Origin: Apostichopus japonicus | Taxonomy: Eukaryota > Echinodermata > Holothuroidea > Aspidochirotida > Stichopodidae | Direction: 5' to 3' | Assembly (NCBI RefSeq): GCF_037975245.1 | Contig: NC_092568.1 | Span: 3,288,001 to 3,352,000, forward strand | Length of the DNA: 64,000 bases | Part shown: positions 1-64,000 of the stretch, one piece after another | Layout: every line of letters starts with the position of its first letter | Position numbering within the stretch: the stretch's first letter is position 1 | Made by a program: the position numbers and the translations under genes | Notes under the pieces: generated by a model | What the model was told of the DNA's origin: nothing | The model's database searches: none | The model's input: the letters and a program-made list of their open reading frames with translations, nothing else

Positions 1-362
1 CACACTAACATGACTGTTATTGATAAGCACTCTATATCTCAAGTTAAACTTCAGATGTCATGCACTTGTTCTGGTTCCGTGACAGTTACAACAGGGGCTT
101 TTAACCCAAGTTTAAAGTTATCAGTATTGCCCAATATGCTAGAAAGTTAAAATATGGTCATTCATGTCGTAACTTCAGAAAGCATGTTACTGCCATCCCT
201 ATGGACCTACCATAACATTTTTTAGCAGAGGAAGCAACACTGACCATCTTTGGGCTACAACGTTCGATGGAGTACATTTGTTATGAGGGGATAGGTTAGT
301 ACGCAGCCACTATCAAGAATTAATAAGATACCACACAAATCAAAGAGTCATGACAGACTCAC

Positions 363-510
363 CTGTTCCCATAACGTTTTCTGCTAGATGACAGTGTTCC
401 TCCCCAGGCTCTTTACACATCTCCACAACATCCTTGCATGTTGTCTCAGGATTGATTGGTATCTCGGTGACATTGTCTGCTTTGTTACTTAGATGCACCC
501 TCAAAATCAT
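363..510 (-). CDS. ASPP: ASPP-family protein, coding exon 2 (N-terminal ubiquitin-like domain)
   Basis: The minus strand has an acceptor ending gcag just above 510 and a donor gtgagt just below 363. The 148-nt exon is open throughout and starts MILRVHLSN, followed by [20 protein letters not shown] and EEHCHLAE. This matches, from memory, the N-terminus of vertebrate ASPP1/ASPP2 (PPP1R13B/TP53BP2), whose ubiquitin-like fold precedes the coiled coil, ankyrin repeats and SH3 domain that bind p53 and PP1. Only this part is in the window; later exons would lie below base 1. The exon enters at phase 0 and leaves with one extra base. It could instead be the first coding exon, because its own ATG sits right at the acceptor, as in the vertebrate start. 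Family call secure; which vertebrate paralogue it corresponds to cannot be decided. Confidence 0.85.
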
Positions 511-2301
511 CTGCAATTTAACAAAAGCAAATTATGCACATGTCTGAGTGATTCGACACCTCTTTACGACCCAGTCCTCTATGAATCTTACAGTAAATCA
601 TAGCACATAACGTGTACATTTTATCATCAGTTGCAAAAATGACAAGAAGTACGTTTCTGAAACAAATTTTCGAACATGTGTTTTGCATCTAGGTCTGAGT
701 TAACAATCTATTATTGTAATATGTTTTGTTTTCCTCAAAATTTTAAAAATAACACTAATATCATTTAAGTGCATTATTTATGCAAACTGCATTTATGGAG
801 CACAGCTCTCTACTTGGTTACCATGGATATTTGAATAAAACTTTATGTCCACCAACCATTAAATAGCAAACGATGTTTAGAATAAAATTGTTTTATGAAT
901 TTTTCTATCAATTTTTCCTACAAGCAAATGATACTGCATGCAGTACAGTAGAGGTGGATGGTAAACAAAACTAATTTGAATTTATTTTCGATATGGTAGC
1001 TCTTAGGTTGTTGTTATTTTATCTAACTGTGACATGACTGACTTCCAAGGCTGACAGTTTAATTTCTTCCCTATATAAAATTATCCAATTGAAAAAGAGA
1101 ATTATCACTGCTTGGGTAAGCACAGGAAATTAACTTCAACCTTGGAAACCTCAGAATTTTGCACTTGTAAGTCAAAGTTGACATTTAGAATGGTCTGCTT
1201 ACTGTTCTATGCCGAACGTGTTGAGAACCAACAATATCAACTATAAAACAACTCTTGAGCATTAGAGAAGAAATTTTTGAAATAGTTACAGCTTTCTCTG
1301 ATTCACCAATTCAGTTATTTCTGGCAAAGCTTGTGAATGCTTGTACTCAAAACAAGGCTGCAATTGATGAAACATCTATGCCAGTGGCCGGGCTAATACT
1401 GTATCATCAATGGTAAACACATTGTAATGTCCAGTAATAATAGCTAAATGTACATCAAACTTCAAAGTATATGAAACTACAGTATCCAATTCCAGACATC
1501 CTATTGGCATCAGTTTCAAGTTTCCCAATATTCCAGTTTTTATTCTATTAACAAAGAACTTTCCTTCTCCATGTAAACTCTTTTATGTTCATTTATATCC
1601 ATTCCTTAGGTAATATTGTTGAATGTTTGTGACAATAAAGTCACTTTATGATGCAATTGAAGAGAGGAGAGGAAACTTGCCCATTATCTTTCCTCATACC
1701 TCTTCTCCTTAGAGGCTAACAATTAACTCTACTTCTCAATAACAGTCTGTTTTATCTACTTCCGGACCCAGACAAGACTGTAATTGTCACAGCTTCTCAA
1801 TATAGATAAGGCAACAATAAACGTGCAGTTTACCTACAAAACAGTAGTAAATAACAATGACACAAACACACTTAAAAGCTTTGTTCAGTTTACATGTTTA
1901 GAGAGTCTGTAACGACCATTCTTTAATACATACTGTACACTTGCCTGTCTATACTACAAGATGCCTCTTATCAAGTTTTATGACAAACAATTCACCATAT
2001 CCAAAGGCCGCCTCAACTTTGTTACAACTAGCGGAAAACATTTCCAAACCCTGTCCCTTTTTCTACCGCGCAGGAGTAGTCAAGTAGCCGATAAATTATC
2101 ATTCACCGTAAAATTGAGTAAGTAACATAAAACACCACAACTGTCTTTAAGAAACATGTGTTACATTCTGAAATGTATCTATTCAATATGGTATACGCAT
2201 GTACACAAACCATGCATAATTCTGTTCTATAGCAGGGAATAATAATACCACATAGCAAAATGCTATACAAAAAAGTTCATATTGCTAAACAAATCATATT
2301 T

Positions 2302-2536
2302 GGCGGAGTGTATAGCCTAGTGGTTAACGCCGGCGTCTCCCAGTCATGAGATCCCCGGTTCGATTCCCCGCCGACAGCAATGTGTGTCGTCTGGCAAGGG
2401 TGTTGTTCAATAACAACTTCCTGACATGGACGTTAAATGGATGTGTGCCGAGAGATTGGCTTCGGTCAGCTTGCGAGTCTACAAGCCTCCATGGCTTCTT
2501 TCGCGAGTTCCTGCTTGCGGGAAGATCACATATACA

Positions 2537-2566
<30 letters not shown>
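2302..2566 (+). mobile_element. tRNA-derived SINE with (CATA)n tail, copy 1
   Basis: The head (2302-2374) is tRNA-like: an A-box-like TAGCCTAGTGGTTAACGCC and a B-box GGTTCGATTCC with GGCGG...CCGCC ends. An unrelated body follows (about 2375-2528), then a (CATA)n tail to 2566. The body recurs at about 56691-56798, sharing CATGGACGTTAAAT, TTCGGTCAGCTTGCG and GAGTTCCTGCTTGC, again followed by (CATA)n. The combination of pol III promoter head, shared body and simple tail defines a SINE. The acceptor stem is imperfect, so this is not a working tRNA gene. Confidence 0.8.
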
Positions 2567-2567
<1 letters not shown>

Positions 2568-3354
2568 TGCAGTTTTGTACACAGAAACCGTAGTATATTT
2601 TAAGAGCCAAAATTTATTCTTGCATAGTACAGTACGTGGAATGTCCCGTACATCAAGGTTCTCATACAATCTCGTAAGGCTTTTCCATTTATTTATTTAT
2701 GTTTTTATTTTATTTTAGTGTCACTAGTTTTTCATACTCTGACATTCAAAGTTTTCTACCTTGTGTGAACTGTGCCATTATCATCTACACAAAACAAACA
2801 AACAGACATTTCCATGGGAACATACTAATTCAAACAAACCGAATTATACGGTACTACAAAACAGAAGAAGAATCATTGTTTTCCTAACACTACTACATAC
2901 AAACCAAATCAGTTAAAACTGGCATTACAAGCTCAAAAGGTGAACCGCACTTCACGTACTATATTACAGGTAGTCTTCTCTGTATATGGCTCAACCACAA
3001 GGAATATAGCCTAACAATACCTCCTGTTGTTATCAATACAACAGAAGACAGTCTCAATAGATTTAAACCTACACACATTGTTTGTTCTTTTGTTAAACAC
3101 TAATGGAATGTAAAATGACACTTCTTTTGACCATTACTCACTACTACAGTACAGTAAAAGTAACTTTCTTAGTATTGAGATAACGCTAGACTTTGCAAAG
3201 AATGGTTTACTACAATAACATATATTCCAAACAGTCACCTCCGGAATACATTATACCAAATTATTGGCGACATTCAGTCCAGATAGAGTATTGGACTTAC
3301 AGTAGTAATTCCTTGGTTGGAATCACCATCAGGACTAAAGTGATAAAAGTGTAT

Positions 3355-3715
3355 TTTGATCTCTTCAAAATTTGTTAATACAATCCTGGTAATATATCTG
3401 TTCATGAGTTTGTAACATAATACACAGGGAGCAAAATGAGTAGCCTTGACGAAACATGTGTTTTGTTCCTTCAAATTTGTTCATAACCTCCTCTGTCATT
3501 TCTTTTTCATTATTTGTTCACATACAGTAAATACAGTGTTAAGAAATATAGCAAGTAAAATGTGTATCCCCTGGCCAAAAGTGTTGTTTGCTCCTTCAAA
3601 ATTGTTAATAACATCCTGGTCATTTTTCCTCTTCATGATTTAATAACATAATACAATTTTAAGAAACACAGGAAGCAAAATGAGTAGCCTTAAGCAAGGA
3701 TGTAGCAGAAGACCC
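3355..3715. repeat. Degenerate tandem repeat, about three units of 110-130 bp
   Basis: Three successive blocks share ttgttaataacatcctggt-like, ttcatgatttaataacataa-like and ggaagcaaaatgagtagcct-like segments in the same order, with many substitutions. An old local duplication with no coding character. Confidence 0.5.
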
Positions 3716-6548
3716 TTCTACTTTCAAAATAAAATAATTACTTAGACTGAAACGATTCACTTTTTCACTCTGCTTTCTCATTCTTCCATCTCTGAATTAA
3801 AGATCACATCAAAAGCGGGAGTAAACAGCATCATATCTTGAACAAGATCACTTCAGACATCCCCAAATACTTTTTAGAAATCTCTACCCCTCTGGTACCT
3901 TAACTACAACTCCATGGCTAATTTAAACATTTTGCAGTTTAAGTTATCCACGGGATAACAAACAAAGCAGTCCTATACTTACATGTGATTAATACACTAT
4001 TCACACTGCCAAAGATGTCCTGAAGGTATACTTAGGGGAGGGGAGGGGGAAATGTGGATCTATCTTCAAAGAAAAGTTTTATAGCATTCAATTTTCTTGT
4101 AGCAGTTTTGAAGGATCTGCAGTTTATCCCTCAGAAAATAATGTAGTTTCTGTGTAAAAAACACTGTTACATCTTAGGGCTTGTACAACAACTTGACCAT
4201 TTTGCATAGCATTTGCAATACCATAACCGATAAATTATAATAATTATAGTAATAATCTGAACTGGAGACTTCATAAAACAGATGAATTACAATAGATTCT
4301 ACAACCCTGCCCCATAGTACATGTGATTATACAGTATCTCTTGCAAGTATGGCAAATTGTTAACATATTTTAAGTAACTGTCTTAAGTAACTGATCCAAT
4401 TTGCAAACTTGTTGTGCAAAAGGAGAGATTTCTACTGTATATAAGCTATGGTTTCCACATAAAGGAAGCAGATTTTTCACATACTATAGCTCAATACCCA
4501 GAAAGGGGCAAATCTCAACAATGTGTGCATATTAACTTAGCAAATATTGCACATAATATTATTTGAACACTCTTCCTTTGATAAAACAGAACAAAACCGT
4601 AACATAACAAAATGAAGCAAACAGGAACAAGTATGAAATTTTGATATGAAATTTATAAATGTTGATACTAATGTTTGTGTTTTTTAAGTTAAATAAGAAC
4701 TGAGCAGTAGTCAAAGGACAAGTGCTTGAATATATACATAACTGAACAAGCTTGGTACAGTACATTACCGTACTATTAAATGAAATGCTCATACTGGATC
4801 AGCAATCTCAGGTCATTCTACCCAAGCAATCTAGCCTCCAGAAATTAGCAATTGATGAAAAAATTCTCCAAATGTTTTCACCATTTCAAATGAGATTAAC
4901 TGTGATTAGCTAATTATTCCAGCATGGTCATACACTGGATATCATATATCCACATTCACAGCATCAATTTCAAATTTTGCCTTAGATTGAAATACAAAAC
5001 TATTTAGTCAAGCTAAATGACCCACATTACTACAAAAAAGTAGCCAGTACATTTCAGTCACCATCCAAATCACTTGTTTTGCTTATGAACTGACCAATTC
5101 CTGCATATCTTCTCACCACCTTGACTGCTCAATGTATATAAGACTATTAGAGTGATACTGTGATTTTGACAAAGATGATCTTTGAATCTTTCACAGTGTA
5201 TGCATATGGAAAAGTTTTAACCACAATCTGTGTGGTGTAATACCCCCAAAATGTTTACACATCGTACCCATAGACCAATGCCGAACACTGCAATGTCATT
5301 AACGTCTCCACTGTCAACCAGGGAGTACTAAAGCGTACAAATTTTGTACAGACATTTTGTACTTGCATGGCATTTCGGCCATTCTGCAAATCATTTTGCC
5401 ATACCTGGTAATTTATTCCCTATCAACACAACTTGACATTTGTTATCCACTGGGCTAAGTACATGGAAATGTCTCAGCTTGAATTTATGTAACTGCTCAA
5501 CCTTGCTTGTCACGACACACACAATAAGATAAAAGGATTTTGTGCAGCTGTTCAAAGCCTAATCCTACTTTCTTACAATGGATCAATTCATAATGTCAGA
5601 CTATCCAATTTCAAATTTCAGAGGTATTAACATTTTAACAATGCATTTAACTGGTTTCCTTTGAAAGGTTTTGTGAAACAATCTACACATTTCTTGCATT
5701 CTATTCAATTATGTAGAAACTGAAACATACTTGAACCCAATGAAATGAAAATCCATATTTGTCTCCATGTTCAGAGTATTTCTACCCAATTTTCAGCATG
5801 TATCAACAGGTGATGAAAAGCCATTGATCCAACATTAGTATTAATAGTCTGTCCCTTAAGCCTATACTGTATTAGAGGAAAGTCTACATAGGCTTAGGCC
5901 TTGTCTTTTCTCTGCTTTTCATTTGAATTTTTATCTTGCTGTTAGTAAAAGAATTATTTATAGTTAATTCAGTGGAATAGATTTCCCAGTTGTTCTCAAA
6001 GTCTGACGGCCCAAATTAATCAACATATGTAAAGTTAAGGAAATGTTATAAATCAATCATAATCTGTTTTGTTACAGTACATCGCAAGGAATTCGCTATG
6101 TACAGGCTTTTTCTTCCAACTTTGCTGTGATTTGAGTCAAAAAGTAATTGTAAATTGACATAAATGGTAGTGCGCTGTTAAACCAGTATCCCTAACCGAT
6201 AATTCAACTAACACGTAGCGTATCATAAGCCTATGAACAACTTACAAATACAATAGTGTAGGCCTAGGATACTTATTGTAACTAGGTGGCCTTATGTTTG
6301 GCTACAAGTTTCTAATTTAAACTAATACTTCCTACACTCCAACGTAGTTCTTTTATTTAAGACTAGTGTAGTTATGGTACACAGATGTTATCGTATCTTA
6401 GGCTGGATCACTATGTTCTATACTGACATGTATGTGCTAACTAGGACTACTATATAATCCTACAGTATTGCCTAACGTCTTATAGTAGCCTAACCTACAG
6501 TGCAACATGTCTGTGTGCATATCAAACCAAACGAGTAAAAATTCTTAC

Positions 6549-6572
6549 ATCATTCACGATGTCACCCGGCAT
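6549..6572 (-). CDS. ASPP: ASPP-family protein, probable coding exon 1
   Basis: On the minus strand an ATG at 6572-6570 opens MPGDIVND and runs into a donor GAT|gtaagaat at phase 0, matching the phase-0 acceptor of the exon at 363-510. The joined start would be [17 protein letters not shown]. Some vertebrate ASPP isoforms likewise carry a few residues before the conserved M-x-L-x-V. The 5'UTR should continue above 6572. No cDNA supports it, and translation could equally start at the ATG in the next exon, making this leader non-coding. Confidence 0.6.
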
Positions 6573-6902
6573 AATCCCTTCTTTTGACAAAGAGAATTCA
6601 CCACTTGTGAAATAATACGCGTATATATCCCAATCACGAAAAGATATACAGTTGAAATCTACTATTTATAAATGAGATAGTATTCAGTCTCTTCGGGTTG
6701 ATTTACGTCACTCTGTTATGGCTATTCATGTCTTCCTCTTCTGCTAGTTATAAAATGCCGTGTCCAGAAATATGAGCACACGTATCGATTCTTGTTAGAG
6801 GGGACGCTATGACAATACTGTTGATTTTGAGTATTGTGCAGTCAAACATACAGACTGGCCGACTAAATCAGGGTGGGAAATGAAATGGGGCACAACAATT
6901 TA

Positions 6903-7307
6903 AGGCCCGGTCACACTACAGCGATATTTTATCGAAATACGGTCCGATTTTTCCGATTTAAGGCCGAAGAGTGAGGTTTGTGGTAGTGAATGTAATGAAT
7001 GCAGTAGAATATTCGAATACCTACTTCAAATCTGAGGGGTTCTAGAACTGACTACATTCTGAAGTGACGTCACATCGAAAAGTGATAAAAATCGGAAGAG
7101 AAATCGGATAGCTAACCGATAAAAGGAAACGGAGTCAATATCAAAAGTTAGGAGAGGGCTATTCCACATCGGAATGGCTCAACAGATAGCAAATCAGGTC
7201 CTTTATCACTGTGGCTAGAAGACCCGAACGAAAAACTGTCTGTTTCGATTCCTCTGGGAAAATCGGATAGTATTCCGATAAAATATCGCTGTAGTGTGAC
7301 CGGGCCT
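6903..7307. mobile_element. Harbinger-like MITE with long terminal inverted repeats
   Basis: The left end AGGCCCGGTCACACTACAGC and the right end are perfect inverted copies over about 32 nt, and similarity continues inward imperfectly (ccgatttttcc against ggaaaatcgg). The 405-bp element is flanked on both sides by TTA (6900-6902 and 7308-7310), a 3-bp duplication of the PIF/Harbinger type. It has no coding capacity. Confidence 0.75.
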
Positions 7308-7886
7308 TTATAGATTGGTTATCTATCGGGTGGATAGGTTGCGGAATGGAAGAGAGCAGGGGAGGGGTCAAATTAATTGGGTGGGAGAGTTGAGTCGAGT
7401 TGTGGATTGGGTGAATCTATATAGATAGTCCCAACTCCCATGACATGAAACTTTATCGTATCTGGGACTTGGTAGAAGGAAGACGTGTTGTGGTGGTTTG
7501 AGTGTGGTTGGAGAATCACTTTGCATAAAGTTTACTCTCTGGCGAGAAGTGAAGGGCATGCTGTCCAGACTTTTCTCAACATTATTACCATCCTTAGTTT
7601 TCAGGATAAAATATATACAGATAGTGAATTGCTAGAACATGACTAAAAGTATCTGTCATTTATTTTATACATGATCGAACTCTATATGAAAAATAAAGTA
7701 TTGTCTATGGATAATTGATTTCATCTTCCATTTGCAAATTGGCTGACTGTATGAACGTATTTTTACAATTACATTCAAATGAAAGGGTAACTTTTTATCT
7801 AAACTTGCTACGACTGTGTAACATATATGAACTATTGCTAAATAAATGCATCGAACACTAATACAGTCGGTTAGCCTGGTGATTAG

Positions 7887-7941
7887 GAAGTGTGGCCTTC
7901 AAATTCCTTCTTTTTAATGAAGTGTGGCCTTCAAATTCCTT
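7887..7941. repeat. Short direct duplication, 32-bp period
   Basis: gaagtgtggccttcaaattc occurs at 7887 and again at 7919, giving a two-copy tandem upstream of POLH. Confidence 0.8.
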
Positions 7942-8864
7942 TTAAAAGACATGTTTGAGTAAATCCAAAATCCCTCGTATGTAGGCCTACCCATGAGAGA
8001 CAAACTCTTCCCCAATGACTGTGTAAAAAATTTGAAAGGCAAATGAAACCTTTCATGTATCTCTTAACATGACTTTCCCTAAATTATATACCATAAGCTT
8101 ATGTTTATTATATGACTTGGTGAAGGGATACTATACTGATGTATCGGACTTCATGGACATCAATGGTATTGGTTATATGTGGTCAGGTTAGCGACATATA
8201 AACATCCAGATACCTGCATTATTTAATTATAGGGGGCACCAATCCCACCGACTTGTAATTGACGGTAGTATATAACTAAACAATCGACCATGAGGGATTT
8301 CGTTTCATGGTTTTTGATTGCGGAAAGGATTACTGCAATATTTCGTGGATTTCAAGTCACATACATTACAAACTCGTATGAACTTTGGGTGACCTTAATG
8401 TAACTTTCTTGATCGTTGACTATTTTCCGTGGGTAATAGGTCCATGCTACTGCTTTTCCATGGGCTTTTATGTTCAGGACTAAGCTAGCTAGGCCTAACT
8501 TAGGCTGGGGCCTAAGTTATGTGTTTGTGCAAGAGCAATTGCATCACAGTTGATCAACAATCTGCAGAGGTGCGACTTATGAAAAGTAAGTTATGATTAT
8601 GAAGTTGGGAGCAGACATATAAATACGCTATAGCCTACCTTAATTTTAATTCTCGATGGCTATCAGGCTATGTAACATGAGCAATGTGTGATGAGGACTA
8701 TAGTTATGATTTTATATTTTTAGTTCAACTCATTCCTGAATAACTGTTCTTACTTTTAGATTCTGTATCATAGTATAGTATAAAATCTGCAGCCTGCATG
8801 TGATTGTTTTGGAAGTTGAATCTCATTCAATATGTTTTCTTTTTTTCTCCAGTTTATGTTAACC

Positions 8865-8995
8865 ATGAGCTTGGATAGAGTGGTTGTGCTCATTGATATG
8901 GATTGTTTCTATGTTCAAGTAGAACAGCGAGACAAACCAGAATTGAAAGGGAAGCCATGTGCTGTGGTTCAGTACAAAACCTACAAAGGTGGAGG
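8865..8995 (+). CDS. POLH: POLH exon with start codon (residues 1-44)
   Basis: The start lies 12 nt inside an exon whose acceptor (ctccag) ends at 8852. ATG at 8865 has A at -3 region context accATGa; the in-frame ATG at 8856 is weaker. Encodes the first metal-binding aspartate and ends KGGG at a GG|gtaagt donor (phase 2). Confidence 0.9.
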
Positions 8996-11900
8996 GTAAG
9001 TAGGCTAAAGTAAGTCAGGGTCTAATAAAATTCCCCCCCCCCCCCCCTCCAAAAAAAAAAGGTGTCCTCAATATCATCCCCTATCTGCCAGCTTTACAAT
9101 GTATCTGTCTAATCAATAGTCCTGTAAGGAAAGCTTGTGGGTTTGTCTGGGAAGAATATCTTCCTATTTAAGGTACTGTATCCTTCTGTGCATATTTCTG
9201 TCATGATAGAGATGCTGTGCTCCATAGCAAATGTTGGCAAAGTTATATGTTCAGGTTGAACATGATTTCTCATATGCAAGTTGTATGTAGAAAGTAGGCC
9301 TAGCCTATGTCATAAACATATGTCAAACAAAGGACAAAGGACACTAGAAAAGCATAAATATTTTATAATGCTGGTGACCTTTAAAGAGTAAATTAACATA
9401 TATGTATATAAATATGGACAAATGAAATAAATGGACAAATACATTAGAGGAAGGAGGAGAAAAACTGAACTATGTTATTGAGATGAATTTGGTATTAGTG
9501 ATAATACATCTGCATAAACTTTTCTCAGAAAGTAAGATTTACTACTGTATAGTGAAACTTCCCAAGCATTATATCAGACTCGGTCTAAATGAAATATTGA
9601 ATGTGATGTATGCATGGTTTATCGACAGGACTATAGCAGTCAGTTATGAGGCCAGAGACCGTGGAGTAAAACGAGGCATGATGGGAGACGAGGCACAGAA
9701 GTTCTGTCCAGAAATCGAACTGGTCCGTGTCCCTGTTCAGAGGGACAAGGCAGATCTGACAAAGTAAGCAATCTAAACTTCTTAATGGCATCTTTTTGTT
9801 GTGAGTGTGTTAATACCAAATTATACAGATATTATGACTGGTAAATTAATTTAAACAGCAACTAGACTACATATTACAAACACTTTATAGTTAAAATAGA
9901 GAGATTATCAGGTTTCAAGAATGTATTTAGTTATTCTGACATAATCACAGACTTAAAGCAATTGGCGTGTGTGGTAGGAAGAAGGACAGTTGATGTGTGT
10001 GTGTGCAAAGGGGCAAAGAGGTGGAAGGGGATGGAAGGGATTAGTTGGCAAACTATGCTAAATCTCTCAAATTTGGTGTAAATTTTGTCCTTAATGAACA
10101 TCCAAGAAACAATCTTTGTGGCCTCGGACAGCATTCACCCTAAAGTTGCTTATAAGTGGAAGTGTTTACACCGATGTGTTGAACTCTTTGAATGGTCCAA
10201 TCAGATACAGGGAGGCTGGAGCAGAAGTCATCAACGTTCTGATGCAGTTTAGCAAGAAGGTTGAACGTGCCAGCATCGATGAGGCTTTCATTGATCTGAC
10301 AGACGAAGTTGAGGCTCGCCTCTCACAGATGGGAGAGCATCCCATCTCGCTGGAGATGTTACCATATACTCATGTAGCAGGATGGCAAGATGAAAAATCT
10401 GCTCAAGATGATGAAAGAGAAGAAGAATGTGAAGGAAAAAAAAGGCCTCCAATATCAAAGGAAGGTAATGTAAAATACATCAAACTTTCAGTTTTAGAGT
10501 CTGCCAAATCAAAAGTGCCAATTGCTGTGTATTTATTTTACTCCTTGATTAAATCAAGGTTACTTGGTTAGCATGCTTCTTCTCTCTGTCGAGGGTGCAT
10601 GCATATCTTTAAGATGATTACATCAACGTGAACACTAAGACACAGTAATCATCTTTAATATCTAATTGTGAGGAAACATGGATGTTTTTGTCCGTCTTGG
10701 TTTCTCTGTTAAGGCTGTTTCATTATTTACCTTTCTTTGCTAGTTTCTCTAATGTCTGTCTCCATCTTGCTTGCTAGTTTCTGTCTCAGTCATTTTGTCC
10801 TTTCTGTCTGTTTGTCTTCATCTCTATCTGTCTGTCTGTTCCTCTAGTGTCTGGACTCTTGAATGCCCAGTGTTACTTAACGGTGGTTCTCAATAATTCA
10901 CTCTGAGCAATGTTTGAACTATTGGTGACTCTTTTGAAAGAGATAGTGGCAGTATTTTGCAGTCAGTGAGATGGCAGACATTATCTGAAATCGTTTCATT
11001 GACAGGTTCTTTGAGTCACTAGTTTTGAAAACTTCTTTCAGTTGAAATTCTGTGGTGCTTTTTGCAGCTGTTTCTATGTATACAGAGTTCTACTGCCAAT
11101 GCGTTGACAGTAGCAGCCAGGTGTCAACATAATAAGAGGCAAATGATATGTCTCGCCGTGGGTAAACTCCATGGAGGTAATTCCCAAATCATCAGAGTTT
11201 AAATTGTCTCTACTATCAGCAAATTAAATTTAAAATTAAATATCCACAGATATGAGGAAGGATCAACTGCATCAGTGGCTTGGCAGCTTGAGCAAAATTG
11301 AAGACAAACGTTTAGCGGTGGGAGCGGTCATTACAGAAGAAATGAGGGCAGCAGTGCTGCAGCAAACCAAGTTCAACTGTTCAGCTGGCATCGCACATAA
11401 TAAGGTTCGTCTGCTCGATGCATGATCTTGCTTCCATGATATTGGAAGGACTAGAGGTTAAAGCCAGCTGCATACTGCCAGACTGAATCATGGATTGTCA
11501 GATGGATTGCCTGCGATTATGCAAATGTAATCAACAACAGGGAAGTAAATTTGCATATTACCCAAACGAGCACCGGTCATAAGGTATTCAGCATGCTGTC
11601 GTGAGTCATACATAGTGTGGGGATCAGTGGTAGGACTATGAGTCTTGACAACTATGGAATATCAGGTCAAGCTGAATTGTGTATTCTACAGTCCGGCAGT
11701 ATGTGGCTGGGTTTACAAATGCATGAATAAAAAATAAAAATTAATGTTTCTCTCTCACTTCATTGACCATAATCTCATGATATCATTTCTCATTTGAAAT
11801 TACATTGTTTTTACTAATAAATTTGTTCTTGTTATGATAACTAATTATGTGAATATGATTCCAAGTGCTTGGAAATTTCAATGATACTGTCCTACTGAAA

Positions 11901-14900
11901 GTAGTTTTTTATTTTTTTATTTTCAACATAACATTTCCACCAGGCAAGTAACATGAGCACAAAGTGGTTTTGTTGGCTTTTTGCTATAGTGTCACAATAG
12001 ATTTAGAATACCACATGACAGTAAGTTACCTTTAGTACAAGTACCAACATCAAGCTAAGACCTACCACACTTTTCATAGCAGATGTTTCTAAGCCTAGCC
12101 TACTTTACATAAAGGAGTCAGGTTTCATTAACAGCGAACTGCACCCTGTTGGGATCAGGATAAATGATAGTGTTGCTGTGGTAATATTGAATCGGTGGGA
12201 TGTACAACAATATCAGGTACAATAAGCAATGACACCGAAAATGAGCTGCAGTAACTAAATACAAATTGGATTGTAAAATATGACACTCTGAAAACCCTAA
12301 GTTCAATGTTATATCGACCTCAACCTGTTTAGTAGTCTTTTACGATGAGTATGCAGGAACTTAACAGGAAAGCATTCCATGTTTTTCATCATCTGCAGAT
12401 GTTGTCCAAGCTCGTGTGCGGTCTCAACAAACCAAGGAAACAGTCTGTCCTTCCTCATGACTTTGTTAATGTCCTGTTTAGGGATCTACCTATTGTTAAA
12501 GTGTAAGTCCCTTGGATACAATATGGCATTTAAGCTACATTCTGAATTCCATTGTATACACATGTATACCAAAATGATAACTTTCCTAATTTTGCCTAAA
12601 TCATCACTTTCAGTTTTGACATGTTCCTACAATCACATTTTTATCACTAGCTACAGTATGTTTTGCCACAGATGTTAGCACTTTTCCTATTCCCATCTAC
12701 ATGCAATAGGCCTAAATACTGTCCCATGGATAATGGGTATCAGTCATTTTTGCATAGTCGCCATCCTACACATGAAATGTATAGCTCATACAGATACTGG
12801 CTCGTAGTCTACCCTCTTTGATCTCTTAGCCTATTTGATATAATAGTATAGAAACTTGATGTGCATATGAAGAAACAATCTGCAAAATGTCTGTGATTTT
12901 CATTTCTCAGAAAAGGAGATCAAGAGGGGGACTGTTATACCCCCTCCACCCCCACGACCCCCTCCACCCTAACGACCCCCTCCACCCCAACGACCTTGTT
13001 GGCTGGCTCTATAATCTGTCACTGGGATGAAGTTAAGACTTAGTAATTGGTAAATATTTTTCGAATAAGTTGTTAGAAGAGCAGATTTAAACTAATTTTG
13101 GACTCTCCTTTTACTAGTCGTGGTCTTGGAGGTAAACTCGGTGCCTCCGTTGCTGAGGGTCTGAATGCTGTCAATATGGGAGACCTCTTGCAATACTCTG
13201 AAGCTGAACTACAGGCAAAAGTTGGACCAAAATCAGGGTAAGAACATTTTGAAAGACAGAAGCATCCAAGCCAGGTTTGTGAGAAAAAGCCTGATTAAAG
13301 CCTGATCACTCCATTACAATAACAACTCCACCATTGAATATTAAATGCAATTACATTATGCCTAGCTTAATCTGCAGTTGACATTGTATAGACTTATGTT
13401 AGGCTATTCTTCCACTTATCAGACAGAAGTAAAGTGACCTTATTCTTCATGCTATGCAGCTGTTGTGACACTTATACAATAAAATAATTTCATCATCAGT
13501 ATTTGGTGATAAATCTGGTGATAAATCTTTTCAAGTTATTGGTCCCCGTCTCTGGAACCAGCTGCCTGTGGGTATTCGTGTGGCGGTTTCCGTCTCGGTC
13601 TTCAAAGGTCCCATGAAATTTTACATATTTATTTACTGAGCAGTAATGTTTGTATTTTTTTGCTTGTGTTTAGGATTGGTGTTTGTTTTAATTGTGTAGT
13701 TTATATTTGTTTCTGTAAAGCGCTGTGATCTTTTGTAGAGCGCTCTCTCAAATACATAGTAATAGTTATAATAATAATAATATTTTGGTTTCATCATCAG
13801 TATTTGGTTTTATCATCATTAGTTTGGTTTCACCATCTGTACTTGGTGTTTACCATCAGTGTGTGATATCATCAATAGTTTGGTTTTTATCATCAGTATT
13901 TGGTTTTTATCTTCAGTGTTTGGTTTTTATCATGAGTGTTTGGTTTTACCATCAGTATTTGGTTTCTATCATCAGTGTGTGATATAATAATTAGTTTGGT
14001 TTCATCATCAGTATTTGGTTTTTAACTTCAGTGTTTGGTTTTATCATCAGTGTTTGGTTTTTATCATCAGTGTTTGGTTTCATCATTAGTATTTGGTTGT
14101 TATCATCAGTGGTTGATATCATCATTAGTTTGGTTTCATCATCAGTATTTGGTTTTTATCTTCAGAGGAAGGGGACTCAGAGGGGTGCATGTCCTTCTTC
14201 TAAGAAATCAAAGTCTGATCCAAGTAACCAAACCAAACTTCACTCCTTCTTTAGTCAAAAATAAATATCGTAGCAAATGTGGGAGTGCTTTTCTACTTAC
14301 GTTTAAATTAAATTAATGAAGTAAGAAAGCAGGATTGCTTGAAAACCTCCGGCCAGCTTACCTCACAGGTGAAGGGGGGGAGGCACAATGTCTCAGGGAG
14401 GGCAAGTTTTATTCGTATGTAAGATAGTAGTTGATTAGAAAACATATTTTGTAAATAGGGAAAGGGAGGTTGCCATGCTATGGTAGGTGGTTGGCAGCCA
14501 ATTTCAAGGGCAAGTGGGAAACAGTTATGGAGGTGCCAGGGAGGTTAGACCTTATGAAGCTGTGTGCAAACATTTTATATATGTGTTTGTCCATTAAACA
14601 AGCTATTTATGAAGATTTGTTTATATATTTGCAGAACATACTGAAATTAATACATCTGAATGTTTAATAAAACTATCTTGGTGGAGGATTTAAGATTTAA
14701 TGCTGCCCTCTGTGGAGCCATAAGAACAAAATGATGAAAGTTAATAGACCCTTTCATATGTAATAAGATTTTGATATCAAATATAACAATTTTGTTTTCT
14801 GTTGCCCTTCAAGTTCAAATGGAAAAGATAGTATTCAACATTCTTTCTGACAGAATAATTAACTATGCTATGAGATGGGCATTTAATATATGCAAATATT

Positions 14901-17900
14901 ATATTTGTAGAAATTAAAGTTTTACTACTTAAGGGGGGAATACCAATACATACTTCTTCTGAATGAAGTTGCAACTAGTATGTGCAATATATATTCTACA
15001 GATGTTACTTTGAAATACATTTATCTTTCTTTGGTAAAACTATTTTGGACGTCAGTCTTTGGAAGAAATGTAATGTACACAATACCTCAGGAATCTATTT
15101 ATGAGAAATGAAAAGACAAAAGGCCTATCATGTTTGCTGCATTGTATGTTTTACAATAGTTCTGGGAAGATTGTGTGTGTGGGGGGGGGGGGGCTGGTGT
15201 GCCTATGTTATACACGGGAAGTTAAGTGACCAAAGAAGGTTGCAAACTAAGTAAGTGGTTTTATAAACTTTTCAATACAAATTTACTACCTCAATAATTG
15301 TGTACAATCCTTGTTTTTATTTGCAGTTTCAATGAATCATCTTAGTATTTAAATCCCATCCCTGTACCACTATTCCATTGCTTAATGTAATAATCTTATT
15401 AATATTGTTAATAATCACAATGAATGTATTCACAGAAGCTTGGATATATTAGGTATAAATTAAAGTTTTTTGTAACAGGGCTCAAATCAAGGATTGAGAG
15501 GGCAAAGCAATTTTTTTTAGTGCAAGTTAGAATTTGTCTTGGACTTTCACTTAAATGGCGGGTCACTACAGAAATTTTGCATCATTCAAATAGGCACGAG
15601 GCTATTTTCCAAAGTTTTGAATGGGCACCGAGGCAATTTTCATAAGTTTTAATGGGCACTGAGGCAGTTTCAGTAAAAGTGGAGAAAACAGGTACAGAAG
15701 TGACCATCGATTCATGAGATTGTTAGAAAAACCTTTAATTCCTTTTTTTCTGTAACAATATTGCGGGACAATTTCTGAGCCCTGACTTTGTTTGATTTTG
15801 TTTATTTGATTATGAAGGAGATGAGGGCACTTACGGTAACTAGATTAAAGGGACAGCAGTTGTTACCGTGGGTAAAGGATGATTTGGTTTCATCATCAGT
15901 ATTTGGTTTTTATCTTCAGTGTTTGGTTTTTATCATCATTAGTTTGGTTTCATCATCAGTATTTGGTGTTTACCATCAGTGTGTGATATCATAATTAGTT
16001 TGGTTTCATCATCAGTATTTGGTTTTTATCTTCAGTGTTTGGTTTTTATCATGAGTGTTTGGTTTTACCATCAATATTTGTTTTTTATCATCAGTGGTTG
16101 ATATCATCATTAGTTTGTTTCATCATCAGTATTTGTTTTTTATCATCAGTGCTTGGTTGTACAACATATGCAGAGGTTTTGAAAGTGAACCAGTCAGACC
16201 TCGTCAACTCCCCAAATCTGTTGGATGCAGCAAGAACTTCCTGGGTAGGAGCTGTCTGGATAAGGTTGAGAAGGTATGAAGACCAATATTAATTTAATAG
16301 GATAAGATATTAATTTAATAGGATAAGATTGGTCTTGTTGCTATTCAGTTATGTATTCATCTCATATTTGGGTGGATATATCTCTAAACAGATACTATAC
16401 TGACTAAGATGGTAAACAAGGGCATCTTGGAGTTACAAATGATATCCTTTTCCCCTTCAGTTCCTGAGATGATGTACATTATGTACATTTTATCTAATTT
16501 ACAATTACTGCCACTGGTTATTGGAAAAGGCATAAGTCCCATTCAGGAAGTCGATGAGGGAAATGTGTAATGCATTTTCATCCCTCTCATGCAAAACTCT
16601 GAACAAAGGATCCTCTCTAACTCCTACATTGCTGTCCACCTCTTTCCTTCTTTTGCTCGACAGTTTCAAGATGCAAGTGTCATCTGAATGTGTTTATCTT
16701 TCATCTGAACTCAAATAAGTTGTAATACTTATAAACATACTTGATGTTGGAATGTTTCAAAGATAATGTGTTGTATGTAACTCATTGTAATACATTTGCT
16801 GATGTGTCTTAATAAGCTTACTTGATATCAACATGTATCTAGTTATTTTGGAGCGTATTTCTTATGATTCTCATACAGTCACATAGGCTAACATTTTATT
16901 CAGTATCAGAATGCTCTGAGGCTACTGTAGTGCGCGTGTGTGTGTAAATACTCACATATTTCTGCAGTGTGTATATATCAGATAAGTTTGTATAAGTTTA
17001 TACATCTGACCTCACATAGAATAAACATATATGATATCAGAATGCATCTAGTACCTGTCGTGTGTGTGCATGCAAACGCCTGCCAATACACAATTGTTGC
17101 CATACTTTGTATACATCATATTCCACAAACCTTGTATAATTTTAGATATTTGACCTCACAGTTAGACTTTCTATTTTATAGGTCAGGTTCTGGCTCAGTC
17201 AGCTGTCAGAAGAAGTAGCCGAAAGATTACAAAAAGAGGAAACTCTGGTAAGTTTCAATTTCTCTTTAACTTTCCTTTCTTTCTGTGATTAATTTTCTGT
17301 ATTTCTTTTCCTTTGAGGTCTTAGACTTTTACATTTACTTTAAGCTAGAAATAAATTTCAGTCATATTTAGAACTTCGACATGCGAGGTTCAATCCGTTG
17401 CGGAATGTTATGTTATGATACAAGTCAGCTCCCCTGTAACTCATATCATACAACATGATACTTTAAGCTTCATTAAATATCATTATTAATGTTATACTTC
17501 AAATCATAATTTCTTCAACATTAATATTATAAAGATATAAATATGATCGTTATAACTAATTTCATATATTATTATATGATATATTATAATATAATGTTGT
17601 ATGGTTACACTTTACTGATAGACAGATTATCTTTACCAATGGCTGTACCTTTGTTTGATCTTAAAACCCTATTTTCTAATATTTCTGTTTAAGAAAATAT
17701 TGCTGCCACATCCTCCTCACATTATTTATGGTTTGTTTTTAGAATAACAGAGTGGCCAAGTCAATGTGCATATATGTTCGCCAACAAGGTAATTCACCTT
17801 CATCTGTGAGCCGATCCTGTGCCCTGCATGCCTATGATACTAATACACTCTCCAGAACGGCCATGTCTCTGATACAAGGGTTGAATCGTGCTGGAAGTCA

Positions 17901-19537
17901 CCAAGCAGCATGGTAATGTATAAGAACGGTATTTCAAGTTTAATAGACAGATTGATCGTAAATGAAACAAATAAATCCCTGTTATCTTCTATGGTAGAAA
18001 ATACCTCAGTACAGAGGGTGTTTAAGGACTCCTGATACACCAGTCAGGATTTAGTATAATTCATTGAAGTCATAGGATTCTGAACTATGAGACTGTACAA
18101 TAAATCCTGTAAGAAAGATTCCATTGTGTTTTCCACACTCTTACACACATGTGTTGTAATGTTCTATTAATATGAAAATAATATAAACTGTGTAGCAACT
18201 CCAGGGTCAAATTTAGCTTGTGGAGTGGAAGAAGAGGAGATTGGGAGGGAGGGGTGGAGGGAGTGGGGAGTTCAGAGGTTGGCGGATGCCATATGTGGGA
18301 AACCTTGATGTGGGCTTTGGCATAACCAGACTTAAAATAATTCGTAGGAAAACAAACCCAAACTCTCAAGCTGGACTAAATGTTGCATAATTTATAAACA
18401 ACAAAATGAAATCACCTTATTTTCATGATTGACTGCATTGTTCCATCTACAGATGGATTAATTATTGACTGTTATTGTTTTACATTGTGTGTTTTGTTTT
18501 ATTGCAGGTCCCCACCTATTATAAACCTTGGTCTATCTACTACAAAGTTTACAGATGTGCCACAGTATCGCGGAGACAATACCTCACTGGATAACTACTT
18601 CAGTATCCAGGGCGACGAGAAGCTTAAAGCAGAACCATCGAGTGCAGCCGGCGTGAAACCAACCAAGTCACAACATCAACTGGAAAACTTCTTTACAAGG
18701 AAAGAATCGGAAGGAAAGAAGAGAGAGGGAGAACAAAATATGACCTCAAACCAAAGTTCAAGCAAACAGGACCATATAGATGATGTTACACCAAATGGCA
18801 AGCTGGCACAGTACTTCACGAAATCACCAAATGTTAACAAGAAATGCATCAACGATGAAGACAGGACCTATGGAACATCTGAACATGGGAAACTGGAACC
18901 GAGAAATCATCACGGGGATGAATATGTTAAGGATGAAGGGCTCTGTGAAGAGAAGGTTTGGAATGGAGATAATGGTTGTGATAACTATGGTGATGAACTA
19001 GGACAAGATACTGTAGTTGATGAACCCACATACATGGCAGATGAACCCACGGGATCATCGAAAAGCTTCTTTAAAACTAAAGAAGCCGCTTTTCAAAACT
19101 CATCAGAGTTAAACCTTGTCAGTAACTCAAAAAACAAAGTTGAGAAGGAACTGGAAGAAGCTGAAATAAGTGATAATTCTTGTCTCTCCTTTCAAAATGC
19201 TCAGTCCAAAGATTTAGGAGGGGACGTGGAAAATCCACCTCAGTCCGATGAAACAGATTACGTGACTTGTGATCAGTGTCAAGATCAGATATCAGCTTGG
19301 GAACTACCAGAGCATTTAGACTTTCATGTTGCCATGGCAATCCAGGAGCAGGAGAATGGCGTCGGCATCTCCTCATCTTCATCCTCTCTCCTGGCTGCGG
19401 AGAGGAGGGGCAAACATGATAATACAAGAGCAGGAAAGAGGAAGGGGACTCAGAGGGGTGCATGTCCTTCTTCTAAGAAATCAAAGTCTGATCCAAGTAA
19501 CCAAACCAAACTTCACTCCTTCTTTAGTCAAAAATAA
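8865..19537 (+). CDS. POLH: DNA polymerase eta (Y-family translesion polymerase), complete gene, 10 coding exons
   Basis: Coding segments: 8865-8995, 9629-9763, 10205-10464, 11250-11404, 12399-12502, 13118-13237, 16150-16273, 17182-17247, 17743-17912, 18508-19537. All introns are GT-AG and the sum is 2295 nt, exactly 765 codons. The protein should insert bases opposite UV dimers at stalled forks. Visible features: catalytic D11 (LIDMDCF) and D114-E115 ([13 protein letters not shown]); Q36 and R59, matching human Q38 and R61; thumb ([11 protein letters not shown]); little finger ([15 protein letters not shown]); UBZ C676-x2-C679-x11-H691-x3-H695 with ubiquitin-contact D693; PIP boxes QHQLENFF (477-484) and C-terminal QTKLHSFF (754-761). 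Length is close to human (713 aa). An in-frame ATG at 8856 would add three residues. It converges on RasGRP and diverges from ASPP. Confidence 0.95.
9629..9763 (+). CDS. POLH: POLH exon 2 (residues 44-89)
   Basis: Acceptor cgacag|G, donor AA|gtaagc. Encodes [18 protein letters not shown], the fingers segment containing the arginine equivalent to human R61. Confidence 0.92.
10205..10464 (+). CDS. POLH: POLH exon 3 (residues 89-176), catalytic DE
   Basis: Acceptor aatcag|A, donor AG|gtaatg. Carries [13 protein letters not shown] with the D-E metal ligands. The 3' part ([12 protein letters not shown]) is a charged insertion where family members vary. An upstream in-frame ATG at 10116 is intronic. 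Confidence 0.92.
11250..11404 (+). CDS. POLH: POLH exon 4 (residues 176-227)
   Basis: Acceptor tccacag, donor AAG|gttcgt (weak beyond GT). Encodes [18 protein letters not shown] and CSAGIAHNK, the conserved palm end. Confidence 0.9.
12399..12502 (+). CDS. POLH: POLH exon 5 (residues 228-262)
   Basis: Acceptor atctgcag, donor GT|gtaagt. Encodes [20 protein letters not shown], the family's K-L-x-x-G-L-N-K-P block. Confidence 0.92.
13118..13237 (+). CDS. POLH: POLH exon 6 (residues 262-302), thumb
   Basis: Acceptor tttactag, donor GG|gtaaga (phase 2). Encodes [15 protein letters not shown], the helix-hairpin-helix thumb. The following intron contains the duplicated terminal block and the acceptor-derived minisatellite. 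Confidence 0.92.
13505..13790 (+). mobile_element. 3' end of a non-LTR (L2/CR1-like) retrotransposon
   Basis: The + strand encodes [18 protein letters not shown] then [11 protein letters not shown] and a stop. This is the C-terminal tail typical of invertebrate non-LTR reverse transcriptase ORFs (PRLWN-LP...FK..L). A 3'UTR with gtaaagcgctgtgatc and an (ATA)n tail ends near 13790. It is truncated at 5' and dead, and abuts the minisatellite. Confidence 0.75.
13791..14163 (+). repeat. Minisatellite of POLH exon 7 acceptor, left part
   Basis: About 17 degenerate units of roughly 20-21 bp with core tttttatcatcagtgtttgg. The core closely matches the real exon 7 acceptor and first exon bases (tttttatcatcag|TGCTTGGTTG at 16137-16159), so each unit resembles a 3' splice site. 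The array resumes at 15886 after an inserted block. Confidence 0.8.
14164..15885 (+). pseudogene. Intronic copy of the POLH terminal coding segment and 3'UTR
   Basis: This 1722-bp block repeats 19437-21161 in direct orientation. By eye the only difference is the poly-G run near 15181 (13 G) against 20454 (16 G). It contains the last 33 or so codons, including the PIP box and stop (14264), and the AATAAA at 14666. It sits inside the minisatellite in intron 6. The minisatellite's ttcag abuts it as a possible acceptor, but joining exon 6 (phase 2) there would read the copy out of the PIP-box frame. It is not a functional alternative end of the normal protein. Confidence 0.85.
15886..16149 (+). 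repeat. Minisatellite of POLH exon 7 acceptor, right part
   Basis: Continues the ~20-bp atcatcagt(a/g)tttggttt array and ends exactly at the functional exon 7 acceptor (tatcatcag, ending 16149). The last unit is the splice site in use. Confidence 0.8.
16150..16273 (+). CDS. POLH: POLH exon 7 (residues 302-343)
   Basis: Exon 6 GG joins T-GCT-TGG to give [11 protein letters not shown], aligning with human GSWLYAMCRG. Contains [17 protein letters not shown]. Donor AAG|gtatga. The boundary is supported by phase and homology although many similar CAG acceptors lie upstream. Confidence 0.9.
16285..16329. repeat. Two-copy 24-bp direct repeat
   Basis: attaatttaataggataaga occurs twice in tandem just inside intron 7. 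Confidence 0.8.
17182..17247 (+). CDS. POLH: POLH exon 8 (residues 344-365)
   Basis: Acceptor ttttatag, donor CTG|gtaagt, phase 0 both ends. Encodes [20 protein letters not shown], matching the little-finger helix W-x-L-x-x-L-x-x-E-L/V-x-x-R-L. Confidence 0.9.
17743..17912 (+). CDS. POLH: POLH exon 9 (residues 366-422)
   Basis: Acceptor gtttttag, donor TG|gtaatg. Encodes [16 protein letters not shown] and [10 protein letters not shown], equivalent to the human VSIRVQG...RCCALTRYD little-finger strands; the tryptophan codon is split at the donor. Confidence 0.9.
18508..19537 (+). CDS. POLH: POLH exon 10 (residues 422-764), regulatory tail
   Basis: Acceptor attgcag completes [15 protein letters not shown]. 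The tail is long, polar and probably disordered, with PIP-like motif QHQLENFF (477-484), FF clusters ([22 protein letters not shown]), a single UBZ (672-705), a basic segment and a C-terminal PIP box ending at K764. FF motifs of this kind bind PCNA or REV1 in vertebrate pol eta. Confidence 0.93.
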
Positions 19538-21161
19538 ATATCGTAGCAAATGTGGGAGTGCTTTTCTACTTACGTTTAAATTAAATTAATGAAGTAAGAA
19601 AGCAGGATTGCTTGAAAACCTCCGGCCAGCTTACCTCACAGGTGAAGGGGGGGAGGCACAATGTCTCAGGGAGGGCAAGTTTTATTCGTATGTAAGATAG
19701 TAGTTGATTAGAAAACATATTTTGTAAATAGGGAAAGGGAGGTTGCCATGCTATGGTAGGTGGTTGGCAGCCAATTTCAAGGGCAAGTGGGAAACAGTTA
19801 TGGAGGTGCCAGGGAGGTTAGACCTTATGAAGCTGTGTGCAAACATTTTATATATGTGTTTGTCCATTAAACAAGCTATTTATGAAGATTTGTTTATATA
19901 TTTGCAGAACATACTGAAATTAATACATCTGAATGTTTAATAAAACTATCTTGGTGGAGGATTTAAGATTTAATGCTGCCCTCTGTGGAGCCATAAGAAC
20001 AAAATGATGAAAGTTAATAGACCCTTTCATATGTAATAAGATTTTGATATCAAATATAACAATTTTGTTTTCTGTTGCCCTTCAAGTTCAAATGGAAAAG
20101 ATAGTATTCAACATTCTTTCTGACAGAATAATTAACTATGCTATGAGATGGGCATTTAATATATGCAAATATTATATTTGTAGAAATTAAAGTTTTACTA
20201 CTTAAGGGGGGAATACCAATACATACTTCTTCTGAATGAAGTTGCAACTAGTATGTGCAATATATATTCTACAGATGTTACTTTGAAATACATTTATCTT
20301 TCTTTGGTAAAACTATTTTGGACGTCAGTCTTTGGAAGAAATGTAATGTACACAATACCTCAGGAATCTATTTATGAGAAATGAAAAGACAAAAGGCCTA
20401 TCATGTTTGCTGCATTGTATGTTTTACAATAGTTCTGGGAAGATTGTGTGTGTGGGGGGGGGGGGGGGGCTGGTGTGCCTATGTTATACACGGGAAGTTA
20501 AGTGACCAAAGAAGGTTGCAAACTAAGTAAGTGGTTTTATAAACTTTTCAATACAAATTTACTACCTCAATAATTGTGTACAATCCTTGTTTTTATTTGC
20601 AGTTTCAATGAATCATCTTAGTATTTAAATCCCATCCCTGTACCACTATTCCATTGCTTAATGTAATAATCTTATTAATATTGTTAATAATCACAATGAA
20701 TGTATTCACAGAAGCTTGGATATATTAGGTATAAATTAAAGTTTTTTGTAACAGGGCTCAAATCAAGGATTGAGAGGGCAAAGCAATTTTTTTTAGTGCA
20801 AGTTAGAATTTGTCTTGGACTTTCACTTAAATGGCGGGTCACTACAGAAATTTTGCATCATTCAAATAGGCACGAGGCTATTTTCCAAAGTTTTGAATGG
20901 GCACCGAGGCAATTTTCATAAGTTTTAATGGGCACTGAGGCAGTTTCAGTAAAAGTGGAGAAAACAGGTACAGAAGTGACCATCGATTCATGAGATTGTT
21001 AGAAAAACCTTTAATTCCTTTTTTTCTGTAACAATATTGCGGGACAATTTCTGAGCCCTGACTTTGTTTGATTTTGTTTATTTGATTATGAAGGAGATGA
21101 GGGCACTTACGGTAACTAGATTAAAGGGACAGCAGTTGTTACCGTGGGTAAAGGATGATTT
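19437..21161 (+). repeat. POLH 3' end, source copy of the duplicated block
   Basis: Covers the last coding bases, the stop (19535-19537) and the 3'UTR. It is the probable donor of the intronic copy, because here the block is contiguous with the full exon 10. The sequence diverges from the copy at 21162. Confidence 0.85.
19939..19944 (+). terminator. Probable POLH polyadenylation signal AATAAA
   Basis: AATAAA lies about 400 nt after the stop in TTTAATAAAACTATC and is followed by GT-rich sequence. A second AATAAA overlaps the stop region (19533-19538) and is too early to be the main site. The same signal is duplicated at 14666-14671. Confidence 0.5.
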
Positions 21162-24100
21162 TTAGAGCATTACAGCAAGTATTAGTGACACTGAGTGCAA
21201 ACTGTGGTTGGTTGTCGGTTAATTCGAGCATGTTGTGAAATGAAGGTTAGGTTTGCTTTGGGTAAATTAAATATGTGTAGGCTGTTGATTGGTTCTTGGG
21301 TACACATTGGTGGAAAAGTAAAACAAGCATTATAAGTCAAACATGACATTGTTTGTGCTTAAATATTACTGTTAAATTCTGTCAGGATCGGAGAATAGTT
21401 GATATACTTTGCCTGATTTAGAAAGGTGCCAACTCAAATAGCATCTGAAAACAGTTCTCAGACACACTTCAAGCTATTCTGTTTTTCATATTCTAGTTCA
21501 CAAATGAACTTTAAATATCATTACAAGAAAGAATGCAACACAAAAGGAAGAAAAAAGACAAATTTCTTTTTAACAAAATTGAGACCCTTTAATAATTGAG
21601 TTTACATATCTATATACACAGAAAGTGAAAAATTATATTCAATTTTAGTTATTGTTCCGTGACAACACGGTCAAAAAATATCTTGTGCTTAGTTCTCTCT
21701 CAAAGTGTCCAGGAACTTCTGTCACTTTTTCATCTCATATCATAAGAAATATAATAAGAGTAATATTTACAAAATATCTTAATTTTCTGAGAAAACCAAA
21801 GTGCAGGAATGTGACAGCTTGACATTGCTGCTGCTGCAGAAAGCTCAATGTGAACCCAAATATTCTGGTCTATTCCCTTTTTGTTTTAATTATCTAAAAA
21901 CTGCGACCGATCTGTTCTTATTATTTATTAAAATCTTCCAAAGTGTTGCCCAGCTCTCTGACAATCAAATTTCACAAACATTACTTAGCCAATTAATGAA
22001 TACTTTGCATCAAAATACTTTTTGTCTTGAAGACCCAAAAGAATGAAAGAAAGGGGAAAAGTCGATACTAAGTTTTTACTGAAAGCAGAGTAAAAATGTT
22101 TTCACAGTGTTGTGTTTGGTCTGATGTCATATTCAGCAATTCTATAAAATTTCTTTACAGGCAATGCTTGGATACTTGACCGAGGGCCAGATGGGAAAGT
22201 TATATTTTTGAAGAGGTGGGCAGTCTTCAGTTTGAGGTCATCAAACAGGATGATATGAAATTGTTTGATATGCTTAAAAGTATGGATACTAATGGCTTTT
22301 GATTTTCTCCAATACTCGTATCACTCTTGTGATGAAAAATAAAAACCTAAACGTATCTTAACACTACAATAGGACAAAATTTCTAAGTACATGTGGGCTT
22401 AAATTTGGGACCAAAGATAACTTCCTTCTATTTCTAGAGTACAGGGCTTCTGACAACATCACATCAATTATTCCCATGGGGGTGTGATGAAGCCATCGGT
22501 GACCATTTCAAAACCACTGAACATTGTTCTGACCCCTCCCCCCCCCCCTCCCCTGCATTCCCCCCTCGCCCCAACACACACACCTTTGCATATAGTATTA
22601 AACAAAACTTTTCTACAGACGAATGGAAAACAAGAGCTGGCTATCCCAGCAGAGTTTTGTATTTTTGAGCGAACCTTGAAGCTTTTGTAAACAACTTTGA
22701 CGCCTATTAAAGTATGTAATTCCTTCTCTCTGCAGTTTTGCATTAGTTCAATCTCATTCAGAATCTACTAAAATGCTTACTGTTGAAATAGAGAGTTTGC
22801 AATGAGAACAAACTATACACTTTTGTGGAGATCTACAATCATAAAAACCAGAACTTCCGTAAAGCATGGTTCAACGTTTGATTCCCAATTATCAATGTTT
22901 CGGTATAAACAAACAGAATCCTTTTTTTTCTTCTGAGGTCACGTTTTTGGGTGTGTGAAATAATGTAGACTAAATACTTATAATGGATGGCAATGTACCT
23001 GCAAACATTACTACACATAATCTTGAATTCTTCAACACAAATAGGCAATTTATTTCTCCCCACCCCTCCCCCCTCACAAACCCCACCCCAAAACACCTCA
23101 GCTATTACTGGCCTTGTACAGAGTAATTGTTCCTGTTTAACAAAAACATGGAATGAAATTTTTCCAAGTATACAAAATATAGGGCTATCAACAATTGATT
23201 AATATATGTTGTTTTGTGTGTTCAAAGTAGATTGAAACTCTCAGGATTCAAAGTATTTGATGGTTCTTGTTTCCTGTCTTAAAAGTAAACTAATAAATGT
23301 AGATGTTCCTGGTATAAAAATTGCCTCATTTGTAATTTTTCTACTATTGCAGGGCCTTTCAAGTGAAGCAAAAAACAACCATTACTTGTTGGTTCCAAAA
23401 TTCAGTGATGTGTCCTCCTGTGGTCACAACAACGATACTTTGTTTGGTCAAAATTATGCAAGTAAAAATACCAAAACTACAAAAGTTTCTTTTAAGCTTA
23501 TAAAAAATATGTGTCCTTCACCCTACCTAGCATTTATTGGTGTGTCACAATGTTATCCCTCATTGTGCTTCTGATTATTTAAATCACTTCATTTTGAGAC
23601 TGATACTCTGGAGAAACAATTGCAACAGCTCTGAATCCTGAATGGCCAATGCCCTCCATATGCTGATTTGCTTTATAATTTAATTCCTTTGTTCTAATCC
23701 ATTCATTTCATCAATTTCCTTTTATGAACAGCCTTGCCAAACTTTGACTACGACTCGAACCAGAAAATTATTCATAATATTTCTTACAAACTTGATATTG
23801 TTTGGTCATACATATTTCAAAGTGTTTATTTCTGCATAATATTTTATGTTCGCCTTATAATTTCTATCAGCTATAAATGTTTTTGTTTTAATAGTTAGTT
23901 ACCATAATTTCTGATTAATCGGGATTGTCCGTATTTGCCAAGAAAGCTTATTGTCCTCTCCCAAAGTGGCGGTTATATTAAAGGTACCATGTCTGGATGC
24001 TTGACTTTCCAAGCAAAGAATTCCAACCAATCAGGCAACCCACAAAACATTCATATTCCTGTTACAACATGAATACAAAAAATGACTCTATTTTCCTCAC

Positions 24101-24471
24101 AGGATGTGAAAATAATTTGTTTTGTTGAAAAACACTGTGAACTATTGGCAGTTATTTCTTGTCGAAAAAAGGTTGTAAAATTGCAAAAAACTTTACAGAT
24201 GCAGGACAAGGAGATCTACTACTGTTCAAAGTTTAACATGACCTACTAGAACTTCAGATATTAACTATAAACAAAGAAAACTTCCATACCTTCTTAGCCC
24301 AAAGCGGTCACTTTTTATTGCCCCCCCCCCCCTTTAACCATATTACCAAGTACTTGCACAATAACAAATGATTTTTTCTTATTGAAGTTAACACAGCAAG
24401 AATGTTACTGTAAGCACCAAGTAAGTTATACACATATGTACAAAGCTAATGCAAGATATGCTGTCACAAAT

Positions 24472-24723
24472 AACCATGCCATCACATGGTCCAGCCACAT
24501 GCAAGATAATTATAAACCATGCTGTCACATGGTCCAGCCACACACAAGATCATGGTAAACCATGCTGTCACATACAGTAGTCCAGCCAGATGCAAGACCT
24601 TTGGAACCATGGTGTCACATGGTCTAGTCATAAGCCAGATCACAATAAAACCATGCTGTCACATGGTCCAGCCACACACAAGATCATAGTAAACCATGCT
24701 GTCACATGGTCCAGCCACATGAA
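24472..24723. repeat. Minisatellite, about six 42-bp units
   Basis: Units read approximately accatgctgtcacatggtcc agccacacacaagatcatag. The third unit carries an insertion, and outer units have drifted. Confidence 0.8.
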
Positions 24724-27058
24724 ATCTTACATACAAAATACTAAAAGATATTAATTGTTCGTCTCATCAAAAAATAGTTCATATTTATAATTTGGCCGCA
24801 GAAAGTTCCTGTTATTTATCTTATCATGTCTCTTAAGCCTACTTTCTTTTACTATTGCACTTTCAAGTACACACATGACAAATAAATATACAAGTTTAAT
24901 ATGTTATCTGGCAAACACAAGACCTTAAATTGAAATAGAACACTTGCTACATGAAGGATGGCTTCATTTAAACCACTACTTGCAACATGAAAAGTGATTT
25001 CATTTCAAATCACCACTTGCTACATGATATTAAGTATTACTTCAATGCTACATGGTAAGTGTATTAAATTTAAGTAACCACTCGCAACATGTTAACTGAC
25101 ATCATTGTGTCCCATAATTGCTCCAACAGGAGAGTGGTAAAAACACTTGCATCCCAATAAAGGGTATGATGTTATCAAGAAATATACGATAACAGTCTAC
25201 AATCATGTTATTTCCTGTTTCCAAACAAACACTGATTTCATCATCCACTTAATCAAAAATATTGAATTTCGGATGTTTTTGTTGTTCACAAGATGTGGGA
25301 TAAAATTAAAGTCACATTCGTGGGCAAGCTCGTAAGTATGGTAAATCGGTAACGTGAACTTTGTGAACGTAAAAGCAAATTTTTTACTTTTCACGTACAA
25401 CAGTTATTACCTTTTATTGCTAGTAAATGTTGGTGACAAGATGACTTACAGACTCTCCACACAAAAAATGTAAAATGTTTATAAAAGAAGGATGGAATAA
25501 GTTAGGTTTTATGCCTGCAAGGCTCTCAATGACTCGTATCGTAATGTCTTGCTTTAATTTGTTTCCAATCTTCCCATTTTCTCCCCCCTCCGACCCCCCC
25601 CCCCCTTCCTTCCTGCCACTCTCAAATATAAGAAAACAAAAGAAGTTAGACCCTCAAGAAAATAATATGAAGCAAGAATAAGGCAGAGCCAAAAAAAAAA
25701 AAATCATGACTGGACATTTTCAAAAAAGGAAGGTGGAGGTGGCCCTTGTTTTTAGAACATTAATTTGCCTACCCAGAAAAGTAGGTGACAGTATAAATAT
25801 TCTAGTGTTTTTAGTCTTTTGAACTTTGCCTAGTTGAAGTTAAGTCCATACATGTGGGGTAGTTCTGAAGTGATCCACTCAAATAATGTTTAAAGAATTT
25901 TAAATCATGTTTATAACAACATTTTTCTAAAATAAAAAATCAAGAAGCAGGTCTATAAAAGGATGCGAGCAGGGGCCAGAAACTTCTATACTATTTTCAT
26001 ATGGCCTAACCCTATCCATCCTATCATAGATTTTCACACAAATAACTCATATTGACTACACTACTTACAAAGGTACAAAAACAATTCTTCAAGTCAACTA
26101 GGAATTAGTCAACATTCTCTTTGGAGAAAAATAAAATACAATGCCAAAGAGTACAAACCAAGTCGTAAAGCGTCCTAGAGACACATGGCATTCTTCCAAT
26201 GATGATACAATTTAAAAAAGGTTTTGTACCAAACACAGATACTATCTATTCATAGCCTAACAAAGGCCTAACTAGGAACGGCAGTTATTTATCAAAAGCA
26301 AGGTGTGTCAAGTTTGGTTGCAATCTGGTGGGGTTGATCCCTGGAAAATGGATCATAAAATTGATTTTTCTTATAAAAAAGTATTACCACAGTAGTCATG
26401 AAGGTATTATATTCCTCACGGTCTTGACTACTAACAAGTGATTTTCAATATCCTAATCCATCGCAAGTATAGGTCTAGATAATGGTGGGAAAACTATATA
26501 TATTTCTATAGAAATATTTGAGAAAACATTTTAACCTAAATGAAACATTCGTTGCATAAGAGGTGGGTATGAGTGCAAAAAAGTGACTGTTACATTGAGT
26601 GGCTGCTTCTAAATTTGTAACTACTCTTGTTCGATGTGTGAGTTAACATGGTGGGATTTTGCATAAAGTCCAATTCCTTTTCATGCAATTATTATGAAGC
26701 CTATGTCCATCTCATCTATCATCAAATAATCGGCATAAAGCAATATTTAAATACACAAACTAAACGTATAAACAATTTAATATTAACTTCACATAAACAA
26801 CATATTACATGGCAGAAAGGAGAGCGAGAGAGGGATCAGACTTTGTGGTTTCTTATTCCACAACAAGAGCCAGTCTTTTTTCTATATCCACTAAAAACTA
26901 CTTAAGAAAGTGGGATGGTAAAAGTGGGTTTACGGAATAGTGTGTTTCGTCTCCAACAAGAAACATATCAACTGTGAGTTTCGTTAAAGTGGGTTTATAT
27001 CCACTTCACCCCACTTCTATTCACACTTCTTTCAGTTATTTGCCTTCATGGATCTAAT

Positions 27059-27121
27059 TCCTGCTCTCGGATCAAATACCTGCTCTCGGATCAAATTCCT
27101 GCTCTCGGATCAAATTCCTTG
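27059..27121. repeat. Three-copy 20-bp tandem repeat
   Basis: cctgctctcggatcaaat(a/t)c repeats three times, ending in a partial copy at ccttgctc. Confidence 0.8.
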
Positions 27122-27328
27122 CTCTTCCAAACTAGACACCTGAAGTATCAGATTGTTAACACTCTCTGTATGATTTACATCACAAGCAGGAATACATTTT
27201 TCTCAGTCCATATTTCAAATCCAAAAAGCATCTTCTACCGATGATTCTTTATGGATCATACAAATATTCCTGGCGAACTAATTCTTCAAGCTCCTGGTTG
27301 CCCTAGGAAACGATACCGGAATGCTCTG

Positions 27329-27499
27329 TTACACTTCAGTGTCTTTTGTATGCGGTTTGTTCATATCATGATCGATGAAAAACGAAACCGTATGCCTCTT
27401 GACTTGCTGGAGATTTCGTTCCAAGACTGCGTTCCGTTCTTGCAATTTAACCAGGTCCATCTTAAGTCTGATGTTCTCTGCTAACAAGGATTGCTTGTC
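27329..27499 (-). CDS. RASGRP3: RasGRP last coding exon: coiled-coil C-terminus
   Basis: Acceptor gtttcaatag, then [13 protein letters not shown] followed by leucine-spaced [20 protein letters not shown] and a 20-residue end to TAA (27331-27329). Phase 0 matches the preceding NDNQ|gtatga donor. The heptad-like leucines and asparagines suggest a dimerising coiled coil like the C-terminal one of RASGRP1. There is no ATG, so ORF finders miss it. If the donor above were ignored, the protein would end NDNQV. Confidence 0.75.
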   Translation of the reverse strand, partial: DKQSLLAENIRLKMDLVKLQERNAVLERNLQQVKRHTVSFFIDHDMNKPHTKDTEV

Positions 27500-30400
27500 C
27501 TATTGAAACACACACACACATAAAAAAAAAGGGGGGGGAAAAAAACAAAACATTTTTACCTAGTATTGTGACTAATCTATCATAGACCGACCAGTGTTGT
27601 CCTGAAAGTTAGTATTAAGCCAATGTTTGTTTACTTCAGATTCTACGGTGAAGTTCTCATAGGTGAGTCTTGATGTTGTTCTACATTGCACAATCAACTG
27701 TACAACTTTTAAACTGACGAAATGTTACAATCCAGTATTGATAATCACTCCCCGCCACGCTCCTCCCCCCCCCCCACTAGGTAGGAAGACACAAAATATG
27801 TAACAGCACAGTACTTAAAGTATAAGACTGTAGTGAAAAGTGACAACTCATCAAAATCATTAAGATGATTTAGTTCTGAATAATTTATTATTTGTTTCTC
27901 ACTATATGTTGGTATGATTTGACTAGATACGCATATATACTTAATTCCATTTACTCCTGTTAAGGTTGGTACAGCAGCATCCCTCTGTTAATATGAAGCT
28001 ATACTGCTTAGTCTCACTTTCAGCCAAATTGAGATAATTCAATGAGGATTGTTTGTTGCAATATGTAGGGACTAGTAAAATACACAGATATTGGGAGTGC
28101 AGTTTGTTCATAACAACTCTCCAAATGTTTGAGAGCAATCAGGAATCTGCTGCAAAATATCAATTGACATCGGAAAGTAGCACGAGTATTATTGAACAAA
28201 AATGCAACGTAACTTACTACCGATAGTAGCGAATAGATAATAGAGAAACTAATAGTCCAGTGATAAAGTCCCGTCAATTAGGAGTGTATCATCATACCTG
28301 ATTGTCATTTAGTTTTTCCCAGACACCATTGGGAGTGTCATCACCTTGGTTACTCTTGAAGACACTGGAAGCGTCGCTCTCTGCGAGACTCGTCCTGTCG
28401 CCAAAGCTACTACCGTCCTCGCTGAGCTCACTCAGTCGTCTCCCGTTGCAGATGATACCTCCGTGCTCGCTCTCCTCTCGATCTGACGTCAGAGAAAGGC
28501 TCTTAGGAGACGAGGATGGGGAATGGCCATCCAGAGAATGGTTTCCGTTACAGAGGCCGAACGGATCGTGGAATGCGTTGATTTCCGGTCCGGGCGAGAC
28601 CAGTCCATGTTTTGGAGTGGAGTCCAGGGAATCTGTCTGTGTAGCCTGCTGTACCATATGTGCCTTCATAGATATTCTTCGCTTGTCCTCTAATGTTAAG
28701 ATAGTATTAGGAGTGTCTGTAGGTAAATGAAAAGGAAAAGAAAAAGAAAAAAAAAAAAAGATTGAATTTCAAAACTGTCCGGAAGGTGACCTTTAAACAT
28801 TTGAATATGGCTGAATTCTGATCAACTGATAGCTATTAAAGCTGTATTAAATCTGGTCACTAACTTTGTATGATTCCATTTTCAACAACATTTTCAAATA
28901 ATTTGTATATAAGTGACAGAAGGATAGAAGTAGATACATTTAGAAGTTTAAAACAAGTACATGTTTGCGATAAAACTATAAACAGTCTACGTGAAACAGT
29001 AAATTATATACAAAGAAAACATGAGGTCCCAAAATAAATATTTGCTTGCGGAGCCATCATTTCATTCAACTAACTTTGGCGGGCGAGCTTTCTCCGTGAT
29101 GGCCCCACGACTGTGGAACAATCTCATAGCCAAACAAGAGGCACCTATTTCTCCATCCAGTAAGACGGATCTCAAAAAAACAGTTAAAAACTATCCTTTT
29201 TGAGAAATATCACAGTTAGACCCTTTATATGGGAGCGCATTTGAACATTGCCTTGTGCTCTGGATACCTGCGCTATACAAAAAAACAGTTATTATTATTT
29301 TTAAAACATACAAACATACATAATGATCTTTGTGTATTTCCTACTCTGAGCACATCAGACATTTTGCCATTTGTTTTCCTATGACATCTACACTATTACA
29401 CTAAATGTTACTGTCTTGGCTAAACACTAAATTTTGGATAAAAAGCCGTTTACGAGCTCGCTTCCAAAACGTTAGTCTGGCTTACCTATGAATGTTTCCA
29501 TGGTTGCAGTTATATCTTTAGGTAACCCGTCCATGGTGTGCCGTCTCTGTAAACCGTTTGAGCCGCTGGTTTTCTTACTTCTGCATTCCATGACCACCCT
29601 GTCTTTGCAATGCTTGTGAGCGTTGATCCCACAGATCCGACATTTGACCCCCTGCTTGATCAAGCCCCATAACAGCCCGGTGCAATGGACGCAGAATGTA
29701 GGGCTTAAGTATGTGTGGACATGGAAACTGTGCTTGAAGCTGGCACTTAAGGCAAGGCTATGGGCTCTCACAAAGTACGTCTTCATTTCACATTTGCTGA
29801 TGACTCCATCTCTGCATGTGCATATTAAGAGAGCAACAAGAAAAAAACAAAACAATTATGACATCATTGATCAACAGGTTCTATGGGGGAACACACAAAC
29901 ACTTTGGTTGGAGCAAAGAGAACCAAAATGTCAGTACACCTAGATTGAACACTCTGCAGTGGAGGTTTGTAGGGGTGCTCAAGCATAGGGTGGTCTTACA
30001 GGATAGGTTGGTAGGGGTGCTCAAGCATAGGGTGGTCTTACAGGATAGGTTGGTAGGGGTGCTCAAGCAGTGGTCTGAAGGGGTAGGTTGGTAGGAGTGC
30101 TCAAGCATATGGTGGTCTTAAAGGATAGGTTGGTAGGGGTGCTCAAGCATAGGGTGGTCTTACAGGATAGGTTGGTAGGGGTGCTCAAGCATAGGGTGGT
30201 CTTACAGGATAGGTTATAGGGGTGCTCAAGCATAGGGTGGTCTTACAGGATAGGTTATAGGGGTGCTCAAGCATAGGGTGGTCTGAAGGGGTGGGTTGGT
30301 AGGGGTGCTGAAGCATAGGGTGGTCTGAAGGGGTAGGTTGGTAGGGGTGCTGAAGCATAGGGTGGTCTACAGGGTAGGTTGGTAGGGTGCTCAAGCATAG

Positions 30401-33400
30401 GGTGGTCTACAGGGTAGGTTTGTAGGGGTGCTCAAGCATAGGGTGGTCTTACAGGGTAGGTTGGTAAGGGTGCTCAAGCGTAGGGTGGTCTTACAGGGTA
30501 GGTTAGTAGGGGTGCTCAGGCGTAGGGTGGTCTTAAGTTATTTTACGTTGGCTCTATTGTATGAAAGACAGATGCAACAATGTATTGAAGTAACTTAAGT
30601 GACTCAGTCACTACTTGAATTAGCATGGATTTACATAATACTTAAGTGAGGACACATATATACAATGGTGATGATATCTTTGCACACAGAATCATTTTTA
30701 TTATTATTAACTTCTCTTTATTTTATTAGTTGTTTCATTCTCACCTGTCAGCATCTAGAACACAGAAGGAGTCCATGAAAGGAAAGTTGGTGGCAATTGA
30801 TTGAAAGTCATTGTAAGTGATGTATCCGTCTTTGTCTGTGTCGTAATTCTTAAACACAGCCTGCAAAGAATCGGTAAACGGTAAAGAATAAAAAATTTGT
30901 ACATTTAAATTCAAACGCGGTTTCATGTTTCAGTGCAACTAAGAACTGTCATAATAATAACAGTAATAATAAATTACATTTTTAACATTTACACTTAATA
31001 CAGCGTTTCAAAGCGCTTTACAAAGTAGGAAAGAGACAAAGGAAACCAAGGGGGAATAAAGAAACTAGGAATCAAACAGAAATGTTTTAAGCTGTCTCTT
31101 GAAAATACAAAGGGAGGGAGAGTCATGAAAAATCAAATCTGAGAGTCATAATAAATCAAATATGTTTCCCTCACAAAGGTTCTGATGTCAAAGTTTTCCC
31201 AAAAGGTTCCAAAGTGGCTTTCGTAGATGCTATTATCCTAGATATTTTTAAGACAATTAAACATCACTGAGAGTCAAATACGTTCATCTTATCTGCCGTA
31301 GAAAGAGATGTAAAAGTTCCACCATAGAAGACCATCTCATTTTCTATCATATTCGTATGTCATGAAAACCATCGTTCCAAAACAGTCAACACATACTGAA
31401 ATGCTTCACAATATTTTTGCGTTATCAAGGAAAACCAATACATTACATTGGATTTTATTATTTTGCAATCTTGTTCATGTAATGTGGGGGTGTCCTTACA
31501 GACAATAAATGATGAATGTTTAACTCTCATGAAGTGATATCATTATTCCTGACAACCATTTTAAAACACCTGCCTTGCTGTTATTGTGTTCACAATTCAA
31601 ATTCAATTCTGCCTTTTCTATTTTGAAAGTAACAATATCTTTAAATTTTTAAAAGAAATATTAAATTAAACTGCGTTAATATGTTAGTGCTTTTATGAAC
31701 AGTGACGAATGAAATGAGAACCTGCGGACGTTATACATTTCTTGACAATGACACAGGCTTGTAAGTTAGACAGCAGATGATCAAAGATGTATCTTTTCAT
31801 AGTCTCTATTTCGTCTACATTTGCACTTCCTGGAAACACTGCGTAACATTTGTAACACTCGGAAAGTAAGTGATAACCGGTCTCACTTGAGACTTAATGT
31901 CACAAGATCTGAAACGGCTTAATTACAGGCTGCCAATAGAATCTTTCTTTGAAAGCTATTTAACGGAAGTAAAAAGAGATTTATGAACTCACATCAACCA
32001 TGGCAGAGACGTGTTTGTTGATTGTGTCCTTGTCACGATGGCATGAAATTCCGGAAGCCCATTCTGCAAACACTGGCGTCTGGGTTGGTGTTGGAGGCTA
32101 TAAAACCAATTCATTATTAATCAGCTTCTTAATTACAAAAAGACAACGTTTAGATGAAGTTCTGTCGCTTACAATGTCTCCAGATATTCTAAACACTACA
32201 TATCACCCCCCCCCCCTCTTTTATTGTTGCTTTAAAAAGTTGGTTCTGCTACCAACAAAATGTCTTTAATCAATGCAAATCTATGCTATTAATTTGATGC
32301 ATCATGGTCACTTACATATACCTACCCAATTATCCACTCCCTCACTATGTAATATCCATAGGAAATATTCCTGTTTGTGAAGGATATATGCATAGGAAAT
32401 GTGTTCTTTTGTACATGGACATGTACATTCTATATAGGATATATCTTAACAATTAAGCCTAAATACTGTGATAATAAGGTGTCAAACCACAAAGGCGTAC
32501 ACTAAGCCGAAAATACTATTATATAGCATATAAACTTAGGCCTAGCCTATATACAACTCTGAGCAGATGTTGTTATAGTGAGTGAACATTACAAAAAAAA
32601 AAAAAAACCCTATTCCTACACCTTTACAGCTGTTTCTCTGAGAACATCTGAAAAAATTGGGGAAGGTGTGAGGGTAGGGGGGGGGGGTGGAGAGGAGGGA
32701 TTATACTTACTGTGCTTGATGAACCTCTAGGTTCCCTGGCCAAAGACAGCTCATAGATTTCATCTTCGGTGTATTGGAGGTCCAAGGAAGCCTAGAAAGA
32801 TCAAACACTAGATTTTAAATTAAATGTTTAATTTCAAACCAAACTGTGACATAATAAGAAGTTGGAAACATGCATAATGAGTTGATGATGGCTTCAGATG
32901 ATATAAATACTCCATTTAAAAGACAAAATGTTACCTATGTAGCTATAGCGTGATAGAAAAATGGAAGCAGGGGGGGGGGTGAGTCGTACAGCAGATATCT
33001 TGGGGAATGGTGATGACATGTGCAAATTTTAAGGCACATTGCACTGGCATCTCACAGAACTCAAAGGAGCCCCAACGTATCTTCACCTCCCCAATAATGA
33101 ATGTCATTTATCCCACAGATTTGTTAAGTGGTCCCTATGTGATGCTAAGGTAATGCCATTTTAGGTATGAAACATGTGACGCAAATAACTACTGATAGTC
33201 ATGGCAACAATCTCCGTTCCCCCCTTGCACTCAAAATCTGGTAAGGAAATTTCTCACCCTAAGCATATTAACCAAGTCCATACTAGGTTCCACAGGAGGC
33301 TTGCAGTTTTGAAGCTGCAGCAGTTCTTGGAATGTCACAGACAGTTTAGCTACTTTTAGAAAGTTGATATAGCCTTCCTCCGTCCTGTCTGGCAGTGCAG

Positions 33401-36400
33401 TGTGGAGTAGGATAAGATCCTTCAAATGGACTCCTGTTGAGGATGGAAAAGCCAGAAATATACTTTTAGTTCATGATTAAATGTAAAATACTACACTGAA
33501 GATCATCCGCATAAACCTTCACTTTTGTTTGAAAAGAAGGAGTCCAAAAAAAAAAACAAAAAAAAAAATCTGAAATTTATTCCTTATTATTCGGAAACCT
33601 CTGTAATCTGTAATGTCACGTATGAACAACAGTAAATTGATTGCATAGAAAGGTCTGGAAAGGTTCTGGAATACTTAACTGACACTTGACATTCTCTCAC
33701 CCCCTGTCTCCATCATTTCGCTCCATTTACCCCTCCCCCACCCCCCTCCCCCATCGCTTGGTGCTGAGTGTCCTTAACCTTATCACCTCAAGGCAATCTC
33801 TTTTCAAACTGCTCCTTTGCCAATGAATTGTGCATCAATTTTCTTCTGCTTAGTTTTTGCTTTTCTCTTATATTTTCTTTCTTTCTGATGGATCAAAGGT
33901 TTTCTTCAACAAATCAACCTGACCATCATCGAAAATATTTGTTGCTACGATTGAAATACTTTTCCAAGGTTATATTACTTTTTTTGTGTTTACAATTTCA
34001 CTTTCTCAGAATTTGACAAAATTTGGGAAAATTTTTCATAAAACAAAAGTAGTAGGTGTTGATGAGGTTTACAGTAGCTATAAACAACAGAGTTGCACCA
34101 ATGAATTTGTTTGTGCATTTTCTGTATTAAATATTTTATGGACTTGAGGTTTCATTTGGAAGTCGTTGTGCTTGGATTGGGGATATTTTCAAATTTCACA
34201 CTACACAGAAACTGGTTGTCATAGTTACAGGCCAAAGATTAGATATATTCAAAATCTTAAGCTCAAGGTTATGACCTACTTTTAAAGCAGATATCTAAAG
34301 TGTTTTTTTTTTCTTGCCGATTGTGGTGGGGGAGGGTGAGGAGCAATAAATATTGTCAATGAACACTAAATTTGTTACTATGAACATATCTGCAGACTAT
34401 CATATCTTTAGAGGGGACATAATCATGTAACAAAAATTTGTCAAATTGATCATATAACAAAAACAAATTGCTTTCTGTATCATTTAATATCAACACCCAC
34501 ATCCTCATATCATTTTTTATTACTACAATGTGGATCTTAACACTTGACAACTTGTTTTGTGAAGGTATCTGGCAACAGCAAAAATGAAGTGGTTCTCACG
34601 GCAACTGTGTTGATAACATTTTTGGATTTCTTTGCGATGCAGAAATCATTTATTCACAGATAAGAGATAATGTTTCAATCGACGATGCCCTGAATCTTTT
34701 GAATTGTTAATACGGCAAAGGACACATGTATCACACTTGGAGGATAAATCAACAAAGTTATGAAAAGAGAGTAAAACCGCTGAAAGGATCTTTGCCATGA
34801 TGTCATCACACATTACCCATTATGGTTTATATAAAACCGATTTATCTGACAAATAAAGTAGTTAACTTCCTTGAGTTTGCCTAAATTTGGCGGTGAGAAA
34901 AAGTATAAGGAGACGATATTTTTTACAAGCGTTTTGGAATCGAATTTGTCTTCCTTGTGTCTCATTTTCTGTCAGTGGAATACCCCTATAATTCTTTGAA
35001 TCTCAATAACTTCTAATTACAAAGTGACCACTGCTTGTCCCTTGCATAATAAATCTCACTGGAACTTTGTGTTTGAAATTTGGAAAAATGCTGAACATAA
35101 GACTTTTGCAGCCTGTAATGCAGTTTTCTATTGCTATGCAGTATTCTATTGTTATGCATTATTCTATTGTTATGCAGTTTTCTATTGTATGCAGTTTTCT
35201 ATTGTTACTTCATATTCCCATTCTAGTTCTTCCTCTTTTTCTTCCATGTACTTTTTTAATCTTTCGTAAGGGAAAACAAGGACAAATCTCTAAAAATGCA
35301 TAAAGAAGTTATTTCTTATTTAATCCACACAAATATGAAAAATATGATATTGGTATCACTTTAGCAACATTCAAATTTCCATACTGAAAAAATTAATATA
35401 AACTGGTATTTTTAATCAATTTGAAAACTTCTGGTCAAAACCAAAGAACCAAAAATTGATCAGAATAATGCCAAAATTATAAGCAAAACTCAAATTTAAC
35501 CAGACAGAAGAACTATTTATGATAAAAAAAATTTTTTTTTCATTTGTTCACCTGGCTTTCTTTAAAGGAGAATGGATGGCACTTAAAAGTGCTTTTTTTT
35601 TAAATCATTATTTAATATACTTTAACATCAACCTCATGTTAATAGTCTGTTCATATTCCCTTGTTTATCTATTTCCCTTTCCACTTAACAGTACATCCGC
35701 ATGCAAGAGAAAAAAGCAAAATTCCATATCAAAAAGTTACATGCAATGAAAGGTGTTGCATTTGTACATGATGAATGATACAGTGAAAACACATCTGAGA
35801 AGAAGAAACTGACAGAGAGATAAGACCAAGGTAAGGGAGGGGGATGGTCAGGTCAGGGGAGGGAGGGGACAGAGGGAAAAGATGAAACTATAACCATTTC
35901 AAACATAATAAGTTTTGGAAATGATAGAGAAAGTTCATGATGCATTAAAGAATGCAGATTGTCAGATCTTTGACCGAAACATTTCAACCAAGAGCACAGA
36001 ACAGAAGAACATTTGCTTTTCTTAAAAAAAAAATATGTTGAAACAAGACAACGAAAGTAATGTATACATGGTATCAGGCAAACAACATCCCTAATAGTAA
36101 ACAAAATAACAAACAAACAAACAGAAACGAAATGACCACGATGCATAACTAACATGCCGTCATCTCTCTTACCTCTGTAAAATCATGAGGTAAATTTGTG
36201 GAAAGAATAAAAAATATTTATGTATAAAACATGACTTTAAATAGTTGTATACCATGGCTGAATGTAGATCCATGTGAAGTAAGTTTCTGCCATCCACCCC
36301 CAACCCCCAACAGAAGAAAACAGTGTGTTTGTGTTAACTGGACATCCTAGTGCCTGGCACTGATGTTATGCAGTTCAATAGATCAGCAATGACTGAACAA

Positions 36401-39400
36401 GTCAAAATTCATCTTTCATTAAGTATAAATGTTTTCATAGAACCCTCAGCTATTCTCTTTCTTGTTTGGCTAAATATGCAACATTAAAGGAAGAACAATA
36501 CAGATTATGAACTTAACATAATCAAATATATATAAAATATATAATTAATACACATATTGTGTACATATGTAGCACTGTATCGATATTTCACACATAATAC
36601 AACATATTGTGTAGATATGTATAGCACTGTATCGATATTTCACACACAATGCAAACATATTGTGTAGATATCTAGGACTGTATTGATATATCACACGCAA
36701 TACAAACATATTGTGTAGATATGTAGCACTGTATTGATATATCACACACAATACAAACATATTGTGTAGATATGTAGCACTGTATTGATATATCACACAC
36801 AATCCAAACATATTGTGTAGATATGTAGCACTGTATTGATATATCACACGTAATACAACATATTGTGTAGATATGTAGCACTGTATTGATATATCACACG
36901 TAATACAACATATTGTGTAGATATGAAGCACTGTATTGATATATCACACACAATCCAAACATATTGTGTAGATATGTAGCACTGTATTGATATATCACAC
37001 GTAATACAACATATTGTGTAGATATGTAGCACTGTATTGATATATCACACGTAATACAACATATTGTGTAGATATGTAGCACTGTATTGATATTTCACAC
37101 ACAATACAAACATATTGTGTAGATATGTAGCACTGTATTGATATATCACACGTAATACAACATATTGTGTAGATATGTAGCACTGTATCGATATTTCACA
37201 CACAATACAAACATATTGTGTAGATATGTAGCACTGTATTGATATATCACACGTAATACAACATATTGTGTAGATATGTAGCACTGTATTGATATATCAC
37301 ACACAATACAAACATATTGTGTAGATATGTAGCACTGTATCGATATTTCACACACAATACAAACATATTGTGTAGATATGTAGCACTGTATTGATATTTC
37401 ACACACAATACAAACATATTGTGTAGATATGTAGCACTGTATTGATATATCACACACAATACAAACATATTGTGTAGATATGTAGCACTGTATCGATATT
37501 TCACACACAATACAAACATATTGTGTAGATATGTAGCACTGTATTGATATATCACACGTAATACAACATATTGTGTAGATATGTAGCACTGTATTGATAT
37601 TTCACACACAATACAAACATATTGTGTAGATATGTAGCACTGTATCGATATTTCACACACAATACAAACATATTGTGTAGATATGTAGCACTGTATCGAT
37701 ATTTCACACACAATACAAACATATTGTGTAGATATGTAGCACTGTATCCATATATCACACACAATACAAACATATTGTGTAGATATGTAGCACTGAATAG
37801 TCTGGTGTTGCATACAGCAGGCTGGTACAGGAACTAGTAAATTACTACAAAAATGCAAAGATGTACTATTCTCCACCAAATGTTACTCAAAACAGGACTG
37901 CTACTTATTAGACACCTTCTTAGGTGCATCACATATCAAATTCCATACTTTTACCGTTAGGTCATTCTTCACATTTACAAATTCCCTCTACGAGATATCT
38001 CTACATATATTGTAAAATATTCACAGTTAACAAAGTCTGTTTTGCTGAAATGATATCGTCATTAATAGTTTAGACTGACTGCAATCGGTATTCAAGACAA
38101 GTTCACTTACAAGATGGGTATCTTGAAGCCTTTGGCCTCTTGCAGAGCTTTACGGTAGCTGGTGAAGTTACTGGCGGACGTCAATAGTTCTGTCATTTCA
38201 GATATCGTCTGTCATGAGAAATGTTGATCAAATATAAACACGTTCACATTATGAAAACGGACAAGAAAACAGATTAAGCTCAACAAAATAGAAAGAAGAA
38301 AGTGATAATTATCATCACACACACAAGAAGGAAAGGCAGGTAGGCCTGATCACGATTCAAAAAGTCCTTCTGCTACAGAGGGGTAGGATAAATAAATAAT
38401 TTTTTTGGACATTATTGTTGACTCAGGGGAAATCTTGTCACACCTTGCAAAACTTACCTTCTGCGTTTCGGATGATACGTGCGCATACGACTGTCGCAAC
38501 CTCGCAAGGCAGCTGTGTGTGAGTCCTCCCACAACAGCCATCAGTGTGTTGAAGTTTTTTAATCTTCTTAATCTCTGCAGAAATGGGAAAGAAGAAAAAA
38601 TAGTTTATTATCAAAGATGATGCAATTAACTTTACCAATCATTCCAATTAATGTCATATTTATGAAACATATTAAAGATATGTAACAAGGTAAAAATATA
38701 TGAGAGTAAGAGCAGGCAATGTTAAACTGGAAAGACATAGGGCGGGGGGGGGGGGGCGAGAGAAGGCACAGGTGCTCCAACTTCAACCAGCATTTTTATA
38801 CCTTTGAGGAATTTTGAGAAATAATGTTGAATATGAAGTTTGCCTACCATATTAGATGTTGTAGATTTTGCTCAAACTAGGTATAGTGAAATTCTGATTG
38901 TCTGGGCCATTTACTCCGAGCAATGTTTTGCTCTGACCCTCATAGAAAAGTAATTGAGAACTACTGCTTTAGACACATTGAAGTGAGAGTACTATTCTTG
39001 TGGGGAGACAGGTAAGTGAGAACCATTTTTAAGCAAACAGCTGAAAATCCATCTGTTAAAATATACCCCACTACAAAACGTGACACTAGTACTGCTGACT
39101 CAGAGACGGATACTACACGTAAGGGTTCTGTTTTACCTTTAACTGGAAAATCAAAACCAAATAACTTGAAGCAATAAGAAAGCTTTCAATGTCAACAGGA
39201 CATTCTACCTCACGGATGGCTATTCCGTCTGTTCTCTTTAATCAATGCAGCTAATTACATTCATAAACAATGAAGGACATACGGAAACCAAGGAACACTT
39301 TGGGTCAACCTAATTAATGCTTTGTTACGGTCACCTCTGGGCTGAGAGGTCTTTGTTTTGTATATAAACAAAGAGTTTCAAAGTACATTTACAGGGGTTT

Positions 39401-42400
39401 GAAAAGATCTCAGATCAGTTTGGTTCTCTTTGCAAAATCTGTACAAAGTCTACAAAACAAAACAGTAGCAAGGTATGTTGACATAGGATGAAGTAGACTC
39501 AGTTATTCTGATTCTGGTTGTATGAACCAAGCAAGCTCTGGTACAATATCCCAGCAGCATTAAAAAGCCATGGCAACAGAATAGGCCAGGGTTGGAGAGT
39601 GTGAAGTCAGGGGGGAGGGGTGGTGGGGTGAGTGGTGGTTTGGTCATTTGACTGGAACTTCCTATGAAATGAGGGGGATGTAATAAATTACACACAAGTA
39701 ACTTCTACCTTCTTGAGGAAACATTAACAAGAGAAGTAAGTACTTTGGGGTGTTTTAGCCATTGTTTACTTGTTTTATGTATCCAGCCTCCACAAAAGCA
39801 AGTACCGACTGACTCATGGGTGGCATTCACCAATAACCCTCTCTCCATCCAAGCCCAGACGTCAAAGGAGGATTCTCCTAGTACAGTGTGCTTGCTTTCA
39901 CAAGTAGTGGCTTGCATTCTCCTAAACCAGGGTTATCCAACCTTTTGCAGAGGAGGGCCACATGGAATGATTATGATGAAGGAGGGGGCCGCATGAACCC
40001 TACGCTCGATTTTTCGATTTTTTGCCCGAAGCACAAGGCAATAAAATGTGAGCACTGCGCGCGGAGCGCACTGATTTATTTTCCTTCCTGATAAAACAGA
40101 TGAATAAAGTCCAGCCGCCCCCCCCCCCCTCCGCTGAGAGTGTCACACAAACTGACCTGTATGCAGTTTTTCAACCCAGAAGGTTCGAATGATTGATTAT
40201 ATGCTTCAAATTGTTATCAATAAATCTGCTCATTAAAATTTCGCACCGTAGAGCATCTCTTGCGGGCCGGACGCAACCCTGCGGCGGGCCGGACTGTGGC
40301 CCGCGGTCCGAAAGTTGGACAACCCTGTCCTAAACCGTTATGTAGAAGCTTCACGATTTGCATAAAAGGGAAGAAAGGTACTCAGCTGTGACCAATTTGC
40401 TAGCCATTGCATCTGCCATGCATGCAAAACCACAGATACACAGTCGAAGCAGTAGTGACGTAAAGATCATCCATTCCATTTCCATCTTCAACTGCCACTG
40501 CCTCTGACCACCTCAGGTACATAGTACTTAAGTATGCCTCTGACCACCTCAGCTTGTAACTTACCTTCGCTACCTCCACAAACTTGGTTATGACCTCAGC
40601 CCTCTGTCTTGGCGTATGCCTACTGAGAACCATACACTGTATCCACTGGGAGATCCCGTTAAAGAGGCCTATCGACCTCTCCAGCTTCAAGTTGTCCCTC
40701 AGATGACCTGTCAGCGCGTAGCTCTTTAAATCGCCAAACTGGAGAGAGAGACGAGAGAGACAGAGGAACAGGATTTATTGGCTGCTACCACAAGTGAGAA
40801 AACTATTTACCAATTATGGGTACGGACCAGATCAAAGCTAAGAACTTTCACCGGTTGAATATGCTAGCTTTGTGGTGTCAGGGTTAAAATCCCATTCATG
40901 TATCTCTTCCCTCACATGCCCCCCCACCCCCCCACTCCCACCTTCTCCCAAATTAGCTGAAAATGCTCATTAAAAACCAAATCTCATGAGGCAGACACTT
41001 CCCTGTGGTATGTTTGCTGGTTGTCTGCTAAATTACAATGGAATTCTATGGATATGCTCAAATATTATCTACCTTGTTTTTGAGTGCAAATATTAAACAG
41101 AAAGCAGTTCCCTTTAAAAAACGTCATAAATTTGACATACACCTCCTTAACCGTTAAACGTACCACAATCATCAAACGAAGAAAATCAATTTTTTTTTTT
41201 TTTTTGTATTAAAGAAGGTTGCATTTGCATCGTCAGAAACAGAATTAGCTTGCCGCAACATGATACAAAGGACATTTCTCCGCTGTGACGAAGTCTGACA
41301 CTCTCATGTTGACAGAGCAGTTACAATACCGCTTCATACGTACATAGTTTCACCCTTTTTATCATCGTTCAAGAATATGGAGTGTAAATGTGTCGTTGCG
41401 TGTCAAAAACGACCTAAGAAAATATTGATTCAATATTTTTCTTCTCATATTTGAGTTTAAAGTCCACAATGTCATAATTGTGTAGTCAACTATGTGCTCT
41501 GTGTAATATGGGACAGAATTTCATATCATTACTAAAAAATCTTTCTCATTATGACAAACATTTTTTCGTTTTTACTTGTAACACTTTTTAGTGATAAATC
41601 AAAAAAAAAAAAAAATTAAATTCAGAGTCAACATAGACCAAATTTGTTGTATGTTAATCAAGGTTATACAGACCTTCAAGTGAGTACATTGATTGAGATA
41701 AGTAAGTGTAAAATCACTTGGAAAGTATGTAACACATGACTGGGAATGTTTTATACAATTTATATACTGTCTGCAAAATGTATCAATGAACTTATAACAT
41801 AGCAAAGGTTAAAAGGACATGGCAGTTTGTGCACAAATAAAGAACTGCCTTCTTGACTGAATAAAAGACTGTTAAATTTATAGGTTTTCAGAAAAGGGAT
41901 TTACATCAAATATTTTTTATTCAAAAATAAATAGAAATGACATCAGATACTGTTTACCATTCCATAACATTTTAAATTATTTTATTAAGGTGTCAAGTCT
42001 AACAACTGTGAGAATAACAAAGCGTTTGCGTCCCAAACATTTTCATTTCACCTCCATTTTAAGCCTGTGAGACTGAACAAAAATTTGTTGCATAAAAAAA
42101 GACAAAAAAAAAAACCGGTTGTCAGATTAAAAAAAGAAAACTTAAATTATAAGAAGTAAAAACTATAGACAGAAAGAAAAACAAAGAGTATTAATTAATT
42201 TCAATCCTCACAAAAATCTTTTGTCTTCATTACCATTTATCTAAAGACAATATAATACTTGTCAATATGGGAGTACCTGGGAGCATTCAACACACACATA
42301 TACAGTGATTTTACGAGAGGCTTCCCAATTAATCTGCTTCTGCGTTTGTCGTAGTCGCCGTGTCTTACGTCACTTGTGACGGTGAACGACTGAAATACCC

Positions 42401-45400
42401 TCTTACTGCCATTGATAAATGTATCGTATGCCCTTGTTTGCTTGCGCACATTGCGAAAGGTTAAAAAGTGGCAAACAGTTATTTTTAACTTATTGCCAAC
42501 AAATTAGGCCCAGGATGCAACATCGCCAAAGCCTATTTGCGTAATAAACGCACACCAAGCACTCAGCTGAAATTTAATCAGTCTAACAGTTTGCCGACAA
42601 TAGACAGCCAATCAAAAGGTTCTCAAAGCGTCGTAATCCTCACCACGATGGGATAACGCCGCTTGTTGCTAGGCAACCAACAATTAAAATTACCCTCTCA
42701 AAAAGTGAAGGAGAACAAGTATTGGGCTTACAGCTAACACTTTTCAATTTCTAACATTCTTCTTAGTTGATGAGGTGGTTCTTGCAAAATCTTTGCCCCA
42801 CATATCGAGCCGAACCATCGCTACCAACAGCAGGGTATAAATGGTTTCACATTTTACCATGTCTCAACTACAGTAGAGTGATGAAAGCAAATGAACTTGA
42901 ATAAAGCTGTTTGTTGCGGCTTCATATCCAATGTTGCAATTCATCAATCATCTCACGAAGATGGTTTGGGACTAAATATCTCCTACTAAACAACTACAGG
43001 AGCATAAAATATGTAGTTAGTTTGTTGAATTCTCAAGAAAATGTTACTGCCTCTGAAGTCTAAACCCTACCATGCTTTCAGAGCACATGCACATGATGTA
43101 TATACCTAATTTGCATATTAAAAACTGGGCAGATGATCTTATTATTATTATTATATCAAACTGATCAACTAGCTGATTAACACTATTTTGGATCAGAACA
43201 TGCCATTTAGTTTGTTAAAATTTGGTTAATTTACGTGAGCAGAAAATCTGTTTATATTTGGAGAATGAAAAAAAAGTTTGTATATAATTAGGGGAAGGAA
43301 TCAAAATCTTGTTGATTTTGGACAGGTGCTTGTTTTAAATGCAATGGTATATTTAAATTTGGCAAGAATACACCAAAAGAATTCCTGGATATTGAAATTC
43401 GGGGCGTTCCATTGTTGATCATTCTTGAGAGTGTAAAATTTAACGTTATAATAACCCTGACCAATCCATTCTAGTTTTGGAGAAGACGAAATTTCACAAC
43501 ACGTTATGCATTTCTTCGACATTTTTAGAATATTTCTACACCATGAACACACCACTTTGCACAAGGCTGATATGTGTACAGTGTTGTCCAATAGTAACAC
43601 ATACTGAATAAAGCAGTGTAGCATTGAATTTAAACACCACCCATCCACCAACTGACATTTCCTTCTTGTTTTACTTTATAGATTGGCACCTTAAGATGGA
43701 AAAGCTTCCCTCCATCGCAAAATATCAGTTACGGTTTTAGGCTAGCTGAGATTTTGAAAGTGTTTGTCCCGTTGACGACTTCAATGTGTGAAATTATTGG
43801 TCGGTGCTCCTGTTGGTAACGTAAACATCGAAATAAACAAGGAGGCACAAAATTAAAAAATAAATTATTAAACATTGATTCCCGATTTGGAACAGGGTTA
43901 TAACACTATATACCTAAAGGCGATACAGTTGCTGATCCAAATAGAAACCACCAGCAAGTTCACTTGTAAGATAGAAGGGCAAGTTAGTGGAGACCAAGGG
44001 AAAGATAATCATAATCATAATAAAAACAAATTTAATCGTGGGATCGACGAAGAACTGGTACGACTGTTTGGACTTGCCCAGCTCACCCTAGATAGTGGCA
44101 GCGTTATAGAGGTATCACATGACTGTTTTAATACCGAACAGGTCAACACACTTTCCTTTTCACTACCAGCTTGGATAATGCACAAACCACTGACACCAAT
44201 TGGCAGACACAATGTTTATATCAAGATAGTTTAGAATGATATGCAATGTCAGCTTTCAATGGAAAAAACTCATTTGTTTTTTTTATACCCAATCCTTACC
44301 CTAACCTTGAAATTCAATCCCTGTAATTGGTACATGCAGCTATTAAAAGTCATTAATAATGTTTGGCATCAACTATATGCTAGAGAGTCAACTAATGGTC
44401 ACTCATGTTAAGAAAGTTGGAAAGAAGTTTTAACATATACAGTAGGCCTATATATAGCCACTCTGAGCTTTTTGACCTTTACTCTATTTCTAAGAATTAA
44501 TGAATATTAATATTGAATACTCACATTGACTCTCCTGAATATTTTGTATTCCAGGTAAGTCAGGTGATCGGCCAGCTCCTTCGGTTCCACTCTATTGAAG
44601 ACCAAGGAGACTTTCCTGTTGGTTCTGGCTGACGGGTGTCGGACTGAAATGACCCGCATCCAGTCATAGGAGGGACTGCAAGGGGGGGTGGACAAATAAA
44701 AAGGTGTTATGCTTAACATCAGAGCTACATGACAATTAGTTTGTTACTTTTGTGTTTATAAAAGTTAAATCTAACACACCCACTTATACACACAAAACAA
44801 TGTAGAAGGATACTTAGGCAAGCTCTCTCTCTCCCCCTTGCCCCACCTCCCCCCCTTCTCACCCTCCATCATACAGTGTTTAAGGATTTATAATGCTGGA
44901 TTCCAAAAGTCATAGAGAAAATATGCTCACTCTTAAACATTTCCAAACATCCAGACCAAACATTACTGTTTGAAAAAGAAAATTTAACAATCCTACAGAA
45001 AACTCCTGGGTGGTGTTGGTCGATCACCAAACCGCAGCCCTAGTCCCCTTAATTATTCTATCAGTTTCATAAATGAAATAATAGTAAATTTTGATTTGAA
45101 AAGTTTGGTATAAAGTACATACAGGAGAGTAGTAAATGTATGTAAAACTTTTACATCTAGATATCAAGTTATGGAACTTGACAAATAAGGGACAGAAATA
45201 TGGTGACTGCCATGATCCTGATATCGAGATGAAAAAAGGTTTTTTTTTTTTGTCAACTCTGCTTAATTTTATGGATCACTAGGAATAGAATCATCAATGC
45301 TTATTATTAGACTCTGGAGATGACATTTCATCCAAATTTCCTTTGGTGTTTATTGTCTGAAGCCGATTCCGGAGAGAATTTTCAATTTATGAGAGTCGAT

Positions 45401-48400
45401 CAAACAGTAGGTTGTCTGACATCACAAACACATTTTATATAGTGTGTTTTCTAATAAATGCACATCACCCATGGTAACCAGTCACCCTGGATGAGAATTG
45501 GTATTCATTTAAACCTCCCACAATATCAGCGAGCCTGGGATAAGTCACTCAACTGTTGGTAGAGCTCTGTATTGGTCGTGAGAGATCAGTTTAATATGCA
45601 TCATTAGGTAGTTTGCATTAAGTAGGTAACTATTGTTGGAAGTCTCATTTCATGTTAGCGAGTTGAATCCTATTTGAGTTCTATTAAGAGCTCCTTCAGG
45701 ACAAAGGATTGTGGTTCCAAAGACTATGGTATATAGATATCTGTATATATATTTTATACTTTGTTTCTTTGGCAAAAAACACTGCAAGGAGGATTTGAAA
45801 CATGTACATTTTAACACCAAAACTGAGGTCAAATAAATTAACAACAGTGGATGGGACGGGGGGGGGGGGTGGGGGAAGGAGCTCGTGGACCCAGTCGAGA
45901 GTATAAAAATTATGCAAGATACCTGAAGATCAGACCAACCAAAGGCCTCCCCGTTCACCAGCAAGCTGGTTATAACTACATAATTATTCCCCTCCCCCAT
46001 CCCAAGTTTCCGCACCCCCTTGTGTAAGATACACACTACATACCTCATGTCACTTCATATCATTGGCATTACCAGATTTCTGCTCGCTGACAGTGTTGTA
46101 CATGACATACCTTTCGACACCAGCAGGAACATGAACCCTAATTATATTAGTGCTTACGCTTTAGAGCTTATTTACTCTAGCTAACATCTATTTTTAGCAT
46201 TTATTGGCAAGGACTGTGGCATGTGTTGATTAATTACATTGCTGGGTAACGAGAAGGGTTCTTTTTCCACGAAACAGGCACTCTGGATGGCTGAGAGTGT
46301 CACTGTAACGAAACACACTTCGATCATGTTCCGTTCATTATAACAAAGAGCATCCTGTAAACACGCTTTGACAGTGATTAATGGTGCGAACAGAGTTTAG
46401 CTACCCTCGAAAACGTGTCTACTACAGATTTAAATTTCTTGGAAATCGAGGGACATGCAATCAAATATATATATTGACACATTTCCAGTGAGGAGAACAG
46501 ATTATTGTTTGAATCATCTCATGAAAAATTAAACAACCAGAAAGCCACTTGGCTTTATGATTCCGTGCCATATAATTTGCTCACAATTCAAAATAGCTAT
46601 CTGATTAACGTAGAACAAGTGAGTTACATATGTCCAAGAATCAGTTGAGAACCAGAAAAGATCAGAGATTACCAGCTCTTATTTGTAGCACTCCATTGTG
46701 GGCATCAACCATTTCATTCAGTGGTATTATAAAGAATTTTATAGTGTAGAGTTCCTATTCAAAAAATGTTTCAATATGCAGAGAGAACAGTCTTTCAATG
46801 TGAAATATAGACATATAGATGTATTCATGAATGAAAGGATATTTCTTTTCTTTTTTTACCAACTCAGCTCTGCTACCAACCACCCCTTTAAATAATTGTT
46901 ATTAATGAATGAGAGTTACATGACATTGTTTATACATTGTGAAATATTTCACAACTTACTGCCAGAGTAAAACTCACCTGGCACAAACAACAAAGAGAAA
47001 ATGGCCAATTTTGAGACCATTTGAGATAACCTTTTGACCCCTGAGGCAATTTTGGCACCATTTGAGATAACATGTTGACCCGGCCTTGAAGCTCAGAGGG
47101 TGAAAACTGATAAGAGCCCTTATGAATGTGTTAAAGTAGGACTATCAACTCTTTGAATCAGATTCATTTTCCTGGATGACTTTGTTTTGTTGAAGACCTG
47201 TACAGTCCCTTCACAAAACTAAACTGAACTTCACTAAATGAAAATCAGAGCTTTGGAGAAGGCTCATATTAATTTGTAGCTTTAATTTTGAAGTTATCAT
47301 GTTTAAAAGGTTCTCAGACTTTGACACATGTTGACCTCATTTGGTCTTTGACCTCTACCAACTTCAATTTTGATTCTTGTACTCTCCAAGCTGGATCTAC
47401 ATACTAAGTATGAAGTTCAAGAAAGATGTATTTCTTGAGTTTCATCATCTACAAGATTTTCAGACTTTGACATAAACATTGACCACAAAAAGACCTTTGA
47501 CCTCCACAAATTCAACAGGGTTCTTGCACTCACCAAGCTGGATCTACATACCAAGTACCAAATCCAACACAAATGTTCTTTTGAGCTATCGTGTTTACAA
47601 AGTTTTCAGACTATTGAACTCTGTTGACCCCAGATGACCATTGATTCATGTACTCAATAGGACGAACCCACATGCATAGCAAGTATGAAATTAAGCCACC
47701 AGGAGCTTTTTGAGTTGGTGTTAGCAGGCGAGTGTCACATACACACACGCACCCACGCATAAACACACGCCGTCACCATCGCATAGATTTCTCCTGCCTC
47801 CAGCAAGGAATCAAAGACCTTGTTCAGCAATTAACCATGGACAGATATTAATCATAGCATGTAGTAGAGCATAACAAAATTAATCTTCGTCAACAATTTT
47901 TTTCCCTTTTTAAATGACTTGCAGTATTTGTCAGTGCACTTAGTTTCCCAGCCTCCAAATAAAATATGATGAAATATGTAGGCAGCAAGTAAGCGGCCTA
48001 AAAATACAAAAAAGCATGAAGAGGGGGGTTTTACGAGTTGAAACTGGCTAAAACTGTGAACAACGTTTGAGACTACAATGACCAAATAAGGTAACTTCGA
48101 GCATTTATATTCAAGAATAGGCATATGAAGTAACATGCCTTATAGCAGCATTCTCATTTGGCTGTACAGCAGTATTGGTATTACCATGATAGCTTCTGTA
48201 AATGTGGCAACAAGAGTTAGTTACATGAAAAAGAAATTGTAAACTAATCCGCAAAGGTTGGAACAAAACATGGCAACACTAACAGAGACATAGTTGGTTT
48301 CCTTTGCAGATGAGGTACCTAAGCCACAAGAATTGCTAGGTAGGTTGGAATGCCTATATATGTTTAGGAGACAGGTAAGAGGGGATATGAAGCCATGCAT

Positions 48401-51400
48401 TCAATAAAACACAAATGTTTAGTTTCCAGAATACTCTAAACATGTACATAGGTGTAGGAACAGGGAGACCTGCCCTCTCCCCTACCCCCCTCCCCTACCC
48501 CCTCCCCCCACTTTCCCCTTTGCAAGTAAGATAAGGAACATGCTTCAACTTCTCTTTACCATTTCAAACATGTTGTAGAAAGTTTTTAGAAATTTAAAAT
48601 GGAAAAAGATCATAAAAGCAAAAGTTGCTTACACATTGGAAATGTCAATGATATGATGGAGCTGGGAATTTCCTTCTGTTTCTAAGAGATTCTGGAACTG
48701 ACTCATTGTACTTGAGAGACCAGAATCTAAGTCAAAATGAACAGGAAAGTTGGAAATCCAGTACCTGTGAAACATTAAAAACATAGACAAGAATTAGTCA
48801 ATCATGAGCCTAAACTGTTCGAATGTTCATGTCACTACTCTGTTTGGACGTACCACTTGCAACAACCAATCACAGTTAAGCTTAAAATGACATTGATGTT
48901 TGCTAATTGTACACCAGGGAATATGATTGGCTACAATTACATACTGTAGTATCAAGGAATATATGGTACATAGTCCTGTATGCACTGAGAAGTGACCACT
49001 AAATGGCAGTATTACATTCATCAAATTATATAATCCAAACATTGTTTGCAAAATCAAGATATAAATCATGAAAAATACAAGGTATTTGGAAGGAGTTAAA
49101 TGGATTCAGAGGTAGGAGGATAGGTGATAAGACCTATGTGCTTCCCTCAGGCTCTTCCTTAATACTTCCCTGAATCAAATTCCTGGTTAAATTACAGATA
49201 CATGACAATCACTGCTCAGCAAGGTTGATTCAATTCTGACTACTAAATATCTTGTCAAATCCATCATTAACCATGGAGACTACCAAATGGCAAATAACAG
49301 ATCTGATTTTAATAGATCTGGGGCCATATAAACAGTTAACTTTTATGGGCTGAATGTGGGTCCTTGTGATTAGGTTCCATAACCTACTGTTCGCACTTTC
49401 TCAAACAAGACCAACTATGAAACTGGCACCACCATCCCTCAAAGGCTGAACCCAGAGATGCCAACCTCTTGACACAAAAAAACAGACTGAATATCCTAAA
49501 AAATCAGATTTTCACGAAAACTCGACACTGGCCGGTTGGCCCCGGGCCAGTAAAATGTCATGTTTACTGGTAAGAATGGGCAAGTAAAATGTTTGCTTTT
49601 TCATTAACATTTAATGAGAAAAGTGTAAAGCTGCCAATTCCGCGTATTTCCCGCCCATGTAGGCTTCTTGTTCAACGTGTTTGTCAGGGTTTGGGGGGTT
49701 ACTTGTACATGTTTCTATGTGATTCCGCTTCCTTTAAAAAAAAATATAAAAAAATAATTATTATTATTATTTTTTTTTTGAAAGATAAAAAATCGTATTT
49801 TCAAGAGGCAATATCGTATTATCGTATTTCACTTGTTTTATAGTACTAAATACGATAAAATCGTACTGGTTAGCATCTCTGTGAACCTCTCCCCTCGCCT
49901 GCCCCCAACCACCCACTCACTTCAACATCCAGAACCACATCGAGACACTGCAGTTTATCTTTTTATGACAGATTTATTCATGCATACCATTTCCACAGTC
50001 CATGTTCACTATGAATAATCTTGCTGACTGGCTGCATGAACTATTAAAACTGAAACACACACCTTACGGTGAAATGCTTCTCGTATCAATGAAAAGCCAA
50101 ACTACACGCACACAGTTTTGTACTTTTTTAATCTAGGGTAGTTGAAATGTAAGGATTTGATACAACCCTGGATATATTTATCAACCACACAGAAAAGAAA
50201 AGAAAAAGAAAAAAAAAAACTCATAGAATACACAGACAAACACCACACACACATAACCAGACCCAAATTTTGACTTGAGGTTATGACAACAACAAATTTA
50301 CCTAGGTAAGAATAAAATCCAATACCTTACACATACAGTCATTCACAAGATGCATTAGAGCTTCTATTTGATGGAGTTCCCTAATGACAACTCGTTCCAA
50401 AGATCGTTAAGATTTAGTGAGGCCTGTATCTTCTTTCACTGTGGCAGTCGCAGAAAGATGATTAGAAAGTAAGACACGACTGAGTTCATTGATTTAGAGA
50501 AGAAAAAAAACATCTACCTGTGTTGTTGTTTTACGTCGCATATGAAGACGAGCTAGTTTCACGCTGACCAAGTCATCTCTGTTGTTTTCTATAGATGTTT
50601 ATATTACAAGGCTAGGAAATTTCCATCATAAAAGACATACTATAATACCAGGACTACACAAATAGTAACATTCATGTTTGTTTGGGGAACCATCTGCATT
50701 GTCTGGACATAATTGTATCTATAGAAATGATTTAAACATCAAAACAGTTGACATGGTCAGATTACCTACACTGTTACACACACTACACACCAATCTTAAT
50801 ATTAATTTAAGATTAAAACAAACATTTCGATCTATACTAGATATGGGTTAGAATAGATTATACTCGTTTATCACTTCTAACTTATCTCTAAATGACTACT
50901 GAAAATGAAACAGACCAAAAAGAGCTAAATATAATTTTTAAAAGTTCTCTGAGACAAACACAAACCAAAGAAAGTTTGACGTTTCTGTCACAACGGAGTC
51001 ACCAGTTGGTAGTTGGCAGAAGGTCTGTCTTGTTCTTGTGACTCGTGAGCGAACCAAATCAAAAATTGAAATGCCAAGGAAACAGTTTTGACTTCCGTTG
51101 AGCTTGACACTAACCAGATCAAGTGAAAAGACGTTTTGCTATCAAACATATCTATAAAACAGTCAGCCAGAAAACAAGCTAGTTTAATACGCCGCCGATC
51201 AACTTTGGAAAAAAACAATAAATTATCAAATGAGGATGAATCAGAACTAAAAATATGTAGAGAAAAAAATATATATACACAGACTCAAACTTACGATTGC
51301 TCAACTTTTCTTCAAGACTGATATATAGGACATTTGCGCTTAGAAAAGGAAAAAGAAAACCCCAATGTTCCTTCATTTTCAAGTCTTATGTGATCCAATG

Positions 51401-54400
51401 AAATGTGATAACTGGAGCAGTTGGTGTTCCTGCTTGTAAACAATCAGATGTTAATGAACTGTGTGACTTCGCAGTCACTATATGAAAACAATTCAAGCCC
51501 AAACTCTGAAACACAGCAAGGTTTCTTTTATTTTAAAGAAACATTCAAGGCTTGATCGTTTTTGATTGATTGTATCATGACGCAATTTCGCAGCATCCGT
51601 GACGAATCATTTACGAGCAATCTGAGAGTCACCGATGTCATTGGCTTTTTCTTTCATTTAATCCTGAGATCTCCGAAGTAGATCCATGACAGACCTATTA
51701 GGAGGATGGATTTCTCCGAAACGAAACCGTTTTAAAAAACAAAAACGTAATGAAAAGGACAGAATGTCAACACTCGCGAGCTCTACTGATATGCAAAGAT
51801 AGTACTTTATTGACAGTAAAGGCACAGTTCAAAATAGATGCAAAAATAAAAATACTTCATATCAGTACAATTGTTTCATCTTATAAAGTTATTTAGGACG
51901 GAATGAGAGTGTGTCAAGTAACTCACTGTAAGGTATACAAAATAACAAGGACATTGCCATGAATGTTGTGTCTTACTTTAATCATTCGTGGTTTATCAAA
52001 GGGCAACTTTAGGGTCAAGGTTCACTTAAAACAACATATTTGAAACATTATTACTGACTCTTAGAGAACTGATATAGAAGATTTCAGACATTGGGGTAAG
52101 CTTGCACCTTGTAGCCTGAAGCTGGAAATTGCTTATCGCTTATATTGAAAGTACCTGCTTGAAAATACTTTGCATGTTGTCTTCAAGCAACACACAATAC
52201 TGTAATTAGTTACAAAATTACAAAGATGTCGTCAGTGAATTATCATTTGTGGTTTATCAAGGGTCAAGGTACCTTGACCTTCAAGCTTTTACTTAGGCTT
52301 ATATTGAAAGTAGCTAAATTACAGTACGACTGCTACATATATACATGCATGCTACTGTAAGCATGCATGGCGCATTTAAATTATAGAGGGTGAGGGTGCG
52401 GGTGGGGTGGGGTTGGGGGTCTTTTGTCTCATTTCTAAGAATAAGAACATGTAGGTAGGGGAGATATAAAACAAAAGGATAAAATATTCATCCACTTAAA
52501 CACATTTCAGTGTTCAAACCAATGTATTAATCTAATCAATACAGTAGTTTTAAAGAACAGGTTCACAGAAGACTTAGCATTTACAACTGACTGATATTTA
52601 TACATTGATGCAGTTTTTCCTTGGGCTGAGAAAGTGGTTGCTTGCTTTCAATGACGTATCCTAACATGTTACTTTCGAGTAACCAATGCCATAGAATCAA
52701 AATATCTTTGTTGTATATATAGTGTTTCTGTCTCATTAATAGATACAAACAATTCTCCCGGTGGCAAGATAATGTAATGTGTGAGCTAACAGAACAACAT
52801 ACTGCATGGACGTAAGAAATAAATAGCATGCTGAATGTAAATGCAGCCACATGTGAAGAAACTGGAAAAAAGGACTTTACATTGACCAAAACCGAAAATA
52901 CTCTCTCGACTCGCTTATGCTTTTTTTTCTAAAGGTAAAACAGCATTCGAAAGAAAAATTGGTGGATATAAACGGTGAAAATCATATATCATCCAGGAGA
53001 GGGTAAAGGTTGATGGCACCAACAAAAATCCCTAGATCTACGCCTGTTCATCCAAGTTTAACTGTCCACGAAATCAAACTTTAATAGGCACATTCAATAA
53101 GAAATGCAGGCCTCAATATTATACTAAAGCAAACCTCTGCACACAGCATAACAATTTTTTTTTTTTTATTCATTCTCCCCTCTGTTATAACATTGCACAA
53201 TAAAAAAACACCAAAAAAACTGACTTGTACTTGGTTGAAATTACAATCTTCCACCATTGCCATTGTTCCCTGTGATGATCGATTGTGAATTACTTGGCCC
53301 ATTATCCACCATAAATGGCAGAAAAGATAGAGAAGAAAAAGGAGACCCTGATTATCCACGGCTCTGTGCACTGCAGCATCTGCTGAATATCCCCGCAGCC
53401 TTAATTGAACTAATCAATTTCTACCATGTTAAGAAGCGACTGGGGAATACAGCCAAAGCTGTTTGAATACCGACGACGTTCGTATATAGCTCACTGGCAC
53501 AGAGAATCACATATAGGGTCGAGCTCTCTATTTTCGCGGGAGCAGACAACGTCGGAGTCGTAGGTAATGTAATAGAAAGGTGTTACGGTTAGACTGCGTA
53601 TATAGATCTAGATACGTGTATATGAGTCTATGTATTACACACGCTATATATTGTACAGATGACATAGACCAGAGCACAGAGACCAGAGCAGAGTGGTATC
53701 ATATTCTTATAGTCTATATGGTTCACACCTTATCTGGGCTACTTGCTTGACCTCCATGTATTCCATGTATAGGAACTTTGACAAGTCTTGTCATTGCTCA
53801 CTTTTGCAGCTATCTAGAGCCACAAAAATAAAAGTATATTTCAAGATTTAAAAAAAAAAAAAATTATTTTTTACATTTTCTTGAGACTTGTCAGGGTTTA
53901 TATATTACTATATATAGCATGTTGACTCATCCAAATTATTTCTCCATCTCCTAGTGTGAATACATTTCTATGCTACTTTGAAGTGTGACACATACTTTTT
54001 GTGGGGGAGGGGGGAGGGGGAGCTACTATAGGTCAGTGATGATAACTTGAAAGCTAGTAATTATTCTTGATTAATATGATTAATTAATGAATTTAAATAA
54101 AATACTGAGAACGCACAAAGAAATGTGAAGACGTACATACTGTAGCAACTTTTGTACACAAAACAAACTTGTTCCACCACTTGGCATGATCATTGAAATG
54201 TTAATACAGTATAATGTAAGACTTCAGACTCACTAAACAAAGTGGCTGAACTACCTAGTCTAGTATAAGGGAGGTCACATTCATCAGTATTGTGAAAGAA
54301 AACTTGGTCCTTTAACATGAATACCCAAGAAAACTACCTGGTTTGGGTTAATTTCCAAGTGATAATACTTTAATACCTGTTTCAAATCTACTGAAGCACC

Positions 54401-54612
54401 ATTCCAGCTACCTAGTCTATTAACTGGTAACACTTTGGCACTGTGCCCTCTGCCCCCCCCCCCCAATTGACTCTCCACCAGGTCAATGCGCATCCACTCT
54501 CCCTTCTGGATCTACCCCAACCGGGACAGGTAACATATCCCAAATTAGATTTACACCTACACCTACGTACAGTCAACCAGTGGCATGAAGGTGACAGACT
54601 TTTAATTGGAAA

Positions 54613-54694
<82 letters not shown>

Positions 54695-57600
54695 CATTTT
54701 TTCTAAATTGTCCAAATATTTGTTGTGTTGGATAGTACTGATATTAACAATTTTCAAAATTAGAACTCACAAACACTTAGCTACTCATTTTTCATACCTC
54801 TGTAAACCAATCTAGGATTTAAGTGTATGCACAGCTGGGTTGTGAATTAATGTCTGAAAAATGGAGAGCTATACTAAAGAAAAAAGGGGAAAAAACTATA
54901 CATGTGCAGATAGGAATATAACATGCATATATGTTATATTCTGTCAACCTTTGAAGCCTACTCGGAGAAGATGACCGTTTCATGATGTCAGGAGTCAAGA
55001 CAGGTGACAAAAAAGTACATTAAACTCACTTCTATAGCAACAAAATGCCGTCACCGGTCTGCACGACTGACCTTTAAATTGATTTCACAGCTATGTAAAC
55101 ATAACACATCTGAGAATGAAATCTATTCAGAGCGACAGTTAACCAGTCAGCTTCACAGCTTTTTCACTTTGTCATAGTCTATTTGCAGCTTTTGACTAGC
55201 TGACAATATCCAGATGGATTTTAAGACAGAGGGATATAACCAAATTCTGATGACCACGATGATGTCACATAGAGCTTTGACCAGTAACCAGATATATGGT
55301 CATCTAGATGTGAAAATGACATGCCATGCACCATCAAGAAGTAGAGTGGATAGAGGCCTGTGCACCAGTGAATCGATTGAGCACACTCTGCAAGAAGTAC
55401 CGAAGAAATATATCGAACAAAGATTTAACGGTTGACAATTAAATAGCCTACTGTACATGTCTACTTAACTGAGTGAGTCCCATTTGTATGCTCTCCTGAT
55501 GAGAGTTAGTTCACAAATTGAATAATTAATGACAAAATTATGGTCACCAAATTGCAAGAGACAAATAACCATCTATGGGGATATCTATTTCGCTTTGACC
55601 CACTTCCACTAATGGCAAGAATAATAATAACTTTTAATATGCATTTTCGTGACTTATGTGATCGGTAATGATCAAAGTCAATTGTTTCATGTTTTTTATA
55701 TATTAAAAGTACAAAATATAGATCCAAAAATCCTAGAATGAAAACTGTCTACTTTGTTTAAATATGACACATCAACACTGGCTTAGTCATCATTATAGAT
55801 GTATTCACTTAGATTTTGTTGTAAGGTTTACAATAGTCTGTTTCCCATATTTAGTTTTTTTTTTAATACTTTTATGAGTTCAATAAATAAAAAGTGGTTA
55901 CTGAACATTGCGAGGCAACTGAAGTATGCCGTCTGACTAACTTCAGATTATTTGCGAGTCTTGCTTTGTATGAACATTTCAGGCTTTCTGGCCTTCAAGT
56001 ATTGTCATGTAAAAGGAAATTGCGGTTTTTAATTAGCATGGGAAGGAACCCAGAACATGTTGTAGTTGAAGTGTTTTTTTGACAAAACTAGGATATAATA
56101 TGGTATGCATGTGCAGGTAGAGCTAAAAATACATTTGCTATAGCTCTGTGATGCTAGCATGTACGTCATATAGCTAATACGACAATAAAAACCAAGTACC
56201 GGTAAATCATGGCATGGCAGCTTGCATCTGACGTTGTCATCACCCTGTACAGAGTCAAACATCAAATTGTGCACATCTGAGAAAGACTTTTGTTTTTTAA
56301 CTTTTGACTTCCACTGACCTCATGAAATTTATCAATTTTGTTAATTCATAGAACCATTTAAATTTATCTGCCAGATTGGCATGCTAGCCAAAAGAAAACC
56401 TTCTGTTATATCTTTAAATTTATGACAATTCACATCTGACCTCTGACCCTATGACATCATAAGTCTCAGTCACATGCAAAAGGCAAATTAGCCACTAAAA
56501 AAACAACAAGCTTTTTGACATCACATTTTGAAACGAATCCTCCCGCTGAATTGTACATGTGATTACAGTATTGGATATAGTATCAAAATTGTTTTCTCAA
56601 TCAACGATACATACATTGCTTTTATGCTACATGCTATTTAAATCTGCAGTCCAGGTATAGGCCGGGCATAGAAGGTTAAACTTTAGTGATTAAACATGGA
56701 CGTTAAATATGAGTCTAAGAGATTGACTTCGGTCAGCTTGCGGCTTTGATAAGCCAACAAGGCTTCTTTGTGAGTTCCTGCTTGCAGGAGGATCTAAATA
56801 CATACATACATACATACATACATACATACATACATACATACATACATACATACATACATACATACATACATACATACATACATACATACATACATACATA
56901 CATACATACATACATACATACATACATACATACATACATACATACATACAACATGGCCAAATCAATCTCTCTCTAACTCTCTTGTCATGGAAAAGACTGA
57001 TGACCTTTTTAAATCCCAAACCAATTCTTCCTTCCAATTAGGCCCAGGATGAAGTACAGGTATTTATTGTCTACTGAAGGTAGACAAAGACATACCAGTC
57101 TCTTCATAATACCAAAACAAACAAAAAACAAATCCCCGTGGACATGTCTCTATTCAAGTTGACAATAGTAATTCTCGTTAGCCAATTGATGTTACATATT
57201 ACGGAAGTACAATTAGCATACCAAGCAACTCTATAAACATTTCAAAAAGCTTCTTGTTACTTTTCAACAGCGACGAACATTGCTCCGATGCGTAAAAGTC
57301 ATTCTGCAGATGAGCACATTGTGTCACTTTTTCAGGTCGGATATGGTTTTTACTGCAAACGATGGAGAATTTTCAGTTTTATTGAATGCTTTACTTCCTT
57401 CACAGATTCGTATGTTGGCCCCAAAAACAGTACCAAGGCTTTATGAAAATTTCGCCTTCCTTCCACATCAGCGTCACAACGTATCGAATAGTGCTTTTAC
57501 TCACTACTGATATAATAATAATTATCCGCAGTTACTTTTACGAAGCTTAAGCGACCACTAATGTGGGAGAAACCTGCAAGGGCTTATGGATTACACGTCG

Positions 57601-60600
57601 GGTGGCTTCCAATTCGTCATATTTACTCAAATTTGGAACCGTTTCAATTTAGGAAGTCCTTTCAGATGGGAAAACCGTAGACTGCTCTTGGATGAAAAAC
57701 CCACCTTACTATGGCCCGGCCGGGTATCAAACCCGTAACCACCCGATAGCTAAAAAGCCTCATTGCTCCAAATGCCACAGCCTTCATCCACTCGGCCACA
57801 GCACCGGTAGATATTGCGCTGTCGTTTCAAGTTTGTCTTAAATGTTAAAGGTCAATGAACAATCACCGTACATTTGAACCCCCGGTACTTTATATCCATA
57901 AGGAATGAGTTTGCGAAGTCAATTTTAAAGGGCAAGGACATATCAGGTATTAAGAGGACTCCAGGGAATAGGGGGGGGGGAGAGAGAAGCAAACTAAACT
58001 AGGTCAGTCTTTGTTATATAACTTTTCCATTAAATGACCAGGAAGAAAAATATCCGGCCAAAGACTGCAGCAAAACACTCAAGTATTTTGCGGGATTAAG
58101 TTTTGTTTTTGATACATATATGGAACTACCTCCTTGTTCAATAACTGTTCACATATTGAAAAAGTTGAACTTTTCTGATTTCAAATATAATGATTATTAA
58201 AAAAATGTGTGTACAATTGTGTCAATTTATTGTCATTTAAATTTAATCTCTATATATTAATGGCTGAGAATGATAGAGCTGGATGGCCAGTTAATCAGAG
58301 AGCAAAATTAATATATATCTAATCACACGATTTGATATCATCATGATCAAACAAAATATCTTCTTAGGCGTTAGACAAAACTTCTGTTTTCAATTTTTCT
58401 TTAAGCTTGGTACTGACTGCTGCATCTTTTATAAGCCACATGATCAGTGTTCCTTGGCATCAGATAAAAGCAATTCATTGGGGCTTGAATGCAATTTTGA
58501 CTTTAACCGGAAAGTCTGCAAAAATTTGTATTCAACATCCAAAAGGTAGCAACTTCAGGAGGAAATTCTGAGCATACTAGACTCAAACTGAGTCATTTAA
58601 GGTCATGGTCACGTTTATAGTCACTGACAGCTTCTGTCCTAATTGTCCTAATTTTCTTGCATCACAGTGTGACTCAAACCATGACTCATAACAAGTGATG
58701 TATCTTTTATCAACTTTATTATCATTCATCAATGACGAGGATTGCACTTGCCGAGATAAATTTTTTATTTGAGAAATATGTTTTTTTAAGAGGGGAGGGG
58801 GTGGGGGAGAGGTGCAGAGGCACTAATGGGTTTGCTTTGCACCTCTGACCTCAGAAAAGCAGGTCCTCTGGCTGGGCTAAATCCTGTCAATAGTTGGTGG
58901 CCATCCCAATAAGTTACCTGTCAGTTTTGTATGTGTAGAGATGGAGACAGCTCTATGATAGTAGGGAACTAACTGTAAATTCACGACACTAGTCTAATTC
59001 AACAACTTTACTTCAGTGGTACTCTATACGTATAGGAGTATGCTACCTTAATAAGGCCGCAAAACAGCTCGTACCATGTCTGTGCGGTGTTAAAATGTTA
59101 GCAATTACAATCACCTCACAGTGGAAACTACATGATCAGTGTTCAACATGGAAATATGGAGTGTAAAAATATGAGTACCAATTCTAGAGTAAACTTGAAA
59201 ACTACAACCCTCAGTTATTAAACTCCTTGGCAATACAACTACTATTGTTTTATTGCTGGTACACTGCTTTGAATGACGTCTATTTGGTCATATTCCAAAA
59301 CCATTCACATGAACCATGTACCTTCAATCCTGAACAGAGATCAAATGAAAAGTAAACATTTCTTTGAAAATGCTCGGGGTTTAATAAATGGCACACGACA
59401 AACCGTATATAAAGAAATAAACGTTGATTCCCTTGTGATGTACAGTACCCTATGTACATAGACTAATTAACTTTCATTTTCTTGGAAGCAAAAGTCATCG
59501 CAGATCATCTTCTTATTATTAATCTAACGCTGTTTAGCCTTTTACCTCTTCTACATAACAAAGAGATATGGGTTGGGATAAATTCAAGCCAATTTTCAAG
59601 AAATCAAACATGATTTCTATGGGAAACACAAACTGCATTATAAGCAAATTAAAGCAATCACATGGTAAGAGAAAATAAAACATAACAAGAATTTCTCTGC
59701 TCCGAGTATTTCTGAACAGAGAAAGAGAACGACCTTTACTACTTATATCTTCTCCCCTTCTTTAACATAGCTTCTACATTTACGTTACACCTGCAAACCC
59801 TGTCCCACTCCCCTCATCCCCTCCCCTCATCTCCTCCCCTCATCCCCTCCCCTCACCATGTCATATTTTTGTACGGGAGCTCCAACGTTTGCAATATCAC
59901 ATGAATGGAATACGTTAAGGGAACCAGAGTGAACATTGATCTGAAAAGTGGGTAAAAAGGGGGTGCACTGCTAAAATATGTTACAAATTCATAGCTTAGG
60001 GTAGAGGTAGGTAGAGTTCCAAGAGATAAGTGAGGGAGCACAGAAGGGTGGAACACAAAGTGCCAATGATGCAGTTAGTGTTCCATTTGGACTGTTGTGA
60101 TATAGCAAAGATGTTTTGTATGAGAAAAAGCCTCACTTCACTGACTTTTGTGATGCAATCAATGCATTGATATCGGCTGATCTCAAAATGCGTAGCGTTC
60201 TTCCTGAATTGTAGAAGGAGGTTGTAAGTGGGCCGGTGCCCAGGGAGCGAGGGCGCATTGCTAATATGTTCCAATGTGTAGTTGGGTAGATGGGAAAGTG
60301 CAGATGTGGAGTGGGAGACAGGTAAGAGAGGAGCAAAGTCAATTCTGATAATCGCCACAGATCATTCAAGATTTTTCAAAGCAGGAATTTCTGATTCCTA
60401 AACAATGACGAGCCGGATTTTGAATATAGTGTTGATTAAAACTTTGCCTTGTTTTAATATCGATGAGAATCGGCTAACTACGTGAATGTAGTAAAATCTT
60501 CAACCTACCTGAAGGCGTGGCATATCTTGATCTTGTCTGCGTTCACTGGACAAGTTTCATCGTGTCCTGTTTGGTCACATTCCGGGGATTTGCAGTCTTG

Positions 60601-61517
60601 CGAGCTGTAATTCTGATACGTAACAGAACAGTTAAGGTGCAAGATCAAAAATATTTGGAGTTACAGTAGGTCCTGTGACATACTATTCATGAAAAAAAAA
60701 TGCTGGATACCCCCACCCCCCTCCCCCTTCTCTCCCCCATCAAGTGAAGTCCATTCAATTCATTAAGGTACAGATATATCAACTAATTGACATCAGCTGC
60801 ACAAAGTATTTATCACCCTCAATCATTTGCTGTCATTCTCCTTGCATCCTCACTTAGCTTCCTCACTTCAATTTACACTAAAAAAAAATTCATTCTTACA
60901 ATTTACCTACATTTCCAAAGCTAATTTGCATTTCAAAAACAAGAACAGTTGTTGAAAGCTGTAGTATCACCGATGTGACATCACCAAATGATTGCACTCT
61001 TTCATATTTATATTTTTATACCGCAGCAAGGAATAAACGTGAGAGCAGAATTTATGAGTGTTTATCACTAATATATGCATGGTCTCTGATATCTCCCATA
61101 TAATGTGTATACTTCCAAACATTTATACAAAAAATTTTTAGTGTTCACTTTTGAAAGTACATTGCCCCAGTTGAGTCCTTCACAGGGAAGGCCAAAGCAA
61201 TGTCTTAAGCATAGACATGGCGGTCAAACTTTCTTCTAGCTGCTATTGCAGTCAGTCTTTGGGCACAGATATTGACGATGACAAAGTCATAAAAAGTCTG
61301 AACGACACATAACTGAAAACTCCTTTGAGTCATGATGACATAGAGACTTTTTGCAGGAAAGATTTTAAGCAATTAAATGGCCACTGAGTCGTCAAACTCC
61401 TGAAAGGATATAATTGGACAAACTGCTTGGCTAGCTCCTCTGAGGTCATAAACCATCTGTGCATTAGAAAGAGTAACCTCGGAAATGCGGAATCGTCCAG
61501 TACTTTGCCCTTTTCAT
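27329..61517 (-). CDS. RASGRP3: RasGRP: Ca2+/DAG-regulated Ras/Rap guanine nucleotide exchange factor (5' incomplete)
   Basis: Transcription order of exons: 61412-61517, 60509-60619, 48633-48764, 44525-44675, 40565-40738, 38458-38574, 38111-38208, [36173-36174?], 33258-33433, 32711-32791, 31993-32097, 30745-30860, 29486-29811, 28298-28689, 27329-27499. Phases agree at every junction except the bracketed one. Domain order is REM, CDC25, two EF hands, C1, a tail with QATQTD, and a coiled coil: a RasGRP. The protein should load GTP onto Ras or Rap at membranes when C1 binds diacylglycerol. [25 protein letters not shown] and DKRRIS...QQATQTD resemble RASGRP3 most, from memory. An invertebrate may have one gene co-orthologous to several RASGRPs. 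About 750 aa are visible; the first coding exon is missing. Confidence 0.9.
28298..28689 (-). CDS. RASGRP3: RasGRP exon: post-C1 regulatory tail
   Basis: Acceptor acattag, donor CAG|gtatga. Begins [12 protein letters not shown], a basophilic-kinase-like RRIS site, then [11 protein letters not shown], strikingly like the RASGRP3 tail. The rest is Ser-, Asp- and Gly-rich and likely disordered. Confidence 0.88.
29021..29300 (+). mobile_element. 3' end of a non-LTR retrotransposon
   Basis: In RasGRP intron sequence, the + strand encodes [19 protein letters not shown] then [14 protein letters not shown] and stop. The tail ctgcgctatacaaaaaaacagttattatta follows. This matches the RT C-terminus and 3' tail of L2/CR1-like elements, and is a different subfamily from the one at 13505. 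Confidence 0.75.
29486..29811 (-). CDS. RASGRP3: RasGRP exon: second EF hand and C1 domain
   Basis: Acceptor catgcag, donor TAG|gtaagc. The split codon completes [12 protein letters not shown], an EF loop with D1, D3, D5, G6, I8 and E12. The C1 domain follows: H-x12-C-x2-C-x13-C-x2-C-x4-H-x2-C-x7-C, from [14 protein letters not shown] to VVMEC. The conserved Pro, the LLWG tryptophan and the Gln of IKQG suggest a typical diacylglycerol/phorbol-binding C1. Confidence 0.95.
29960..30535. repeat. Minisatellite, about 13-14 units of ~42 bp
   Basis: Units of ggtgctcaagcatagggtgg tcttacaggataggttggta type, with one-base and partial-unit variants, lie between the C1 and EF-hand exons of RasGRP. Strong G/T asymmetry. 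Open frames here are artefacts of the repeat. Confidence 0.9.
30745..30860 (-). CDS. RASGRP3: RasGRP exon: first EF hand
   Basis: Acceptor tctttgcag, donor AG|gtgaga. [19 protein letters not shown] has a canonical EF loop (D1, D3, D5, G6, I8, D12), then [16 protein letters not shown], matching RasGRP proteins. Confidence 0.95.
30947..31120 (-). mobile_element. Remnant of an L2/CR1-like 3' tail
   Basis: Reading the minus strand: tttgtaaagcgctttgaaac, then an AT-rich stretch ending in (TTA)n. This is the usual 3'UTR plus tail of these retrotransposons; coding sequence is not recognisable. Confidence 0.5.
31993..32097 (-). CDS. RASGRP3: RasGRP exon: linker between CDC25 and EF hands
   Basis: Acceptor ttttatag, donor GAT|gtgagt, phase 0. 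[20 protein letters not shown] then [14 protein letters not shown] aligns with the P-x-EWA...INKHI-x-x-x-V linker of RasGRP proteins. Confidence 0.92.
32711..32791 (-). CDS. RASGRP3: RasGRP exon: end of CDC25 domain
   Basis: Acceptor tttctag, donor ACA|gtaagt, 27 codons in phase 0: [27 protein letters not shown]. The [10 protein letters not shown]-x-x-REPR string is diagnostic of RasGRPs. Confidence 0.95.
33258..33433 (-). CDS. RASGRP3: RasGRP exon: CDC25 domain, GVHLKDL block
   Basis: Acceptor cctcaacag, donor AGG|gtgaga. Encodes (G)[20 protein letters not shown] through SMDLVNMLR. The frame needs one base from the previous exon, but that exon leaves two bases (TT), so direct joining shifts frame; see the entry at 36173. 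Confidence 0.93.
36173..36174 (-). CDS. Candidate 2-nt microexon (AG) in RasGRP
   Basis: On the minus strand cctcatgattttacag|AG|gtaagagag places two bases between a fair acceptor and a near-perfect donor. The flanking exons leave TT and GA, so TT-AG-GA reads TTA GGA, Leu-Gly, restoring the conserved IPILGVHLKDL. Scanning this intron I found no equally good candidate. Alternatives that give the same or an equivalent protein: a GT-AC intron using the AG at 33434-33435 as exon, or collapse of GGG to G at 38110 in the assembly. Treat as a hypothesis. Confidence 0.3.
36545..37795. repeat. Satellite array, about 25 units of 50/51 bp
   Basis: Units such as catattgtgtagatatgtag cactgtattgatatatcaca (then cacaatacaaa) are highly similar. 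Two length classes occur: cacacgtaatacaac (50 bp) and cacacacaatacaaac (51 bp), crossed with tcgatatttc/ttgatatatc variants. ATTGTGT and ACACAAT in each unit are inverted, so each could form a hairpin. Long Cys/Tyr-rich frames here are repeat artefacts. Lies in the intron between RasGRP exons 38111 and 33433. Confidence 0.95.
38111..38208 (-). CDS. RASGRP3: RasGRP exon: CDC25 domain, TISEMTELL block
   Basis: Acceptor catgacag, then [20 protein letters not shown] and AKGFKIPIL. The donor is CATCTT|gtaagtg, leaving TT. Homology demands Leu-Gly next. Confidence 0.92.
38458..38574 (-). CDS. RASGRP3: RasGRP exon: CDC25 catalytic core
   Basis: Acceptor tttctgcag, donor AAG|gtaagt, 39 codons. [20 protein letters not shown] is the highly conserved NFN-x-LMA-x-x-GGL helix of RasGEFs that contacts Ras. 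Confidence 0.95.
39928..40327. mobile_element. hAT-like MITE (CAGGGTTATCCAAC ends)
   Basis: The left end CAGGGTTATCCAACCTTT is inverted at the right end (AAAGTTGGACAACCCTG). An 8-bp direct duplication TCCTAAAC flanks it (39920-39927 and 40328-40335). Subterminal gggccac/gtggccc palindromes. 400 bp, no transposase. The 8-bp TSD and CAG start indicate hAT. Confidence 0.85.
40565..40738 (-). CDS. RASGRP3: RasGRP exon: CDC25 domain
   Basis: Acceptor ctctctccag, donor AAG|gtaagt, 58 codons. [20 protein letters not shown] and [17 protein letters not shown] match the RasGRP RasGEF core. Confidence 0.95.
44525..44675 (-). CDS. RASGRP3: RasGRP exon: start of CDC25 domain
   Basis: Acceptor ccccttgcag, donor AAT|gtgagt. 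[14 protein letters not shown], then [20 protein letters not shown] and [10 protein letters not shown]: the E-P-x-E-L-A-x-H-L-T-x-L-E block that opens RasGEF domains. Confidence 0.95.
47312..47790. repeat. Degenerate tandem repeat (~145-bp period)
   Basis: ttttcagactttgac-like strings recur near 47312, 47458 and 47602, and ccaagctggatctacatac near 47386 and 47532. The unit also contains tgacctttgacct. The 3' end runs into a CA-rich stretch and a conserved-looking ctcctgcctccagcaaggaa. Probably an interspersed repeat family; unassigned. Confidence 0.55.
48633..48764 (-). CDS. RASGRP3: RasGRP exon: REM-CDC25 linker
   Basis: Acceptor gtttcacag, donor GT|gtaagc. (R)[15 protein letters not shown] and [10 protein letters not shown] match the RYW-I-x-x-F-P-x-x-F and LIDIS-x-x-P-SYDW regions of RasGRPs. 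Confidence 0.93.
49453..49881. mobile_element. hAT-like MITE (CAGAGATGCCAACC ends)
   Basis: The left end CAGAGATGCCAACC and right end GGTTAGCATCTCTG are inverted with one mismatch. Both flanks carry TGAACC (49447-49452 and 49882-49887); only 6 bp of the duplication are exact. 429 bp, internal (TA)-rich tract, no coding capacity. Confidence 0.75.
54610..54692. repeat. (TA)n microsatellite
   Basis: About 80 bp of nearly perfect TA dinucleotides. Likely to extrude a cruciform and to be polymorphic. Confidence 0.98.
56691..56950 (+). mobile_element. 5'-truncated SINE with long (CATA)n tail, copy 2
   Basis: Starts within the SINE body (AACATGGACGTTAAAT), lacking the tRNA-like head of the copy at 2302. 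The body ends at about 56798 and is followed by about 38 perfect CATA units to 56950. The tail is far longer than that of copy 1. Confidence 0.8.
57545..57808 (-). mobile_element. tRNA(Leu/Ser)-derived SINE, second family
   Basis: The minus strand begins GCTGTGGCCGAGTGGATGAA (A box TGGCCGAGTGG as in long-variable-arm tRNAs). About 60 nt later it has GGGTTTGATACCCGGC (B box). A 170-bp non-tRNA body follows to about 57545. No resemblance to the (CATA)n SINE. No paired anticodon arm, so not a functional tRNA. Confidence 0.6.
60509..60619 (-). CDS. RASGRP3: RasGRP exon: REM domain, second part
   Basis: The exon starts GTATCAG after an AC-ending intron, giving (L)[16 protein letters not shown] and [11 protein letters not shown]; donor AG|gtaggt. 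KICHAF-RYWI aligns with KICYFM-RYWI. The Cys-rich C-x3-C insertion between is absent in vertebrate relatives I recall. Confidence 0.85.
60620..61411 (-). other. U12-type AT-AC intron of RasGRP
   Basis: On the minus strand the intron begins ATATCCTTTC, the U12 5' splice consensus, and ends ...CCTTAACTGTTCTGTTAC. CCTTAAC (60631-60637) is the U12 branch-site core, about 12 nt from the terminal AC. Joining gives [14 protein letters not shown], in frame and aligned to family; the nearest GT option (tttgtccaa) is a poor donor and deletes residues. Confidence 0.85.
61412..61517 (-). CDS. RASGRP3: RasGRP exon: REM (RasGEF_N) domain, first part seen
   Basis: Acceptor ctcttgtttctgcag. (D)[19 protein letters not shown] then [15 protein letters not shown] aligns with FD-x-x-G-x-LD-D...LLMHRW...S-x-ELA-x-K-L of RasGRPs. 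It enters with two bases completing a codon (phase 1), so an upstream coding exon is required; none was found up to 64000. Confidence 0.9.
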
Positions 61518-62071
61518 CTGCAGAAACAAGAGAAAGGAGAAAACAGATGATCAGTGACTTATTGCTACCCTTTTTGAACTTTTTTTTTTATTTTTTTTAT
61601 GGTGTCTGCGAACCTCTCCTCCATAACACGGCGGATTCATGTTTGCAAAATAAAGTCTGTCCCAACGTAAATGAACATTATTTTAAGTACAAAATTTAAT
61701 ACTATCCTGTTCAAGATGAGAATCGCAAGAGCTCCTCTTTTTCTTTGAGAAAAGAATACTAAGACGTAACCTTGACCTACGTCACTCTCACTGTGTTATT
61801 CTAATTTGCATCTATAGTGTATAAGATATTGCGAGTGTTAAAGGCAAGTTACATGTGTGCTATACAGTGTGTACAGTGTTACATATAATGCGTATGGAAT
61901 GAAAGATTACAAAGGAAGGGAGCAGTGACCCTGAGAGGGTATAATCAGAGTGCAGTGCAAGAATGTTACCAGTTAGATATATAAGGTTAGGAAGATTGGA
62001 CTGCATCATGTATTAAGTGACAGGTTAGAGAGGAACAAAGTAACTCTTGTCGTTTATTTAATACATGTATG

Positions 62072-62361
62072 CAGGCGCGTAGCCAAGGGGGGGCGAAGGG
62101 GGCAGCCGCCCCCCCCTTGAGCATAATTTTTTTTTTTTTTTTTAATGTTTTTATGATATCGCTAGTATTTTCAAAAGAGAAAATGCTAAGATTCAACTTA
62201 CAAGGCCTGGGAAGTGCCTTTTCCAGCGATCTGGGAGGCATTCTAAGCCAAAATTTTCTTGTACGCTTCGCGCCAACCATGGTGGCGCTACGCTTAGATA
62301 GTTTTCAATGCCGAATCTACAGTTTCGCCCCTCCCTTGGCAAATTCCTGGCTACGCGCCTG
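62072..62361. mobile_element. MITE with CAGGCGCGTAGCCA inverted ends
   Basis: Starts CAGGCGCGTAGCCA and ends TGGCTACGCGCCTG, perfect 14-bp inverted repeats. The flanks catgtatg / catgatgtatg resemble an imperfect 8-bp duplication. Includes a poly-C/poly-T stretch. Non-coding. Confidence 0.75.
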
Positions 62362-62438
62362 CATGATGTATGATTAATGTAACAACTGTTTTTATTACCT
62401 TCTCTGGTACAGTATCTGTGTCAATGTACCCACTATGA

Positions 62439-62806
62439 CAGTGGCGGAGCTAGGGATATTGGTCAGGAGGGGCGAGAATTGTCTGTAGGGACGCTTTCGA
62501 CACTATCTAAGTGTAGCGCCACCATAGGTTGGCGCGGAGCGTACAGAAATTTTTTGTATAAAGATACTCCCTAAATCGCCGGAAATGACCCTTTCCAGGC
62601 CTTGCTAATTTGCAGATAAACAACTTAGGTGTCATCGCCAACAAAATGTGACAAATGTCAATAGGTAAATTAGAGTGCAATAAAAAAGTCAATAATTGTG
62701 AATATAAGTAAAAAGTGGTAAAAAGCTGAAAAGGACGTCAGCAATCCATTTGAGTCCGTCAGAGGGGGCATCCGCCCCCACTGACTGTATGGACGCTCCG
62801 CCACTG
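62439..62806. mobile_element. hAT-like MITE with CAGTGGCGGAGC ends
   Basis: Inverted ends CAGTGGCGGAGC/GCTCCGCCACTG with a perfect 8-bp duplication CACTATGA (62431-62438 and 62807-62814), diagnostic of hAT. Internal sequence is related to the neighbouring element at 62072 in inverse orientation. Confidence 0.88.
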
Positions 62807-64000
62807 CACTATGAGATAGATTCACTTGACCCAAACGGCATTATTATCATCAATGTATTCATGGCAGGTTTGGTGATGAGTTTATCACAAACTTATATCA
62901 ACCAACCCAAGCGCTGTTTCACGTTGGATGTTGTTAATTTTGTTGGTGCTGTTTCTCTAGTCAATATCCCCAGATAACGAGCAGTTTTTATAACAATAGC
63001 CTTTTTATCAATTCCAATTTAAGATCACCAGTATAATATGCCTGCTCTCTACACTGTTTCTACTTTATTCCATAATCATTAATGATAAGAAAGAAAGTAA
63101 TAAACTTTTCCCTGATCCAAGATTTCCAATAACAGTACAACTCCGTACTCACCACAAGACAAACAGACTCACTGCCCGTGTAATATTTGTTGAACTCTTA
63201 AGCAAGTCATAATAAGATCTTTTCTAACAAACTTTCATTTTAAATAAGTAATACACGATTTCCAGAAATTATTAAATTGCTTCTACTTGCCCAGAAATTG
63301 AAGTATCAATACACCTTGTCTAACATGTCTTCTAAGTTCCCCTATTGATTTCATTCATGGAATGATTCGCCATGGTTGCTCTCAATTCATTCCACGAAAA
63401 TTACAGACGATAAAAAAATATAAATTGCCATTCGTTGATTGACATTTAGTGCTTAATAGAGTTACATAGTTGGCAATCAATGAAAGTAAGAATCTGGCAC
63501 AACAGATAATTTTAGATGTTTTAGTTTTCATTCAAGCTGTGTATGGCTTGAGGTAATTTCCCCAATCGTGATGTTTACCCCTCCAGGTACTGCCGCATCC
63601 CCCACCCCTCATCCCCCAGTTGGTTCAGACAAAGCAAAAGTCAAACCCCTTTACAGTTTACTCAGATCTATGCAAGTTAGCACTTCCCAAAGATTTTCCT
63701 CCCCCAAAAACTGTTTTCTTGCCAGTCGCTATACCCCCCCCCCCCCCACCAAACCTTCCCTTTTCCCACCCTCCCTTCCTGGTTCTGGTGAAGCCACTGT
63801 TTATTAGAGTTTGTCCTTTACTGGACATGAAAGAAGATATAGCAGAGGAGATAAAGAAGGAACGGGGAGAGGAAAGATGAGGAGAAGGGGGAGAGGATGG
63901 AGGAGGGAGAGAGGAAAGAACAGGCATTCATAACAACCTTCTTTCCCACTCTGTTTGCTATGCCATATCTATGCATACAAATTTTAACCTTCTCAGTCTT

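Follow-up and report, generated by a model that had tools for sequence, protein, structure and literature searches.

A mirage-like array of acceptor-bearing repeats at the intron 6/exon 7 boundary of a DNA polymerase eta gene

Intron 6 of a DNA polymerase eta (POLH) gene contains a degenerate minisatellite of about 20 bp, rich in TTTTTATCATCAG-type units, whose last copy is the exon 7 acceptor. We consider it probable that this array is a mirage, formed by tandem duplication over the intron 6/exon 7 boundary and tolerated since the last acceptor is the one that is used. The preliminary description of this region had already recognized a minisatellite of acceptor-like units in the intron, and this was confirmed with the probe TTTGGTTTTTATCATCAG, which at up to 3 mismatches matched 18 times in the window (the whole 64-kb stretch of DNA that was analysed), with 18 of 18 matches falling within 13783-16149 against an expectation of 0.21 from shuffled sequence.

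Gene and array structure

The window contains a complete POLH gene on the + strand, with 10 exons (8865-19537) that comprise 764 codons plus a stop. All nine introns are GT-AG and the open frame yields a protein of 764 amino acids, for which a PDB search returned solved DNA polymerase eta chains as the top-ranking hits (best E 1.6e-134). Pfam placed four domains in the protein, all above cut-offs: IMS (10-234), POLH-Rev1_HhH (257-311), IMS_C (323-439) and zf_UBZ (672-703). With the IMS, HhH thumb, IMS_C and UBZ finger regions all present, the predicted product is DNA polymerase eta. Both the exon model and the pol eta alignment place exon 6 at 13118-13237 (+ strand), ending in TCAGG and followed by the donor gtaagaac at 13238, and exon 7 at 16150-16273 (+ strand), with intron 6 at 13238-16149 between them. 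The exon 6/exon 7 junction lies at residue 302, inside the Pfam HhH/thumb match, and the protein across it aligns with the pol eta chain segment KNGSWLYAMCRG. Based on this protein alignment, the AG at 16149 is presumed to be the functional exon 7 acceptor.

Each full unit of the array contains a branch-like TTTAT or TTCAT and the acceptor core ATCATCAG, after which comes what is left of the initial exon bases. The preliminary description had treated the array as a single span, 13791-16149, ending exactly at the acceptor. Instead of one continuous array of 2.36 kb, there are two blocks on the + strand, split by a 1.72-kb copy of non-array sequence that had been missed: array A at 13784-14165, with 19 unit-end AGs, and array B at 15883-16158, with 12 decoy AGs and the functional one. 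Both were delimited by TRF, which carries array B past the acceptor and 9 nt into exon 7. Array B thus crosses 16149/16150, and it is the sole boundary-touching array among the seven TRF arrays checked within the gene. An outlying lone unit (about 13490-13507, + strand, AG at 13499) lies to the left of a LINE-like 3' tail at 13508-13783, which has a TAA-rich end and interrupts the array. We assign this tail tentatively to the LINE class; a Pfam match to it was absent at E 0.01.

In total, 32 unit-end AGs precede the acceptor at 16149 (1 at 13499, 19 in array A and 12 in array B), and the two blocks contain no AG dinucleotide other than these unit ends, of which A has 19 and B has 13 when the functional one is counted. 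With the functional site included, 31 of the 33 are YAG and 2 are GAG. The spacing between successive unit-end AGs (n = 30) is 20 nt in 12 cases, 19 nt in 8 and 17 nt in 4, with 16, 18, 22, 23, 37 and 39 nt occurring once each. A frame-keeping unit of 21 bp, as had been envisaged earlier, would require a spacing of 21 nt, which is found in none of the 30 intervals.

Origin of the units

The last unit (16130-16149, + strand), which the exon model and the unit comparison identify as the presumed functional acceptor, is identical at 20 of 20 positions to the unit at 16075-16094. Compared with 31 upstream unit ends (13499 left out), these last 20 intron nucleotides match at 14-20 positions in 22 cases and at 9-13 positions in the other 9, and they match the other eight POLH acceptors at 8-13 of 20. 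The exon 5 acceptor (12382-12398, tttttcatcatctgcag) resembles an array unit by eye, a likeness that may be due to chance; its ungapped score of 11/20 over the last 20 nt falls among the scores of 8-13 shown by the other acceptors of the gene, and it was rejected as a relative of the unit.

On the exon side, the opening 9-11 nt of exon 7 resemble the start of a unit. The first 11 nt (TGCTTGGTTGT) were scored against a profile built from the sequence that follows 31 unit ends (13499 included; 14165, after which the insert follows, left out), giving a LOD of 8.76. Outside the array region, none of the 3590 AG-preceded + strand sites in the window reached this value. Among synonymous spellings of the exon start, it was reached by 2 of 192, or by 6 of 480 when Ala or Ser was allowed. 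In addition, the block 13784-14040 in array A and the block 15902-16158, which crosses the intron/exon boundary, are 90.7% identical. Together these comparisons support a reading of the array as copies of the exon 7 acceptor, and uphold the earlier suggestion that the unit derives from this acceptor together with the first exon bases. As the W-L-Y encoded at the exon start agrees with solved pol eta chains, the exon is probably the older side and the units would be derived from it.

Three other accounts of the array were weighed against this one. It is improbable that an independent T-rich minisatellite grew up to the acceptor by chance, with an accidental likeness to the exon start. Such an account could draw on the shortness of the exonic part (9-11 nt), on the C at exon position 3, which is absent from 31 of 31 units, and on the 16 of 61310 + strand sites outside the array region that fit the unit profile equally well; it is opposed by the failure of every AG-preceded site, and of all but two synonymous spellings, to fit as well, by the identity of the functional acceptor's 20 nt with another unit, and by the duplicated 257-bp block that crosses the boundary. 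We likewise give little weight to a captured acceptor, in which an array from elsewhere overran the old acceptor and one of its units replaced it. That the last 20 nt equal an internal unit indicates that units can overwrite an acceptor, but the W-L-Y codons of the exon start agree with pol eta chains and yet fit the units, and the unit has no other copy in the window at 3 or fewer mismatches.

The third account, a selected regulatory device, appears least probable of all; here the decoy acceptors, or an array of sites for RNA-binding proteins (YCAY, U2AF), would tune the use of exon 7 or send the RNA to decay. YCAY does occur at 6.0 per 100 nt in array A (13784-14165) and 6.7 in array B (15883-16149), compared with 1.8 in the rest of the window (16300-64000), and nearly all decoys lead to stops or frameshifts. 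However, the YCAY density follows from the repetition of one unit, and lancelet mirages, in the portions of PMC3087553 and PMC3902484 drawn on here, are spliced normally. Duplication over the boundary followed by turnover is the most likely origin in our assessment, and replication slippage or unequal exchange may have multiplied the units. The LINE-like tail, and very recently the 1.72-kb copy, would have interrupted the array later.

A copy of the POLH 3' end within the array

The block that separates the two arrays (14164-15885, + strand) is a copy of 19437-21161 on the same strand. This source stretch includes roughly the final 100 nt of the last exon (stop at 19535-19537), the 3'UTR and the downstream flank, and the copied exon end carries the PIP-box-like tail. 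Over 1725 aligned columns there are 0 mismatches and one 3-nt gap in a G run, where the copy has three G fewer. A 31-bp tandem repeat of 2.6 copies is found in the POLH 3' flank (20865-20946) and again in its copy (15589-15670). A transposon origin of the block was rejected, as it equals the gene's own 3' end and no poly(A) tail was seen at the right join.

The ends of the insert share 2-3 bases with the array (AG on the left, TTT on the right), and identical 37-bp direct repeats flank it on the left (14129-14165) and on the right (15883-15919), both on the + strand. A third exact copy of the 37-mer begins at 15999, so that this sequence is not confined to the insert flanks. The order of units around the insert gives a further indication. 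Short units starting with TTTG are preceded by TTAG or ATAG in 7 of 7 places besides 15883, which is preceded by the insert, and of the five places where a unit ends in TTCAG, four continue with TGTTTGG and the remaining one is 14165, which adjoins the insert. When the array flanks are rejoined through a single 37-mer, both of these unit-order rules are satisfied. We interpret the block as inserted sequence bounded by a 37-bp target repeat, and the shared bases together with this repeat suggest that it was probably a templated insertion during break repair.

The near-perfect identity would fit a recent insert, homogenisation of the two copies, or an artefact of assembly. We think it rather unlikely that the insert (as opposed to the array) is such an artefact and that the array is continuous in the animal. 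The absence of mismatches in 1722 aligned bases, a source only about 3.5 kb downstream, the fact that tandem arrays assemble badly, and the mention, in a supplement legend of PMC3087553, of a mirage that had been wrongly assembled in a draft genome would all be in keeping with an error of assembly. On the other side, the difference of three G implies that one consensus was not simply pasted twice, and both the bases shared at the joins and the restoration of unit order by the 37-bp flank speak for a true insertion.

Consequences for splicing

The preliminary description had placed about two dozen decoy acceptors before a catalytic-core exon; many decoys are indeed predicted ahead of this polymerase-core exon, although their number is 32. 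It had also proposed that the frame could be kept with VFGFIIS-like repeats added to the protein, which is not what the decoys would generally produce. In array B, one of the 12 decoys (16113) is in frame and open, adding 12 residues, two (16015 and 16129) shift the frame but meet no stop through exon 7, and the remaining nine run into a stop. All 20 decoys upstream of array B meet a stop before exon 7, so that only 1 of 32 keeps the exon 7 frame open. Acceptor strength, a rough score based on human frequencies, is at least as high at 14165 and 16094 as at 16149, and 6 of the 32 decoys, these two included, are within 2 bits of it or above. Acceptor strength does not set 16149 apart from the decoys.

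From four decoys in array A (14011, 14050, 14089 and 14128), the reading frame initially coincides with that of the copied PIP-box-like tail, and the copied 3' end contains AATAAA at 14260 and 14666. The acceptor at 14165, which is joined directly to the copy, is out of frame with the copied tail, and 4 of 20 decoys in the tail frame is no excess over reading-frame chance. It is very unlikely, in our estimate, that splicing from exon 6 to 14011, 14050, 14089 or 14128 would give a truncated pol eta isoform whose PIP-box-like tail competes with the full enzyme for PCNA. If this were nevertheless true, the candidate isoform would be without the IMS_C and UBZ regions and would carry its own PIP-box-like tail via an array-coded linker, and intron 6 would offer dozens of usable acceptors ahead of a complete 3' end that the array had captured from the last exon of its own gene. 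A young self-copy of the POLH 3' end would in this way offer a route by which a repeat array could gain a terminal exon, and hence a candidate isoform.

With respect to how splicing may tolerate the array, the distance from the branch-like A to the following AGs is of interest. For 30 yTnAy A's in the arrays, the next AG is 7 nt away in 23 cases, 6 nt in 1, and 10, 12 and 27 nt in 2 each; for the 27 that have a second AG within 80 nt (the other three have none and were left out of this count), the second AG is 25-30 nt away in 23 and 46-47 nt away in 4. The 23 recurring branch-to-AG distances reflect a single feature of the unit and should not be counted as independent observations. In the part of PMC10655562 used here, an AG less than 12 nt from the branch point is described as less competitive, and AGs in human introns as depleted from BP+8 onward. 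A unit's branch-like A would then skip its own AG, at 7 nt, and serve the AG of the next unit, at about 27 nt, so that neighbouring units would form overlapping acceptor modules of which exon 7 selects the last. The last pair in this model, as placed from the sequence, would be the A at 16122 and the AG at 16149. We propose that the array is tolerated because the acceptor nearest the exon is the one used; for the most part it would be neutral ballast, and infrequent mis-splicing would give frameshifted or truncated products. Against the last-acceptor model, a scanning process that started at an upstream branch site would prefer the AGs lying upstream.

Comparison with known systems

Repeats of the kind to which the POLH array belongs are rare but have been described before, and the array adds a new case. 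In NAGNAG tandem acceptors, several acceptors 3 nt apart compete for one exon. Competing acceptors are common to both systems, but the POLH AGs come in dozens of copies, and their 30 spacings of 16-39 nt place the array outside this class.

The closest known system is the tandem duplication of an intron-exon boundary in lancelet genes, termed a "mirage" (PMC3087553, PMC3902484). As far as the consulted portions of these two papers extend, mirages are reported in Adh3, the globins BflGb6 and BflGb9, TnC and PGBD5 (PMC3902484 adding PGBD5 and citing TnC), their hosts are cephalochordates only, and regular splicing was left intact by RT-PCR (PMC3087553; restated in PMC3902484). The POLH array shares with them, as they are described there, a minisatellite-like tandem duplication over an intron-exon boundary in which AG splice signals are repeated, and its unit of about 20 bp falls within the 10-72 bp given for the Adh3 mirage (PMC3087553/PMC3902484). 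It spans the boundary, repeats the splice signal and contains exon sequence, albeit short (9-11 nt); the array accordingly has the structural features of mirages, as seen here in the sequence of one haplotype. A further trait of mirages is that their length is unstable between haplotypes. Unlike the lancelet mirages in the descriptions consulted, it contains 33 acceptor-like AGs at intervals of about 20 nt, its units take in very little exon sequence, and both a LINE-like tail and a copy of the POLH 3' end break it up. If the host is not a lancelet, mirages would extend beyond the hosts covered in those portions of PMC3087553 and PMC3902484.

In segmentally duplicated human genes, the internal tandem repeats at exon-intron boundaries (PMC2812944) are, in the sections used, also minisatellites at such a boundary that may change splicing; they came to light through differences in copy number between paralogs and are supported by transcripts, whereas the POLH array is known from sequence alone. 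The Rogers model, in which an intron is gained when proto-splice sites are duplicated in tandem (as cited in the part of PMC3087553 available), likewise involves tandem duplication of a splice site. Under that model the duplication would provide the two splice sites of the intron; Rogers-type gain was rejected for POLH, where the array does not extend to the donor at 13238, its units lying at least 252 nt away, and is only part of the intron. Searches of the open-licence literature by title and start of abstract found no such POLH case among articles on polymerase eta with an intronic minisatellite, and no such self-copy among those on terminal exons, partial gene duplication, intronic polyadenylation and tandem repeats. 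The earlier remark that no POLH case has been described therefore agrees with these searches, while the phenomenon itself is known from the lancelet mirages in the papers cited above. As a natural test case, the array allows one to ask how the spliceosome settles on a single acceptor out of 33 similar ones at a constant branch-to-AG register, in the gene of a DNA-repair polymerase.

Other features of the window

On the - strand, open reading frames at 29475-29855 and 40403-40774 encode a C1 domain and a partial RasGEF domain (Pfam). These are probably pieces of a RasGRP-like gene on the strand opposite POLH. Near the C1 exon, a 42-bp minisatellite of about 14 copies (29963-30535) contains a donor-like CTGTAAGACC in its - strand unit. 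A 51-bp minisatellite of about 24 copies with 94% matches (36552-37795) has long - strand open frames, and a dispersed element is found at 2424-2566 and 56694-56832 with 84.7% identity between the two places; an (ATAC)n run adjoins it or forms its end.
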